Shown: piece by piece, positions 1 to 64,000 of the stretch | How the letters are laid out: each line of letters begins with the position of its first letter | Numbering within the stretch: position 1 is the first letter of the stretch | Assembly (NCBI GenBank): GCA_963575745.1 | Contig: CAUYUJ010015702.1 | Coordinates: 60,001 to 124,000 of the forward strand | Source of the DNA: Prorocentrum cordatum | Taxonomy: Eukaryota; Sar; Dinophyceae; Prorocentrales; Prorocentraceae | Direction of reading: 5' to 3' | Length of the DNA: 64,000 nt | Position numbers and translations under genes: made by a program | Notes under the pieces: model-generated | Seen by the model: only the letters and a program-made list of their open reading frames with translations | What the model was told of the DNA's origin: nothing | Databases searched by the model: none

Positions 1-37
1 GATGCGTTCCAGGAGTCCCTGATGCTCCGAGCGGGGA

Positions 38-275
38 GGGGGGGCGGAAGGAGGAGGATGAGGAGGAGGCGGAGGAGGTGGTGGAGGAGGAGGAGGAGGA
101 GGAGGAGGAGGAGGAGGAGGAGGAGGAGAGAGGAGGGGAGGAGGGGAGGAGGGGGGGGGGAAGGGGGAGATGGAGGAGGAGGAGGGAGGAGGAGGAGGAG
201 GAGGAGGAGGAGGAGGAGGAGGAGCAGGAGCAGGAGGTGGAGGAGGAGGAGGAGGAGGAGGAGGGACCCGCAGAA
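38..275. repeat. (GGA)n purine array
   Basis: Almost pure G/A triplet array on the + strand, mostly GGA with a few AGC and TGG variants. It yields long Glu, Arg or Gly open frames in every register, which I treat as artefacts of the triplet repeat. It lies just upstream of a possible exon. Confidence 0.95.
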
Positions 276-319
276 GGAGGGCCGCTCAATGTTCCCAAAC
301 TCCTGGGACGCATCCTGGC

Positions 320-421
320 GAAGACGCGGGCGGTGGCCCGTGCCAGGAGCTCCTGGGCGCCGCGGGCGGCGAGGACGCCGCGGCCGGCGACGAGTCGGAC
401 TGGCGCGTGGAGCTCGAGAAG
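320..421 (+). CDS. Candidate exon, unknown protein
   Basis: I do not recognise the protein. The frame has strongly GC-ending codons over 34 codons and ends with the residues DESDWRVELEK, followed at once by a C-rich tract. It opens directly after a purine array, as several supported exons in this window do. No start codon or stop belongs to it, so it would be an internal exon. It may belong to the same gene as candidate exons near 2.2, 18.4 and 19.2 kb, all on the + strand, but nothing in the sequence links them directly. The other two frames across the interval are also open, so the call rests on codon bias alone. Confidence 0.3.
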
Positions 422-919
422 CGCCCCCCCCCCACCCCTGCGCGCGCGCGGGGTGCCAGAGGGTCGCAAACAAAGAGGGGGCCCCGGCTCATCCGCCCGG
501 GTATGTGTTCGTTTCCCCCCTCCTGCCCTCCCTTCCCTCCCTCAGCTTCCTCCGGATCCCTGACGCTGGATCCTCCCTCTCTTTCCTCTCTCCTTGTCCT
601 CCTGCTGCTCATCCTGCTTCTCCTCCGCCTCCTCCTCCTGCTTCGTTGCGCGCGCCAACCATAGGGAGCTGCCCGGAGAAAGGAGCCACATGGTCGTTTC
701 GCGTAGCACCGTACCACCGCGATAGTGGTTGGTTGTCAGCCCCTCCCCGTCCCTCCATTTCATCTAGCGTTTGCGTTCGGGCGACTTGGACGCACTCCTG
801 CTTGTCTCTCTCTGTCCTGCTCTTTCCTGCTCGTCGTCCTTCACCCTCCTGGCCCAGACTGACAGGCTCACACCACTGGAGATCTGGGTCCGCAGGGGGT
901 CTGTCCCAAACGTGGTGCG
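422..919. other. No gene seen
   Basis: C-rich, then CCT-rich and mixed sequence. I see no exon-like frame, terminal inverted repeat or RNA gene. It reads as intron or intergenic DNA. Confidence 0.5.
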
Positions 920-1030
920 ACGAGGAGGAGGAGGAGAAGGAGGAGGAGGAGGACGAGGAGGAGGAGGACGAGGAGGAGGAGGAGGAGGGGGAGGAGGAGG
1001 AGGAGGAGGAGGAGGAGGAGGAGGAGGAAG
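920..1030. repeat. (GGA)n purine array
   Basis: GAG/GAC/GGA triplet array, about 110 bp, that encodes poly-Glu in one frame. Low complexity, with no independent coding signal. Confidence 0.95.
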
Positions 1031-1130
1031 AGACTGGTACCGCTGCTCCACGGACCTCTCCTGAGGTGCGTTCTGATCAGAAGTCCGAGGCGATTCCAGC
1101 CGTGGCGGCAAGAGTTTCTTCGAATGAGCA

Positions 1131-1560
1131 GCGATGACATTTAACAGCACTGTTCCAAGTAATGATGACACTGGTAAGAGTGCAAACCGTACTAGTAGTT
1201 CTAAGAATGCGAGTAGTCATACTAATATGGATGGTATGTGTATTAGTATTGGTCAGAACACAATTCATCATACTAGTGGCAACGTTAAGGCGAATACTAA
1301 TAAGCATGAACAAATAATTCCAATAACACAAATACGAATAAGCGTAGTAGTATTAGTAGCAGTAATCGTACTACGAATGCTAATTTGTAGTAGTCGTACT
1401 ATCAGCTTAGTACTACGAAGGAAACTACTAGTAACGCACCTACTAACAATACGAACCATATTAACCATCCCATCATTCGTACTAGTAGTATGAATCATCA
1501 TAATCGTACGATCAGTGAGACGACTAATAATAAAACGCAGACAAGCATATTACTAAAAAG
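1131..1560. repeat. AT-rich island with degenerate TAC/TAG triplets
   Basis: About 430 bp that is much more AT-rich than its surroundings. It is full of ACTAGTA, TACTAAT and AGTAGT words, so it looks like a decayed (AGT)n/(ACT)n array similar to the intact one at 46.7-47.3 kb. Short open frames exist on both strands but have no protein character. Confidence 0.6.
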
Positions 1561-1747
1561 AATATAGGAACAGTGACCAGACAATGAATAAAAAGCATGA
1601 GGCGAGTATTAAGAAGACAGACGCCGCGCACAACATAGGTGCATTGGCAAATGTGCAACAGCCGTCACTTGCCCACTTCTGACGGCACTGCTGTGAAACA
1701 GCGCCAGGCAGAGACAACGGCGTCGACCACGAGGAGGACGAGTCGAG

Positions 1748-2135
1748 AGGAGGAGGAGGAGGAGGAGGAGGGAGGAGGAGGAGGAGGGAGAGGAGGACGA
1801 GGACGAGGACAAGGAGGAGGAGGAGAGGAGGAGGAGGAGGAGGAGGAGGAGGAGGAGGAGGAGGAGGTCCCTTATGCAGCAAAAGAGCAGCAACACGTCC
1901 TCTCAAGGAGGGCCGATGCGCGAACTGCCTTTTTCCCCGATGCACGTCTCCCGCACGCGCATGCCCCGAGCTGCTCTGAAACGAAACGAGGAGGAGGAGG
2001 AGCAGGAGGGAGGAGGAGGAGGAGCAGGAGGGAGGAGGAGGAGGAGGAGGAGGAGGAGGAGGAGGAGGAGGAGGAGAAGGAGGACAAGGAGGAGGAGGAG
2101 GAGGAGGACGAGGAGGAGGACGAGGACGAGGCCGG
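1748..2135. repeat. Two (GGA)n arrays with a short spacer
   Basis: Purine triplet arrays at about 1,748-1,866 and 1,988-2,135, separated by about 120 bp of ordinary sequence. The second grades into GAC/GAG triplets near 2,100-2,150. Confidence 0.9.
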
Positions 2136-2204
2136 GGGACGAGGACGAGGCAGGGGCGAGCGGCGGTGTCGGCTTGATCCCCTCTTCGGAGAGCGGCGTC
2201 GCAG

Positions 2205-2318
2205 CGCGGGCGGGGCCGCGGCGGCCCCGGGAGGGACGGCCAGAGGCGGGCGCTGGTGGCCGCGTTCCTCAACTCCACGCGCACGTTCCCGCCCGAGGCG
2301 GGCAGCTTGGGTCAGCAG
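2205..2318 (+). CDS. Candidate exon, unknown protein
   Basis: I do not recognise it. One frame reads DGQRRALVAAFLNSTRTF and then PPEAGSLGQQ with GC-rich third positions, and hits a TGA at 2,322 just past the likely exon end. The other frames are lower in protein character. It is bounded by a (GGA)n array upstream and a (CCT)n array downstream, the arrangement seen around supported exons later in the window. It could be an internal exon of the gene that also contains the 320-421 candidate. Boundaries are guesses. Confidence 0.25.
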
Positions 2319-2344
2319 TGCTGAACCGGGGCAGCGTGAGTCAG

Positions 2345-2525
2345 CGTGTCCTCCTCCCTCCTCCTCCCTCCTCCTCCTCCTCCTCCCTCCTCCTCCTCCT
2401 CCTCCTCCTCCTCCTCCTCCTCCTCCTCCTCCTCCCCCTCCCTCCTCCTCCCTCCTCCTCCTCCTCCTCCTCCTCCTCCTCCTCCCTCCTCCCTTCTCCT
2501 CCTCCTCCTCCACCTCCTCCTTCTC
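2345..2525. repeat. (CCT)n pyrimidine array
   Basis: Pyrimidine triplet array of about 180 bp, the complement of the GGA arrays. Confidence 0.95.
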
Positions 2526-2569
2526 ATGCAGACCCCCACCATCTCACCCCTCCAGTTGAGTATTGATGC

Positions 2570-2746
2570 GTGCGGCCGGACCAGGATCTAGGATCGAGGT
2601 CGGTTCGGCGAGGGTACCCGAATGTTCGTCGTGGTTGTTGGATGTTCTCGTGCATCCTGGGGGAGGGTTACCCTTGAGTGTTCATGAGTTTGGCGGGCGG
2701 AGGGTCTCAAGTTCTTGAAGGATGTTCTTCGGTCCTAGGTCTGGCC
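2570..2746 (+). repeat. IE-H repeat copy ending at an acceptor-like AG
   Basis: This 175-bp stretch is clearly related to 33,555-33,731. Shared words include GGTTCGG, GAGGGT, TTGTTGGA, CGTGCATCC, GGGGGAGGG and GGCGGAGGG in the same order. Both copies end in a pyrimidine-rich tract and an AG followed by GTC. The other copy lies immediately before a kinesin exon, so this one may also mark a 3' splice site at about 2,744. Confidence 0.6.
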
Positions 2747-3929
2747 CGGGCCCTCACCATCTCACCCCCCCAGTTGGGGATTTATGTGCCCTTCAGAACC
2801 CGAAGGAGACGGCCTGTATGTCCATCTAGGGGGGCAAGTCGGCCAGTGAGGCCCAAGCCACGCCCATGGAGATAGGGGTCGGTTAGACGATACTCAGATA
2901 GTCTTTTGAGGTTCGAGGTTTGCAGACGTTTTCGTCGGTTCTCGGCGGTTCTCTCCTGACTTCGGATCTGCCGTGCTTTGGCTGATTTTCCAGCCTAGTA
3001 CTGTGTCGGAGATGTATCCCAAGTACTGCGAACAAGTATGGCGGGATTTTTGTGCCTCAGAAAAGTAGGGCGCATAGTTCCGCAAAAACAGCTTGGAAAC
3101 AGCGACGGCAAAGTAGGGCGGAAATCGACATCAAAGGAGCTTGAAAGGTAGGGCGGGGGTATCCGCTCTACTTACGAAATCGCCCAAAGCGCGGCGGATC
3201 CAGAGTGAGAGTCCAGCCTCGGGATACGTTCCAGCAGCTGCGCCTCGCCGAGGGCATTCCGGGGGGTCCTCGATCGTCCCGTGTGGCCACGGGAGAGCCG
3301 AGCTATGGGGGAAAACCCACCAGGCGCCCGCAAGGGGGGGACATGTTCAAGGAGGGAAGCATCGACCCCCAATCGCTCACGGATCCTCGGCAGGGGCCCG
3401 ATGGCCCACCCCGCACAGGGCCGTGCGGATTCGTTTCTCGGGGCCTCCCACTGGGCCGCTCCCCCCCCCCCTAAACGTTGCCTCTCGCCCCCCCGCCCTT
3501 TCCCACGGCGATTTTGGCCGTTCTCGACTGGCCTTCAAGGTTGTCTGGCTTCGGGTTATAATGTTCCAACCTACTTTAGCCTTGATCACCAAAAAGAATT
3601 CCGAGCACCAGAAAAAAGTAGCCAAACTCGATGGTTTTCATGTGTCGGGCCCTCGGAGACACTCGCCCGACACTGTTTCGACACTCTTGCGACACTTTGC
3701 CGGGTGTTCGAAGTTATTTCTGGGATGTGGCCCTCAACTACGATGAGAGCAACATAAGCCTCGGGATGTCTTCCGGCAGGTGCTCCCGAGGCCCTTTCAG
3801 GGGTGCACGTGTATCGTCCCGAGCGTCCGAGGGCCGAGTTATACGTTATATCCTCGCGCCCCAAGAGAGGGCGGCGGAGCGGCCTTTGGGGGCCCCTGCT
3901 GGGCCTGAGGCCGTCAAGAGTGTACCCAG
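2747..3929. other. No gene seen; dispersed repeat fragment
   Basis: I see no convincing exon. The part around 3,200-3,280 resembles sequence near 29,310-29,370, 48,890-48,960 and, inverted, 22,600-22,700. The common words are CCTCGGGA followed by CGCCTCGCCGAG. There is no array or terminal repeat I can delimit. Confidence 0.5.
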
Positions 3930-4040
3930 TGTCCTCCTCCTCCTCCTCCTCCTCCTCCTCCCTCTCCTCCTCCTCCTCCTCCTCCTCCTCCTCCTCCTCC
4001 TCCTCCTCCTCCTCCTCCTCCTCCTCCTCCTCCTCCTCCC
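3930..4040. repeat. (CCT)n pyrimidine array
   Basis: Uninterrupted CTC/CCT triplets over about 110 bp. Confidence 0.95.
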
Positions 4041-4371
4041 TTGGAAGGCAGATTCGGACAGCCACGAGCGTGCCCAGGGTGAACCTCAGCCTGACGGCCC
4101 CACTCGTCTGACGGCCCCGCGCCGCCGTCGAACAGCTCCTCGTGGCAGTTCGCGCGTCCTTTGAGGCGGTCCTCTCGTGCGTCTAACGTTCCTCTCGTGG
4201 GGGGCGGGGAGCGTTTTTCGTGCGTTCGTGCAGCACTGGCCTCGGGGAGGAGGGCCCGACCTCCGGAGGCCCACGCCGCGAGCGGGGAGTGCGCACGGCG
4301 GCGGAGAGCTGGGCCCGCCCCCTTTGGAGGGCAGCCTCGGACAGCCAGGAACGAAGCCCGCGGGGCGCACA
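4041..4371. other. No gene seen
   Basis: GC-rich sequence upstream of the LINE with open frames on both strands but no motif or family resemblance. It may include the LINE 5' untranslated region or the pre-insertion flank. Confidence 0.4.
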
Positions 4372-4452
4372 GGAGGAGGAGGAGGAGGAGGAGGGGGAGG
4401 AGGAGGGGGAGGAGGAGGAGGAGGGAGGAGGAGGAGGAGGGAGGAGGAAGCC
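4372..4452. repeat. (GGA)n purine array
   Basis: About 80 bp of GGA/GGGA triplets directly 5' of the retrotransposon. A similar array lies at 14,778-14,880 on its other side. Confidence 0.95.
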
Positions 4453-4554
4453 TGGGCCCGAGCCGCGCCCGCCCAGAGGGGGCACCGCGCGCGCGGGGCT
4501 CGGGCGAGCGGGGCCATCGCCCGCGGCCGCAGGGCGGCTGAGCCTGGACTGCTG

Positions 4555-4589
4555 CTCGTCGTCCTGGCGGCGTGCCACCAGGGGCGAGC
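4555..4589. repeat. 35-bp hairpin repeat, LINE 5' side
   Basis: Contains the near-palindrome CCTGGCGGCGTGCCACCAGG, a 9-bp stem with one mismatch and a 2-nt loop. The same 35-bp sequence recurs at 14,435-14,469 and, with one end base changed, at 14,491-14,525. Confidence 0.8.
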
Positions 4590-4748
4590 ACGGCCAAGCG
4601 GGTTCGGTCCCCAGCTTGGCATCGGCGCCTTCGGCGCCAGCGAGGGGCGGCGAGGACCCTGCTCCGCGTCCTCAAGGCGCGCAGTATCTTGGACTTGCAC
4701 CACAGCGCGGGCTCACCACCTGTCGAAGGCCTCTCAGCGCTGTTCGCG

Positions 4749-5783
4749 ATGGCTCAACGCGGTGCTGGTCAGTCTCGTGGAGGTGGGCACGTTCGTGATC
4801 AGGGAGGGCACGCTCGTGATCAGGGAGGTCGTGACCAGGGAGGGCACGCTCGCGATCAACGAGAACCCAGAGGACACGCTCGTGATCAGGGAGGTCGTGA
4901 TCAGGGAGGGCATCGCGATCAAGGGCGACGTCGGGCAGACGACGCTGTTCCTGACTTTCGGGCGGAGGCCAAGGAGATCATCACTTCGGCCACCATGTGC
5001 ACCACGGCCTATGCTTTGGCATCGCCCTACTACCGCGGCCCCCCCTCAGCTCGGGAAGGCCTCGCTCGCTACCGCGAGGACGTGGCTTCCAAGATGAAGG
5101 TGCTTGCTGAGTTCATAGCCCGAGCACGAGTCTCCCAGCTCGACGCGTCACATCAGGAGAAGGAGTTGGCCGTTCTCAAGTTCATGGCGTGGACTGCGAA
5201 GCCGCAGTCGGTCCGTGAGAAGGAAGCCCTCGACGGGATCAGCAAGGCCAACGGGAAGCTGGAGGCAGTACGACGCCAACAGCGGGACCTTGAGATAGAG
5301 ATCCTGTTGCAGGAGGCGAACGTGAGGTACTGGACGGACCTGCTCACAGAGGCGCGCAACCTGCCGCCCGAGTCGCCTAGCTCCGACGAGTACGGGCATG
5401 ATCGAAGGAAGGCCCTTTCGATCTCCATCGCGCGCGACCCTCCAGCTGTTCGTGCCCACCAGGAGGGGAGTCAAGCTGGCCATGCTCGTGGAAGTGCTCC
5501 TGCTTCGGTAGCTGCTGATGCTGTTTGGACAAGCCCAGCTCGAGCCCCGCATCCCCCTCGTGATGATGGTCAGCCACTACAACAACCTACTCAGCACTCG
5601 GCGCGAGGACTTGGTCTTCCTCTTCAGCCTGGTCTTCAGCGTGACCATCGACCGCCGACATCCTCGTCTCCTAATGTCCCAGTGGTCGATGGCAGGCACA
5701 TACGTGGCATCACTACTTCTGCCCCTGTCCAGCCGCGTTCACCTCCTCCTGTTGCCCAGGCTCCTACCACCGAGGACCTCTAG
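4749..5783 (+). CDS. LINE ORF1, gag-like (stop-interrupted N-terminal part)
   Basis: Open from 4,572, with the more likely start at the ATG at 4,749. The N-terminus has tandem copies of a GGHARDQ-like heptad-sized motif (about 4,780-4,930) rich in Arg, Gly and Asp. This is followed by a helical, charged stretch and a Pro/Ser-rich tail. The frame ends at a TAG at 5,781-5,783. The same frame reopens immediately and continues to 7,886, so ORF1 and the next ORF may be one protein split by a single stop codon. No catalytic motif is present. By position and composition I infer an RNA-binding gag-like role, which is common for the first frame of LINEs. No zinc knuckle is visible. Confidence 0.6.
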   Translation: MAQRGAGQSRGGGHVRDQGGHARDQGGRDQGGHARDQREPRGHARDQGGRDQGGHRDQGRRRADDAVPDFRAEAKEIITSATMCTTAYALASPYYRGPPSAREGLARYREDVASKMKVLAEFIARARVSQLDASHQEKELAVLKFMAWTAKPQSVREKEALDGISKANGKLEAVRRQQRDLEIEILLQEANVRYWTDLLTEARNLPPESPSSDEYGHDRRKALSISIARDPPAVRAHQEGSQAGHARGSAPASVAADAVWTSPARAPHPPRDDGQPLQQPTQHSARGLGLPLQPGLQRDHRPPTSSSPNVPVVDGRHIRGITTSAPVQPRSPPPVAQAPTTEDL

Positions 5784-5825
5784 GCGGCCCAACGCTCCAC
5801 GACCGCGAATTCCAGCCGCACGAAC

Positions 5826-7886
5826 GTGGGAATGTCTGCTACGGCAGCTCCGCCCTCACCTGCGCCGCCGAGGACACCCTCGAAGATTTTGAGGACACCA
5901 GTTGCCACACCTCCAGCGCGTTCTCCCCAGGTCATCACGGAGACCAGTGAGATCACCATGATGCGAAAATGGCTTGAGGAGCAGATGACGATGCAAGGCC
6001 GTGCCATTCAGCAGATCAAGAAGGAAGTCCGCGAACGCGATGATCGCCATGCCCATTCAGCTCCACCTGCCGGCCAAGCCCAACCTGCTAGCTCTGCAGT
6101 TGCTGACCTACGACCCCAGGAAGCCAACATCGCACAACAGGCTGAACTGGAACGTGCCATTGCCGAACGTAACCAGTTGGTGGAGGAGTACACATTCCAA
6201 CAGGCCGAACTTCGTCAACATAAGATCAGGGAGGAGTCCTACAAGCAGTTCGAGCACCAGCAACGTCACCAGCTACAATTGGCCGAGAAGTTAGCCTACG
6301 ATGCGCAGCGCAGGGAGCACGACAAGACCTTCACCTACCAGCAGGAGATCTCTGAGACGCATGTCATGATGGAGCAGGCCGAGTCCACCAGGCGCAACCA
6401 GCGGGAGTACTGGGAGACGCTCAAGGCACAGGATGCAGAGATGCAGCAGCTCAAGAACATTATGGAGCACCAACATCGGTACCAGCAGGAACAAGCCTAC
6501 GAGACGATGCGGATGCAGTTTGCGGAGGCCCGTGACCAGGACACCGAGCTCCTACGACGTCAGCAACTGGAAGTGCAGCAGCTTCGTGAACACCTACAAG
6601 CTAGCGAACGCGTCCAAGCTTTTGAACGCGCTGCTCTCCGCAAGGGGCTTCATGATGTTCGTGAGGAAAAAGCCGAGGCAGCTCGTCAGGCTTCTATGAT
6701 TGTGGAAGCCCTCGATGCTCGTATTCACTCGGAGCTTGCCGAACTTCAACAATTTGGGGATCTTGGAGCAGAAGACACTGTTGAGGACCCATATCATGAG
6801 CTTGACGGAGCTGCATACTTTGCCGACTTGAAGAGCTCTGACTTCCTTGAAGAGAACAATGCAAATGGCCCTACACCTTCTACCATGCTCGCTGCCCCGC
6901 CCGACAAGGGCTCCGTACATGAAGACGACGGCCCTGCTCAACGGACTTCTACCTATGCGGTACCGCAGGCAAGGACTACGGCACCTGCTTCCTCGCTTTC
7001 GACCTCAGCTTCATCGACAGCTACCTGGGCGCCTACCCTCACGAGCTCTCTGGCATCTCTTGGAGCAACACCCAACCTCAGCAATATCTTTGGCATGATC
7101 GGTAGGCAGGAGAAGGGCATCATACCCCTCAACGATTTCGTCCTGAGCTCCCCTCCTAATCCAAGCCTCGCTGAATTGACTGGTGACAAGACGGCGTTGG
7201 TCCCCATACATGACGATGCCGAAGAAGCTGAGCGTGTGCGTGAACCGCTACCCAGTCAGCTCGTCCTGCCCCCTAGCCAACAAGCCCTGCTCGAGGCCGA
7301 CGTCGTGGAGGAGCTCACCCTGCTCGAAAAAGTGCAGACGGAGGTCGAGGGTACCGCAACACCTGAAGTTGATAGTCATGACCGTCTACGTCGTGAACTT
7401 GGTGGTGAACTAGCGAGTGACTCTTTCGAGGAGCTGGAGAGAGCTCAAGGGCGTATGTTACAGATCATCCATCCTGATAGGCATCCTGGATCTCATCTGC
7501 TGGAAGCCGATGCTGCAGATGCCCATGACCATGGTGCAGTTCCAGGTGATACGGGTGAACATCATCCCGATCATACTCTTGCCCCTGCCGCTACCAGATC
7601 CGAGAATCCCAGTACAATGGTGATTGACGACTCTGACTCGGACCTCGCTGACGAACATCAGGCAGTGCCAGATGACGCTGACCCTCCAGGCCTTCCAGGA
7701 ACAGGGCTTAGCTCAGACACAGGCGGCGACACCGAGCCTCCTGGCCCTGCGAGGAAATACCAGCGTGCGCCTCCGAGTATGGTTTCTTCTCCCAGTGCAC
7801 GCACCAGGCGTGCCGCAGCGCGTGGCTCACTCCCCACTGCTTTAGGGGACTGGGCCCCTCCTGACGGAGGGGCCCGACATGATTGA
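5826..7886 (+). CDS. LINE ORF2, coiled-coil gag-like protein
   Basis: Encodes 686 residues in the same frame as ORF1, separated from it by one TAG and 14 codons. The N-terminal third is Ala/Pro/Ser-rich. Residues about 40-300 are a long run of Glu, Gln, Arg and Leu with heptad spacing, typical of a coiled coil (for example QQAELERAIAERNQLVEEY). The C-terminal half is acidic and low in complexity. This matches the coiled-coil trimerisation type of LINE gag in general form, though no RNA-recognition motif is evident. Its stop TGA at 7,884-7,886 overlaps the start of the polyprotein by eight bases, which suggests coupled termination and re-initiation. Confidence 0.7.
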   Translation: MGMSATAAPPSPAPPRTPSKILRTPVATPPARSPQVITETSEITMMRKWLEEQMTMQGRAIQQIKKEVRERDDRHAHSAPPAGQAQPASSAVADLRPQEANIAQQAELERAIAERNQLVEEYTFQQAELRQHKIREESYKQFEHQQRHQLQLAEKLAYDAQRREHDKTFTYQQEISETHVMMEQAESTRRNQREYWETLKAQDAEMQQLKNIMEHQHRYQQEQAYETMRMQFAEARDQDTELLRRQQLEVQQLREHLQASERVQAFERAALRKGLHDVREEKAEAARQASMIVEALDARIHSELAELQQFGDLGAEDTVEDPYHELDGAAYFADLKSSDFLEENNANGPTPSTMLAAPPDKGSVHEDDGPAQRTSTYAVPQARTTAPASSLSTSASSTATWAPTLTSSLASLGATPNLSNIFGMIGRQEKGIIPLNDFVLSSPPNPSLAELTGDKTALVPIHDDAEEAERVREPLPSQLVLPPSQQALLEADVVEELTLLEKVQTEVEGTATPEVDSHDRLRRELGGELASDSFEELERAQGRMLQIIHPDRHPGSHLLEADAADAHDHGAVPGDTGEHHPDHTLAPAATRSENPSTMVIDDSDSDLADEHQAVPDDADPPGLPGTGLSSDTGGDTEPPGPARKYQRAPPSMVSSPSARTRRAAARGSLPTALGDWAPPDGGARHD

Positions 7887-10800
7887 GCAAAGCGCTGAGG
7901 CGCCGTCCAGGTTTATGCTGGCTACATCCCTGGACAAGAACTATTACAGCCACATAAGAGCATATCACGATCCACGGGCACATCCCGACTACGAAGGATC
8001 TGAAGTTTCACCTTGCCGTGACGGTAATCTTGAGGTGCTACGGCTTCGGGGAGGAGGAGATGGTGGAGATGAGGTGGATCCTCTTTTGCCTACGCGAACC
8101 TTGGGAAATCGTGCACAAGCTACAGTACTCCCTGATCCCAGCTCGCCCGAGCCCGACCAGGAGCCTTACCACAGGGTGGCGGATAAAGACGACATGCTGG
8201 TCTCCGCCCAACTACTTGAACACGGACATCAGTCATTCTCGATGTCTCCTTGTTCCCCTACATTCGCGCTACCTGGTCCCTCGGCGACTAGCAGCGTGCC
8301 TCTCTATGTATCCTCCTTGCATAGCTTGGAGGAGCCCGTGGCGATCAGCGATTCCGACACGTTGACTGTTGTCCCAGAGATGATGGATCCTTCTGAAGTC
8401 ATCGAATTTCGAACAGTTCGTGTGCGTGATTCTGCGTTCTCCATCCCTAGTGGTAGTGACTCGCTCCACTACCCCGAGTGCATCCCAGCCAACAAGGACT
8501 CTGACAAAGTCGACAGCGTCCCTCAGGCTCTTCGGCCCCCGCGGCTGCAACATGACCTGCACAGTCCTTCTTCGGAACGTGCGGCTCCTGTACCGTTATC
8601 ATCTCCCGTGGGCATGGTGGTGAACATACTGAGTAGCCCCTCTGCCTCTTGCCCAGAACAGCGTGGTCGACGACATGACCCCGCTGGCGGCCAAGCACTA
8701 AGTGAAGTCGACTCTCTTCGAGACGACGCCTCTCCTTTGACAAGTGTACATCAGGGCTTCCTACACTGTCCACTTGAAGTACCTGTTCCGCTTAGCCTAG
8801 AGTACCAGTACAACCCATGGTATATACGGCTTCGCCGAGATCTTGCTGCAGTTTCTCTTCATGAGCACGCTCAAGCAGCCCTGCGTCTTGTTGCACCTCT
8901 GCGTGGACGCCCCAAGCGGATGGTGATCTACACTGACGGCAGCTACTGGCCTGACGATCGGCATCTTTCAGCCTTTGCCTGTGTGGTCCTGGCTGACGAC
9001 GGCGAGACGATTTCCTTCGAGGGTTTCTTCGCCAGCCTAGTCGAGAATGCGTTCAACTTTGAATGTGTCGACTACATCACCAGCGTCTCCACCGAGATGG
9101 CAGGATTGGTATGGGCGTTACTGTTCTGCTTGCAGGTGGACGAGGGCATCCAGTTGGAGGTCATCTGCGATTGCCTTCCTGCTATCGACGCTGTCACTCG
9201 GAGGTGGGGGTCATCTGATCCCTTTGTGCCGATCGCCTGCCACCTCTACGATTTCCTCAAGACCCACCGCGACATCACCATAGCTCATACACACGGTCAC
9301 GAAGGAGACCCATGGAACGAGTGCTGCGACGTTATCGCCAAGAGTATGCGACATCAGCGTGGTCCCTCGCTTCCTGAGAATCTCGTCGTGAAGCTTACGA
9401 ACTCTTCTGCATGGTATTGGGCCAGCTACCGCGACCACCTCCATCGAGATGCCCATGCCTATCCTCTTGTGGATCAACATGGTATACATTGTGAATGGCG
9501 ACTTCAAAGGTGCCCGTACCCTGCTCCTCCTGCGGCGCATCCCCGTGAGACCGTCAAGTACTCTATCTCCTTGTCGCTGATCTCGGTCAACCTTCAGAAG
9601 GCCAACATTGCAATGGAGGCACCTGAGCCGCGACATCCTGCAAGCCAGATGCGAGCCTTCCGTCCACGTGCTCTCCGCTTGCAGCTGCAGGACATGGGGG
9701 CGCACCTAATTGGGTGCCAGGAGACGCCGATCCTTGAAGATGGGGTCCTCAGAGATGGATTTCTTATCGTAGGTGGAGGGCAGCCTGAGCACCAGCTTGG
9801 AGTCAGCCTCCTCATCAACATGACCAAGGCTTACGCTACAGGACCCAGAGGACCAAAGCACTTTAGACGTGGGGACATTCGTGTCCTTCACAGAGCTTCT
9901 CGCGTCCTTGTCGTAAAGATCGAGACCTGCTGTATCTACGAGATGGTTTATGTTGTACATGCCCCCTACAAAGGCCATCGGGAAATTCAACTTGCTAGCT
10001 GGTGGCGAGAACTTAGTAGCCTTGCCGAGAAGTGGCCTCCGACCATTTTGCTTGGGGACTGCAATGCCAACATCCCCAACCACACGGTCTACTCCGAGAT
10101 CTTGGAGGACAACGTAGTGGGCCATGAGCATCCTGCCTGTGCACCCACGGCTGCAGATGAAGCTGCCCGCGCTTGCCTGCAGTTCGCCACTGACGCGGGC
10201 CTGTATATCGAGAACACCTTCAATCTGCACGAAGCAGGTCATACATTTGTCGGTAAGGATGGGCCTCGACGGTTGGACTATATTATGCTGTCACGTGATC
10301 ATCATGGCCATACTTCGCGATTCTTCGTCGACTATGCTTTTGACTCCTACGCCGCCTCTGATGATCATTATCCCGTGGTGCTTGACCTGGCATGGAAGGT
10401 GATGAAACCTAAGCCCAACAGCCCTGGCACAAAGCTCGACCGTGAGAAGATGCAAGACCCCCAGTTGATAGCGAAGTACGGTGCGATCTTGGACGCTCTC
10501 GAGATCCCCCCCTGGCATCTGGACGTGAACCTGCACCAGCAGCTCGCCGACTCCGCCGTCCTGAACGCAGCCAGAGCCTGCTTTAGTATGGATCGCGTCA
10601 CGTCCATCAAAGGGTACGTCTCGTCCACTACGATGTACCTTGTTCGGCTTCGTAGGTATGTTGCGCGTGCGAGGAGATGGCTTCCTTGCCACGACGAACG
10701 GCGACCCCCCTGGGCTGATCTTCTTGCACATCGTGCCGATGGTATTTTGTTTTTGACGGACGTCCCTTGGGAACTTCAGCTCCAACGCCTACGCCTGGCC

Positions 10801-13800
10801 ATTGAGGCTATGTTCTGTCATGACCTTTCCCCGACGGACTTCGTAGATGAGCTCACCCTCTTCCTTAGCAACACCAAGCGTATAGTCAGCGATTGTGTTC
10901 GAGAGGATCGTCGTGCTTTCTTGGAACGGCTTGGACTTCAGATGCGGCAGCACGCTGAAGCGGGAGACCACTTGTCCGAATGGCGAACGCTGAAGACTAT
11001 CCTACGCTATGGCGGACGAAAGGGACGCAAGGAGCGCAACCTCATGCTTGTGGACGCCGCAGGCCACCCTGCCATGACGGACGAGGACGAAAGCCGCATC
11101 ATCATTGAGCATTTCGCTACTACAGAGGACGCCGAGCTCATGACGAACACGGAGCTCATTACCTACTACAACTCCAAGCTCAATCACAACCCCACCCAGG
11201 TCGAGCTGAAGCCAGATCTTGTCCCGAGCATTGGTCAGGTTTCAGAGCTTTTTGCGACCCTCAAGCGACGGAAAGCGCCAGGTCGTGATGGTATACTGCC
11301 TGAGCTTCTCCTTGCTGCACCTGGGACACTCGCACGCATCTACCACCCGATCCTAATGAAGTGCGCCCTTCACCAGCAGGAGCCCTACGCTTGGAAGCAT
11401 GGCATAGTACATCCTCTACATAAAGGTGTGGGTCCTGACCATGATCTCGCCTATTTTCGTTCGATCCTGCTCAACCCGATTATTTCCAAACTTTGGCATA
11501 AGTTCATCAGGAGGCAGCTAGCGACTTATCTCCATCATCTTCTTCATGATACTCAATGTGGTGGTCAAGCACGCCATGGTCCTGCTCAACTTATCCACTT
11601 GGTACATTCATATATAGCAGGGCTTCCTCGGTTACGTGCGGATGGCATCATTGTTTTTCTCGACCTGGTCTCTGCCTTCTATTCCACGGTTCGGCATCAG
11701 GTCCTCCCTGCCTTGCATCTACATGACGATGAAGACTACGTCCAGCAGCACCACGACTTCCCCATCGCCATGCTGCCGATGGTGACCTTTGTTCTCTCTC
11801 AGCCGGCAGCGATTGACAAGATCGAGCATGAACCACACCTGATCGCATTACTTATTGAAGCTCACCGTGCAACGCATTTCGGCACTCGTGAAGGTGATCT
11901 AGTTGCCCGCTCTCGGCGGGGGAGCCGCCCAGGTTCGGCGTTGGCTGATGCCATATTCAATCTTGGATTTGCCGCCCCTCTCGCACTGGCCCGCGACAAG
12001 ATGCGCGCCCTGCGCCTCTCTACAGCGATTACTATGGCCGAGAACGAATTGATTTTCTCGCGCTCCGCTGAGCAAGTCGAGCTGGCGGACGCTTCCTTCG
12101 TCGATGATGCGATCTTCCTGGGCTGCAACCATTCCGACAGCTCCACTGTCGACATCGCTGGTCAGCTGCTCGACGACATCCACCTCGTCATGGTTTCCCA
12201 CGGCTTCCAAGTCAACTACAAGCGCTCCAAGACCAATGTCATGCTCATTCCGCATCGCCGTGACTCTGAACTTTTTCGACTGGTTAGCCAGGAAGGCGAG
12301 CTCCGACTCCAGACACCTCATTGGAATCTACAAGTGCATCTCACAGAGTCCTACAAGTACCTGGGTACCCCTATCGATGTCCAGGCCAAGAACTCGCATA
12401 AGATTAAGTTCGCTATCGCAAAGCAAGCTCAGGCGTTTGGTCCTATTAGGCGTATGATCAAGAAGTTTCCTTCTACGACAGCGATAAGCCACACGTGTTT
12501 GACCGACTCGATGTGCAACATCCATTTGCTCTACTCGACAGAGGTGTGGAACAATCTTACTACGAACGACTTCAAGATGCTGGATTCACCGCGTATTTCC
12601 TCCTATCGGGTACTACAATCTCGCAAGCACCATGCTGGCAGCCCTCGTCATTTCTTCGATGAAGAAGTCCTGGTGAAAGCCATGCGCACTCCGCTTCATA
12701 CGGTTGTTAGGCGTCGTCGACTTATCTACTTTTGCACATTGTTTGCGAATGCTCCCAAGATCCTATTTGCTATGGTGGACTTCGTCGCGGGACTGCCTGG
12801 TTCTTGGACGTCCCTCTTGCAGCTCGACCTCCAGTGGTTGGATGAGTACGACAAGCAGATCGAGCCCACGACATTGTCCTCAGCCTTCCAGCACATTCAG
12901 AATGATCCGCATTCCTTTCGTCTTCGAGTAGGCCGTGCATGGCGAAGGTTTCGAGCCGCCGAACTTGACAGACTACGTCTAGTTGCATTACTTCGACATC
13001 TTCAGCGGGTGCTTGATAATTCAAAGACGGCGACAACGTCTACAGGGTTCATATGTTACCAGTGTGGGGCTGTTCTTCATACAAAAGCCAGCTGGAGGAT
13101 TCATTTGCTACGTCACCAGCCGCTCGACCTTGCACAGCGCTTTGCTTTCGACAACACGTGTCGCTGCTGCACGACTAGATTCAGCGATCGTGCCAATCTC
13201 ATCAGACATTTGCGCCGCCCAGGTAACCGTTGCTTCTACTGGTTGTTGGAATCTCTCGCTCCTCTTGATCAAGAGTTGGCTGCGCAACTACATCAGGAAG
13301 ACTTGGTTCGTCAGCGCGCTCTTCAGCGTCAAGGTTACCATCGGACTCGTGTCAGGGTTCCTGCATTCCATGGCGGAGAGGGCCTCAGCCCATTCGAGTA
13401 TATTCCATTGGAGGCCCCCGCTGTGCTGGTGGAGGTTGAGCCTCCGTTGGGACGGGTACTGCGACGACAGCTGTGGAAGCAAGGAGAGCCTGCCAAAGTA
13501 GTCTACATCACCACGGACACGACAACCACTTTTGCATCTTGGGTGACTTCAGTGCTCTCTATTCCATGTCAGTGCATCGCCGTTGATAGCTTCACAGATT
13601 CTGCCACGGAGGTCTTATACCTGGAAATGATGCAAGGAGGAGTATTTGCTTTTTTCATTGAGACAGATCTACCAGAGTGGTCTCGAGATCTTGACCTTCT
13701 TGAGCAAGGCCAGCAGCCTCGAAGAGATGACCAATGGCGCCCGCACTGGACGGCAAAAAGGCAGCAGCAGCTCTATCTGGAAAATAAACTACTTACACGC

Positions 13801-14151
13801 GCCTTGTATATGATCGCCACAGCCCGTGCCATGGGCGTTCCTGCGGCGGTGATTGGCGGGAAGCATGTCCTCCATCGTGCTTTATCGCCTCGCACCGACA
13901 TTCGGATGCTGCTCGAGCCCATGGGTATCCAGTTCACAAGCCTTGACCAGCACGACTACGATGGTGGCTCGTTCGACCACCTCCTTCTGATCAACACGCA
14001 CCTGAACCTAGAGGCGCTGGCCCGTGTTCCGCAGGGTGCAGATGTTCGTGCAGGTCGGCTCCAAGTTCGTCCAGGCATTCATCGACTTCTGATCGGTGCG
14101 CTTTTCATGACCAGCTCGTGGTTTTCCCATCGTAGCCGAGTAGATATTTGA
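7879..14151 (+). CDS. LINE polyprotein: RNase H, endonuclease, RT, zinc finger
   Basis: 2,090 residues with no internal stop. Residues about 345-495 look like RNase H: TDGS with Asp353, TEMAGL, CDCLPAID and HTHGHEGDPWNE. Residues about 565-840 look like an exonuclease-endonuclease-phosphatase domain: CQET, GDCNAN with Asp727, RRLDYI and SDDHYPV around 827-832. Residues about 1,115-1,560 are reverse transcriptase: KAPGRDG, FLDLVSAF and the catalytic FVDD with Asp1409/Asp1410. A pair of C2H2-like fingers begins at CYQC (residue 1,726), with HLLRH and a CRCC/RHLRR second finger. The last 200 residues match nothing I know. An RNase H placed N-terminal to the endonuclease is unusual, since LINEs that have one normally carry it after RT. 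The ATG at 7,879 overlaps the previous stop. Confidence 0.9.
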   Translation: MIEQSAEAPSRFMLATSLDKNYYSHIRAYHDPRAHPDYEGSEVSPCRDGNLEVLRLRGGGDGGDEVDPLLPTRTLGNRAQATVLPDPSSPEPDQEPYHRVADKDDMLVSAQLLEHGHQSFSMSPCSPTFALPGPSATSSVPLYVSSLHSLEEPVAISDSDTLTVVPEMMDPSEVIEFRTVRVRDSAFSIPSGSDSLHYPECIPANKDSDKVDSVPQALRPPRLQHDLHSPSSERAAPVPLSSPVGMVVNILSSPSASCPEQRGRRHDPAGGQALSEVDSLRDDASPLTSVHQGFLHCPLEVPVPLSLEYQYNPWYIRLRRDLAAVSLHEHAQAALRLVAPLRGRPKRMVIYTDGSYWPDDRHLSAFACVVLADDGETISFEGFFASLVENAFNFECVDYITSVSTEMAGLVWALLFCLQVDEGIQLEVICDCLPAIDAVTRRWGSSDPFVPIACHLYDFLKTHRDITIAHTHGHEGDPWNECCDVIAKSMRHQRGPSLPENLVVKLTNSSAWYWASYRDHLHRDAHAYPLVDQHGIHCEWRLQRCPYPAPPAAHPRETVKYSISLSLISVNLQKANIAMEAPEPRHPASQMRAFRPRALRLQLQDMGAHLIGCQETPILEDGVLRDGFLIVGGGQPEHQLGVSLLINMTKAYATGPRGPKHFRRGDIRVLHRASRVLVVKIETCCIYEMVYVVHAPYKGHREIQLASWWRELSSLAEKWPPTILLGDCNANIPNHTVYSEILEDNVVGHEHPACAPTAADEAARACLQFATDAGLYIENTFNLHEAGHTFVGKDGPRRLDYIMLSRDHHGHTSRFFVDYAFDSYAASDDHYPVVLDLAWKVMKPKPNSPGTKLDREKMQDPQLIAKYGAILDALEIPPWHLDVNLHQQLADSAVLNAARACFSMDRVTSIKGYVSSTTMYLVRLRRYVARARRWLPCHDERRPPWADLLAHRADGILFLTDVPWELQLQRLRLAIEAMFCHDLSPTDFVDELTLFLSNTKRIVSDCVREDRRAFLERLGLQMRQHAEAGDHLSEWRTLKTILRYGGRKGRKERNLMLVDAAGHPAMTDEDESRIIIEHFATTEDAELMTNTELITYYNSKLNHNPTQVELKPDLVPSIGQVSELFATLKRRKAPGRDGILPELLLAAPGTLARIYHPILMKCALHQQEPYAWKHGIVHPLHKGVGPDHDLAYFRSILLNPIISKLWHKFIRRQLATYLHHLLHDTQCGGQARHGPAQLIHLVHSYIAGLPRLRADGIIVFLDLVSAFYSTVRHQVLPALHLHDDEDYVQQHHDFPIAMLPMVTFVLSQPAAIDKIEHEPHLIALLIEAHRATHFGTREGDLVARSRRGSRPGSALADAIFNLGFAAPLALARDKMRALRLSTAITMAENELIFSRSAEQVELADASFVDDAIFLGCNHSDSSTVDIAGQLLDDIHLVMVSHGFQVNYKRSKTNVMLIPHRRDSELFRLVSQEGELRLQTPHWNLQVHLTESYKYLGTPIDVQAKNSHKIKFAIAKQAQAFGPIRRMIKKFPSTTAISHTCLTDSMCNIHLLYSTEVWNNLTTNDFKMLDSPRISSYRVLQSRKHHAGSPRHFFDEEVLVKAMRTPLHTVVRRRRLIYFCTLFANAPKILFAMVDFVAGLPGSWTSLLQLDLQWLDEYDKQIEPTTLSSAFQHIQNDPHSFRLRVGRAWRRFRAAELDRLRLVALLRHLQRVLDNSKTATTSTGFICYQCGAVLHTKASWRIHLLRHQPLDLAQRFAFDNTCRCCTTRFSDRANLIRHLRRPGNRCFYWLLESLAPLDQELAAQLHQEDLVRQRALQRQGYHRTRVRVPAFHGGEGLSPFEYIPLEAPAVLVEVEPPLGRVLRRQLWKQGEPAKVVYITTDTTTTFASWVTSVLSIPCQCIAVDSFTDSATEVLYLEMMQGGVFAFFIETDLPEWSRDLDLLEQGQQPRRDDQWRPHWTAKRQQQLYLENKLLTRALYMIATARAMGVPAAVIGGKHVLHRALSPRTDIRMLLEPMGIQFTSLDQHDYDGGSFDHLLLINTHLNLEALARVPQGADVRAGRLQVRPGIHRLLIGALFMTSSWFSHRSRVDI

Positions 14152-14777
14152 GCCTGTTCTCGATGTGGCGGTGGTGGAGGTTACATCGAGTGGTGGTGGA
14201 GGAGGAATCGTATTTGTCCCTCTCCTTGGCGGCCCCTCGGGTACGAAGGTCTTACTCGTGTTCAGCGCTACCACGGAGTAGCGGCACTATCGAGGGGCCG
14301 ACCATGGGGGGGGTTAGGTGGTCCTCCTTAGGGGACGGGGGGGGCACGGGAGGCGCAAGTGGTAAGGCGGGTGAAACAAACCGTCGAGCGCCACCCCAAG
14401 CCTCCCCGTCCCCCAATGTCCTGCTGTGCTGTCGCTCGTCGTCCTGGCGGCGTGCCACCAGGGGCGAGCCACCAGGGGCGAGCCTTCGAATTCGTCGTCC
14501 TGGCGGCGTGCCACCAGGGGCGAGCGCACTTACTTCCTTCCTGGCACTGGCTCCCGCTAGCCTCATCCTGATCCTCAAGGCCCAGGAAGGTTCCTCCCCC
14601 CTCTTCGAGGCCCAGCTCTGGAGCATCCTGTCCTTTTTGGCCGCCCCCGTTATCGGGGGCGACCTTCACCACGACCTCCGTGATCCAGATGTTGGAGGTC
14701 GTGGCTCTGCCTTGCCGAGCCTCTTAGGAGGCTCCGCCTGACGCCTCAGCGTGCGCGCTTGGCGGCCTGGCTAAGAA
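14152..14777 (+). other. LINE 3' region
   Basis: Holds two copies of the 35-bp hairpin repeat (14,435-14,469 and 14,491-14,525) and otherwise unique GC-rich sequence. An A-rich run starts at about 14,775, directly before a purine array. Best read as the 3' untranslated region plus flank. I see no gene. Confidence 0.5.
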
Positions 14778-14880
14778 AAAAAAGAGGGAGGAGGAGGAGG
14801 AGGGGGAGGAGGAGGAGGAGGAGGAGGAGGAGGAGGAGGAGGAGGAGGAGTAGGAGGAGGAGGAGGAGGAGGAGGAGCGG
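14778..14880. repeat. (GGA)n purine array
   Basis: About 100 bp of GGA triplets immediately downstream of the A-rich end of the LINE. Confidence 0.95.
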
Positions 14881-15117
14881 GGTGCCCAGCCGCCCAGCAA
14901 GAGTTGTGCACGTTACTGCTCGCTGCAGCCCTGCAACGGGAACCAAGACGAGGCGTCGAATAAACGACAATCAGAGTGAGCGCGGCATGCGAGATCATCC
15001 GGATGATGTTGCACTTCATGTGTAGAGGGTCTCACACATACGGCCCATGTTTGGATGCATCTTTGCGCAAAGTGTTGAAGACGGATGTGATCGTGGGTAA
15101 TTCCCCAGTCAGTGCTT

Positions 15118-15301
15118 ACACTGAAGGGGTCCTAGCGGACATGGAAGAGATTGGCGAGAGTAGCCGGCCGATTTCGGCGGGCGGCTCACGGTGGGCGGCT
15201 TTCGGTGGGCGCACACTCAAGAGATTGGCGAACGTAGCCGGCCAATTTCGGTGGCGGCTCTCGGTGGGCGGCTGTCCGTGGGTGCCCCCTCGCTCTCTTT
15301 T

Positions 15302-15342
<41 letters not shown>

Positions 15343-15960
15343 TAGTATCTCTCTGTATCAGTGCTGTCGGTGGGCGCTCCCTCTCGCTCTCTGTCTCTTT
15401 TGTATGTATGTATGTACGTATGTATGTATATGTGTATATATATATGTATATATATATATGTATATGTATATCTCTCTCTCTGTCTCTCTCTCTCTCTCTC
15501 TTGTTATCTCTCTGCGGGCACGGTGCTTGCAAAAACTGTCGGACCATTCACTGTTTGGGGTCTTTCTCCTGTGTAATAGAAGAGATTGGCAAATGAAGCC
15601 GGCCGATTTCGTTGGGCGGCTCATGGTGGGCGGCTTGCGGGGAGCGCCCCCTCAAGAAATTGGCGAAAGTAGCCGGCCGATTTCGGTGGGCGGCTCTCGA
15701 TGGGCGGCTGTCCGTGGGCGCCCCCTCGCTCTTTTTTTTTGTTTTCTCTCTCTCTCTCTCTCTCTTTTTCTCTTTCTTGGTATTTCTTTATATCAGTGCT
15801 GTCAGTAGGCGCTCCCCCCTCTTTCTTTCTTCTCTCTCTCTCTCTCTCGCTCTCTCGGTATATTTCTCTTCTCTCTCTCTCTCGCTCGCTCGCTCTCTCT
15901 TTTTTGTTTATTCTCTCTCTCGCTCGCTCTCTCTCTCTCTCTCGGTATTTTTCTACGGGC
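15118..15960. repeat. Tandem GC-rich units with (CT)n and (TA)n microsatellites
   Basis: Three to four copies of a unit containing GAGATTGGCGAAAGTAGCC, GGCCGATTTCGGTGGGCGGC and TGTCCGTGGG, each leading into a (CT)n tract. A TATG/TA microsatellite lies at about 15,400-15,475. Unit spacing is irregular, about 220-330 bp, because the microsatellites vary in length. Confidence 0.8.
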
Positions 15961-16349
15961 TTGGTGCTTGCAACATTTTCGGACCCTCCACTGATTGGGG
16001 CTTCTCTCTGGTGTATTTGTCATTGGCCCTGCTTCGCCCAGAGTCGGATAAGCAAATTGAGACTGCCCACTTGAGCGTGATTCGTTATGTGTTGGTTGGG
16101 CGAGCTCGTACAGATAACTGTAAGTGCGCAGGCGTTTCCCGAAGTCAACGCGCGCTCTTGCAGAGACTGTCACGCAAGCTGCATGCACGCGTGGATGTCT
16201 TTGCGGAACGCTCGCGCAACGACTCCCCCCAAAAAGCCCAAACATTACGACGCCAACTGGTGCCGTGTTCGAAGCTCGTCAACCCAATCGGGCGCTCTGA
16301 AAGCCGAAAAGGCGAGTATGCTAAGAATTGCACTCAAACCTGAGGAGCA
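15961..16349. other. No gene seen
   Basis: Moderately GC-rich unique sequence. Open frames are present but have no recognisable motif. Confidence 0.4.
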
Positions 16350-16610
16350 TCAATCACTCTTGCCTCTCGTGGGCTTCTTGGGAGTCCTCTCGCAGCCCCC
16401 GTGGGCCGTGCTGGGAGCTCGTTGGGCCGAGTGCTGGCCGAGGTCTTTGGCCTGTCTCGGGGTCGGGGCCTGTTGGGGCCTTCTGGCGCCCTCCGGGGCC
16501 GCCTTCGGGTCATCTGGAGCCGTCTTGGGCTGCCCTTGGGCGCCAACGTCGTGGCCTTCCCGATCGGGACCCGAGTCCAGGCGGACCAGTGTTCGAATGA
16601 ATGGGGGGCA
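16350..16610. repeat. Degenerate GGGCCTTC/CTCGGGG repeat
   Basis: G/T-rich sequence made of imperfect units such as TCGGGGTCGGGGCC and CTTCTGGCGCCCTCCGG. It resembles 56,480-57,120, which has the same units at larger scale. Both lie outside supported exons. Confidence 0.55.
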
Positions 16611-16659
16611 TGATTGCATTTGCACTGTGGTATACCCAATGTTAGCCAGCCCTTTGTTG

Positions 16660-17275
16660 TGAAAACTATGCGGTTCAACAAATATTCTGCAGTGCGAGTA
16701 GTGCGGCCTATGAGGTACAACATATGTTGTTCCAATATATGTGGACCAATCCATGTGGCGCAGTTTATGTGGTGCAATATACCTTGTGCAATGCATGGTG
16801 TACAGCCAATGTTGTGCACTCTATGTGGTGCGATCGCTGCGGTGCAACCAAAGTGAATCAACCAACGTGCAGCAACGCATATTGTGCAATCGGTGTTTCG
16901 CAACATGTGTGGTGGAATCTATGCTGTGCAATCTATGTGATCCAATATATGTGGAGCAATGTATGTGGTACAAACTAAATTCGGCAATGTATGCTGCGTT
17001 ATACAGGTAGTGCGGTCGATGAGGTTCAACATATATTGTTCTATATGTGTGGGGCACTCTATGTGGTACAATATACGTGGTGCAAACTATGTTGTGCAAC
17101 ATCTGGTATTCGATTTATATTGTGCACCATGTGGTGCAATGTTTGTGTTGCAACCTATGTGATGCAATCAATGTGGTGCAAACTGTGTTGTGCATTCTTT
17201 GTGGTACGCAATCTGTGTGGTGCAATGTATGTGGCGAGATCTGTGTTGTGCAAAATCTGTTGTGCAATCTATGTG
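16660..17275. repeat. Degenerate TATGTGGTGCAAT minisatellite
   Basis: More than 20 imperfect copies of a 13-25 bp unit built from TATGTGGTGCAAT, TATGTTGTGCAA and close variants. A fragment with the same words appears at 47,960-48,000, and the complementary TGCACCAC/TACACCAC type at 40,590-41,060. Confidence 0.85.
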
Positions 17276-17277
17276 GG

Positions 17278-17455
17278 TCGGCGACGGCGGCCACATAGCA
17301 GCAAGATCGAAGACACGGCCCAGACGACGGGCGGCGACGAGGCGGCGACGGGGCGGCGACGGCGGCCACATAGCCGCCAAGCCGAAGACACGACCCACAC
17401 GACGGGCGGCGACGGGGCGGCGACGGCGGCCACATCGCCGCCAGACCTGAGGCAC
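17278..17455. repeat. Tandem repeat, about 65-bp unit, nearly 3 copies
   Basis: Units begin GGCGGCCACAT and carry CGAAGACACG and GACGGGCGGCGAC. Copies differ by a few substitutions and one internal duplication of GGCGGCGACG. Confidence 0.85.
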
Positions 17456-18084
17456 GGCCCAGTTCCCTATAGCAGAGGTGAGAACCCATAAGTGCAAGCA
17501 CTCTTCGGGGAATCGATCTGTGGATTCCATGTGTGGCTCATGTGGCCATCTACGGTGGGGGCGTTGGTTAAGGAGTGGTCCCAGGAGGCGCCAGACCCTG
17601 GAGGGTTCCTTTCCTGATAGGGCGGCGGTGATGTCCATGGCCGATCCACGACTGGAGTTCCACTGGCTTCCAGACCCTGGATTCCTTATCTAAGGGTTCC
17701 TTATCCAGTCGCCTGAAACCGAAACTCGCAAGAGAACTCTGACCTCCGCCACCCGCCGCCCCCCCCCCCACCCGCCGCCCCGTCGGGGGGCGGGCCTTTT
17801 TTTACCCGTTTCAGGGACCACGCTCTGGGGCGTGACAGCGAGGCGATTGCGAGTAAAGCTGAGTGTCAAGGAATCTTTTCACTGGCGAGCGAGTTCAAAC
17901 ATCGTGAAACGGCCCTCTATGCTGCCAAATAATACATAATTCCTTATCCAGGGCCCACGCCGCAGCGCATCTGCCCGGCCTGCGCGTGCGGGGGCGGGCC
18001 CCTTTCGGCACTGCGCGGCCCCGCCGCCGAGCATCCGGCGACGCAGCGCGCAGGGAGCAGGCCCTCGGCACGCGGTCCGTCGTC
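17456..18084. other. No gene seen
   Basis: Includes a short duplicated phrase (CCAGACCCTGGA twice and GGTTCCTTATC twice, near 17,590-17,710) and a C-rich tract at 17,755-17,800. No supported exon. Confidence 0.4.
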
Positions 18085-18378
18085 GTCGCTCGCTCCCCCC
18101 TCCCTCCCTCTCGCGCTCCTTCCTCCCTGGCCTCCCTCCGCCTCTCTCTCTCTCTCTCTCGCTCCCTCTCCCCCTCTCCGTGCTTCCCTCTCGCCCTCTC
18201 GGCCTCTCTCTCTCTCTCTCTCTTCCTCCCTCTCTCCCTCCCTCCCTCTCTCTCTCCGGCTCTCTCTCTCTCTCGCTCTCCCTCTCCCTCCCTCCCTCCC
18301 TCTCTCTCTCTCTCTCCGGCTCTCTCTCTCTCTCGCTCTCCCTCTCTCTCCCCCTCTCCTTCTCCCTCCCCCTCCCGA
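18085..18378. repeat. (CT)n pyrimidine tract before an exon
   Basis: Imperfect CTCTCTCC tract of nearly 300 bp with two near-identical 60-bp copies (18,240-18,290 and 18,295-18,350). It runs into an acceptor-like CCCGAG at 18,379, so it could act as a long polypyrimidine tract. Confidence 0.85.
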
Positions 18379-18379
18379 G

Positions 18380-18469
18380 GTGGTGCTGCTGCCCAGAGAG
18401 CAGCTGCTCCCCGAGTACGCCGAGCAGGTGGCCAAGATCTACCCCAGGTACCGGGAGATGTTCATGGGC
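18380..18469 (+). CDS. Candidate internal exon, unknown protein
   Basis: I do not recognise the family. Directly after a (CT)n tract and AG, the frame reads VVLLPREQLLPEYAEQVAK and then IYPRYREMFMG with clean GC-ending codons and a natural amphipathic-helix look. A possible GC-type donor follows the final Met codon (about 18,467-18,471). Downstream the frame dissolves into Arg/Ala-rich sequence and an inverted-repeat element begins at 18,541. It probably belongs to the same transcript as the C-terminal exon at 19,176-19,235, although I could not match phases with certainty. An intermediate exon may be missing. Confidence 0.5.
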
Positions 18470-18540
18470 CGGCTGTCCTCGGCCCGCCGCCCAGCGCGGA
18501 GGGGCCTCGCGCGCCCGCGGCGCGCAGTCGGGGAAGCGCA

Positions 18541-18765
18541 ACCATGTCGGGGAAACGTACGACTCGAGTACGCCGGAATTCGGGTTAGCCGACGTTTTTT
18601 CGACGAGCCCGGCCCTGGCTTTCGACGGTCCAGTTCTCGTGGGACCTCTGCAGCGGGAGCTCGCGTCAGGTGTCAGGCTGGGTCTCGCCGCTTCTGGGAG
18701 GGCCCCGCCGGGCCAACCCGAGCCCCCCGCACCCGAGTCCTACGTCTCCCCGACCATGGATCCAG
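18541..18765. mobile_element. Inverted-repeat element, about 225 bp
   Basis: The left end CCATGTCGGGGAAACGTA pairs with the right end TACGTCTCCCCGACCATGG, giving roughly 25-bp terminal inverted repeats with a few mismatches and one 1-bp gap. It lies between two candidate exons, so it is probably intronic. No clear target duplication. Confidence 0.6.
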
Positions 18766-18819
18766 GCGCGCGGATTCGCGACGGGCCCCGCTTCCACGCA
18801 GCATCTCACCACCCACCAA

Positions 18820-18971
18820 ACCACCCCAACCCAACCCGAAGGCCGAAATTTATCCTCGATTTCCAGTGGGGGGGGGGGTCGGGGAGCATTGAAAAAACAC
18901 TTGGAATCCGCACCCCCCCCCCAACCCGAAATTCGGGTCAAATTCGGGTCTTCGGGTTGGGTTGGGGTGGT
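18820..18971. mobile_element. Inverted-repeat element, perfect 22-bp arms
   Basis: ACCACCCCAACCCAACCCGA plus AG (18,820-18,841) is the exact reverse complement of 18,950-18,971. The 108 bp between contain further AACCCGAA and TTCGGGT words that can pair internally. Probably intronic. Confidence 0.8.
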
Positions 18972-19175
18972 CTGGTAGGTAGCATCGGCGCGCTCCGTCT
19001 CCAAGTCGGGCGGGGCGCGCGGGGCGCGCGAGGGGTCCCGCTGCCGCACGGCGTCGGCGCGCTCCGTCGCCGAGTCGGGCGGCTTCGGCCTCGGGTTTCG
19101 GGCGGGCCTTCCCCGATCCGTGGGTGTGGCGCCAACGCTCAGAGCGTGAATTACCTACCCCGCTTTCGCTTCCAG

Positions 19176-19235
19176 GCGAAGCCAAGTCACACCACGCGCC
19201 TCCTCGTCAAGCGGCCTGACCAGTACAGGCCGTAG
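19176..19235 (+). CDS. Candidate C-terminal exon, unknown protein
   Basis: Starts after a pyrimidine tract ending TTCCAG and encodes AKPSHTTRLLVKRPDQYRP followed by TAG. The short basic tail, clean acceptor and stop make a plausible terminal exon. Its neighbours suggest it closes the gene represented by the 18,380-18,469 exon. The family is unknown. Confidence 0.4.
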   Translation, partial: AKPSHTTRLLVKRPDQYRP

Positions 19236-19359
19236 TTTGGCATCGCTTGGTATCTCGTGGAAGCGAGGGTGGTCAAAAGCGAGGTAGGTTTGTTTTCCCC
19301 CTAAACGCGCCAGATCCACGCATCCCTAACCCATCCTCGCGCGTGCCCGACGAATGGGA

Positions 19360-19401
19360 GGAGGAAGAGGAGGAGGAGGAGGAGGAGGAGGAGGAGGAGG
19401 A
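19360..19401. repeat. Short (GGA)n array
   Basis: GGA triplets abutting the 5' end of an R1 repeat copy. Confidence 0.9.
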
Positions 19402-20045
19402 AGACTAGTGTAAACCCAGGACGCATCAACGAAGATGCAAATTTAAACAATCTCTCCAGACTCCCACTTCATAGGCTCCTACATGAAATCGTGCCAAAGC
19501 ACCGTTTCTGGGACTTCAACGCTGCGGATCAACGTGGCTGTTGCGCGCTGGCAGTCCCCAGTCGTGCCAGAACGCTATTCCTGGGACTTCAGCACCGCGA
19601 ATCACCCTGAGTGGTGCCTCCGGGCAATTCTGAGTCGCTCCAGAAAGCCACTCGAACCGACCACGCGAATCCTTAAAAGCGCTGCACAATGTTTAAGACG
19701 AGTGTGCGCGGCGCTCAGGCGGCACCCACATTTTGAAAAGCAGCCGCCCTCCATCCTTGAAGCTGCTGCAAACTTTAATACGAATGAGCGAGGTGCTAAG
19801 GCGAGAGCCGCATTGAAAACCACTTGCCCTCCATCCATGAAGCGGCCGTAAGCTGTTCAGACGAACGTGCGCGGCGCTATAAGGCGAGAGCCACATTTTG
19901 AAAAGTACCCGTCCCACCTTTGAAGCGGTTGTACAATTCCAGTTTTCAGGATCGGATGCGGATCGAAAGTCTAATGCGAAACGCCTGGCCCGCCATACCC
20001 ACACGTCTGGAGGTGCGAAGGGGAGGAGTTATCCATTTGCAAAAA
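19402..20045 (+). repeat. R1 composite repeat, copy 1 (+)
   Basis: Starts AGTGTAAACCCAGGACGCAT next to a GGA array. It contains imperfect tandem units of about 80-90 bp (GCGCGGCGCT..GGCGAGAGCC, CCTCCATCC, GAAGC) and ends near CACACGTCTGGAGGTGCG, followed by another GGA array. Related copies lie at 24.5, 25.5, 34.2 (inverted), 49.8 (inverted) and, decayed, 21.7 kb. No coding frame is shared. Confidence 0.85.
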
Positions 20046-20049
20046 GGGA

Positions 20050-20465
20050 GGGATGAGGAGGAGGGGGAGGAGGAGGAGGAGCAGGAGGATGAGGAGGAGG
20101 AGGAAGAAGAGGACGAAGAGGAGGAAGAAGAGGACGAAGAGGAGGATGAGGAGGAGGAGGAGGAGGAGGAGGAGAAGGGAGGGAGGGAGTGAGGGAGGAG
20201 CAGGAGCAGGAGCAGGAGAGGAGGAGGAGGAGGAGGGGGAGGAGAGGAGGAGAGGAGGAGGAGGAGGAGGAGGAGGAGAAGGAGGAGGAGAGGGAGGGAG
20301 GGAGGGAGGGAGGAGCAGGGGCAAGGAGAGGAGGAGGAGGAGGAGGAGAGAAGGGAGGGAGGGAGGGAGTGAGGGAGGAGCAAGGAGGAGGAGGAGGGGA
20401 GGAGGCGGAGGAGGAGGAGCAGGAGGAGAGGAGGAGGAGGAGGAGGAGGAGGAGGAGGAAGGTGG
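20050..20465. repeat. (GGA)n purine array
   Basis: About 415 bp of G/A with GAGCAGGAGCAGG and GGAGGGAGGGAG subunits. Confidence 0.95.
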
Positions 20466-20599
20466 GCAGGCGGAGGTCTGAGGGGGAGGGGCCTGGGCGC
20501 AACGCGCCCAGGCGCCCCCTCGGGATGCCGAGGGACGGGGGCCCAGCGCGAGCCTCGAGGATCCGGCGCCGCAGGGAGCCCCACGCTGCTCTTGGTCCC

Positions 20600-20733
20600 T
20601 GGCATCGCTCGGACGTGTGCCTTATTTCCTTCGGCGAGGGCCATCGAGGAGCATCCTTGCCCATGTGGCGAAAAAGCCACCCACGAGACCGAACAAAAAA
20701 AGCACAGGGAATGGACGTCCGAGCGATGGCCAG
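20600..20733. mobile_element. IE-E inverted-repeat element, copy 1
   Basis: The end CTGGCATCGCTCGGACGT pairs with ACGTCCGAGCGATGGCCAG with one inserted base. The interior shares TTCCTTCGGCGAGG, CCATCGAGGAGCATCCTTG and CACGAGACCGAA with the copy at 32,504-32,633 in a kinesin intron. Confidence 0.8.
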
Positions 20734-20779
20734 CAGGGAGCCCCACGCTGCCCTTGGTCGGGGCGCGGGGGCCACGTCC

Positions 20780-20920
20780 TCCTCGTTCTCCTCCTCCTCC
20801 TCCTCCTCTCCTCCTCCTCCTCCTCCTCCTCCTCTCCTCCTCCCTCCTCCTCCTCCTCCTCCTCCTCCCTCCTCCTCCTCCTCCTCCTCCTCCTCCTCCT
20901 CCTCCTCCTCCTCCTCCTGG
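20780..20920. repeat. (CCT)n pyrimidine array
   Basis: CTC/CCT triplets, about 140 bp, between IE-E and IE-A fragments. Confidence 0.95.
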
Positions 20921-20954
20921 CCCCTGCCTCGAGCAAGCGAAACCAAGCAGCAAA

Positions 20955-21100
20955 ACAAGAACAAGCAGAAGCACAAACTCTCGGAGCCTCGCGCGGGCTT
21001 CTCGGAGAACGAAGCAGGCAGAAGCACGAGCTTTCGGAGCCTCGCGCGGGCTTCTTGGATCTGCGCTGGGACGGCTCAGGCGGCGCCTCCGGCGCCGGCG
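20955..21100. mobile_element. IE-A fragments, two left arms in tandem
   Basis: GCACAAACTCTCGGAGCCTC and GCACGAGCTTTCGGAGCCTC head two adjacent copies of the IE-A left arm, each followed by GCGCGGGCTTCT. The second continues TTGGATCTGCGCTGGG and GGCGGCGCC. No matching right arm is seen, so the element is truncated. Confidence 0.6.
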
Positions 21101-21164
21101 CTCCATCTTCCCCTCTGCCTCCCCATCTTCGGCCTGGAGGGGTAGGATTCCGTTTGGGGCCCGA

Positions 21165-21335
21165 AGCTCAGGAGGGAACAAAAACACACCGACACAATTG
21201 ATCGTCGATTCCCCAGAAAAGATGGGAAACAATGGGAAGTGGAGGGGACGACAAAAGCCCAGAAAACATGAGACAAATATGGGGAATCCTGTGATTTGTG
21301 TCTATTTCTTTGTGTGTCCGGTTGTTTCTCGCCGC
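21165..21335. mobile_element. IE-F repeat, copy 1
   Basis: Shares with 31,810-31,975 the ordered words CAGGAGGGAA, ACACACCGACACAAT, ATCGTCGA, GAAAACCCAGAA-type sequence, GATTTGTGT and TTTGTGTGTCC. The ACACACNGACACAA and TTGTGTGTCC ends suggest short terminal inverted repeats. Confidence 0.65.
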
Positions 21336-21687
21336 CAGGGCTCGGTGTAGCGATCGGCACGCAGGGAGGTCCTGATGGCCACGCTAGGAGCTGGCTCTCC
21401 CCTTGCAGCGGCCTCTGATCAGGGCCTCTTCGCGGACGCCCGATCCGATGTGATCCTTCTCTGCCCTGTCCTTCTCCTGTTCTCTCCCCCCTCAGGCATG
21501 CCTGCGTCGTGGACGAGACACGGCGGGAGGTTTCTGGCTGTCTTCGGCCTCCGAGGGCCCCCGCTGGGCCCCAGATCCGTCAAAAACGATTCTTTATGAA
21601 ACGTCGGGACTTGCGAGGACACCACATCGAAAAGCTCAGGACACCGCATGTCTGGGTTTACCTTGCCGATGAGCGACCTGTCGCATC
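21336..21687. other. No gene seen
   Basis: Unique sequence between repeat blocks. Open frames lack motifs. Confidence 0.4.
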
Positions 21688-22110
21688 CCCAGACGTGTCC
21701 GTAGGGTGGGCTGGTCGTGTCGCCTGAGACTTCCTTGCCGTCTCTGACCCTGAAGCTTGAAATGTGAACAGGTGCACGGGATGGAGGCGTCGTTTTCAAA
21801 GTGGAGTTCTGGCTTTAGCGCCCCCCCACACATTCGTCTTCAACGTTGGCAGAAGTTCCATTGTGATGGAGGAGGGTTGTTTTCGAAACGGAGCTCTCGT
21901 ACTACCGCAGCTCGCATTCATTGGCAAAAGTTGCAGGGGTGGAGGTGGTTGTTTTCAAAATGAGGCTCTCGCCGTAGGGCAGTGCGCATTCGTTTTTAAC
22001 TCTTGCGACATTGCAAGGACGGAGGATGGACCCTTGTCGAAATGGAGCTCCCGCCCTAGCGCCGCGCACATTCGTTTTGAAAGTTTACAGCGGCTCCCTT
22101 TTCAAACGGG
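21688..22110 (-). repeat. R1 composite repeat, decayed copy (-)
   Basis: Begins with the complement of the R1 3' end (CCCCAGACGTGTCCG, then GAGACTTCCTTGCCG). It continues with reverse-complement tandem units carrying GGCTCTCGCC-like and GCGCACATTCG words. The other end is too decayed to place. Confidence 0.6.
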
Positions 22111-23154
22111 GCTCTCGCTTGAGGGCTCCTTGAGCTCGAAGACCGGAGGCTCGAACATGTTGACAGCTATCTGTACGGACAGAGGGTGACTCCTTGTCAA
22201 AGCTGGGCCCTCGCTTGAAACTTCCCCTCGTGGCCAGAAGTGTTAGCTCGTGCAGCAAGGACGCCAGTGTAGGGGTGGTCTCTGTTCGAGCGGGTACCTC
22301 GCTGGACACTTCGCTGAATCGTATGAACACACCTCCCTGCATTCCTGACTACAGTCGGGGCCCTGAAGAAGGAACCCTTTTGGTTGGGGAGGGGCTCCGC
22401 GTTCCTTAAGTATTTCACAGCTAGCCTCAGGTTTTCCTTATGTTTTCGATAGGAATTCGAAGTTTATCTTATGGCAAAAAGGGGCCTCGTTCCTGATTTA
22501 GGGTTCCTTAGGTCAACGCCCCGACTGCACTTCGCCAGAAGCATGCAGGGCAGCTCCCTCTCAAAACGGGGCTGTCGCCTGCATGTTAGGCCCCTTCTGG
22601 GCCATCGCTCGGGTCTCGGGCGGCCGCTCGGGACGATCCGGGCACCCACCCGAACGCCCTCGGCGAGGCGCAGCTGCTGAAGCGCGCCCCGAGGCTGGAA
22701 GACCGCCGAGAGCCGACGAACACCCCTCGGCTCTCCGCTCTCCTCCGTTCTCTCTCTCTCTCTCTCTCCCGACAGCGTCGGCCCCCAGAGGTCTCGACCG
22801 AGTGCCCGGGACTGGCTCTTCATCCCGAGTCGTTTCTGACAGTCCCGGGGCCCGGGCGAGGGCTCCCCGATGCCGAAGATTGCAAGAGTACTTTTCGTCG
22901 TTGTTTTGTCATCACTCGAAGGCGTCTGGGGCCTGGGTCTCCTCTCCCTCCCGCGGGGCCATGCAGGACCCCGCGCAGCCCCCGTCGGCACATACAGCGT
23001 CCCAAGGACGAGCAGCACCCTCCGGATGCCTCGCCCAGCCGAGCGGCATCCTCGCAGTCTGGTTCTGGCGTTGCCGATTTCGCTTGATATCGCATGGTGA
23101 TGGGGTCCATCCCATGCCGCTCCCTCCTCAAGTGCGCACGCATCACGCCTCCGA
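22111..23154. other. No gene seen; dispersed repeat fragment
   Basis: The stretch 22,590-22,720 is the inverted form of sequence near 48,840-48,960 and 3,200-3,280 (CTCGGCGAGGCGCAG, CGAGGCTGGAAGACCGCC). A short (CT)n lies at 22,750-22,772. I find no supported exon. Confidence 0.45.
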
Positions 23155-23395
23155 GGGAAAAAGAGGAGGAGGGGAGAGGAGGGAGGAGGGAGGAGGGAGG
23201 AGGGAGGAGAGAGGAGGGAGGAGGAAGGAGGAAGGAGGAAGGCCTCCTCCTCCTCCTCCTCCTCTCCTCCTCCTCCTCCTCCTCCCTCCCTCCTCCTCCT
23301 CCTCCTCCTCCTCCTCCTCCTCCTCCTCCTCCTCCTCCTCCTCCTCCTCCTCCTCCTCCTCCTCCTCCTCCTCCTCCGCTCCTCCTCCCCCTCGG
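23155..23395. repeat. Purine array facing a pyrimidine array
   Basis: A GGAGGA/GGAAGGA tract (23,155-23,242) runs through GGCC straight into a (CCT)n tract (23,244-23,395), so the pair is a long inverted repeat able to fold back at 23,243. Confidence 0.9.
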
Positions 23396-23819
23396 ATGCG
23401 TGATGCGTGATGCGTGCGCGCTCCCTGCTCCGCCTCGTCCGGTCCTCCCTCATCCCGCTCGTCTTCACGTAAGAGTGACCCTTCGCCGGAGTGACCTTTG
23501 GTGCGGGCTCGCGGGGCCCCTCGACGGCTGAACGCGAGGCGATAGCAGTGGCTGGCGCGCTCGGGTTTGGCCCCCCCGCGACCCCCCCGAAATCCGCGCA
23601 CCCAATGAATATCACCCTCGCCCAGGCTCGCCCTCGCACGCCCTCCCGCCGTGGCCCCTTCAGCCGAGAGGCCGCGCCGAGCGCCACACCATGCGCCCCA
23701 GCGGCGCCGCCCCCGGCGACTCGGAGCCGCGGCCCCGCGGCCCGCCGCCCGTTTTTCCAGGCCTGGGCTCGGCGGCCGTCACCAGGAGGCCATCGCCGCG
23801 CCCACCGGCCCAGTCGATC
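23396..23819. other. No gene seen
   Basis: GC-rich unique sequence with a short duplicated TGCGTGATGCGTGATGCGTG. No motif. Confidence 0.4.
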
Positions 23820-24440
23820 CCAGGAGGAGGAGGAGGAGGAGGAGGAGGAGGAGGAGGAGGAAGAGGTTAGTCATTAGGAAATGGAGGAGGAGGAGGAGGA
23901 GGAGGAGGAGGAGGGGAGGGAGGAGGAGGAGGAGGAGGAGGAGGAGGAGGAGGAGGGCGGTGTGAGTGATGGGGGGATAAGGAGGGGGTGGGGGAGGAGG
24001 AAGAGAGGAGGAGGGGGAGGAGGAGGAGGAGAGAGGAGGAGGGAGGAGGAGGCCGCAGGAGGAGGAGGAGGAGGGGGAGCGGGGAGGAGGAGGAGGAGGA
24101 GGTGAGGAGGAGGAGGAGGAGGAGGAGGAGGAGGAGGAGGAGGAGGAGGAGGAGGAGAGAGGAGTGGAGGGAGGGGGGAGAGGAGGAGGAGGGGGAGGAG
24201 GAGGAGGAGGGAGGAGAGGAGGAGGAGGAGGAGGAGGAGCAAGGAGTGTAGGAGTGTAGGAGCGTAGGAGTGCAGGGGCGTACAAGTGTAGGAGTGTAGG
24301 AGTGTATGGGAGTGTAGGAGTGTAGGAGGAGGATGAGGATGAACATGATGCTGATGATGATGTTGCCGATGATGATGATGCTGATGATGATGCTGCTGAT
24401 GATGATGGTGATGATGATGATGACGATGATGGTGACCATG
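23820..24440. repeat. (GGA)n array grading into GTAGGAGTGTAGGA and (ATG)n
   Basis: Pure GGA to about 24,240, then a 10-bp GAGTGTAGGA unit (24,244-24,330), then GATGATGCTGATG triplets to about 24,440. Confidence 0.9.
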
Positions 24441-24481
24441 AGGAAGAAGAGGAGGCGGATGAGGAGGATGAGGAGGAGGAG

Positions 24482-25250
24482 GACCAGTGTAAACCCAAGA
24501 CGCATCAACGATGTCGTAAAACACCCTCCTTCCAGTTTCCCTCTTCATAATAGGGCCCGAAAGGAATGTATGTTCATTGTGGGAAGTGGCTCGTCAGAAG
24601 AAGACCACCGTTTGAGAATTGTCAAGTGTGCCAAAACACAGTTCCTTGGATTTCAGCGCCGCAGATCAGTGTGACTGTTGCGCGGGGACAATCCACAATC
24701 GTGCGAGAACGCTGTTCCTGGGACTTTAACACCGCGGGTCAAAGTGACTGGTCGGCCCTTACAATTGAAATATTGCCAGAATGCGATTTGTAGGACTTCG
24801 ACCATACGAATCCTTGAAACCGCCGCGAACTTGTAAGACGAGTGTGCGAGGCGCTAAGCGCTAAGGCGAGAGCCACAGTTTGAGAAGGAACCGCTGCTGC
24901 AAGCTTTCAAGACCAATGTGCGCGGCGCTAAGGCCAGAGCAACATTTTGGAAAGGAGCCGCCTCCATCTTTGAAGCTGTTGCGGACTTTAACGACGAATG
25001 TGCGCGGCGCCAGGGCGGGAGCCACATGTTGAAAACCGCCCGCCTTCCATCCGTGAAGCTGCTGCAGACTTTGAAGACGAACGTGCGCTGCGCTGGGGCG
25101 AGAGCCACAATTTTTGAGAACGATCCGCCCTCCATCCGTGAAGCTGTTGCCAATTTCAAGCTTCGGGGTCCTAGGTGGCGAGGAAGTCTCAGGCGAAACG
25201 CCTGGCCCGCCCTGCAGACACGTCTGGGGGTGCGACAGGGAGGAGTTATC
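24482..25250 (+). repeat. R1 composite repeat, copy 3 (+)
   Basis: Starts CCAGTGTAAACCCAAGACGC directly after GGA triplets. It has about five 80-90 bp internal units with GCGAGAGCCACA and CCTCCATCCGTGAAGC, and ends GACACGTCTGGGGGTGCGAC before another GGA array. Confidence 0.9.
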
Positions 25251-25264
25251 TACAAGGAAGAGGG

Positions 25265-25530
25265 ATGGAGGAGGAGGAGGAGGAGGAGGAGGAGGAGGAG
25301 GAGGAGGAGGAGGGAAGAAGTCGGAGGGAGGGAGGGACGAGGAGTAGAGGGGCAGGAGGAATGCACACATCCATAGGATTCGGAGGACGAGGAGGGAGAG
25401 GAGGAGGAGAAGAAGGAGGAGGACTGTAGGAGCGTAGAAGCGTACGAGTGTAGGAGTATAGGAGTGGAGGAGTGGAGGAGAGGAGGAGTAGAGGAGAGGA
25501 GGAGTGGAAGAGGAGGAGAAGGAGAAGGCG
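25265..25530. repeat. (GGA)n arrays with GTAGGAG units
   Basis: Purine triplets at 25,265-25,320 and 25,380-25,530, the latter with GTAGGAGTATAGGAG units. The two tracts separate R1 copies 3 and 4. Confidence 0.9.
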
Positions 25531-25545
25531 AAAACAAAGGAGAAC

Positions 25546-26310
25546 CAGTGTAAACCCACGACGCATCAACGATGTCGCAAAGCACCCTCCCTCCAGTTTC
25601 CCTCTTCATATGTCCCGAAAGGAATTGATGTTCATTGCGGGAAGTGGCCCGTTAGAAGGCCACCGTTTGAGAACTCCCAATCGTGCCAAAACGCAGTTCT
25701 TGGGACTACCGCGCCGCGAATCTATGTGGCTGTTGCGTCCTGGCAATCCGCAGTCGTGCCAGACAGAAAGCCGCTCCTTCAAATTCAACGCTACGAATCA
25801 AGTCGACTGGTAGGTCCTCGCAACTCCAGAACGCGATTTGTAGGATTTCGACCATACGAATCCTTGAAACTGCCGCTGACTTGAAAGACGGATGTGCGCG
25901 GCACTAAGGCGAGAGCCACACTTTGAGAAGGAGCCACCCGCCATCCGGCTGACTGCTGCAAGCTTTCAGGACGAATGTGTGCTAAGGCGAGAGCAGCATG
26001 TTGGAATGTAGCCGCGTCCATCCTTGAAGCTGCTGCAAACTTTGTAAGACGAGCGTGCGCGGCGCCAAGGCGGGAGCCACATGTTGAAAGCCGCCCGCCC
26101 TCCATCCGTGAAGCTGCTGCAGACTTTTAAGACGGACGTGCGCTGCGCTAGGGCGAGAGCCACAATTTGAGAACGATCCGCCCTCCATCCGTCAAATGGT
26201 TACGCATGTCAAACTTCAGGATCAGACATTGCGAGGAAGTCTCAGACAAAACGCCGGGCCCGCCCTACCGACACGTCTGGGGGCGCGACAGGGAGGATTT
26301 ATTTAGAAGG
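25546..26310 (+). repeat. R1 composite repeat, copy 4 (+)
   Basis: Starts CCAGTGTAAACCCACGACGC and ends CACGTCTGGGGGCGCGACAG. It closely follows the layout of copy 3 in the same orientation, so the two form a local direct duplication. Confidence 0.9.
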
Positions 26311-26320
26311 AAGAGGTTCA

Positions 26321-26342
26321 ATTTGGCTCAAGTTGGCTCGAG
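26321..26342 (+). other. Relic of dinoflagellate spliced leader, two truncated units
   Basis: CAATTTGGCTCAAG (from 26,319) matches the 3' end of the known dinoflagellate spliced leader, CATTTTGGCTCAAG, at 13 of 14 positions. A second shorter TTGGCTCGAG follows at once. Tandem truncated leaders are the described signature of mRNA that was reverse-transcribed, reinserted and trans-spliced again. The intronless frame downstream fits this. Confidence 0.6.
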
Positions 26343-26494
26343 TTGACAGATCTGCTTACCCTACCATCTATTTTCCCACCCGTGCACCTCTCTCCCTCAT
26401 TGTTTCTATTATTGTGCAGACATCCTTGCCAGAGCATCGTGTAACCTATTACAGCCAGAACACTTGGTGAGGCCTGCTTCAACCAGGAATCCTG

Positions 26495-27399
26495 GTGGGA
26501 CCAAGATCTGAGCACATGGATCTGACCCTCTTGGTGCAAGACTCCTCTCTTTCACTCATCTCTTTTTCTGGGTGCTGGCCAACGAAAGCTGGCAGTCTTG
26601 GTGTTGCGGATTCGCCAGCGGCAGAAGCTTCCGGTTCGGACACGGCGCATCTTGCAGCATTCGCGCAGTCTGACGACGCAGATGGGTCGGCGGCGACATC
26701 CACGCGCGCGCCAGCACGACCGAGAGGCACACGCGTCTCCAGCAAGAGCCACGTCAACAAGGGTGAAAGCCACAGACTGCAAGAGTTGGACAGGGTGAAG
26801 GCTGAAGCGGACAAGGGCGAGGTGGCTCTTCGGAAACAGGGCGAAGACCTCCAAACAAAATGTGCCGGGTAGACAAATTGAGGCGGTTCCAGGTGTTGGG
26901 GCAACTGCAGGAGACGCGACGCTTGCTGGGCTGCTCAGATGATGATGGCGTGGATTCCGTGTATGGAGTGAACGCAGACCAGTGTAACGATTCTTCGAGC
27001 TGCGACGGGTTTTCCGATTACCTTTCTGAGTCGGAATCCGATTCGGACAGGTTTGACCGAGGCATTGGTAGCAAGATTGTTCTGGGTGGTTTGGGGAACA
27101 TCAGTTGGAACGATCTCCTTTCCATATTGGATGATGTTGCGCCCAAGGCCAACCATATCAGAATGAAGGGGTGCAAAGCTGCGATTTTCTTCAATGATTC
27201 CGACACGGCGCACAAGGCTGTTTCAGGTCTCCCCATGAAGGTGCCATTTTTGCAAAGTGAAAGCCAGAGTTTGTTCTGAAAGCCAACTATCCTCCAGTGA
27301 TTTTCCCAGTGGCGACAGCCAGGACGGAAAAGATGACACAGCCGACGTGGGAGTGAGTTACGCTTTGGCAGACGACTCTCACAAAGGGTGAGCGTTCCT
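26495..27399 (+). pseudogene. Probable processed retrocopy, frameshifted
   Basis: I do not recognise the parent gene. Frame 1 (26,495-26,872) encodes an Ala/Ser-rich start and a charged helix (HRLQELDRVKAEADKGEV). A different frame (26,860-27,279) continues with DKLRRFQVLGQLQETRRLLG, an acidic Ser/Asp stretch, and a segment with beta-alpha-beta character (SKIVLGGLGNISWNDLLSIL and NHIRMKGCKAAIFF) that could be an RRM-like fold. A third frame carries on to about 27,399 (FPSGDSQDGKDDTADVG). Base composition is less GC-rich than true exons here, and no splice signals separate the parts. With the leader relic just upstream, a processed copy broken by at least two frameshifts is the best reading. 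A weakly spliced live gene is the alternative. Confidence 0.5.
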
Positions 27400-27919
27400 G
27401 ACGAATTGGGACGTACGTGCAGTGAGACGCACTCCAAATGGCACGCGCGGCTGGTCCTTGCAAAACGTGCCGACATTGTGTGAGTGTTAGACATGCTGCA
27501 CTGCTTCATTGCCTTGCCGTTTCCTCCTTCTCCTCCTCTTTGCGCACGCGTATTTGGGTCCAATTGCGAATTCAGCGTATTGTTTGAGCACATGCCACTC
27601 TGTCGGCCCTCGGGGTTCGACGATTTTCGGTTGGCGGCGAGGTAGACGCGTTCCTTTTACCTCGATATCACTCTTGTCTCAACATACAGGGTTATGGTCC
27701 CAAAGTGGATTGGCCATGGGTTTCAAGGGTTCGTTCAAGCTGATAAGTTTGATCGCGTTGAATATCGACCTTGCCGGCAATATGTAAGCTTCGGCATGCC
27801 AGTTTGCGTTTTCTTCCGTGGTAGCATGTTGTTTAAGGGAAGTGGGTCTTGAGTGCCTGTCTAGTCTTCTGCATTGGCATTCGTTGGCAACCTGATCAGG
27901 GGCGCGTCTGCACAAAAAG
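27400..27919. other. No gene seen
   Basis: Lower-GC sequence following the retrocopy. It could hold its 3' untranslated region. No motif or repeat. Confidence 0.4.
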
Positions 27920-28195
27920 AGGTGTGGAGGAGGAGGAGGAGGAGGAGGAGGAGGAGGAGGAGGAGGAGTGAAGGGACAGAGGGGAGGGGATGGGGGAGGG
28001 ACCGTGGGAGGACGAGGGAGGAGGAGGCGGAGGAGGAGGAAGAGGAGGAGGAGGAGGCGAGGATGGTTGACGACGAGGGAGGAGGCGGACGAGGAAAGAA
28101 TGAGGAGCAGGGGAGGAGGAGGAGGAGGGAGGAGGAGTGGAGAAGAGCAGAGCAGGAGGAGGAGGAGGAGGAGGAAAACAGGGGAAGCTGGGGGA
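27920..28195. repeat. (GGA)n purine array upstream of kinesin
   Basis: About 275 bp of GGA triplets ending 160 bp before the kinesin start codon. Confidence 0.95.
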
Positions 28196-28353
28196 GCGGG
28201 AGGGGGAGGGCTTGGGTCTTAGGGTTGCATCGGCGCACGGCGTTGGGCCCCTCCCCCATACCCCCCCGCCACGCCACTTTTCACCACACTTATCCCACTC
28301 CCCTCCCTCCTCCCCTCCTCTCCCAACCTGCCTCCGAGAAGGCGACCCGCGTC

Positions 28354-28512
28354 ATGTCGGAGAGGCGGCGGGGCTCGAACTGCTCGAACCCCGAGGCGGC
28401 GGCGGCGGGCGGGGCCGCCGCCGGAGAGGCGATCACGGTGGGCGTTCGCCTGCGGCCCCTGCTGCCGCACGAGAAGGGGCAGAAGCCGATTCTGAAGATC
28501 ATAGGAGACAAG
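28354..28512 (+). CDS. Kinesin exon 1 (motor N-terminus)
   Basis: Start of a kinesin, an ATP-driven microtubule motor. The ATG at 28,354 opens a Ser/Ala/Gly-rich leader. From residue 28 comes the family's first beta strand, EAITVGVRLRPLLPHEKG, matching the VRVRP motif of kinesin motors. Exon 1 ends at AAG before a GT donor at 28,513. The next exon resumes in phase at 31,104. The word CAAGGT occurs at both exon junctions. Joined with the later exons this gives motor, coiled coil and FHA-like domain in the order of the kinesin-3 family. An acceptor-like AG upstream could accept the spliced leader, but I cannot place it. The start could lie further upstream only if an exon is missing. Confidence 0.8.
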
Positions 28513-28540
28513 GTTCGGCTCGGCCACGCGCAGAGGGGGG

Positions 28541-28733
28541 TACGGTAGGTTCGTGTCGTGTCGACCGGCGGCGACCCCGCCAGCGGCGTTCAACTTTGAA
28601 CGCCGCGGGCGACCCAGAATCGTTCGATGTGGAACGATTCGGACGTTTCGGAAACGGTCGATCGTTCAAGGTTGAACGATCCCCGCGGTGTCAGAAACCA
28701 ACGCCGAAGTCGGCACGACACGGACCTGCCGTA
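28541..28733. mobile_element. IE-D inverted-repeat element, copy 1
   Basis: The left end TACGGTAGGTTCGTGTCGTG pairs with the right end CACGACACGGACCTGCCGTA with two mismatches, and GGGGGG lies on both sides (possible duplication). Inside are three consecutive hairpins: GGCGTTCAA/TTGAACGCC, GAATCGTTC/GAACGATTC and GATCGTTCAA/TTGAACGATC. It starts 28 bp into kinesin intron 1. Confidence 0.8.
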
Positions 28734-28796
28734 GGGGGGATGGGGGGAGGCTTCCCAGAAGGGGGATGATTCTTAGAAGAGGCGGGCCATCTGTAG

Positions 28797-28860
28797 TATG
28801 TATATAGATATATACATATATATACATATACACATACATCTTTGTATCCTATATATATGT

Positions 28861-28895
<35 letters not shown>
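28797..28895. repeat. (TA)n/(CATA)n microsatellite
   Basis: TATACATATATA-type tract of about 100 bp in kinesin intron 1. Confidence 0.95.
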
Positions 28896-28897
<2 letters not shown>

Positions 28898-29164
28898 TAG
28901 ATGTAAGACCAGCGCCTTCGAAGAAGCAGCCTCCTTCTAAGAAGCCTTCCCCCCTCCCCCTACCACCCTCTGCGCGCCGCCAATCGAATAATGATACTAG
29001 GAGTAATAATAAGAAGACGAACAATAATAAACATACCAATGATCGTAATACTAAGAAGACGAAGAAGAAGCAGACGAGGAAGAAACATTATGATAATACG
29101 AACAAGAGGAGACGAAGAAGACGAGTAAGCATAATAACCATAAGAAATAAAGGAAGGCAAATCG

Positions 29165-29275
29165 GCGTGAGCATCAATTTTCGGAGCTCCTCGCGGACTT
29201 CTTGGACCGCCTGGCGGCGCCTCCAGGAGGGACCAGCGCGGGTCCGAGAAATCCGCGCGGGGCATCGGACGAGGG
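29165..29275. mobile_element. IE-A element, copy in kinesin intron 1
   Basis: Left arm TTTTCGGAGCTCCTCGCGGA, then TTCTTGGACCG and GGCGGCGCC. The right arm has ACCAGCGCGGGTCCGAGAAA and TCCGCGCGG. Nested pairing is imperfect. Confidence 0.6.
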
Positions 29276-29377
29276 CCCTGGCTGCTTTATTCGGTGTCTA
29301 GGGGGTGTCCAGCCTCGGGATATGCTTTCTGGAGGTGCCCGGGTCGCTCCGAACGGCCGCCGGAGGCCCGAGGTTCT

Positions 29378-29436
29378 GATCCGAAGACCGAACCTCCTTG
29401 CGTGAAATTCACGCAAGGAGGTTCGGTCTTCGGATC
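29378..29436. repeat. Perfect palindrome, 29-bp arms
   Basis: Arms 29,378-29,406 and 29,408-29,436 are exact reverse complements around one central A. The left arm starts GATCCGAAGACCGAACCTCC. Confidence 0.95.
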
Positions 29437-29618
29437 CGAGTGGAGGGAGAAAGGAGAGTGAGTTGACAAGAAAATGGGTGAGTTGAGGGGATGGGGTCTC
29501 GGAGGCCCCTTTGAGAGGACCCCCACTAGGAAAGTTAATGGCTCAACCTCCGGTTCCGGCAGCGTGAATTACAGAAGAGTCACGGCGACAGGTTTTGGGC
29601 CGTTTTCGAGGTCCAGGG

Positions 29619-29820
29619 TCGGGCCGGACGAAAGGGGGGGATTGGGAAAGGGGGGGGGTACGAAATTTGCGGCATGCAGCTGGTTTCGGCCCCACCGAGG
29701 GGCCCATTCCTCGATACATAGCCGCCTCCGGCGCCGGGAGGCGCCGGGAAAATCAGCTACGTGAGCTGATTCTCACCCCCCCCCCCCCCTTTTGCTATCC
29801 CCCCCTTTCGCCCGACCCGA
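29619..29820. mobile_element. IE-B element, copy 1 (202 bp, 5-bp duplication)
   Basis: Ends TCGGGCCGGACGAAAGGG and CCCTTTCGCCCGACCCGA are near-perfect inverted repeats, flanked by CAGGG on both sides (29,614-29,618 and 29,821-29,825). The interior shares long words with the copy at 57,793-57,986, such as CATTCCTCGATACATAGCCG and AATCAGCTACGTGAGCTGAT. Here it lies deep inside kinesin intron 1. Confidence 0.9.
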
Positions 29821-29979
29821 CAGGGGCCCCTGCCAGGCCCCAGAAGCGTCAACAAAGATGCCTGGGATGAGAAACCAGTCCTGAGGAAACGGTTCAGGCC
29901 TCGAGCAGTCCACTTTGCGAAACGAATCACGACGTCTGAGATTTGGGTGCGGTGGGATCATGCGGCGATGTCGCGCCGG

Positions 29980-30172
29980 CGACGCCGGCGAAGGCGTTCC
30001 ATGATAGAACGACGCGGAAGCACTGAGGTGCACGGTAACCCCATAGTACCCGACGCACGGAATTCAACCTTGAACGATCAGGGCCGCTATCGGTGTTGCA
30101 CGATCGACGCGGTGTCAAAAACCTTTGCGCGCGCCGACGCCACACGAACCTACCATACCCGTTCCACTCCTT
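29980..30172. mobile_element. IE-D element, truncated copy
   Basis: The right half matches IE-D: TTCAACCTTGAACGATC hairpin, GCGGTGTCAAAAACC, and the end CACACGAACCTACCATA. The left terminus is not recognisable. Related direct repeats (GATTTGGGT at 29,940 and GATCTGGGT at 30,260) flank it. Confidence 0.55.
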
Positions 30173-30334
30173 TCGAGGAGGCATGATGAAAACCGGCCCC
30201 GGGTAAAAGAGCCCAGATTTCGGGGGGTCAACGTCGCGAACAAAAAACACGACCTTTGAGATCTGGGTACTCGCTCCAAGGACCACCCATCATGGCAAAG
30301 AAAGTGGCCTCGATGGGGCATACACCAGGAGCCT

Positions 30335-30870
30335 CCTATTCTTCGTCCTTCCTCATCCTCCTCTTCTCCCTCCTCCTCCTGCTCCTCCTCCTCCTCCTCC
30401 TCCTCCTCCCTCCCCCTCCTCCTTCTCCTCCTCCTCCTCCTAAGAGGAAGAGGAGGAGGCGGAGGAGGAGGAGGAGGAGGGGGAGGAGGACGAGGAGGAG
30501 GAGGAGGAGGAGGAGGAGATACCGATACCGTTGCGGTTGCCCGTTTCTGATCGCCACGGTCGGATTCGCCTCGAGGTCCTGGGGAGAGGCCTTGGACGTT
30601 TCCACGGAGAAACAGCGACACGATCATGGCACTCTCATGGGCCAATTTTCCACCACCACCACCACTACCACAGGCAGGACGGAGGAGAAGGGAGGCCGGG
30701 GAGGTCCTCATCCTCCTCCTCCTCCTCCTCCTCCTCCTCCCCTCCTCCTCTCATCTCCTCCTCCTCCGCCTCCTCCACCTACTCTCCTCCTCCTCAGCCT
30801 CCTCCATATCATCATAATCATCATAATCATCTCATTCTCCTCCTCTCTGGCTCTCTCCTCTCCGCCTCTT
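30335..30870. repeat. (CCT)n, (GGA)n and (CCT)n arrays
   Basis: Pyrimidine at 30,335-30,430, purine at 30,442-30,515, and pyrimidine at 30,705-30,870, all within kinesin intron 1. The first two face each other across a CCTAAGAGG junction and can fold back. Confidence 0.9.
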
Positions 30871-30928
30871 CCTCATAACCCATGGTTGCGGTGGTCGGAC
30901 AATCGGCCATCACTTGTGGCAAGTCCAA

Positions 30929-31103
30929 GCGGATTTCTTGGGACTGCGCTGAACTTCCTTCCTCCCTCTTTCCCCCCCTTTTTTCCTCCCCCCTCCCTCT
31001 CCCCCGCGGCCTCCCCAGCGCCGCGGAGGGGTCCCAGCGCCGATCCAAGACATCCGCGCGGACCTGCGAACGTCTGTTCATGCAGTTGCTCCTTGTTCGC
31101 AAG
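30929..31103. mobile_element. IE-A element at the 3' end of kinesin intron 1
   Basis: Arms 30,929-30,951 and 31,035-31,057 pair at 19 of 23 positions (core GCGGAT..TCTTGG..GCGCTG). The sequence after the right arm, GTTCATGCAGTTGCTCC up to GCAAG, ends exactly where exon 2 begins. The IE-A copy in the kinase intron ends in the same way (CTCATGCAGTGTTCCC up to GAGGAG). Confidence 0.7.
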
Positions 31104-31308
31104 GTCGTGTCCGTGGTGGAGGGGGCCGGGGTGAAGTACACGGGCCCTTCCAGCTTCCAGTTCGACTACGCGATGGACAGCACCGATGCCTCGAGCCCCA
31201 GCTACGTCGGCGCGGCGAAATGCTACGACCTGATGGGCCGGCGCATGCTGGAGCACATGATGCTGGGCTACAGCACTTGCCTGTTCTGTTACGGTCAAAC
31301 TGGCACAG
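31104..31308 (+). CDS. Kinesin exon 2 (beta strands, P-loop first half)
   Basis: Continues the motor in phase after exon 1: VVSVVEGAGVKYTGPSSFQF, DYAMDSTD, then YDLMGRRMLEHMMLGYSTC and LFCYGQTGTG. This is the strand-helix approach to the nucleotide-binding P-loop. The exon ends one base into the Gly codon of GQTGTGK at a GC donor (31,309-31,310). Exon 3 begins with the remaining GG, rebuilding GQTGTGKTTTIMG exactly, which is strong evidence for the junction. The word AGCAGGGA occurs just inside the intron and across the acceptor. Confidence 0.9.
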
Positions 31309-31510
31309 GCACACGAGCAGGGAGGAAAGGACACGGGCTTCCTCTACGGAGATGGCTGAAAGCGAACAGGAGACCTTGCCAAATGTGAGTCAGCACGCTC
31401 GACGTGTTTGAGGTTTTTTTGTCAGGGGCGTTTGCTGAGAATGTCGCGCCGAAGGTTTTGACCCACCATGTCTCGGCGCGATTCGCGATGCCAGCATCAT
31501 AGGGCGAAGA
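31309..31510. other. Start of kinesin intron 2
   Basis: No recognisable element in the first 200 bp. The rest of the intron holds a long palindrome, IE-F, a CCT array and IE-E. Confidence 0.6.
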
Positions 31511-31655
31511 GAACTATGCACATGCACCGTTCCTGGTAAGGCCCATCCCTGACCCAGGACCGGTGCATATGCCTTCCTGGCCAAGGTAGGAGGGCGTATG
31601 CACCGATCCTGGGCTCAGGATGGGCCTGGCCAGAATCGGTGTATGTGCATAGTTC
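31511..31655. mobile_element. 145-bp near-perfect palindromic element
   Basis: Arms of about 62 bp: the left GAACTATGCACATGCACCG mirrors the right CGGTGTATGTGCATAGTTC, and inside GGCCCATCC, CCAGGA and CGGTGCATA mirror their complements. Only a short spacer (TTCCTGGCCAAGGTAGG) separates the arms. Confidence 0.85.
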
Positions 31656-31809
31656 TTTTTCCTCTGCAGCAGCGCCCCGAGCTTGTCCAGGCCCCCCGCC
31701 ACGCGAGGCAGAGCGGCACGCCCTCGGCCTGCAGGGCTGTGCCGCAGGGGCCGCCGCCACGACGCGCCGCGCCAGAGTTCTCTGGCGCGCTTCAGTGGCA
31801 ATTCCCTGT

Positions 31810-31975
31810 GCCGCCCCAACTTCAGGAGGGAAAGAAACACACGGACACAATGAATCGTCGACTCCCAGGAACATCTGCCAAAGTATGGGCAGTTGGGGGG
31901 GAAGGCAGAAAACCCAGAAGATATGGGAAAATAGGGGGAAGCCTTTTATTTGTGTGTATCTATTTGTGTGTCCTG
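31810..31975. mobile_element. IE-F repeat, copy 2
   Basis: Matches 21,165-21,335 in word order (CAGGAGGGAAAGAAACACAC, GACACAAT, AATCGTCGA, AAAACCCAGAAGATATGG, TTTGTGTGTCC). It is followed by two copies of CCCCACTGGGCCATGGCA (32,012-32,090). Confidence 0.7.
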
Positions 31976-32164
31976 GGGCCCCTTCACAGCTCAGCATCGC
32001 CCAGCCTATCCCCATCCCCACTGGGCCATGGCATCCTCCTCCTCCTCCTCCTCCTACTCCGCCTATCCCCACCCCCACTGGGCCATGGCACCTCGGCCCC
32101 ACCAGCCCACCCTCCTGGGTGGGGATAGGCCCCGCGAAGCCCGAAGCAAGAGGCACGCATCCCC

Positions 32165-32440
32165 ACCCTCCTCCTCCTCCCCTCTCCTCATCCTCTCTCC
32201 TCCTCCCCTCCTCCTCCTCTCCCACCCTCATCCTCCTCCTCTCCTCCTCCTCCTCCTCCTCCTCCTCTCCTCATCCTCCTCCTCCTCCTCATCCTCCCTC
32301 CCCCGCTCTCCTCCTCCTCCTCCTCCTCTCCTCTCCTCCTCCTCCTCCTCCTCCTCCTCCTCCGCCTCCTCCTCATCATCCCCCCCCTCCTCCTCCTCCT
32401 CCTCCTCCTCCTCCTCCTCCTCCTCCTCCTCCTCCGCGAA
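32165..32440. repeat. (CCT)n pyrimidine array
   Basis: CTC/CCT/CAT triplets, bounded on each side by GCGAAGCCCGAAGCAAGAGG (about 32,136 and 32,436), a direct repeat flanking the array. Confidence 0.95.
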
Positions 32441-32503
32441 GCCCGAAGCAAGAGGCACGTATCCCCACCTGGGCGGGCAGCTCGGCCAGCGCGGCCAGAG
32501 CCC

Positions 32504-32633
32504 CTGGCATCGCTCGGACGTGTGCATTTTTCCTTCGGCGAGGACCATCGAGGAGCATCCTTGATCATTTCGCGAAAAGACCACGCACGAAACCGAAAAA
32601 GGCACAGGAAATGGGCTTCCGAGCGATGGCCAG
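32504..32633. mobile_element. IE-E inverted-repeat element, copy 2
   Basis: CTGGCATCGCTCGGACGT at the left and CTTCCGAGCGATGGCCAG at the right. It lies 68 bp before kinesin exon 3. Confidence 0.8.
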
Positions 32634-32701
32634 AGCTCGGCCAGCGCGGCCAGAGCCGCGCCAGTGGGGACAGGGATCGGTGAAGCCGTGCTCGCCAGCA
32701 G

Positions 32702-33293
32702 GGAAGACCACCACCATCATGGGCAAGCCGTCGCCGGTCGAGGAGCAGGGCATCCTCCTGAGGCTGATCACCGAGCTGTTCGCCGAGGTGGCGCGCCTGC
32801 AGGCCGAGGGCTACGAGGCGACCGTGCAGCTGCAGATGCTGGAGGTGTACAACGAGAAGATCTCGGACCTGCTGGTTCCTCGGAACAAGAGCAACTCACC
32901 GGGGGGCGACAACAAGAAAGTCGACGTCCATGTGCACCCGGACATCGGGGTGTATCTCACAGGGGCGACGGAGCTCACGGTGGAGAAGGCCGACAAGTGT
33001 GCGCAGTGGATCGAGTTTGGGAACTCTATGAAGACAGTCCACGCCACGGCGATGAACTCCCAAAGCTCCCGCGGGCACACTGTCGTCAAGATCAACGTAG
33101 AGCGGAAGGGTGGCCCCGACGGCACGGTCCTGCGCTCCGAGGTGTACTTCGCAGACCTCGCCGGCCGCGAGAACGAGAAGACCACGCAGGTCCAGGGGGA
33201 TCGCCTGATCGAGCTCACGTTCATCAACCGCAGCCTCCTGCAGCTGGCGAACTGCATCCAGACCCTCGGCAAGGCCGGCATGGCCGCCCGCAG
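32702..33293 (+). CDS. Kinesin exon 3 (motor core)
   Basis: The largest motor exon. In order: completion of the P-loop with GKTTTIMGK; VQLQMLEVYNEKISDLLV, the strand ending in the family's NEKIxDLL signature; the switch I region NSQSSRGHTVVKI, where the usual SSRSH has Gly for Ser; and switch II YFADLAGREN, where the usual DLAGSE has Arg-Glu-Asn. The relay helix NRSLLQLANCIQTLGKAG follows. The exon probably ends at CGCAG before a GA donor (33,294), leaving two bases that are completed by the first G of exon 4. Other GA/GC donors a few codons downstream would also be in phase. The changed switch residues are expected to affect ATP hydrolysis, but that is inference. Confidence 0.9.
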
Positions 33294-33394
33294 GAAGACC
33301 ACCATGAAGCCCCAGGCCCCGAGCCCGCCGGACGGGGCACCCGAGGAGCGCGGGTCGGCCACGGCTCCAGGCCTCCCGAGTGGGCTCCGGGCAG

Positions 33395-33560
33395 CTGGGG
33401 TCGGCGGACCGCGCCGCATCTCCGAGGCCTCGTCGATGCGGCGCGATGTGGAGCACGGTGTCCTCCGCGCCCGCGGCGCCGAGGCATCGCCGAGGTCGCC
33501 GGTGCACTGTCGAGGCATCGCCGAGGCATCGGCGGTGCGGCGCGGTCCTCCCGCCCGACC
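33395..33560. mobile_element. IE-G inverted-repeat element, copy 1
   Basis: GGACCGCGCCGCATCTCCGA near the left faces TCGGCGGTGCGGCGCGGTCC at the right. Multiple GGCATCGCCGAGG units lie inside. It resembles 48,541-48,776. It occupies kinesin intron 3. Confidence 0.7.
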
Positions 33561-33731
33561 TGCGGTCGGATGGAGGGACAAGATCCAGGTGGGTTCGGGG
33601 AGGGTGCCCTGCTGTGCGTCGTGCTTGTTGGGCGTTCTTGTGCATCCCACGGGGGAGGGCACCCTCGAGTGCTCTTCAGTCTGGCCGGCGGAGGGCCTCC
33701 TGTTCTCAGAGGCTGTTTTCCTCTGTCCCAG
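33555..33731 (+). repeat. IE-H repeat copy carrying the exon 4 acceptor
   Basis: Homologous in word order to 2,570-2,746 (GGTTCGGGGAGGGTGCCC, GTCGTGCTTGTTGGGCGTTC, TTGTGCATCC, GGGGGAGGG, GGCGGAGGG). It ends CTCTGTCCCAG at the intron/exon boundary. Confidence 0.65.
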
Positions 33732-33945
33732 GTCGGCCGCGCCCAGAGCCCATCCCGGGAGGCCTCCGGCAGCAGTCCGCCCCGCACCGCTCCTGCGCGG
33801 GGGCCCCTCCCCGGGCAGCGTCCCGCGGGGGTGCGCCCCGCGGCCCGCCGTGGGGCCGGGGAGGGGCAGTGCCAGGCACCGGTTGCGCGGAGGACGGCTG
33901 CCGCCCCGGGAGGACAGCCCGCCGCCCCCGAGCAAGAAGGGCAAG
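33732..33945 (+). CDS. Kinesin exon 4 (long basic loop insertion)
   Basis: About 71 residues rich in Pro, Arg, Gly and Ala (SAAPRAHPGRPPAAVRPA and so on) ending LPPREDSPPPPSKKGK. The phase matches both neighbours: one leading base completes the exon 3 codon, and the exon ends phase 0 before a GA donor at 33,946. The next exon starts DMSKFRNSKLT. This places the insertion in loop 12, between the relay helix and the conserved RNSKLT strand. That is where kinesin-3 motors carry their lysine-rich K-loop that binds the tubulin tail. CAAGGAC is repeated at the two ends of the following intron. The call depends on phase, position and the acceptor rather than sequence conservation. Confidence 0.6.
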
Positions 33946-33964
33946 GACTCCCGCTCCCTCCATT

Positions 33965-34145
33965 TTGTTCTTCCTCCTCCTCCTCCTCCTCCTCCTCCTC
34001 CTCCTCCTCCTGCTCTTCCTCCCCCTCGTCCTCCTTCTCCTCCTCCCTACTCCGCCTCACTCCTGTCCTATGTCCTCCTCCTCCTCCCCTCTCCTCCTCC
34101 TCCTCCTCCTCCTCCTCCTCCTCCTCCTCCCCCTCCTCCTCTTCA
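33965..34145. repeat. (CCT)n pyrimidine array
   Basis: Pyrimidine triplets directly after kinesin exon 4, leading into an inverted R1 copy. Confidence 0.95.
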
Positions 34146-34164
34146 ACTCCTTTCCATTGTAAGC

Positions 34165-34845
34165 ACTTTCTCCCTGTCGCACCCCGAGGCCAGTTCTTAG
34201 GGCGGGCCGGGTGTTTCGCCGGAGACTTCCTGACCTTTTGTGGCCTTGAAGCTCAAACATGGGCAGCAGTTTCGCACATGGAGGGCGGGTCGTTTTCAAA
34301 ATGCGGCTCTCGCCTTAGCGCCACGCATATTCGTTGTTTGGGGGATTGTTGCAAGAGTTTTACCGATTGGGGGCGAACCGTTTTCAAATTGTGACTCTCG
34401 TTTAGCGCCGCGTAGATTCGCTGAAGATTCGCAAGAGCTTCACGGATTGAGGGCGGTTCCTTGTCAAAATATGGCTCTCGCCTTAGCGCCGCGCACATTT
34501 TAACCTGTGCAAGAGTTTTACGGATTCCCATGATCAGCGTACCAGGAATGGTGTTTTGGAAGAGTTTCGGATTATGAGGGTGCAACAGTTACGTTGATTC
34601 GCGGTGGTGACGTCCCAGGAATGGCGTTCTGTCAAGGTTCAGGATCGTCAAGACGCAACAGTCAGGTTGATCCGTGGCACTGGAATCCCAAAAGTAATGT
34701 TTGGGCATGCTTCAGTGTCTTCAAACGGTTGTCTTCCAACGAGGTAGTTCCCTCAGTGGAAATGAACCGTTGTAGGTGCCTACGAAGAGGAAGCTTGGAG
34801 GGAGGGTTGATTCCAACGTCGTTGATGACTCTTGGGTTTACACTG
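34165..34845 (-). repeat. R1 composite repeat, copy 5 (-)
   Basis: Reverse orientation: ends GACTCTTGGGTTTACACTGG followed by (CCT)n, the complement of the R1 start next to (GGA)n. Internal units carry GGCTCTCGCCTTAGCGCC. Confidence 0.85.
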
Positions 34846-35399
34846 GTCCTCCTCCTCCTCTCCTCCTCCCCGTGCTCCTCCTCCTCCTTCTCCTCCTCTC
34901 CTCTTCCAGTGGAGCAGAACTTTGGGCAGCGGCCACAACGATCATGCACAAAAGCCATAGCTGCATCGACTACAAGGATAGGTGGCGAAGAGGAGAAGCA
35001 CACGGATGCAACATCGAGCGCCAGTACGTACTCGGAATTGTGGAGATTCTTGGCGGTTGCCAACGGCCTTGGCAGGGACCATGTGTCGTGTTTTTTTTCC
35101 GCGCCTCTCGCAAGCGGAGGCCCTCCGTGTCGGGGACCCGCTAGCGCACTGGCATGACAGCAAGCCTTGGACCGTTACGCCAAATGAAGGGCCAGGATGC
35201 ATCCTCGACGGCTTCCTGACGCGGGGCTTGCTAGCGTACTGGCACGACAGCAAGCCTTGGGCTGTTACGCCACATGAAGGGCCAGGATGCACCCTCGACG
35301 GCTTCCCGACAAACGAGTTCGGGAGCTGCGAGAAGGTGCAGCGGGCCCGACGCTGCGGCTGGTACTGCGCCTCCTGCGCTCGTGCTCAAAAAGGAGGTA
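34846..35399. repeat. (CCT)n, then an 85-bp tandem pair
   Basis: A pyrimidine array at 34,848-34,910 is followed by mixed sequence. Two tandem copies of about 87 bp (35,132-35,218 and 35,219-35,310) then follow, sharing ACGACAGCAAGCCTTGG-type sequence and GAAGGGCCAGGATGCA. Downstream, frame EFGSCEKVQRARRCGWYC looks protein-like but has no partner exon. Confidence 0.7.
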
Positions 35400-35580
35400 C
35401 TCCAGATTTCGTAATAAAAGGGAGGGGGTCTGGACCCTCCAAGACAAGCCATTTCAGACCCCCCCCCGTGGGAGAACCCTCCAAAACATCGTCCCCAGAC
35501 CCCCCCCAGGCCCTCCAAGATAGCTTGGAAGAGACCCCCCCCGAAATGAGACCCCCCTCCCTTTATTACGAAATCTGGAG
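35400..35580. mobile_element. IE-C MITE, copy 1 (181 bp, TA duplication)
   Basis: Begins CTCCAGATTTCGTAATAAAA and ends TTTATTACGAAATCTGGAG, flanked by TA at 35,398-35,399 and 35,581-35,582. The interior is runs of C with CCCTCCAAGACAAGCC and CCAAAACATCGTCCCC. The TA duplication and CTCC terminus fit a Tc1/mariner-derived (Stowaway-like) MITE. An inverted copy of the same length is at 55,759-55,939. Confidence 0.95.
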
Positions 35581-35582
35581 TA

Positions 35583-36414
35583 GGGCAGATGCTGAGAAAC
35601 TTGAGCAAGTGGAGAGGCCTCCCAGCCTTGGGTTTGAGTGATGACCTCGGGTACGCGGTTAGGAGGCTTAAGGGCAGATGGATTTGCGCGAAGTGCGGAG
35701 GCAGCCGCGCCCCAAGGGCCGAACTGGCTGGTTTTGTTTGAGGGGGCCCGCCCAAGGGGACCCGAGTGGTCCATGTATCCCAGAAGTTTTGGAAGACTGG
35801 CCCACTGGCCTGGTGCGCGGAATGTTCCCATGCTCTCGCGAACCTGGCCAGGCACCGAGTGGCTGGCTGGCTCTCCTTGGCCTAGCGCGTACGGGCGCCT
35901 CTTTTCCTGTTGGCCTGGCGCCGCGTTCTCGGAGCCCCCCGGCGTTATCTGGAGCCTCTGGAGCCCCCTCCACCTCCTCTGCAGCTCCTTTCCCCCCCCC
36001 CCCACAGTCACGTCGCCCTCCGGACAGCCCCATTCTCCGAGCATGCCGGCCCATTCGCGGCGCACCGGCCCTGGCCGCCCAGGGGGGAGGCTGTCCTGCG
36101 AGCGAGGCCGAACCTTTTCGCTCCAGCTTGTCGTTTTGTCTTGCAGTCCCCCGGAGGGCTCCTGGTGCTGGCGCCACTCAGGTGAAGCTCTGCGGAGCGG
36201 AGTGCCTTCGGAGTCTCCGCCCCCGTCGCGGCTGAGTTTTGTCTGTGGCCATTGCACGAGCCACCTGGGCTGCCGCGTAGCCGGACTACGCCCGCGCGCC
36301 CTGACCTGCCCCTCCAGTCTGCACGTCGACGTCTTGACCCCCTGGCAAGAGCAGCGGCGATCAGATCTCGGCCTCTTAGCTGCTACTCTGTTCAGATTCG
36401 ACGTATCCCCCGCA
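35583..36414. other. Kinesin intron; possible LINE tail fragment
   Basis: No exon fits the kinesin. Frames around 35,640-35,900 carry RRLKGRWICAKCGGS and then WCAECSHALANLARH, cysteine-pair spacing reminiscent of the zinc-finger tail of LINE polyproteins, with stops between. I cannot confirm it. Confidence 0.3.
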
Positions 36415-36535
36415 CCACTCCTCCTCCTCCTCCTCCTCCTCCTCCTCCTCCTCCTCCTCCTCCTCCTCCTCCTCCTCACCTGCTGCTCCTCCTCCTCCTC
36501 CTCCTCCTCACCTGCTTCTCCTCCTCCACATCCAT
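36415..36535. repeat. (CCT)n pyrimidine array before an exon
   Basis: Ends 65 bp upstream of kinesin exon 5. CTGTTCAGATTCGACG occurs on both sides of it (36,389 and 36,541), a flanking direct repeat. Confidence 0.95.
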
Positions 36536-36600
36536 CTATTCTGTTCAGATTCGACGCGTCCGTCGCATCCCTCCTCCCCCTCCTCTCCTGTCCTTACAAG

Positions 36601-36714
36601 GACATGTCCAAGTTCCGCAACTCGAAGCTGACGCTCCTGCTCTCCAACGCCCTGAGCGGCAATTCCCGCACGGCCATGATCGGCACGCTGAGCCCCGCGA
36701 TCGGCAACTTCGAG
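36601..36714 (+). CDS. Kinesin exon 5 (motor C-terminal strands)
   Basis: After TTACAAG, 38 codons read DMSKFRNSKLTLLLSNALSG and NSRTAMIGTLSPAIGNFE. This is the highly conserved RNSKLTxLLxxALGGNSxT block and the following strand of kinesin motors. The exon ends at GAG before GAGGGAGG, a GA donor that immediately starts a 300-bp (GGA)n array. The next exon begins GAG AGC TAC, giving NFEESYSTLRFA. Confidence 0.9.
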
Positions 36715-37025
36715 GAGGGAGGAGGAGGAGGAGGAGGAGGAGGAGGAGGAGGAGGAGGAGGAGGAGGAGAAGGAGGAGGCGGAGGAGGCAGAGGATGAAG
36801 AATAGAGGGAGATCGCCATACATGGAGGAGGGAGAAGGGATAATGGAGGGAGAGGGGGGAGGAGAGGAGGGAGGAGGGAAGAATGGAGGGACGGAGGGAG
36901 GGAGGGAGGGAGGAGGAGGAGGAGGAGGAGGAGGAGGAGGAGGAGGAGGAGGAAGAGGAGGAGGATGAGAAAGCTACGCACGAGGAGGAGGAGAAGGAGG
37001 AGGAGGAGGAGGAGGAGGAGGAGGA
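36715..37025. repeat. (GGA)n array starting at the splice donor
   Basis: Purine array that begins with the first base of kinesin intron 5 and runs about 310 bp, with one non-repeat island at 36,795-36,850. Confidence 0.95.
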
Positions 37026-37029
37026 TGTT

Positions 37030-39740
37030 CCCGAGATCGACAGGGGTCTCACCACGGACCCGCGCAACAGAGAACTGGAATGCGTTTGACTACAAGCGTT
37101 TACAGGCATGGCAGAATTCGATCCGGAGAGGCCGACTCGCTTCATAGCAGCGGACCAGAGGCTCACGCATTTTGGCAGTAAACCGATATCGATTCCACAG
37201 TGGAAGCTGATGAAATGAAGCATGACACCGAACGTGGTGGTGGAGCCAGGGAAGTCGTATGGTGCTGGCATATCGGGCCATGCTCCTATCCAAGTGGCGC
37301 TTCATCCTCGGCGATTCCGTGGTCTACCTGAACAACAAACTCCACGCGTTGTATGTGAACCGCAGGAGTATCGGGAGGCGCTGGGCCACCTGCCAGCACC
37401 GCGTTGGAAGTGAATGAAGCGTCTCAGGTGTGACGCTGCCAAAGTTGCGAGAAACAGCCTCACTCGATCCTCCCTCCCCTCTCTCGAGGCCCGCCTCCTC
37501 GTCTTCCGCTGCTCGATCTCGAGCGCTGCTCATTTCAACGATTTGCGCCTTCGCAAGGACCCTCTGCTTGCCAGGTCGTGCCCGGTGGTTGAACTCCTCC
37601 AGGTCGTCGCGCTTCCTTCTTTCCGTTGTTTCCCTGGCTCGGCCAATCGAGTTACGCAGGGAATGCGAACGCTTGCACCAGCTGCTTCTTGATGCTAGGC
37701 TCGCTCGGGCCCAAGAAGAGGTCCAAGTGGAGTCGACGGCGGCTCTGGAGAGGAAGAGGCGGCCAGCGCATGTGAGGGCTGAGAGGGCGTCGGGGCAAGT
37801 TCAGGACTCCCAGAAGCAAGACTCTCCCGCTGCAGGCCCTGGTGGGCCCCCTCTGGCGCTACTCTCCTCTCCTTCGGACATGCGAGCTCATTGGGCCCCC
37901 TCTTTTGCGCCAACGCGAGCCCAGTTGAAGCATCTCGGAGCCGAAATCTCCAGGAGCACACCAACGAATTTGATTGGTCTGAGCTTAACTTGCCCACGGA
38001 GGAACTCATTCGTGTCACTCTGGCTCGCGCCTCTCCAACGGCAGCGTGTCCAGATGGCTTCCCCTGCGCGGCCTGGCAGACTGCGAAGCAAGCGCCCCCG
38101 GTTCGAGTTCGACAGTCTCTTGCTGGTGGTTGCTCCGAAGGTTAGGCTGGAAGCAGCTTTGTGCTTAGAGAAGCTGCCGCCACTCGCCCGCTTCCTCTGA
38201 AGAGTACGAGCATCAAAGCCCTAGCAGCTTGCAACCACAGAACCAGCCAATCCCCAGTCGCGAGTTGCATCAGGATCAGGGGGATCTGTCGCGGGACGCA
38301 ATTTCTTGGACAATGTCGCTCCTCTGGGAACGTCGGTTCGAACATCTAGCATCTAGCATGCTTACGGGCGCTTCAGTGGACCTTCTTACCCTCCGCCTCG
38401 AGTTCGGTAACCCTTTCCCCTCTTTGATTCACGCGATTGTCTGGAACGTTCTGGAGCTAGTGGGTCTCCCTGAATGCTTCAGGAGTCTCATCCATGGCGC
38501 TTGCTGTCTGGCTTTCGCCAAAACCCCGCTCCAAGAGCTTCTTGTGTTTTTTTCCCTCGTAGTCACTGCTGTGTGATGCCTGGGGGGCCCTGCGAGCGAC
38601 AGCATGTGGGCTCTGGCGATGGATCCCCTCATGCGGGACATGTGTGCCAGATAAAAGAAGCATTCTGGGTCGGAAGTGTGTGTGTGTGTGTGTGTGTGTG
38701 CGAATGACGTCGGGGTGGCTGTGAGGGAGTTCGTCGCTCAGCCTCGATTATCGGAAGTCTTCTATGCTGCCCGTCTTCCAAGTGGCCTCAAATTTGAGTT
38801 CCCTGCATGTTGTGTCATTCCTGTCCCAGAGGTCTTTTCGGAGGAGCTCAAGACTCGTGTCCAGTCGTTCATGAGAACCCATGCTGCCAAGTGGGCCTGG
38901 ATCCCAATCGTAGAGGCGGCGGAATCTCTTGGGGTGTGGATCGGCTCCAGAGCAAGTCGTGAGACGGTGTGGCGTCGTATGTTCCGTGAGTGTTGGGGAA
39001 TCAATGACATTGCTGCTGCCAGGGCCGTCCCTTGATTGCTATCACGTTGTGTAATTCGAGGGCCGTCTAAGCTGAGCTAACTTGCCCAGCTGACGCCCAT
39101 CCCAACATTAGTTCTTCAGTTGGAGTCGTGAGCCCTTCATACGATCCTCCATCTCCCTGCCTTCAGGTTCCGTCTGGAACAGATCCCCGCTCTTAGGCAA
39201 TGGTCCCGCCTGAGACCGCAGTCTGTTCGTGTCCAGTCTGTCGCCTCTATCTTGCGCTCGGCCAGAAACACGATCACTAATTGGCGCTCCTAGTGGAAGC
39301 ACTGCAGACCGCCGCGAGGACCCACAGACCCATGACCGACTGGCCGGACAGGGTTGGGCCCCTCCCCACTGGCAAGCACCGGCCTTTTTCCAACCTGGAT
39401 CAGGTTTGCAAATTCGGGTGTTTTGGCGAATGTGACTTCCAGAAGCACTGCGTACCTGTATAACCTTCTCTTACCGGGGGCGGGGCAAGCTGTTTGGATC
39501 CCATCCACTTTGGTCGAGGTCTTTGTGGACCGAAAGCTGGGTTTTGCTCGTGCGATGTCTCCCGAAGATCGTCTTCTCGCGTGTCAGAGGCGTGTGCTTC
39601 GTTTCTATAAGTTCGATTCGATCAGGAGAGTGAAGGATGTGGATCAGGAGATGGTTTATCAGCATGCGAAGGCTGCCAGAGCGCAGCTTTTTCAGCAGGC
39701 AGATGGTGCACCCTGGCTCCACACGAACTCATTCCGAGCT
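37030..39740 (+). mobile_element. Degenerate LINE remnant inside kinesin intron 5
   Basis: Broken by many stops and frameshifts but recognisable in order. An endonuclease end lies near 37,165-37,320 (FGSKPISIPQWKLMK, GAGISGHAPIQVALHPR). An RT start lies near 37,990-38,080 (CPDGFPCAAWQ). An RT block lies at 38,370-38,520 (LRLEFGNPFPSLIHAIVWN). An RT C-terminal portion lies at 38,700-39,030 (ARLPSGLKFEFPACCVIPV, ESLGVWIGSRAS). A further tail lies at 39,420-39,740 (FARAMSPEDRLLACQRRVL). It differs clearly from the intact LINE at 4.6-14.7 kb. A (TG)n run at 38,676-38,702 interrupts it. Confidence 0.75.
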
Positions 39741-39744
39741 GTGT

Positions 39745-39895
39745 GCGAGGAGGAGGAGGAGGAGGAGCAAGAAATGATGATGAGGAGGAGTGAAGGAAGG
39801 AAGGAAGGAAGGAAGGAAGGAAGGAAGGAAGGAAGAAAGGAAGCAAGGAAGGAAGGAGGAAGGAGGAGGACGGTGGATGAGGACGAGGAGTATGA
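39745..39895. repeat. (GGA)n/(GGAA)n array before an exon
   Basis: GAGGAGGAG, then a run of GGAAGGAA (39,795-39,860), then GGA. It ends about 10 bp before the acceptor of kinesin exon 6. Confidence 0.95.
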
Positions 39896-39905
39896 CCATT
39901 TGTAG

Positions 39906-39980
39906 GAGAGCTACAGCACCCTGAGATTCGCTGTCACGGTGGGGGCGATCAAAGTGGAGGCCACCAAGACAACCGAGCAG
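39906..39980 (+). CDS. Kinesin exon 6 (end of motor, neck)
   Basis: Starts after TTTGTAG with ESYSTLRFAVTVGAIK, the ESxSTLRFA motif that closes the motor domain, followed by VEATKTTEQ leading into the neck. It is small, 25 codons. It ends GAGCAG before GACTGC (GA donor). The following intronic sequence repeats the start of the next exon almost exactly (39,973-40,002 against 41,479-41,508), so the exact cut point within the repeat is ambiguous, but the joined protein, KTTEQDYPALVKKL, is the same. Confidence 0.85.
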
Positions 39981-40034
39981 GACTGCCCCACCATGGTGAA
40001 GATCACCACCCTCATCCACAATTCGTTTCCCTTC

Positions 40035-40250
40035 TCTCTCCCTCCTCTCTCCTCCTCCTCCTCCTCCTCCTCCTCCTCCTTGGTGGCTCGTGGAGGATGA
40101 ACCCCCCCTGTACGCTCGTCTCCTCCTCCTCCTCCTCCTCCTCCTCCTCCCCGCCTCCTCCTCCTCCTCCTCCCCCTCCTCCCCTCCTCCCCTCCTCCCC
40201 CGCCTCCTACTCCTCCTCCTCCTCCCCCTCCTCCCCCATTCTCCTCCTGT
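40035..40250. repeat. (CCT)n pyrimidine arrays
   Basis: Two blocks (40,040-40,080 and 40,123-40,250) separated by 40 bp, in kinesin intron 6. Confidence 0.95.
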
Positions 40251-40589
40251 TACCTGTAACCCGTCGCTTTGAAGGCTGCAGAGGGCGGCGAGTGAGCATG
40301 TTCTTGTCTTCGCAAAAGAAAATCTCAGGTCCGAGGGGGGGGGCGGTGCGTGTTTGCCAGAAGATAAAGAGGTGCACGGCGTTCTTTGTCGCGCAGCCTC
40401 TGGTGGCTTCATGGGCAGAGAATCGCGCCAGGTTGCTGCCGAGCAGCTTTCATGGAAGGCTACGCGCGACCAGCCTGTACATTTTTGTGGGTTTGGCCGC
40501 GCCGCGAGATCAATGTCCTGACAATCTTGGGTGTCCATGTCTCGTTCTACATTGTCGCTCCACGCGTGGCATTATTTCAGGCACGCGAA

Positions 40590-41060
40590 TCGGCCCGACG
40601 ATCACCAAACACTTACACCACACTTACACAACACCACACTTACACAACACCTGCACCACTTGTACACTACATGCGTACCACTTCTACACCACATCTGCAT
40701 CATAATTACACAACTTTCAATCCCATGCACACCACATGCACCCCAGACCGCACTTACTGCGCGCCAGGGCCTCGTTGAGATTCCGCCCGCGTCCCCTGGA
40801 ATACGGCGGAGCCGCCTGGGATTAAGACAGTAATGAAACAATGCAGTTCTTGTTTGGGGGCCACTGGGATCGGAAACCGCGCCCGGGAATGCACCAGAGG
40901 ACACGAATCCAACACGACCAAACATGTACACCACCACATTTGCCCCACATGTGCTCCGACGCCTGCACCTCATGTGCACCACGGCGACACCGCTTTGACG
41001 CCACATTCGCACCACATCCACACCACAACGACACCACAACTGCACCGCACGTGGCACGTG
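40590..41060. repeat. Degenerate CACCAC/ACTTACACAA minisatellite
   Basis: Two blocks (40,605-40,750 and 40,915-41,060) of imperfect 12-16 bp units such as CACCACACTTACACAA and CACCACATGTGCACC. The words are the complement of the TGTGGTGCAAT family at 16.7-17.3 kb. Confidence 0.8.
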
Positions 41061-41486
41061 CTGCATGCGCGCTGCAGGGCGATCCCGCGCTCTCCCGTGG
41101 ACCACAGGCGGTGGCGCTTGGTTCGCACTCGGGCCCTGCGCCAGGCAGCGCTCGTGCCCCGTGCCTGTCGCGCAGGACGCCCCGAGCCGTCGCCTGGGCC
41201 GTCGAGGCCGACGGGCTTCGGCTCCTGCTGCTCCCCCCGCGCTTGCCGCCGATGCTGCGCTCGCAGTCGCCTGGCTCGCGAGGCGAACTGCGCTTGGAGG
41301 GCAAAGGCGATGCCTGAGAGCTCTGCGCGGGCGAATCCGATTTCCCCGCGGAGGTCGGCGGCCTTCGCGCGCTTGCCCTGGGACTTACGAGCAGGCCCAC
41401 TAGGTTACAGCTGACCTCCCCCCGCAGCCTTAACACCCGCCACCTCGGGCCCTACGGCGCTCGGAACGCCTCCCTCCGCCGAGCAG
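41061..41486. other. Kinesin intron 6, 3' part; nothing seen
   Basis: GC-rich unique sequence, open in several frames, with no motif or repeat I can delimit. Confidence 0.5.
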
Positions 41487-41639
41487 GACTACCCCGCCCT
41501 CGTGAAGAAACTCCAGGGCGAGGTCGCGGAGCTGAGGTCGCAGCTGTCAGAGGCCAAGGCCAACGTCTTCACGGACCACGGCATCAAATTGGTCGAGACG
41601 GAGGTGCGGGCACGGGAGGAGCTCGTCGACAGGCTCACG
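41487..41639 (+). CDS. Kinesin exon 7 (coiled coil)
   Basis: 51 codons: DYPALVKKLQGEVAELRSQL, SEAKANVFTDHGIKLVETEV and RAREELVDRLT. This has heptad-spaced Leu/Val with charged residues, the coiled coil that follows the neck in dimerising kinesins. It begins after GAGCAG (41,481-41,486) and ends at ACG before a GA donor (GAGAATAG). The last 12 bases around the donor, AGGCTCACGGAG, recur as AGGCTCACGAAG at the next acceptor. Confidence 0.85.
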
Positions 41640-41789
41640 GAGAATAGTACTACTAACTTACCCGGTGACGTACCCAACCCTCTTCTAACACGGGGCAGCT
41701 ATATCATGGATCTCCCAATACAAGCGAACATGATGAAAGACGCGCATTTCGCATCACCCCAGGGAGATTCAGGGAGCACCAAGCTGGGT

Positions 41790-42470
41790 CCGCGTGGACC
41801 TCCACTCCGCTGGACCTCCCAGGAGCCCACGAAACGAGCGACAGTTGCGCGGTCCGCAGCCCCCCAGGGCCCGCGAGGTCTCGGCTGGGTATGCGTGGAC
41901 CTCCATTCCGCTGGACCTCCAAGGAGCCCACGAAAATGGCGGCAGGTGCGCGGTTCGCAACCCCGCAGGGAGCCGCGAGGTCTCAGCAGATCTGCGTGGA
42001 CCCCCACTCCGCTGGACCTCTACGAACATGGCGACAGTTGCGCGGTTCGCAACCCCGCAGGGAGCCGCGAGATCCTGGCAGATTTGCATGGACCTCCATT
42101 CCGTTGGACCCCCCAGAAGCCCACGAAAATGGCGACAGTTGCGCGGTTCGCAGCCCCGCAGGGAGCCGCGAGGTCTCGGCAGATATGCGTCACTCCGCTG
42201 GACCTCCCAGGAGCCCACAAACATGGCGACAGTTGCACGGTTCGCAACCCCGCAAGTAGCCGCGAGGTCTCGGCAGATCCGCGTGGACCCCCACTCCGCT
42301 GGACCTCCCAGGAGCCCACGAAATGTGCGACAGTTGCGCGGTTCGCAGCCCCGCGGTGAGCCGCGAGGTCTCCGCAGATTTGCGTGGACCTCCATTCCGC
42401 TGGACCCCCAGGAGCCCACGAAAATGGCGACAGTTGCGCGGTTGTCAACCCGCAGGGCCCGCGAGGCCTC
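41790..42470. repeat. Tandem repeat, about 115-120 bp unit, 5-6 copies
   Basis: Units contain CCTCCATTCCGCTGGACCTC, GAGCCCACGAAAATGGCGAC, AGTTGCGCGGTTCGCA and GCCGCGAGGTCTCGGCAGAT, with indels between copies. All frames stay open for long stretches because of the repetition. I treat it as intronic, kinesin intron 7. Confidence 0.9.
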
Positions 42471-42639
42471 GACGAGGGCGAGGACGACGAAACATGAAAG
42501 AGAGGGGGCTGAGGGGAGGGGATGATGGAGAGGCGGGGAGGAGGGAGGAGAGAGGCGGGATGAGGAGAAGGAGGTGAGGCCCACACAACCTATTCAAAAC
42601 GTGAACTCAACCAAGGGAGGGCTGGCAAGAACGCGGGAA

Positions 42640-42880
42640 GCAAGAGGGAGGAGAAGGACGAGGAGGAGGAGGAGGAGGAGGAGGAGGAGGAGGAAAAGGA
42701 GGAGGAGGAGAAGGAGGAGGCGGAGGTGGATAGGGAGGAGGAGGAGGAGAGATGAGGAGAGGCGAAGAGGGGGAGGGAGGGGAGGAGGAGTAGGAGGAGG
42801 GAGGAGGAGGAAGAGGAGGAGGAGGAGGAGGATCAGGAGGAGGAGGAGGATCAGGAGGGGGAGAAGGAGGAGGAGGAGTG
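42640..42880. repeat. (GGA)n purine array
   Basis: Purine array with GGATCAGGAGGAGG and GGAGGTGGATAGGG variants, in kinesin intron 7. Confidence 0.95.
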
Positions 42881-42936
42881 TGCGACCGCAGCGCTCTAGA
42901 ACGAGAATCCGAAACAGAAGGACGGGAAGGGATTTC

Positions 42937-42970
42937 AACTTTCGGAGGTCCACGCGGACCTCCGAAAGTT
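42937..42970. repeat. IE-A-like minimal hairpin, perfect 15-bp arms
   Basis: AACTTTCGGAGGTCC and GGACCTCCGAAAGTT around ACGC. The words TTTCGGAGGTCC and GCGGACCTCCGAAAG are the outer ends of IE-A, so this may be IE-A with its centre deleted. It lies 40 bp before exon 8. Confidence 0.85.
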
Positions 42971-43011
42971 TACGCTTTTGCCGCTTGCGACTTCCCCAAA
43001 GGCTCACGAAG

Positions 43012-43350
43012 GACCCCAAGGTCGCGAGGAGGGAGTCGAAGACCCACGAGCACCTCATGCAGGACGTCATGCGGCAATACGGCATCAAGGAGTTCTCGGA
43101 GGTCCCGTTTCCCCGTCTGGTGAATTGTTCCGACGACTCGGGCGAGATCGGCAAGATGCTGTACCACATCCCGGACGACGATGTCGAGCACCCCCTCGGG
43201 TCCGATGACTCCAACGACTTCCGGCTGCCACCACGCACGGGAGTGTTGCCGAGGATGTGCACGCTGCGCAACGACGGCCAGCATGTCTGGATACGGCTCG
43301 CCCGCCCGGCAGAGGACAAAGAGCACCCCAAGGCTCAGAGGAGGAAAAAG
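43012..43350 (+). CDS. Kinesin exon 8 (linker and FHA-like domain start)
   Basis: 113 codons without a break. After DPKVARRESKTHEHLMQDVM comes FPRLVNCSDDSGEIGKMLYH and IPDDD, resembling the PHLVNLNEDPxMSExLLYYI entry into the forkhead-associated domain of kinesin-3 (KIF1/Unc-104) proteins. It continues with RMCTLRNDGQHVWIRLARPA. FHA domains bind phosphothreonine peptides and help regulate these motors. The exon ends AGGAAAAAG before a GT donor at 43,351. No glycine-arginine pair typical of phosphopeptide-binding FHA is obvious, so binding may be lost or the boundaries may be wrong. Confidence 0.8.
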
Positions 43351-43469
43351 GTACCGATGCCACTATCCTTCCCTCGTGTTCGCCTTCCTGGGCCGGTTGG
43401 GAGGCCCTCGTCGCCACGGCTGGGATCGCCTCGCAAGTTCTGGGCAGAGCGCACCCCTGGCGAGGCCTG

Positions 43470-43580
43470 GGGAGCACGGCAGGCTCGTGTCGTGCCGACG
43501 TGGTGACGACCCCAGCGCGGGCTCTCACGGTTGAACGCCGCCAGTGGCCCGCAGGATCGGCCAGTGTGGAGCGTTCTGGG
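43470..43580. mobile_element. IE-D left half
   Basis: CACGGCAGGCTCGTGTCGTG followed by CCGACGTGGTGACGACC matches the IE-D left terminus. The matching right terminus is found 2.5 kb away at 45,985-46,045. Confidence 0.55.
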
Positions 43581-43749
43581 GATCGAAACGCCGCCGATCT
43601 TCAAATCGAAGAAGAAAAAAATTATCCCGGCAAAGCAACCTAACAACGATGTGTAGGAGCATATTTGAAAGCGTTCCCCTTAAAATTCAGATGAGACTCC
43701 AGTTGTAGAATTCTGCTGTTCTCGCAGTCGTAGTCGCATTCGCGATGAC

Positions 43750-45390
43750 AGTCGCAGTGGCAACGGCAGTCGCAGTCACAGCCTCAGCCTCAGCCTGCCT
43801 CAGCCTCAGCCTCAGCAGCCTCGGCAGCCTCAAGCCTGCCTCAGCCTAGCCTGCCTCAGCCTCACCCTGCATCAGCCTTCAAGCCTCAGATCAGGTATCA
43901 GCCTGCTCAAGACAGTCTGCCTTCAGCCTCGGCCTCAGGCCTCAGCCTGCCTCAGCCTTCACCCTGCCTCGGCTGCAGCAGCCTCAAGCCTCAGCCTCAG
44001 TCTCAGCCTGCCTCAGCATCAGCTCAGCAGCGGTCTGCCTTCAGCCTGCCTCAGCCTAGCCTGCCTCAGCCTCAGCCTCAGCCTGCTTCAGCCTCAGCCT
44101 CAGTCTGCCTTCAGCCTCGGCCTCAGCCTCAGCCTGCCTCAGCCTCAGCCTCAGCCTGCTTCAGGCCTAAGACTCAGTCTGCCTGCAGCCTTGGCTCAGC
44201 CTCAGCCTGGCTTCAGCCTCAGCTCAGTCTGCCGCAGACTTGGCCTCAGGCTCAGCCAGCCTCAGCCTGGAGCCTGCTCAGCCTCAGCCTCAGCCTCAGC
44301 CTCAGCTGCCTCAGCATCAGCCTGCCTCAGCCTCAGCCTCAGCCTGCCTCAGACTCAGCCTCAAGCCTGCTCAGCTCAGCCTCAGTCTAGCTTCAGCCTG
44401 GCCTCAGCCTCAGCTGCCTCAGCATGAGCCTGCATCAGCCTCAGCTCAGCCTCAGCCTGCCTCAGCCTCAGCTCAGCCTGCACAGCTCAGCCTCAGCCTG
44501 CCTCAGCCTCAGCCTCAGCCCGCTTGCTTCAGCCTAGCATTCAGTCTGCCTTTTGCCTCGGCACCTCAGCCTCCGCCTGCACAGCCTCATCCTACATGAG
44601 CCTCAGCCTCAGCCTGCCTCGGCTTGCCTCAGCCTCAGCCTCAGCCTGCCTCGGCCTCAGCCTCAGCATCAGCCTGCCGCAGCCTCAGCGTCAGCGTCAG
44701 CCTCAGCCTGCATCAGCCTCAGCTTCAGCCTCAACCTGCCTCAGCCTCAGCCTCAGCCTGCCTCAGCCTCAGCCTCGGCCTCAGCCTCAGCCTCAGCCTG
44801 CCTCAGCCGCAGCTTGCCTCAGCCTCAGTCACTGCCTCAGCCTCAGCCTGCCTCAGCCTCAGCCTCAGCCTGCCTCGGCTTGCCTCAGCCTCAGCCTCAG
44901 CCGCCTCAGCATCAGCCTGCTCAGCCCAGCCTCAGCCTGCCTCAGCTCAGCCTAGCTGCTTCAGCTTCAGCCTTGGTCTGCCTTTCAAGCCTCGGCCTCA
45001 GCCTCAGCCTGCCTCAGCCTCAGCCTGCATCAGCCCAGCCCAGCTCAGCCTGCCTCAGCATCAGCCTGCCTCAGGCTCAGCCCAGCCGCCTCAGCCTCAG
45101 CCTCAGGCCTGCTTCAGCCTCAGACTCAGTCTGCCTTCAGCCTCCGCCTCTACCTCAGCCTGCCTCAGCTCAGCCTGCATCCTAGCCTAGGCCTCAGCCC
45201 AGCCTAGCCTGCGCTCAGCATCAGCCTGCCTCAGCCTCAGCATCAGCCTGCCTCCCCCCCACCCCCCCCCCCCCTCCACAGGCCCAGCCTCAGCCTGCTT
45301 CAGCCTCAGCCTCAGTCTGCCTTCAGCCTCGGCCTCAGCTTGCCTCAGCCTCAGCCTGCCTCAGCCTCAGCATCAGCCTTCCTCAGCATT
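43750..45390. repeat. (CAGCCT)n-type satellite, about 1.6 kb
   Basis: Imperfect CAGCCT, CAGCCTGCCT and CAGCCTCAGC units that fill most of kinesin intron 8. It encodes Ser/Ala-, Leu/Ser- or Pro/Gln-rich frames only as a by-product. A C-run lies at 45,254-45,280. Confidence 0.95.
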
Positions 45391-45394
45391 CAAA

Positions 45395-45745
45395 ATGTGG
45401 CCCGGGAATGGAGTTCTGGGAACTCGAAGAACACGAAGTGGCCTACAGTTGGCTCCGGGCATGCAAAATCATGCCCAGGAATGGAGGTCTGCGAACTTGA
45501 AGACCACGAAGTGGCCTACAGCAGGCTCCGGGCATTCAAAATCATGCCCAGGAGTGGAGTTCTGGGAACTCGAAGAACACGAAGTGGCCTACAGTTGGCT
45601 CCGGGCATTCAAAATCATGCCCAGGAATGGAGTTCTGGGAACTTGAAGATCACGAAGTGGCCTACAGATGGCTCCGGGCATTCAAAATCATGCCCAGGAA
45701 TGGAGTTCTGGGAACTCGAAGACCACGAAGTGCGTTACTGTTGGC
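45395..45745. repeat. Tandem repeat, about 73-bp unit, 4.7 copies
   Basis: Units contain GGAGTTCTGGGAACTCGAAG, ACCACGAAGTGGCCTACAG, TTGGCTCCGGGCATTC and AAAATCATGCCCAGGAATGG. Copies are 90% or more alike by eye. Confidence 0.95.
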
Positions 45746-45884
45746 TAAAAAAGGAGTCCCCGGATTCCCCTGGATCCCGTCCAGATCCCTCCCAGACCCC
45801 CCTGGGGAGTCATGATGCTCTCTTTTGACACCACTAAAAACCTATCAGTCTTCGCTGTTAGGTAATCATAAACATAGGTTTTTG

Positions 45885-46045
45885 TCCCCCGTGGCCCCCC
45901 TGGCGGCGCCTCTGGCGAGGGCCGCGCGGAGCGCCAAAAGTTTATACGTATGTGGGTTTTTCTTTATCTATTATAGACTGAAGAGGATCCACACGGTGTT
46001 AGAAACCAACGCCAGGGTCGTCACGACACGAGCTTACCGTACCGT
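45885..46045. mobile_element. IE-A fragment and IE-D right half
   Basis: CCTGGCGGCGCCTCTGGCG and GCCGCGCGGAGCGCC (45,898-45,942) are IE-A words. CGGTGTTAGAAACCAACGCC and CACGACACGAGCTTACCGTA (45,996-46,039) are the IE-D right terminus. Confidence 0.55.
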
Positions 46046-46333
46046 AGCGGTATCGGTAATTGTTGAGAAGCCGTGCTATGACGGCACATCGGCATCAGTG
46101 TGAACACTCAGAGCGAAACAGCATCTTGTCGAACACCAGTTTTCCTCGTGTTGCGGCAGCGGCTACCTCTGCCCAGAGCGGCGGACAGACGATCTCCGTC
46201 TCCTCCCACAGCCCTGAGCGCATGCAGTCTGGTCCCGTGTCCCCAGGAGGCCGTCGGACGCCCCCCGCTTTCGCACGCCGCCCGGCCCTGCCGGCCGCGA
46301 CGGCGAGGGGCAGTCGTTGGCCTCCCCCTACAG

Positions 46334-46447
46334 GCGGCGGACGTCAGGATCGACGGGGTGCCGCTGGGCCCGGAGGAGGCGCGGGTCGGGCATCTGAGCT
46401 GCCTGCACTTCGGGCCGGCGACCGCGTTCTACGTCTGCACGGAGCAG
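46334..46447 (+). CDS. Kinesin exon 9 (FHA-like domain, second part)
   Basis: Starts after CCTACAG with AADVRIDGVPLGPEEARVGH and LSCLHFGPATAFYV. This is the strand-turn-strand pattern of an FHA C-terminal half (family pattern VNGxxV...L..GDxI.xGxxHxFxF). The phase agrees with exon 8. I end it at CAG before a GC donor (46,448), giving CTEQ joined to VSKEEL of exon 10. Alternatively it runs on to the (GGA)n array at 46,500. Confidence 0.7.
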
Positions 46448-46497
46448 GCCTCCTGTATGGGGGCCCGATCGGCGGGGCCCCAGTCGGCGGCGCGCCC

Positions 46498-46698
46498 CGG
46501 GGGGGAGGAGGAGGAGGAGGAGGGGGAGGAGGAGGAGGAGGAGTATCGACCCCATGCACTGTGCACTGCTCCTTTTCCTTGGCATGGGCTGCGTCTGTGA
46601 CACTGCAGCCCTAATCCCGACCGACCGACCGACCGACCGAGGAGGAGGAGGAGGAGGAGGAGGAGGAGGAGGAGCAGGAGGAGGAGGAGGAGGAGGAG

Positions 46699-46700
<2 letters not shown>
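46498..46700. repeat. (GGA)n arrays flanking (CCGA)n
   Basis: Purine triplets at 46,500-46,543 and 46,640-46,700 with GACCGACCGACCGACC between (46,618-46,640), in kinesin intron 9. Confidence 0.95.
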
Positions 46701-46733
<33 letters not shown>

Positions 46734-46759
46734 TGAATAAGAATAAAATACTACGACTA

Positions 46760-46790
<31 letters not shown>

Positions 46791-46962
46791 CTATACTACT
46801 ACACTACTTACGACTACTACTCTACAACTAATACTACTACTACTACTACTTACTACTACTATACTAATACTTACTATACTACTACTAAAAGACGACTACT
46901 ATAGTCGTAGTAGTAGTAGTAGTAGTAGGTAGTAGTAGTAGTAGTGAGTAGTAGTAGTTCGT

Positions 46963-46993
<31 letters not shown>

Positions 46994-47460
46994 TCGTAGT
47001 AGGAGTTTAGTAGTCGTAGTAGTAGTAGTAGGTAGATAGTAGTAGTTAGTAGTAGTAGTAGTATAGTGGTAGTAGGACTAGTGGAGAAGTAGTGGTAGTA
47101 GTAGTAGTAGTAGTAGAGTAGTTATCAGTAGTAGTAGTAGTAGTAGTAGTAGTTAGAGTAGTGTAGTAGTAGAGTAGTTAGTAGTAGTAGTAGTAGTCGT
47201 AGTAGTAGTCGTAGTAGTAGTCGTAGTAGTAGTAGAGTAGTAGTAGTAGTAGTAGTTAGTAGTAGTAGTAGTAGGTAGTAGTATTAGTAGTAGTAGTAGT
47301 AGTAGTAGTAGTATAGTGTTTGATACTAATAATAATACGAATAACAATAATAAGAAGAATACGAATAAGAAAAATAATAAGAAGAATAAGAAGAAGAAGT
47401 CGAAGAAGAAGAAGAAGAGGAGGAGGAGGAGGAGGAGGAGGAGGAGGAGGAGGAGGGGGG
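46700..47460. repeat. Inverted (ACT)n/(AGT)n triplet array and related triplets
   Basis: (AAT)n at 46,700-46,732, then (ACT)n to about 46,890, then (AGT)n from about 46,905 to 47,320, meeting at GACGACTACTATAGTCGTAG. It then passes into AATAAT, AAGAAG and finally GGA by 47,415. Confidence 0.95.
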
Positions 47461-48390
47461 GGGGCGCAGGCCTTTTCAGGAGATGAGAAGTCGCCCCTGT
47501 CGGCGGAGAAAAGGCTCAGGAAGCTTCTCAGAAGGCTGGAGGCCTTCCCAAGCCTTCTGAGAAGCCCCCCGCCCCTCTGCAGTCCCCCCTGGGCTCGCCG
47601 CCAGCCGAGACCTCGGGTTTGATCGTGTTCGGCCCAGCGGGGCCCTTACGGGGGGGGGGCCTCAGGGCCGTCAAAAAGCAGCACAGGATGAGAAGCGGGT
47701 CCCTGGGAAGAGGTCCAGATCTGAGGGAGTCCACGCCACTGGGTCTGGGACTACGACCACCTCTTAGAGCTCGATTCTCCAGCAGCCCCCAGAGGGTGCG
47801 CGTGGCATTTTGTTTCCCCTCCCGGGGCGCAGAGAAAAGGTGCCACCTTCGCTTCTGGAGTCCGTCTGACCAGACAGGTTCCTTTGAGATGGAAGTGGTA
47901 CGAATTTTCTTTCCCGAGAAACAACATGCATGATTTAGCCAGGTTCGGCCCAAAACCTATGCAGTGCAATATGTGGTGCAATCTATGCGGTGCAAGTCAC
48001 TCTGCTGAACTTGAAATTGTCTGTTCTACTGCTCGCGCAATCGTCCCACCCACCCGCCCGCAACTTGGTTTGCAAAACCTGTGCGTCGGCGATTGCGATG
48101 ACTGATTGGCGCAGGTTGGCACATCCATGCGGCCGCGCCGGCAGTGCTCACGTTCCGAGCGGCCAGCTAGTCTGGCGCGACCGACGCGGCCGCGGTGGCG
48201 CTGACTGCGTGGGACTCCCCAGCGCGTCTCGCAGGCCAGCGCGTCTCGCGTATCGTCCCGGATCCGTTGTTGATGGCCAGGGGCCTGATAACGTGCCCTT
48301 TGAGGGCCGAAATCGCGGAAATCTGCCCCCGGATGGCAAAAACAAGGGCAACAGTTCGTCGGATATATCTGAGGTTTCTATGTCCCGCAG
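47461..48390. other. Kinesin intron 9, 3' part
   Basis: Holds a 15-bp perfect hairpin at 47,523-47,565 (GCTTCTCAGAAGGCT/AGCCTTCTGAGAAGC) whose words recur at 60,290-60,345. A fragment of the TGTGGTGCAAT family lies at 47,960-48,000. No exon is seen before 48,391. Confidence 0.5.
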
Positions 48391-48510
48391 GTCTCCAAGG
48401 AGGAGCTCTTCCGCAGGTGGAGCGAGCCTCCCACGAACGCCTCCGCCGAGGAGCTGATGTCGCTCATCCTGGGCGACGGGCGCGACGAGCAGCGCGAGCA
48501 GATCGGGCAG
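48391..48510 (+). CDS. Kinesin exon 10 (last recognisable exon)
   Basis: After TCCCGCAG, the frame reads VSKEELFRRWSEPPTNASAE and ELMSLILGDGRDEQREQIGQ, a charged helical segment with good codon bias and phase 0 to exon 9. I stop at CAG before a GC donor (48,511). Reading on adds AAKRYRG before an IE-G element begins at 48,541. No later kinesin exon is recognisable in the 2 kb before the next gene. That interval includes a 100-bp assembly gap, so the C-terminus is missing here. Confidence 0.7.
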
Positions 48511-48540
48511 GCCGCCAAACGGTACAGGGGCAACGGAAGT

Positions 48541-48776
48541 CTAGGACTCCTAGATGGGGTCAGAGTAGATGGGGTCGAAGAGTCGCGCCGCATCGCCGAT
48601 GCATGGACGATGCGGGTCGATGCGGAGTCCCGATTTTCTCCACGCCAACGGCGCCGATGCATCACCGACGTCGACGATGCATGGAAAGTGCATCACCGAT
48701 GCATCGCCGATATATCGGCGATGCGGCGCGATCCTCCGACCCCATCTACTCCAACCCCATCAAGGAGGCCTCTAGT
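48541..48776. mobile_element. IE-G inverted-repeat element, copy 2
   Basis: Left GATGGGGTCAGAGTAGATGG and TCGCGCCGCATCGCCGAT mirror right CCATCTACTCCAACCCCATC and ATCGGCGATGCGGCGCGA. Arms are about 60 bp with some mismatches, plus internal GATGCATC palindromes. Confidence 0.85.
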
Positions 48777-49078
48777 TAGGGGGGGGGATAGGCTCAGGGG
48801 GGATGCATCGACCCCCAACCGCCCCCCCACTCGCGAAGTTTCGAGGCTCGAGGTTTTCGGGCGTGTTCGTCGGTTCCAGGCGGTTTTCCGGCCTCGGGAC
48901 GCCTTCCAGCGACCTGCGCCTCGCCGAGAGCGTGTTTCGGGGACTGCCCAGCTCGTTCCGAGCGGCCGCCGCCGGAGACCCGAGCTGCGACCCAAAAGGT
49001 CGGACCGCGAGGACCACGAGGGGGTGGGGGGCTCAGGGGGGGGGATGCCTCCACCCCCAGTCGCCCACGTGCAGTGCG
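48777..49078. other. Repeat fragment before gap
   Basis: Shares CTCGAGGTTTTC, GCGTGTTCGTCGGTTC and CCTCGGGACGCCTTCCAGC-type words with 2,900-2,950, 3,200-3,280 and 29,310-29,370. No exon. Confidence 0.45.
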
Positions 49079-49178
49079 NNNNNNNNNNNNNNNNNNNNNN
49101 NNNNNNNNNNNNNNNNNNNNNNNNNNNNNNNNNNNNNNNNNNNNNNNNNNNNNNNNNNNNNNNNNNNNNNNNNNNNNN
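49079..49178. other. Assembly gap (100 N)
   Basis: Exactly 100 consecutive N. The round length suggests an arbitrary scaffold gap of unknown true size. Confidence 0.99.
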
Positions 49179-49505
49179 ACCGCAGACTCGAATTAGACCT
49201 CGCCATCCCTGGGGGGCTGCGATCTGTGAAACTGTCGCCACTTTCGAGGGCTGCTGAGGGGCCCAGCACAGTGGGTACCCACCGCAGGCTCAAATTAGAC
49301 CTCGCCATCCCTGGGGGGGCTGCGATCTGTGAAACTGTCGCCACTTTCGAGGGCTGCTGAGGGGCCCAGCACAGTGGGTACCCACCGCAGACTCGAATTA
49401 GACCTCGCCATCCCTGGGGGGGTTCGATCTGTGAAACTGTCGCCACTTTCGAGGGCTGCTGAGGGGCCCAGCACAGTGGGTACCCACCGCAGACTCAAAT
49501 TAGAC
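49179..49505. repeat. Tandem repeat, about 104-bp unit, 3 copies
   Basis: Units contain ACCGCAGACTCGAATTAGAC, CTCGCCATCCCTGGGGGG, GTGAAACTGTCGCCACTTTC and CACAGTGGGTACCC. The array abuts the N gap, so its copy number is probably underestimated. Confidence 0.95.
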
Positions 49506-49789
49506 GCCGCTTTCGTCCTTGTTCTCCTCCTGCAGTCACCTTCCATCTGCTGCTGCCGTGCTGATGGTTCGGCTTCCCGCACGTTTTTCTCCTGCTCTGC
49601 GTTCCCGACTCCCCATGTCCTCTTCGACCCTGTAGCTGTCGCCCCTGGTTCTTGTATGGTTCTCCTGCGCATCATGCCATAGGCGCGTGTCCCAAGTAGC
49701 TTACACATCAAGTTGATTGTCCATGCAAGTTTCGGCCAACTCCTCGTTTCCATTGATATCAATGGGTTGGGTACGTCACAGGGTAATTT
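49506..49789. other. No gene seen
   Basis: Unique sequence, lower GC, with no motif. Confidence 0.4.
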
Positions 49790-50080
49790 TTTGGCACGAC
49801 GTAGGACTGTCAGGGCGCAACAGCCACGTTGATTTGCGGAGTTGAAGTCCCAGGAATGGTGTTCTGGCACGAATCAGGGTAGTCAGGACGCAACAGGAAC
49901 GTTGATTCGCGGCGTTGGAGTCCGAGGAATGGTGTTCTGGCGCGCATCGGGATCTTCAAACGGCCGTCTTCCAACGGGGCACTCTCTTCAGTGAAGATTG
50001 GTCCTTGTAGGGACCTATGAAGATGGACCTTGGAGGGAGGGCTTATTGCAACCTCGTTGATGAATCTTGGGTTTGTACTG
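49790..50080 (-). repeat. R1 composite repeat, copy 6 (-), partial
   Basis: Ends GATGAATCTTGGGTTTGTAC TGG and continues directly into (CCT)n, the mirror of the R1 start. Two internal units (GCAACAG..ACGTTGATT..GGAATGGTGTTCTGGC) are present. Confidence 0.8.
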
Positions 50081-50084
50081 GTCC

Positions 50085-50357
50085 TCCTCCTCCTCCTCCT
50101 CCTCCTCCTCCTTCTCCCTCTTCAAGCGGTGCGCTGTGCCTCCTCCTCCTCCTCCTTATGCCTCGTCCTCCCCTTCATGCTGCTGATCCTTCCCCTTTCT
50201 TCCTCCTTCCTCCTCCTCCTCCTCCTCCTCCTCCTCCTCCTCCTCCTCCTCCTCTCTTCCTCCACCTCCCCCTCCCCCTCCTCATCCTCCTCCTCCTCCC
50301 TCCCTCCCTCCTGGTCGTCTTCCTCTATGCTTCTCTTCCCTTTTTCCCCCCCCCCCC

Positions 50358-50395
<38 letters not shown>

Positions 50396-50400
50396 TGTCT
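50085..50400. repeat. (CCT)n array and a poly-C run
   Basis: Pyrimidine triplets interrupted by short unique pieces, then a near-uninterrupted run of C at 50,346-50,392. It ends about 120 bp before the acceptor of the next gene. Confidence 0.95.
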
Positions 50401-50549
50401 CCCTCCGGAGCCGTTTTGGCTCCAGGCCCGAGAAGCTCCCCCCCGCCCCCCGCCCCTCCCAGAGGCCGTGGAGGTGCGCGCGCGCGCCGGGGCGCTTCGA
50501 CTCTCCCCTCGCCTTCGCTCCAGGGGGCGCTGCCTGCCCGTCTGGGCCC

Positions 50550-50666
50550 ATGGCCGACTCGGTCGCCTCGGGCCCCCTGCGCGAGCGGCTCCTGGCGGAC
50601 GGCCCCGCCGAGGTCGGCGTCATCGTGGAGTCCAGGGAGTGGGGCAGCGCGACGTCGTCCAGCCAG
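50550..50666 (+). CDS. Membrane-ankyrin-kinase gene, exon 1
   Basis: First coding exon of a second + strand gene. The ATG at 50,550 opens MADSVASGPLRERLLADGPA and ESREWGSATSSSQ, 39 codons with strong GC-ending bias. An acceptor-like CTCCAG sits 27 bp upstream of the ATG, a plausible trans-splice site for the dinoflagellate leader. The exon ends CAG before a GC donor (50,667). The next supported exon begins after ACCAG at 54,116 in the same phase, and CCAGGC is present on both sides of the intron. The fit of phase and donor/acceptor supports the link, but the 3.4-kb gap leaves room for another exon. Confidence 0.6.
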
Positions 50667-50684
50667 GCTCGTTCCTCTCTCTTT

Positions 50685-50870
50685 CCTCCTCCTCCTCCTC
50701 CTCTTCCTCCTCCTCCTCCTCCTCCTCCTCTTCCTGCTCCTCCCCTCCTCCTCCTCCGTTCCTCCTCCTCCTCCTCCTCCTCCTCCTCCTCCTCCTCCTC
50801 CTCCTCCTCCTCCTCCTCCTCCTCCGTCTCCTCCTCCGTCTCCTCCTCCTCCTCCTCCTCCTCCTCCTCC
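50685..50870. repeat. (CCT)n array just after the splice donor
   Basis: Pyrimidine triplets starting 20 bp into intron 1. Confidence 0.95.
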
Positions 50871-50976
50871 TACATATGGTGGTGGTGGTGGAGAATCGGC
50901 CCATCGTGGAGGGTCACGAGGGGAGACGAGGTCGAGGGAGGGCCCTGGTCAGCCCCTACCGCTGCCCGGGCTCTTC

Positions 50977-51210
50977 ATGATCGAGAGGGGTCGGCTCAGG
51001 CAGGAGCTGCGGGCCGCGTCGCGCGGCCTCGCCCTGCGTGGCTCTGGTCCTGCGGTGGCCGTGGTACCATCGTGTTCTCGCGGCAGCCTGTCCGTAGAGT
51101 GCGCCGAGCGTGCGCTCATTAACGAACGCATCTCGGAACAACATGTGGACACCAGGATGAGGCTCCGACGCGGCCACGTCGTAACGCAGCTGGAATGCGT
51201 CTTCGATTAA
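50977..51210 (+). other. Unassigned open frame in intron 1
   Basis: 77 codons starting MIERGRLRQELRAASRG and ending QLECVFD. The helical, charged start is protein-like. There is no acceptor in a matching phase that would join it to exon 1 or exon 2, so I leave it unassigned. Confidence 0.2.
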
Positions 51211-51479
51211 TGTCTCGCCTGTGTTGTGTGCTGACTTTGAGTGCTGCCCTCTGGAATTTCGCGACAATCAAACGTCTGGGCCAAGTGCCGATACGCTCTG
51301 CATTGGCCTCCTCGACGCTGAGGGTAGCCGTGCTGGATCGATATGCCCAGCGCCCTCAGGTAGCGTCCATCGCGCCCACGGTGCCCTCGAGGCCGTCGCG
51401 GCACTTGTTCGCTTCGAGGCCGGTGATCCTGACTGCCGGCCCCTGCTGGAGCTGACGATCCCGAGCGTCACGGCGCGCA

Positions 51480-52830
51480 GCGGGGTGGCCCTCGTGGACT
51501 CCGCAGCTCAGCCGGCTGCCCTCGCAGGCGAGCTGGTGGCCCCAGCGGCCCAGTTTGTGGCCCCCGCAGCTCAGCACGTGCCCCCGTTGCAGTTGAGCTG
51601 GTGGTCCTCGCAGCCCTGCTTGTGGCCCTCGTAGCTCGCCTCGTGGCCCTCGCAGCCCGGGCCGTGGCCCTCGTAGTTCTCCCGGTGGATCTCGTTCCTC
51701 AGCCTGTGGCCCTCGTGGCTCCGCGGGCAGCTCTCGCAGCTCTGTTTGTGGCCGTCGCAGCGCAGCTTGTGGCCCTCGTGGGACAGCTGGTGGCTCTGCT
51801 GGTGGCTCCAGGAGCTCTGCCTGTGGCCTTCGCAGGTCAGCCTGGGACCCTCGTAGCTCCGCTGGAAGCTCTCGTGGCTCAGCTGGTGGCCCTCGGGGAT
51901 CTGCCTGCTGCCCCAGGAGCCCAGGCTGTGGCCCTCGTAGAACTGCAGATGGTTCGTGTAGATCAGCAGGTGGCCTTCATGGCTCAGCTTGTGGCTGTCG
52001 TAGCTCTGCCAGTGGCCCTTGGAGCTCAGCTTGTGGCCCTCCTCTGAGCTCAGCTCGTTGCTCCCGTAGTTCAGCAGGATGCTCTCGTAGCTCGTTGCCC
52101 CCGTAGTCGTAGTTCAGCAGGATGCCCTCGTAGCTCTGGCGGTGGGTCTCCTAGCTCAGTAGGTGTCCCTTGTAGTTCAGCCGGTTGGTCTTGTAGCCGT
52201 CGTAGCTCGGCTGATTGCCCTCGTAGCTCAGCTGGTGGACCCAGTAGCTCAGCCCGTGGCTCTCGTAGCCATGTTTGTGGTTCTCGTTGCGCTGCAGGTT
52301 GCCCTGGTAGCTGTGCCAGTGGTTCGAGTAGGTCTGCTTGTGGCCCTTGTAGCTCAGCTTGTGACCCTCGTAGCACAGCTGGTTGCTATCGTAGTTCTGG
52401 TAGGTGCCATCGTAGCCTTGCTTGTGGCTCTCGGAGCTCTGCCCGTTGCCGCCGTGGTTCGGCTCGTGTCCCGCGAAGCTCGGCGTGGGGCTCTCGTAGC
52501 TCAGGCAGTGGCCCTCGGAGCTCTGCTTGCTGCCCTCGAGGCTCAGGTTGTGGCCCTCGTGCACCAAGGCGTGGGCCCCGCAGACCCGCAGGTGGCCCTC
52601 GCAGCTCAGCTGGTGGGTCTCGCAGCTCTGCCTGTGGCCCTGCTGGTGGGTCACGAGGGTCCGCCTGTGGCCCCCCGTGGCTCAGACAGCGGCCCTCGCA
52701 GCCCAGCCGCCGGCACTTGTGGCTCAGCTGCTGGCCCTCGCTGCCCTGCTGGTGCCTCGCGCGGCGCTGCCGGTGGCCCTCGCAGCTGAGCCTGCGGCCC
52801 TCGCAGCTCAGCCTCGCAGGTGGCCTCCGC
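51480..52830. repeat. 21-bp minisatellite, about 60 degenerate copies
   Basis: Unit of the type GTGGCCCTCGTAGCTCAGCT. Because the unit is 21 bp, several frames on both strands stay open and give heptapeptide ladders (for example LVALVAQ on + and YEGHKLS on -). It lies in intron 1 of the second gene. Codon-like conservation in any one frame is not evident. Confidence 0.9.
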
Positions 52831-53464
52831 CGCCAGACCCGGCGCCGGGGTGGTGGCGGGCAGGCGGAGGCTGCCGTGCGGCGGCGCGTCGTGGTCGTGG
52901 TGGCGATCTTCGACCACGTGCCGGTGGTGGTACTGCTCGTAATGGCAGTGCTGGTGGTAGCCGCCGACGCCATGCAGGTTGTCTCTCTGGTCGTACTGTT
53001 GGTCGCACTGTTGGTCGCACCAGTGATCGTGCTTGTCGAACTGGTCGCGCTCTGGGACCTTGACGACGATGTATTTGCGTTCCGCCAGGCGCTGAGGGAA
53101 ACTTGGCCTACGGCCGCTGGGTGCCCGAGCGCAGGGCTTCACCTCAGTGCCGTTCGCTGGCAGGCGATCGTCGTCCGTCGCATCCGAGGCTGCTGCCCTC
53201 GCCGGCAGCGCGGCGCCTCTGCAGCGGACCACTGCCTTTCTCCTGGCCGCCGGCCGCGTGTGCCAGGCGGTCCGGAGCCGCATCGGGCGGCCTCGTCGGC
53301 ACGTCTGCCTCCGGTCTGCGTCTCGTCCGCGCCCCCAGGCCCGCGTGTCGCTCGCCGCACCTCGTGCGATCCCATGGCTGGCGGCCGCTGGGCCGAGGCC
53401 CGCCCCCCCAGGCTGTGCGCGCGCGGCCGGGCGCCTGCGCCAGGTGTCCCGCTATTGGCCTTCC
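52831..53464. other. Intron 1, GC-rich; no supported exon
   Basis: Open in several frames on both strands. GTGGTCGTACTGTTGGTCGC-like short repeats lie at 52,985-53,030. No motif. Confidence 0.4.
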
Positions 53465-53965
53465 CTCCTCCTCCTCCTCCTCCTCCTCCTCCTCCTCCCT
53501 CCCTCCTCCTCCTTCACTCCTACCTCCCCCTCCTCCTCCTCCTCCTCCTCCTCCCTCCTCCTCTTCCTCCCCTCCTCCTTCCTCCGCCTCCTCCCCCCCC
53601 CTCCTCCTCATCATCCTCCTCCTCCTCCCTCTCTCCTCCTCCTCTTCCCTCCTCCCTCATCCTCCTCTCCTCACTCTCCTCCTCCTCCTCCTCCTTCCTC
53701 CTCCCTCACTCCTCCTCCTCCTCCTGCCCCTCATCCTCCTCCTCTCCTCCTCCCCCTTCTTCCGCTCCCCTCCTCCTGCCGTCCTCCTTTCCTCCTCCTC
53801 CTCCTCCGACGCCCTCCCTCCTCCCTCCTCCTCCTCCTCTCATCCTCCCTCCTTCCCCTCCCCCTCCTCAATACTCCTTCATCCTCCTCCTCCCCCCTCT
53901 ACCGCTCCCCCTCCTCCTCCTCCTCCTCCTCCTCCTCCTCCTCCTCCTCCTCCTCCGCTCCTCTC
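53465..53965. repeat. (CCT)n pyrimidine array, 500 bp
   Basis: The longest pyrimidine array of the window. It ends about 150 bp before the acceptor of exon 2. Confidence 0.95.
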
Positions 53966-54115
53966 GCCGGTGCTTGTTTGCTTCAGGGATGTCGCTGTAA
54001 CTCTTGCGACTGCTTAGTTCCTGCCACGCTGGACTCGGAGTGCATGGCTTACTCGACAGGTGTTGCGGTCGTCCCTTTCTTTTGCCTTTCGCTGCTCCAA
54101 AACAACAAATACCAG

Positions 54116-54529
54116 GCGTCGGAGGATCCGCTGCGCAGCCGCCAGGAGCGCTACGCGCGCCTGAACAAGGAGCTGGAGGGGGGCCTCCAGGAGGAGGTCC
54201 CCGACTCGGGCAGCCGCGTGCTCATCACCTGGCTCATGACGCCGAGCGTTATCCGCTGCTTCAGCTACTTCTTCATTTTCGTCTCGCAGTACTTCCACCT
54301 GGCTTGCCTGGTGGTGATGGCCCGGTCTGGCAACTGGGTGGCAATGGCTTGCCTGTTGCCCTCGCACATGCTGGTCGTAGGGATCGAGGTCTACTGCGCG
54401 CGGCAAGACCGCGATCTGGTCCAGCTTCGTCGGAAGCTGAAGACGGGCTACTGTCGTCGAGGCTGTCGTGTGGCCGTCTTCGAGGCCGCAGTTCTCATCT
54501 TCGGAGGGTTGTTTTTTGGATATCCGCTC
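54116..54529 (+). CDS. Membrane-ankyrin-kinase gene, exon 2 (membrane segments)
   Basis: 138 codons. A charged cytoplasmic-looking start, ASEDPLRSRQERYARLNKEL, leads into hydrophobic stretches around RCFSYFFIFVSQYFHLACLV, WVAMACLLPSHMLVVGIEVY and, after a basic QLRRKLKTGYCRRGCR, a further helix VAVFEAAVLIFGGLFFGYPL. At least three membrane spans are likely. It ends at CTC before a GT donor (GTGCGTG, 54,530). TATCCGCT is repeated at both exon edges of this intron. The multi-pass pattern and the later RLAEILSRTLVLVAVALVF recall XK-related (XKR) proteins, but that is only a resemblance. Confidence 0.75.
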
Positions 54530-54572
54530 GTGCGTGCTTATCTCGGGGAACAAGCATTGACATAATCATGAC

Positions 54573-54733
54573 CTTTCGGACCGGCGGAACTCCGCGCAGA
54601 TTTTTCGGATCGGCGCTGGAGCCTCCTGGCGGCGCCTCAAGCGCCGCCCCTGGCGCGCTCAGCGCGCCAGGGAGGGGTTCCAGCACCGATCCGATATACG
54701 AGTCCGTGCAGACCTCCGAAAGCGTATGACGAT
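54573..54733. mobile_element. IE-A element at the 5' end of intron 2
   Basis: Left TCATGACCTTTCGGACC, TCGGATCGGCGCTGGA and CCTGGCGGCGCC face right GCGCGCCAGGG, CCAGCACCGATCCGATAT and GACCTCCGAAAGCGTA. This is a full nested hairpin, followed at once by a (GAT)n array. Confidence 0.8.
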
Positions 54734-54868
54734 GATGATAATGATGATGATGACGATGACGATGACAATGATGATGCTGATGATGATGCTGATGCTGATG
54801 ATGACGATGATGGTGATGGTGATTCTGATGGTCATGGCGATTCTGTTTACGATGACGATGACGATGAC

Positions 54869-54902
<34 letters not shown>

Positions 54903-54990
54903 GTGATGTTGCTGATGATAATGACGATGATGATGATGATGATGATGATGATGCCAATGATGATGATGATGGTGCTGATGATAATAATAC

Positions 54991-55023
<33 letters not shown>

Positions 55024-55085
55024 GGAGGATGAGGATGAGGATGAGGATGAGGATGAGGATGAGGATGAGGATGAGGATGAGGATG

Positions 55086-55118
<33 letters not shown>

Positions 55119-55126
55119 CTGATGAT

Positions 55127-55190
<64 letters not shown>
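54727..55190. repeat. (GAT)n triplet array
   Basis: ATGATG/GACGATG triplets with a 6-bp GATGAG block (55,018-55,090), then GGTGGT to 55,197. Confidence 0.95.
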
Positions 55191-55193
<3 letters not shown>

Positions 55194-55217
55194 GGTTGCC
55201 ATTGGTTTTGTTCCTAG

Positions 55218-55404
55218 ACTATCCGCTGCTTGACGAAGGAGCGCGACAAAAGCTTTATCGACGAGATCGAGCAGAGCGCCGCCGGGTTCGACGCCGGTGC
55301 CCCGGGCATGCGCTTCGACACGCACGCCATGCTGGTGTCCGAAGTGCCTCGGGTGGTGGTCGCTCACAAACCGCCGATCAGCGCGTATTGGGACCGGGCC
55401 AGAG
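55218..55404 (+). CDS. Membrane-ankyrin-kinase gene, exon 3 (hydrophilic loop)
   Basis: Begins after TTCCTAG with TIRCLTKERDKSFIDEIEQS and continues AGFDAGAPGMRFDTHAMLVS and VPRVVVAHKPPISAYWDRAR. It is polar throughout, so it is probably a loop between membrane helices. It ends one base into a codon before GATCGG (GA donor at 55,405), where a (GGA)n array starts at once. The G plus AG of the next exon makes the Glu codon, and the reading frame is preserved. Confidence 0.75.
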
Positions 55405-55586
55405 GATCGGAGGAGGAGGAGCAGATAGGAGGAGAAGGAGGAAGGAGAGGAGGAGGAGTGGGAGGAGGAGTAGGAGGAGGAGGAGGAGGAGGAGGAGGAG
55501 GAGGAGGCGGAGGAGGAGGAGGAGGAGGAGGAGGAGGGGGAGGAGGAGGAGGAGGAGGAGGAGGAGGAGGAGGAGGAGGGGGAGGT
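55405..55586. repeat. (GGA)n array starting at the splice donor
   Basis: Purine triplets from the first bases of intron 3, about 180 bp. Confidence 0.95.
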
Positions 55587-55599
55587 AAAAACGGCAAAC

Positions 55600-55750
55600 A
55601 GAGATTTTCGGAGTTCCGCGCGGATCTCTGCGATCGTCGCCGGGGCCCCCCTCGCGGCGCCTCGAGGGCGCCGCCTCCTGCGGCGCTCTCGGCGCGCCAG
55701 GGAGGGGGGGGGGTCCAGTGCTCCTCGATAGTCCACGCGGGCCTCCGACA
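55600..55750. mobile_element. IE-A element in intron 3
   Basis: Left ATTTTCGGAGTTCCGCGCGG, ATCTCTGCGATCG, and GCGGCGCCTCGAGGGCGCC. Right GGCGCGCCAGGG, GTCCAGTGCTCCTCGATAG and CACGCGGGCCTCCGACAT. It is directly followed by IE-C. Confidence 0.75.
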
Positions 55751-55758
55751 TCTGTGTA

Positions 55759-55939
55759 CTCCAGATTTCGTAATAAAGGGAGGGGGGTCTCATTTCGGGG
55801 GGGGGGTCTCTTCCAGGCTGTCTTGGAGGGCCTGGGGGGGTCTGGGGACGATGTTTTGGAGGGTTCTCCCAGGGGGGAGGTCTGAAATGGCTTGTCTTGG
55901 AGGGTCCAGACCCCCTCCCTTTTATTACGAAATCTGGAG
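55759..55939. mobile_element. IE-C MITE, copy 2 (181 bp, TA duplication, inverted)
   Basis: Same termini and length as 35,400-35,580 but in the opposite orientation, flanked by TA at 55,757-55,758 and 55,940-55,941. Its right end lies 19 bp before exon 4. Confidence 0.95.
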
Positions 55940-55958
55940 TAGTTGTTCGTTCCTCTAG

Positions 55959-56203
55959 AGGTGTTCTGCATCTGTTCCGCCGTGGCGCTGACCCTCGTAA
56001 ACGTTGTTCAGGCCGTCGCCAACTTTGACTACTACGCGTCTCGCTACGTCAGGTGCCAGTACGATCAGTGCGACTTGTGTTGCGACCGACAGTGCTTGCC
56101 GTTTCGCATCCCGTTGGAGTTCCGCACGGGCCACTACGTCTACAGGTTAGCTGAGATATTGAGTAGGACTCTTGTGCTTGTGGCCGTCGCTCTCGTCTTC
56201 AAG
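55959..56203 (+). CDS. Membrane-ankyrin-kinase gene, exon 4 (membrane segments)
   Basis: After TCCTCTAG: VFCICSAVALTLVNVVQAVA (a membrane span), a Cys-rich loop RCQYDQCDLCCDRQC, then HYVYRLAEILSRTLVLVAVA LVFK (another span). Four closely spaced cysteines in the loop suggest a metal site or disulphides. It ends AAG before GTTGATG (GT donor at 56,204). Reading on past the donor meets a stop at 56,369-56,371. The segment RLAEILSRTLVLVAVALVF is the part most like XK-related proteins. Confidence 0.8.
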
Positions 56204-56384
56204 GTTGATGCCAGGTTGGGCGTTATCGAAGACGCCTATGGCGAACCACCGCCGCCCCATGCCTGTTGCAAACGTCTACGTGGCCAAATCTTGGCCAGGC
56301 TTTTGGACTATGTGTTCCCCCAGTCGTTGTGGAGATCCTTGGGGGATCACCTGGGAGAGAAGGAGAACTGAGGATGAGAGGGAT

Positions 56385-57130
56385 GCGAAGGAGGAGGAGG
56401 AGGAGGAGGAGGAGGAGGAGGAGGAGGAGGAGGAGGAGGAGGAGGAGGAGGAGGAGGAGAAGAAGGAGGCCTCTTGAGGCCGTCCCGTGGGCTTCCCGTG
56501 GGCTTCCCGGGAGCCTCGCAGGGGGCCTCTCGGGGGGCCTCTTCGGCGCGGGCGACTCGCTGTGGCCTTTCCTGCCTTCCCGCGCGGCCAGCGGGATCGG
56601 GCCACCCGTGCCTCTCGGAGGGCTCGCGGGGCTTCTGGTGGGGCTTGTCGGGGGCCCTGCCGGAGGTCTCGGGGTCTCATCTGGGGCCGTCTTTGGGGGC
56701 CCTCTCGGGCCGTCTCGGGAGCCTCTTTTTGGAGCCGCCTGGGGGCCTTCCTGGAGGTCGTCATTTGGCCGCCTCGGGGAGATCTTTTTGGGCCTCTTGG
56801 ACCGTCTTGGAGCGTCGGAAGCCCGAGAAGGCGAGCACGCTTTGAAATCTACAAAGCGTCTGGGGAATCCTTGAGTTTGGCCTTTCGGAGCCCTCGTGGG
56901 GTGGCCTCGTCTTGGGGGCCCATGGGCCGTCCGGAGGCTCTCCTGGGCGTCTTGGGAGCGACTTTCGGGCGACGCGGGGCCCTCTTGGACCGTCTTTAGT
57001 TTTGGGGACCTCCTGGGACCCTCCTTCGCCAGTTGTGGAGCCCCCCTTGCCCCGGGAAAGATCACGCGGGGAGCCCAGGAGACCCCCAGAGAGCGCCCAG
57101 GTGGCGCCCAGCCGCGCCCAGACATTCCGG
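56385..57130. repeat. (GGA)n array, then GGGCCTCTTCGGG-type repeats
   Basis: Purine array 56,385-56,465, then degenerate G/T/C-rich units (GCCTCTCGGGGGGCCTC, GGAGCCTCTTTTTGGAGCC) that resemble 16,350-16,610. These fill intron 4. Confidence 0.7.
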
Positions 57131-57216
57131 GCGCTGTGAGCCCCTGGAATTTTTGTTGCAGTGCTGCGTATGGAGAACTCGAAAGGGCCTGAGGGCACTC
57201 CACCTCGTGCCTCGAG

Positions 57217-57792
57217 GCACGGTGGCGGATGTTGCTGTTGCTGGACTACTTGTTCGGCCTAGTGGCCCTCAGAGTCATCACGGGCTCCAAGCTGATCCTG
57301 GTGCTGAGCATAGACATTTTCGTAGCCAACGTGTGCCGTTTCATCGATGAGCACGGCCTGGCAATACAGGCGCAGAGGGTATCCAGATTCTTATGGGTGC
57401 TGCGAAATGTGCAATTCTGCCTGGCGTTTGCTCTGTACTATCACTACGCACTCCAGCCGAACGACAGAGGAGCCCTCGAGGGCAATGGTGCCAAGAGGCT
57501 GCTGATAGTAGGCATGACCGCACAGTTTGCCACTTTCGTCTTCCTGCGCTTCACGAAGGTGGGCAACGAGTCGGTCGACGTCTTCGTCGCCGCCCAGCGC
57601 GGCGACATCGAGGCGCTGGAGGATATCCTGCGCGCTGGCTGCGACCCGGACGTCAGGCAGGGCGACTCGCACCACGAGACCGCGATGCACGTGGCGGCCT
57701 CCCACGGCCAGGTCGCGGTGCTGCAGGCGCTCCTGGAGCACCGCGCCGACGCCCGGCTCCTCAACGACAACGACGAGACGCCCCTCCACATC
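57217..57792 (+). CDS. Membrane-ankyrin-kinase gene, exon 5 (last spans, ankyrin repeats)
   Basis: 192 codons. Hydrophobic segments RMLLLLDYLFGLVALRVITG, KLILVLSIDIFVANVCRF, FCLAFALYYHYAL and MTAQFATFVFLRF complete the membrane region. Ankyrin repeats follow: FVAAQRGDIEALEDILRAGC with DPDVRQGD, then ETAMHVAASHGQVAVLQALL with EHRADARLLNDND, then ETPLHI. The last repeat is cut in mid-motif at 57,792, exactly where the IE-B element begins, and resumes with ACRRGDTDAIE at 57,992. The start is chosen at the first AG after an in-frame TGA (57,189-57,191). GCACGG at 57,217 keeps phase 0. Reading through IE-B would stop at 57,892-57,894. Confidence 0.85.
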
Positions 57793-57986
57793 TCGGGTCG
57801 GGCGAAAGGGGGGGATTGGGAAAGGGGGGGTTTCGAAATCTGCTGCATGCAGCTGGTTTCGGCCTCACCGAGGGGCCCATTCCTCGATACATAGCCGCCT
57901 CCGGCGCCGGGAGGCGCCGGGAAAATCAGCTACGTGAGCTGATTCTCAAACCCCCCTTTGCTATCCCCCCCTTTCGCCCGACCCGA
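57793..57986. mobile_element. IE-B element, copy 2 (194 bp), acting as intron 5
   Basis: Perfect 24-bp terminal inverted repeats starting TCGGGTCGGGCGAAAGGG and ending CCCTTTCGCCCGACCCGA, flanked by the 5-bp duplication ACATC (57,788-57,792 and 57,987-57,991). It interrupts an ankyrin repeat between TPLHI and ACRRGD. Removing element plus one duplication (199 bp, not a multiple of three) restores the frame. No GT/GC/GA to AG pair can do this. Confidence 0.95.
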
Positions 57987-57991
57987 ACATC

Positions 57992-58024
57992 GCCTGCCGG
58001 CGCGGCGACACCGATGCCATCGAG
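57992..58024 (+). CDS. Membrane-ankyrin-kinase gene, exon 6 (33-nt ankyrin microexon)
   Basis: Eleven codons, ACRRGDTDAIE. Joined to the previous exon it gives DETPLHIACRRGDTDAIE, and to the next exon AACQKNKEGETPLQVLKQ. Together these make a textbook ankyrin repeat TPLHIA..G...AIEA......N.EGETPLQVL. It ends GAG before GCTCGG (GC donor, 58,025). The next exon follows CTCGAG, so TCGAGGC is repeated at the two ends of intron 6. Without this microexon the ankyrin repeat cannot be completed, which supports both its reality and the removal of IE-B. Confidence 0.8.
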
Positions 58025-58651
58025 GCTCGGGGGCCTCCAGGGCGGTGCGGTGACCACACCGTGTGGTGACTCGGTGGGGATGCAGGATTCCGTGTCGCCG
58101 CACGGCTCTGGGAGGAGGAGGAGGAGGAGGAGGAGGAGGAGGAGGAGGAGGAGGAGGAGGAGGAGGAGGAGGAGGAGGAGGAGGAGGAGGAGGAGGAGGG
58201 GGAGGAGGAGGAGGAGGAGGAGGAGGAGGAGGAGTAGGAGGAGGAGGAGGAGGAGGAGGAGGTGGAGGAGGAGGAGGAGGAGGAGGAGGAGGAGGAGGAG
58301 GAGAAGGAGGAGGAGGAGGAGGAGGAGGAGGGGGAGGCCGGGGCCTCTGGGGTCCCAAGACCGTGCGGTGACGGACCGCGTGTTGAGGTCGTTGGGGATG
58401 CCGAGGTCACCGCGCGGTCTGTCACCATACGGTTTTTGAACGCCCAAGAGGTGCTGGTGCAGCCGCGCACCGTCAGCGAGCCCGAGCACGGGCCCGCCCA
58501 CGGCCGCGAGAGCGTCAACGCCGACAACGGTCTCGGCGGCGCGGCCGGGGTTGGGCACAGCGTGGGGTACAGCGTGGGCCACAGCCAGGCTGGGCCCGCG
58601 CTGGGCAAAAGCGGGGATGACGAGAGTGAGGGCTACGACCCCAGGCTCGAG
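58025..58651. repeat. Intron 6: (GGA)n array and hairpins
   Basis: Purine array 58,108-58,338. An imperfect hairpin CCGTGCGGTGACGGACCGCG / CGCGCGGTCTGTCACCATAC spans about 58,366-58,432. Further GTGACCACAC and GTGTGGTGAC words lie at 58,048-58,072. The frame of exon 7 is open back through the array, but the sequence before 58,652 has no ankyrin or kinase character. Confidence 0.8.
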
Positions 58652-59245
58652 GCCGCGTGTCAGAAGAACAAGGAGGGGGAGACGCCCCTGCAGGTCCTCA
58701 AGCAGGGCGTGCCCTTTAAGGTGGCGCAGATGGTCGCGGATGCCCAGAAGGCGGGCGCGGCCACATACTTTGTGACGCAGACCAGGAGCCTGCAGAGGAC
58801 CATCTCCATGGAGTACCAAGATGAGTCCATGCGGCTCTTCGGACAGGAGGTTGGTAGTAATGTTTCCAGGTTCAGGTTCGGGCCCGCGTCGGAGAAAACT
58901 AACCAGCAGAACAAAACCGATGGGCTCGCGTCCTTCATGCTCTCCACTGGTATCGGTGACCAGATGGCCCAGGCCCTGGATAGCATCCACGAGAGCGACC
59001 ACGAGGTCCGGCTGTCTTCGCTGAAGACCCAGGGGATGCTGGGCGCAGGAGCGTTCGGGAAGGTCATCAAGGTGCTGGACGCCAGGACGGCAGAGGTCTA
59101 CGCCATGAAGCTGCAGAAGAGAAACATGACGACCAAGTTCGCCGTCCGGGAGGCTCAGGCCATGGAGTACTCGCACGCGTTCATCGTCCGCATCGTCCAC
59201 ATCTTCCAGACCAGGACGTTCTATGGCATTCTCATGGAGCTCGAA
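58652..59245 (+). CDS. Membrane-ankyrin-kinase gene, exon 7 (linker, kinase N-lobe)
   Basis: 198 codons. It opens with the rest of the ankyrin repeat (AACQKNKEGETPLQVLKQGV), then a polar linker with RSLQRTISMEYQDESMRLFG, a basophilic RxxS/T-type sequence. The kinase N-lobe follows: the glycine loop LGAGAFGKVIKV, the ATP-anchoring lysine in VYAMKLQKR, the helix C glutamate in VREAQAMEYSH, and strands ending YGILMELE. Motif style is that of AGC/cyclic-nucleotide-type kinases, but no cyclic-nucleotide domain is present. I end it at GAA before GAACAA (GA donor, 59,246). One codon either way is possible. Confidence 0.9.
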
Positions 59246-59430
59246 GAACAAACGCCATGAACATAAGCATTCGGCGCTCCGCGCGGATCTCTTGGATCCC
59301 CTGGCGACGCCTCTGGCGCTGCCCCTGGCGGCGCCTCCGGCGCGCCAGGGTGGGGAGCCCAGCGCAGATCCAAGGAAGCCGCGCGGACCGTCGACAGTTT
59401 GTGCTCATGCAGTGTTCCCTCGTCGAGGAG
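59246..59430. mobile_element. IE-A element forming all of intron 7
   Basis: The 185-bp intron is essentially one IE-A hairpin. Left CCATGAACATAAGC and CTCCGCGCGGATCTCTTGGA face right TCCAAGGAAGCCGCGCGGAC and GTTTGTGCTCATGCAG, with GGCGGCGCCTCCGGCGCGCC in the centre. About 20 of 25 positions of the main arms pair. Splice ends are GA and AG. Confidence 0.85.
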
Positions 59431-59622
59431 TGCTGCGAGAGGAATCTGAACAAGTGCATCCTCGACTATGCGGACAGCAGCGGCTACGCCCACGGGCTGC
59501 CGGACGCGAAGACCGCCAGGTACACCGCGTGCGTGGCCCTCGCCCTGGACAGCCTCCACGGCAGGAGGATCGTCTTCCGGGACCTGAAGCCCGAGAACAT
59601 CCTAGTCTCCTCGCACGAGAAG
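59431..59622 (+). CDS. Membrane-ankyrin-kinase gene, exon 8 (catalytic loop)
   Basis: 64 codons: CCERNLNKCILDYADSSGYA, then TARYTACVALALDSLHGRRI and VFRDLKPENILVSSHEK. FRDLKPEN is the catalytic loop (usual Y/HRDLKPEN), with the catalytic Asp and metal-binding Asn intact and Phe in the position of Tyr/His. The preceding helix fits the kinase E-F helix. It ends GAGAAG before a GT donor (59,623). The next exon follows an identical GAGAAG. Confidence 0.95.
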
Positions 59623-59849
59623 GTCCGGATGCAACTCCTGGGAGGTCAAATTCTGTTTTTGTCCTGGTCCGAAATCCGGCTTCATCCGGGCTAATCCGGC
59701 TTAATCCCGCTAAATCCCACTGAATCCGGCTTGATCCCGCTTAATTCGGCTGAATCCGAGGCCCACTCCGGCATAACAGCCCCCCAATGGGGCTTAATCC
59801 TCCTTAATTTTGCCGACGAAGACCTCCCAGTAGTTGCCTCCTAGAGAAG
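59623..59849. mobile_element. Inverted-repeat element forming intron 8
   Basis: GCAACTCCTGGGAGGTC (59,631-59,647) pairs with GACCTCCCAGTAGTTGC (59,821-59,837) at 16 of 17 positions, 8 and 12 bp from the splice sites. GAGAAGG flanks both ends. The middle is a degenerate AATCCGGCTT decamer repeat (59,671-59,765). Confidence 0.85.
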
Positions 59850-59873
59850 GGTGACCACGCCAAGCTCACGGAC
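59850..59873 (+). CDS. Membrane-ankyrin-kinase gene, exon 9 (24-nt microexon)
   Basis: Eight codons, GDHAKLTD: the strand leading to the DFG motif of the activation segment. The Phe-Gly that must follow is not contiguous here (the next codons read TTC TCG GAG). FGLARRID is found at 60,814, after an intron whose ends carry the 5-bp repeat ACTTC. The exon is needed to complete KLTDFGLA, so I regard it as real despite its size. Confidence 0.8.
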
Positions 59874-59999
59874 TTCTCGGAGGAGGGACGTGGGCCACCC
59901 CCAGACCGCGAGCCCCAATCAGAGGAGGGCCGGCCCAGAGGTTGGCGTCCCACCGATGGATTCTCGGTTCGGCTTCTCGTCATCGTCGTCGTCGTCGTT

Positions 60000-60042
<43 letters not shown>

Positions 60043-60813
60043 GCGTTGGCGTCGGCGTCGGCGTCGGCGTCGTCGTCAGCGGCGTCGTCGTCGTCGTCGT
60101 CGTCGTTTTGGGCTTCCTGGGATTGCTCTTTCAGATGTTCGTTTTGGGGACCTTTTTGGGGCCTTCCTCACGGATCTGTTCGATCCCAGTGCTCGGCGGT
60201 GGGCCCGGTGGGGAAACGAGAAGGGGCGGGCCTTCTCTCCGAAGGCTCGGAAGTTCCTGGGCCTTCTGCGAAGTCTTCTGAGCCTTCCGCAGAGACACAG
60301 AAGACCTCTCAGACGGCGCGAGGGCTTCTGAGAAGGCCGCCGCCGTCTGAGAAGGTCTGCTCCTTCTCAGCTCCTCCTCCTCCTCCTCCTCCTCCTCCTC
60401 CTCCTCCTGATCCTCCTCCTCCTCCTCTTCCTCCTCCTCCTCCTCCCCCGCCTCCTCCTCCTCCATTTCCTCCTCCTCCTCCTCCCCCTCCTCCTTCTCC
60501 TCCTCCTCCTCCTCCTCCTCCTCCTCCTCCTCCTCCTCCTCCTCCTCCTCCTCCTCCTCCTCCTCCACTCCTCCCTCCTCCCTCCTCCTCCCTCCTCCTC
60601 CTTCTCCTCCTCCTTCTCCTCCTCCTCCCCTCCTCTCCTCCTCCTCCTCCTCTCCTCCCTCCTCCTCCTCCGATCTCCTCTCTCTCTCCTCATCCCCTCC
60701 TCCTCCTCCTCCTCCTCCTCCTCCTCCTCCTCCTCCTCCCCCTCCTCCTCCCCCTCTCCCTCCCATCGCTTGCCGCCGATCGGTGGTGGTGGGCCACCTT
60801 TCTCCCCCGGAAC
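59874..60813. other. Intron 9 with non-standard ends; (CGT)n and (CCT)n arrays
   Basis: Holds a (CGT)n array (59,985-60,110), TTCTGAGAAGG hairpin words (60,290-60,345) like those at 47.5 kb, and a 400-bp (CCT)n array (60,370-60,765). Direct repeats ACTTC lie at the two ends. No AG occurs within 40 bp before 60,811. Confidence 0.75.
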
Positions 60814-60894
60814 TTCGGCCTGGCGCGGCGCATCGACCCGCTGCCCGTGAGCCCCTGCACCCCGATGACGCCGGGCACCTGCCGCCACTCGGAG
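60814..60894 (+). CDS. Membrane-ankyrin-kinase gene, exon 10 (activation loop)
   Basis: 27 codons beginning FGLARRIDPLPVSPCTPMTP and ending GTCRHSE. Joined to exon 9 this gives KLTDFGLARRID, the DFG motif and start of the activation loop. Ser/Thr-Pro sites (PVSPCTPMTPGT) could be phosphorylated in activation. It ends GAG before GACGTC (GA donor, 60,895). The next acceptor is CCCGAG before GACGGC, so CGAGGACG-like sequence is duplicated across the intron. The 5' boundary is ambiguous within the ACTTC repeat. Confidence 0.8.
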
Positions 60895-61352
60895 GACGTC
60901 GGGAGCCTCAGACGGGGGTCGGTGCAAACGGGGGTCAGCCAGAGCCTGGAGACGGGGGTCAGCGCAAACGTCGGGGGTGGACAGACCTCCTACCCTGACA
61001 CGTCGATTAGCGAATTGGCCGTTTTCGGTTCGCGAGAGGGCGTCGCGGCCGTCATTTTTGAGGGTCCAGGTCCGTCGGTTTCGGTCCCAGGCCGTTTTCA
61101 CTAAAGGGAGGTTTACTAAAGGGAGGTTTGTCCACCGCCGGAAACGGGGGTCAGCCAGAGCGCCCGATCTTGCAGGATCCTGCAGGGCCAGGGTCGCACT
61201 GACCCGGGCTTGGGCGCAGGCTCCTGCAGGATCCTGCAGGGTCCTTCGCGTTGACCCGGGTTTGGGTGCAGGAACTGGCAGGGCCTTGCAGGATTCTGCA
61301 AGGCCTGACGGACCCGGGTCTGGATTGACCCGGGTCAGGAGATATCCCCGAG
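60895..61352. repeat. Intron 10: tandem GACGGGGGTCAGC and GATCCTGCAGG repeats
   Basis: At least three ACGGGGGTCAGC units (60,912-60,975), then repeated TGCAGGATCCTGCAGGGYC and TGACCCGGGT words to 61,345, partly palindromic (AGGATCCT, GACCCGGGTC). Includes a TTTACTAAAGGGAGGTTT duplication at 61,100-61,130. Confidence 0.75.
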
Positions 61353-61460
61353 GACGGCAGCCCGCCGTACCAGCTGGACGCCGGGCCCATGGAGCCGATC
61401 GCCACGGACTTCCCGAAGGCGTCGCCGGTGTCCGGCACGCTGTCCTTCATGCCGGAGGAG
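61353..61460 (+). CDS. Membrane-ankyrin-kinase gene, exon 11 (end of activation segment)
   Basis: 36 codons, DGSPPYQLDAGPMEPIATDF and PKASPVSGTLSFMPEE. GTLSFMPEE matches the GTxxYMAPE end of kinase activation segments, with Ala-Pro-Glu reduced to Pro-Glu-Glu. It ends GAG before GCTCGG (GC donor at 61,461). The remaining C-lobe (helix F with its Asp-Trp motif, and so on) is not found in the next 2.5 kb, so it lies downstream of the window or is lost. Confidence 0.8.
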
Positions 61461-61784
61461 GCTCGGGGGAGGGAGCTCGGGAGAAGGCGGCACGCCGCCG
61501 TTGCGGAGAAGCGTGCGGGGCCTTGCGAGGGGTGGGTCGCGGGGTGTGTCGCGGGGTGGGTCTCGGGGTGGGTTGCGGGGGGGTCGCGGGCGAGGACCAC
61601 AGCAACAGCAACAGCAACAGCAATCGTTTTCATACGGTTCGCTCTTCTCTTCTCGAGTGTCAGCCAACGTGTGCATCCCAAGCCCTCGGTGCCCACCCTC
61701 TTCGTCTTCGATCGTGCCATTTTTGGGATATCTATATATATATATATATATATCTCTCTCTCTCTCTCTCTTTCTTCCCTGCAG
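61461..61784. other. Intron 11: GTGTCGCGGGGTGGG repeats, (TA)n and (CT)n
   Basis: Short GTCGCGGGGTGGG units (61,530-61,590), CAACAGCAACAGCAACAG (61,602-61,622), a TA run (61,732-61,752) and a CT run that ends in TTCCCTGCAG at 61,784, a clear acceptor. Confidence 0.7.
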
Positions 61785-61890
61785 GCCAGGCCCCGGCAAG
61801 CGGCGGGGCGGCTGCGGACCGTCGGCCTGACCAGCGGCACCGCGAATCGGCGGCAGCCCGACCCCGCGAGGGGCGGGCAGGGGACTGACC
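61785..61890 (+). CDS. Possible exon 12, unsupported by motif
   Basis: After the strong acceptor TTCCCTGCAG the phase-0 frame reads ARPRQAAGRLRTVGLTSGTA and NRRQPDPARGGQGTDHVD before falling into GAC triplets. It does not look like a kinase C-lobe. It could be a divergent insert, the 5' end of a different transcript (the acceptor could serve trans-splicing), or chance. Confidence 0.25.
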
Positions 61891-61895
61891 ACGTT

Positions 61896-61936
<41 letters not shown>

Positions 61937-61974
61937 GCGAAAGCGAGAGCGAGAGCGAGAACGAGAGCGAGAGC

Positions 61975-62870
61975 GAGAGCGACAGCGGGGCCACGAAAGG
62001 CATGAAGGGGGCCACAAGGGACGACAGCGGGGCCACGAAGGGCATGCGTGTGGGGCCAGGAAGGGCGCGAACGAGCGGGGATCACGAAGGGCAGATAACT
62101 AATGCGGGCCCACAGGGGGCAACGACGGGGCCACTGAGGGTAGCAACGTGGCCACGTAGGACAGCGAGGGGGCCACAGAGGGCGACAGCGGGGCCACGAT
62201 GGGCATGCGTATGGGGCCACGACGGGCGCGAACGAGCAGGGGCCACGAAGGGCATGCGTATATTGGGCTGCAAAAAGCAAGGACGGGGCCGCTGAGGGCA
62301 GCAACGGGGTCACGAAGGGCAGCGAGGTGGCCGCGAAGGGCGACGGCGGGGCCGCGAAGCGCATGCATACGGGGCCACGACGGGCTCGAACGAGCGGGGG
62401 CCACGAAGGGCGTACATATATGGGGCCACAAAGGGCAGCGATGGGGCCGCGAAGGGCTGCAACGGGGCCGCGAGGGCAGCGAGGGGGCCACGAAGGGGCG
62501 CAATGGGGTCACGAAGGTCAGCGAGGGGCCGCGAGGGGGACGCGAATGGCTGCAACGGGGCCACGAGGGGCAGCGATCGGGGCCACGAAGTGTTGCAACG
62601 GGGCCACGAAGGGCAGCGAGGGGCCACGAAGGCTGCAACGGGGCCACGAAGGGCGGCGTGGGGGCCACGAAGGGCTGCAACGGGGCCACAAAGGGCAGCG
62701 AGGGGGCCACGAAGGGCTGCGACGGGTTCACGAAGGGCAGCGAGGGGTCACGAGGGGCTGCAACGGGCCATGAGGGGCAGAGAGGGGGTCACGAAGGGCT
62801 GCGACGGGTCCACGAAGGGCAGCGGGCCACGAGAGGGTGCAACGGGGCCACGAAGGGCAGCGATATCCCG
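61975..62870 (+). repeat. 21-bp minisatellite (GGGGCCACGAAGGGCAGCGA)
   Basis: About 40 copies of a 21-bp unit in direct array, preceded by GACGAC and GCGAGA microsatellites (61,897-61,985). It forms the left arm of a large inverted repeat. Confidence 0.95.
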
Positions 62871-64000
62871 ATTCCCAAGTAAGCTGTGATAGAGTCCGAA
62901 GCGTGAGCGCGACTCCTGGATGCCTGATTGTCGGGAGCGCGGCGCTTGAGTAAATCGCGGGCATTTCGATTCTCTAGTACATTGCAAGCGGATCTCCAGC
63001 GAGAGCGCGACTCCAAAGCGCCGAGAGAGCGATTCTGGAATAATTGTAAGGAAGTCCCAAACGAGAGCGAGGAAGTCGCATAAGGGAGCGGGGGTCCTGG
63101 CTAAATTGTGAGGAAGTGTCAGGCGGAACCGTTGTTGTTGTGCCTATTGAATTCTCATGTCTGAAGAATAATTATTGTTGATCCCCCCGTCCAGTGCACA
63201 TTGTTTTTTCGATTGAAGTGCCCTTCCCCGGGCTCGCACTTTGTTTTTGAACAGGGAAAGTCTTGAGGGTCAAACTTCCTCGCGTTTTATTCAGGAATCG
63301 CGCTCTCGCTTGGGACTTCCTTAGAATTTATTATCCCGGCGCTCTGGAGTCGCGCTCGCGCTGGACACTTGCTTACAATTTACTGAGAAATAGCGCCTTT
63401 GCACGGGAATTTCTTGTAATTTACTCAAGCGCCGCGCTCCCGACACCCAAGCACCTAGGAGTCGCGCTCACGCTTAGGACTCCGTCACAGATTTCATAGG
63501 AATCGGGATCTCGCTGCCCTTCGTGGCCCTGTTGCAGCCCTTCGTGGCTCCTTCGCTTTGTTTCGTGGTCCCGTTGCAGCACTTCGTGGCCCCCTCGCTG
63601 CCCTTCGTGGACCCGTTGGAGCCCCTCATGGCCTCCTCGCTGCCCTTCGTGGCCCCGTTCCAGTCCTTCGTGGCCCCTTCGCTTTGTTTCGTGGCCCCGT
63701 TGCAGCCCTTCGTGGCCCCCTCGCTGCCCTTCGTGGCCCCGTCGCAGCCCTTCGTAGCCCCGTTGCAGCCCTTCGTGGCCCCCTCGCTGCCCATCGTGGC
63801 CCCGTTGCATCCCCTCGTGGCCCCCTCGCCGCCCTTCGTGGCCCCATATATGTATGCCCTTCGTGGCCCCCGCTCGTTCGCGCCCGTGGTGGCCCCATAT
63901 GCATCTGTCCTACGTGGCCCAGTTGCTACCCTCGGTGGCCCCATCGTTGCTTTCTGTGGCCCCGCATTATCTGCCCTTCGTGGCCCCCGCTCCTTCGCGC
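62374..64000. repeat. Large imperfect palindrome, arms over 700 bp
   Basis: Centre near 63,187. GAGTCCGAAGCGTGAGCGCG (62,908) mirrors CGCGCTCACGCTTAGGACTC (63,463). GTCGGGAGCGCGGCGCTTGA mirrors TCAAGCGCCGCGCTCCCGAC. The minisatellite of the left arm reappears as its complement (CGTGGCCCC..) at 63,510-64,000, including the matched island with TACATATATGGGGCC / GGCCCCATATATGTA. The right arm continues beyond the window. Confidence 0.9.
62871..63499. other. Palindrome centre, less GC-rich; no gene
   Basis: Contains repeated GCGAGAGCGCGACTCC-type words in both orientations and a unique 130-bp core around 63,120-63,260. No reading frame of interest. Confidence 0.6.

Follow-up and report, generated by a model that had tools for sequence, protein, structure and literature searches.

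A gene of the dinoflagellate Prorocentrum cordatum that encodes ankyrin repeats and a protein kinase domain is interrupted, in the middle of an ankyrin repeat, by a hairpin element that has no standard splice sites at its ends. Is this element an intron that arose from a transposon and that is removed from the mRNA in an unusual way, or is it a fresh insertion that kills the gene? The original prediction, which was made from a 64-kb stretch of DNA (the window), left both choices standing. We find that the element is a recent copy of an abundant transposon. We give slightly better than even odds (about 0.52) that its family acts as introners and that some copies, including this one, are removed without standard splice sites.

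The element and the gene that it splits

The element (57793-57986, forward strand) is 194 bp long and lies in the sense direction of the gene. As predicted, its terminal inverted repeats are perfect over 24 bp: the left one (57793-57816, forward strand) is the reverse complement of the right one (57963-57986, reverse strand) at 24 of 24 bases. ACATC is present on both sides, at 57788-57792, which is the end of the upstream exon, and at 57987-57991. Removing the element along with one copy of the duplication (199 bp) does bring back the frame, with the join TPLHI|ACRRGDTDAIE, and a match to the Ank_4 profile spans this join (4.5e-17; residues 153-202 of the gene model, with the join at 188/189). 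The six possible exact cuts also give the end pairs that had been listed, that is, AC-GA, CA-AA, AT-AC, TC-CA, CT-AT, and TC-TC, and none of these is GT-AG, GC-AG, or GA-AG. The claim that no other simple removal restores the frame was too strong: our enumeration, which took in the element and its surroundings, found 25 GT/GC/GA-AG combinations that are in frame and free of stop codons. Still, none of them restores an intact ankyrin repeat. For example, cutting from the GT at 57797 to the AG that ends at 57938 leaves about 18 foreign residues behind.

As RNA, the element is predicted to form one hairpin over nearly its full length (-132.7 kcal/mol, versus a mean of -88.5 for shuffled sequences; z = -9.4), and the stem begins at the element's first base. 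A chance inverted repeat can be ruled out. A 20-base pattern for the ends, with up to 3 mismatches allowed, has 4 matches in the window (two are the element's own ends) versus 0.05 expected, and a filtered scan of the window for exact 11-base inverted ends with a duplication of at least 5 bp returned only the element and one 1437-bp pair. The filtered scan missed a second, imperfect copy of the same transposon in the window (29619-29820, forward strand), which is 202 bp long and has CAGGG at 29614-29618 and at 29821-29825. This second copy is apparently inside an intron of a gene with many exons that encodes a kinesin-like motor (28435-41642, forward strand). That gene also has a GC-AG intron in the P-loop (31309-32701) and a GA-AG intron (36715-39905), which have direct repeats at their ends (CAGG and AGGAG, respectively).

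All of the exons of the ankyrin-kinase gene are on the forward strand. The exon before the element (57229-57792, with a provisional 5' end) encodes a membrane segment and ankyrin repeats (Ank) up to NDNDETPLHI, and it matches the protein P0004 at 87%. The remainder of the split repeat, ACRRGDTDAIE, is encoded by a short exon at 57992-58024. Then come a GC-AG intron (58025-58450, with the direct repeat GAGG), an exon for a linker and the N-lobe of the kinase (58451-59236), a GA-AG intron (59237-59427) whose join ILM|ECCERN is as in P0005, an exon that continues the kinase to ENILVSSHEK (59428-59622), a GT-AG intron (59623-59849, with the direct repeat GAGAAGG), and the exon GDHAKLTDF (59850-59876). 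Past a second insertion, which we discuss below, are the exon GLARRIDPLPVSPCTPMTPGTCRHSE (60817-60894), a GA-AG intron (60895-61352, with the direct repeat GAGGACG), and the exon DGSPPYQLDAGP...GTLSFMPEE (61353-61462). Each of these four introns has standard ends that restore the frame exactly, and the focal element does not. With both inserts and the four introns removed, the frame is open for 597-602 residues and encodes ankyrin repeats and a kinase domain (Pkinase, 5.9e-28). Related proteins, including P0009 and P0012, which are named as transcript assemblies, are continuous through both joins wherever they cover them.

We took P0005 to be the published model of this locus. P0005 was informed by RNA-seq, yet it lacks exactly the two non-standard joins: it begins at MLSTG, after the ankyrin part, and it jumps from HEK to DGSPP, omitting both of the exons that flank the second insertion. 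The gene-finding pipeline for P. cordatum recognised GT, GC, and GA donors (PMC10666404), and because it took only those, the missing joins are weak evidence about splicing in either direction.

We note some other features of this gene. The intron at 54541-55224 has a near-duplication (TTATC/CTATC) and inverted-looking ends, and the paralog's reading of AY|RCL needs a non-standard cut. We set aside this junction as a third non-standard case because a GC-AG alternative, which reads TI for AY, can be made out by eye. The junction 56221/57229 is ambiguous. Long GGA/TCC microsatellites lie inside the gene's introns (i.e., at 56380-56460, 58110-58330, 60370-60750, and other places).

A paralog on another contig (L117 on C8982) reads CTCCACATCGCCTGC without interruption and has a single ACATC, so the focal site is an insertion with ACATC duplicated. 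The translation of the paralog's exon is contained, letter for letter, in P0004, although the record of P0004 gives a contig of 36,942 bp and C8982 has 32,500 bp. The flanking exons, compared over 199 codons, give a pS of 0.312 and a pN of 0.062; these values cannot show selection after the focal insertion, which is too recent for that. We found three such empty sites in DNA: this one, the site of the second insertion (in L114), and a site in an Mpv17-like gene (in L042).

A high-copy MITE family and its copies in coding sequence

A DNA search with the focal element gave 40 scored places, itself included, out of 1658 first-look candidates. All of these are full length and match at 97-100%; the other 39 are at 97-99%. 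In a protein search for the family, 150 places were scored from among 34,417 candidates, and most of these were translations of the element. From 111 stretches, 4 of which lacked clean ends, we delimited 108 copies, with copies that have identical flanks counted once; this sample is biased toward copies that resemble the query. The 5-bp duplication is exact in 86 of the 108 copies, has one mismatch in 8, and has two or more in 14. The family consensus is 195 bp, and while the median copy is 3.5 substitutions away from it, the focal copy has no private substitutions and is therefore a recent insertion. The focal element also has what is expected of a MITE: terminal inverted repeats, a duplication of constant length (5 bp), no transposase gene within its 194 bp, many copies, and an empty site in a relative. 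So the focal insert belongs to a high-copy family of non-autonomous hairpin transposons (MITEs) of P. cordatum that duplicate 5 bp of their target, and it arrived recently. This much of the original either-or, the MITE origin and the recency, has held up, given the family of copies, their 5-bp duplications, the lack of private substitutions, and the paralog's empty site.

Searches for a 21-base internal word of the element found 0 stretches in viral contigs and genome contigs, a collection from which records of the species' own genome may be left out. A six-frame protein search for further copies found only P0002, among lengths of about 207-658 amino acids. P0002 is a P. cordatum protein model in which a diverged copy of the element is read through as an exon, and it also has a weak ankyrin match. 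Two pairs of copies (L016/L017 and L036/L037) have identical flanks but are on different contigs, so they are segmental duplicates or unmerged haplotypes. In two other copies (L007 and L014), the stretch that is identical on the two flanks is 12 or more bases long and not 5.

Are any copies in coding sequence? For each of the 108 copies, we joined the flanks without the element and one duplication and scored the result for a single continuous coding frame. When each side had to score at least 6, we counted 5 copies in the sense orientation and in frame and 1 antisense copy in frame (L045, an ambiguous case that also scores in sense), with no off-frame copies in either orientation. At a minimum score of 4, we counted 8 sense in-frame, 3 sense off-frame, 3 antisense in-frame, and 1 antisense off-frame. 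We then hand-picked a list of coding copies from the rankings, with L019 added from a second scan, which gave 7 of 94 sampled copies. The focal copy (ACATC) has a Pfam match across its join. L019 (also ACATC) lies in an endonuclease/exonuclease/phosphatase domain and scores 15.6 bits with Pfam from the right flank alone and 27.6 bits when joined; a search of solved structures with L019 gave only one weak and unrelated match. L011 (ACAGG) lies in a cyclic nucleotide-binding domain, with a Pfam match across the join. L066 (ACGTG) lies in a weakly matching FSH1-like hydrolase (16 bits across the join, with a cut-off of 21). L041 (ACTTC on the left and ACCTC on the right) lies in the Mpv17-like gene of P0001, where only the part after the join matches (19.1 bits, with a cut-off of 27) and a paralog has the empty site. 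The last two, L035 (GTATG) and L009 (GGTTT), are without Pfam or paralog support and may be misjudged as coding.

The focal copy, L041, L066, and L035 do not allow an exact GT/GC/GA-AG cut, and the duplication of L019 is the same as the focal one. In L009 and L011, exact excision would have GT-AG ends. Across the 94 copies with duplications, standard ends are possible at the exact cut in just 4, which on the hand-picked list means 2 of 7 coding copies versus 2 of 87 others (Fisher p = 0.027). All 7 listed copies are in the sense orientation (p = 0.016, for the same hand-picked list). This count is weak, because three of the seven were found by or through the query: the focal copy is the query, L041 belongs to the locus of P0001, itself used as a query, and the sense-frame protein search with P0001 is what turned up L066. 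Without these three, the sense count is 4 of 4 (p = 0.125), and standard ends are possible in 2 of 4 versus 2 of 87 (p = 0.0085). We also considered whether coding copies prefer duplications that start with AC (19 of the 94 copies, including the focal copy, L011, L019, L041, and L066), and we dropped this idea, as a target preference explains it equally well.

A protein search with the interrupted focal frame had found one annotated P. cordatum protein, P0001, which ends in a translation of the same element. At its Mpv17-like locus there is a relative of the element that looks more diverged by eye and that the published P0001 removes as a 206-nt GT-AG intron (AAAAG|GTCGGG...CCGAGCAG|GGC). There is also a younger copy, at QHF|IFN, and the published model runs into this copy and stops there. 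A paralog (L042) reads GGLYQGCAQYFIFNVCYPVWFG without interruption, so exact removal at QHF|IFN matches the uninterrupted protein. In the younger copy (L041), the left duplication ACTTC encodes the expected F and the right one has changed to ACCTC, which would be as expected if the right duplication is absent from the mRNA; this is one case only. A search of solved structures with P0001 gave nothing usable.

So one relative of the element occupies the whole of a published intron, and GT-AG ends are available in L009 and L011. In all three, the duplication supplies AG|G, or a G beside the element's terminal A, which would make the whole element an exact GT-AG intron. These sequences support the view that an AG|G from the duplication allows members of the family to be exact GT-AG introns. 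It is because of the two coding copies and the annotated relative that we infer that the family acts as introners.

A second insertion in the kinase DFG motif

The same gene contains another insertion without GT/GC/GA-AG ends (59877-60816, forward strand). It is 940 bp long, has ACTTC at 59872-59876 and at 60812-60816, and has imperfect inverted ends. It splits the DFG motif of the kinase between HAKLTDF, whose last base is 59876, and GLARRIDPL, which begins at 60817. All six exact cuts give non-standard ends, and 446 nt separate the end of the last AG from the next exon. Among random pairs, 0.385% had inverted ends as good as these and 1.0% had a direct repeat of at least 5 (13/2000 in an earlier null). 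Inverted ends are not peculiar to this insert: with offsets allowed, it scores 36.8, compared with 25.0, 28.7, 38.2, and 23.0 for the gene's four standard introns, and the GT-AG intron at 59623-59849 is the one that outscores it. The imperfection of the inverted ends and the long microsatellites inside suggest that the DFG insert is old.

In a paralog on C13324, the contig of P0003, the same exon is uninterrupted and reads AAGCTCACGGACTTCGGGCTGGCG (the empty site L114). Across 27 codons around the DFG site, the focal gene and this paralog differ by 6 silent changes and no replacements, and across 199 kinase codons, pS is 0.254 and pN is 0.026. Overall, the differences between the focal exons and their paralogs are mostly silent (pN/pS of 0.1-0.2). 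This signal of purifying selection is between paralogs, so it may be partly or wholly older than the insertions. The kinase paralog on C13324 (L116) also has two introns, with the repeats AGGTTC and AGGAC, that have no counterpart in the focal gene, so the paralogs differ both ways in their introns. These AGG-bearing repeats give GT-AG (AGGTTC) or GA-AG (AGGAC) introns, with the ends assigned by eye.

The strongest argument for removal without standard ends comes from the DFG insert, which interrupts an invariant motif and lacks a usable acceptor, in a gene whose changes are mostly silent. The suggestion that the focal element is a variant-spliced intron gains some support from this second non-standard insertion in the same gene and from the family copies that could be exact GT-AG introns.

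How the inserts might be handled

Under our preferred explanation, the focal copy would be cut from the pre-mRNA at the duplication, even though it offers no standard pair of ends, and the DFG insert would be cut out likewise, as is needed if the kinase works. The hairpin stem, which starts exactly at the ends of the element, would bring both duplication copies close to each other, and the exons would be joined at the base of the hairpin, by the spliceosome or some other activity, with little regard to the end dinucleotides. Against this, P0005 contains neither join and P0001 stops inside a copy (a weak objection, given the donors that the pipeline allowed), and the genes that hold the coding copies without standard ends could be decaying.

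The main alternative is that a fresh MITE broke this copy of the gene, that nothing removes it, that the paralogs make the loss tolerable, and that the DFG insert is an earlier lesion. This would fit with the lack of private substitutions in the element, with the existence of paralogs that lack the inserts, with the failure of the published models P0005 and P0001 at the inserts, and with exact standard ends being possible in so few copies with duplications (4 of 94). It is harder to reconcile with exons that are otherwise open (597-602 residues) and that differ from their paralogs mostly by silent changes, or with the apparent age of the DFG insert, which we judge from its inverted ends and microsatellites. 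That all of the listed coding copies are sense also speaks against it, even if the count is weak. We see a broken gene as a serious possibility that holds a sizeable minority of the odds. The cell might instead treat the element as a minor-spliceosome intron, as one of the six exact cuts (k = 2) gives AT-AC. The consensus for the U12 5' splice site, as generally given, is ATATCCTT, and the start of the element, ATCTCGGG, looks unlike it by eye. Also, the DFG insert would have to be TT-AC. Furthermore, PMC7789003 reports that Amoebophrya lacks U11, U12, U4atac, and U6atac and cites others for their absence from other alveolates. We consider an AT-AC intron to be very improbable.

Standard sites inside the element are another option, as one of the 25 combinations, 57797/57938, is within it; the cost would be the extra residues, which would land within the conserved TPLHIA motif. 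As read from the sequence, the acceptor at 57938 has a C after it and lacks a preceding pyrimidine tract, and 79.7% of the annotated acceptors in P. cordatum are AGG (PMC10666404). Such sites would also leave the DFG insert unexplained, given the distance from its last AG to the exon. We think that the use of internal sites is improbable, though less so than an AT-AC intron. Finally, a high-copy repeat can be misplaced during assembly. The exact 5-bp duplication of the single ACATC in the paralog speaks against an error, as does the same architecture on many other contigs, and of all these explanations we find an assembly error the hardest to believe.

How does the preferred explanation, removal of the element at its duplication, compare with known systems? 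DNA-transposon introners are reported from Micromonas, Aureococcus, and Polarella (Huff et al. 2016; Roy et al. 2023), where elements with terminal inverted repeats and target-site duplications reportedly become introns, with the duplication helping to supply the splice sites and with standard ends. Unlike in those systems, most target sites of this family in P. cordatum are not able to give standard ends. Standard ends are also stated for the Aureococcus introners in PMC7789003. The original prediction likened the element to the nonconventional introns of euglenids. The general plan is indeed common to both, in that the introns of euglenids and diplonemids have short direct repeats and paired ends and a MITE origin has been proposed for them (PMC12621601), but these are an unrelated lineage, and the likeness is one of general plan.

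The closer match is to the introners of Amoebophrya A25 and A120 (PMC7789003), which have inverted repeats at their ends and direct repeats of 3-5 nt where they meet the exons. They form repeated families, their end dinucleotides are not fixed, and a hairpin brings the exons close to each other. Over 60% of Amoebophrya introns lack GT-AG, and in the two strains 11% and 30% of the non-canonical introns have inverted repeats of 8-20 nt and direct repeats of 3-5 nt (PMC7789003). Removal without standard ends is thus something that a relative can do. The focal element resembles these introns in its 24-bp inverted ends, its ACATC duplication, and the lack of GT-AG at all six exact cuts. There are also differences: the Amoebophrya introns were validated by RNA-seq and are from a parasite, whereas P. 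cordatum is free living; the inverted repeat in P. cordatum is longer (24 bp, within a hairpin of nearly the whole element); and a single family in P. cordatum offers standard or non-standard ends, as set by the duplication. Introner elements have been reported in P. cordatum itself, as introns enriched in inverted repeats at both ends (PMC10666404). Gene finding in that study accepted GT, GC, or GA donors and would miss inserts that lack such ends, as P0005 misses the two inserts in the focal gene. In the passages of open-access papers that our searches covered, introns without GT/GC/GA-AG are not described in Prorocentrum, and there may be an earlier mention elsewhere (Roy et al. 2023; Mendez et al. 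2015).

More broadly, and at somewhat less than even odds, we tentatively suggest that mRNA processing in P. cordatum removes hairpin transposons at the target-site duplication regardless of the end dinucleotides. If so, then a member of this family that lands in an exon in the sense orientation could become a harmless intron almost anywhere, and copies with AGG in the duplication would look like ordinary GT-AG introns. The non-standard copies would go unseen under standard annotation rules, and many genes would be called broken or truncated. Because the same element is found with varied 5-bp duplications, only some of which permit standard splice sites, the family is a natural series. Along with existing RNA-seq data, this series offers a test of whether structure alone can define a dinoflagellate intron and of how introns are born. 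The same test bears on whether the gene models of this 85,849-gene genome are shortened at such inserts.
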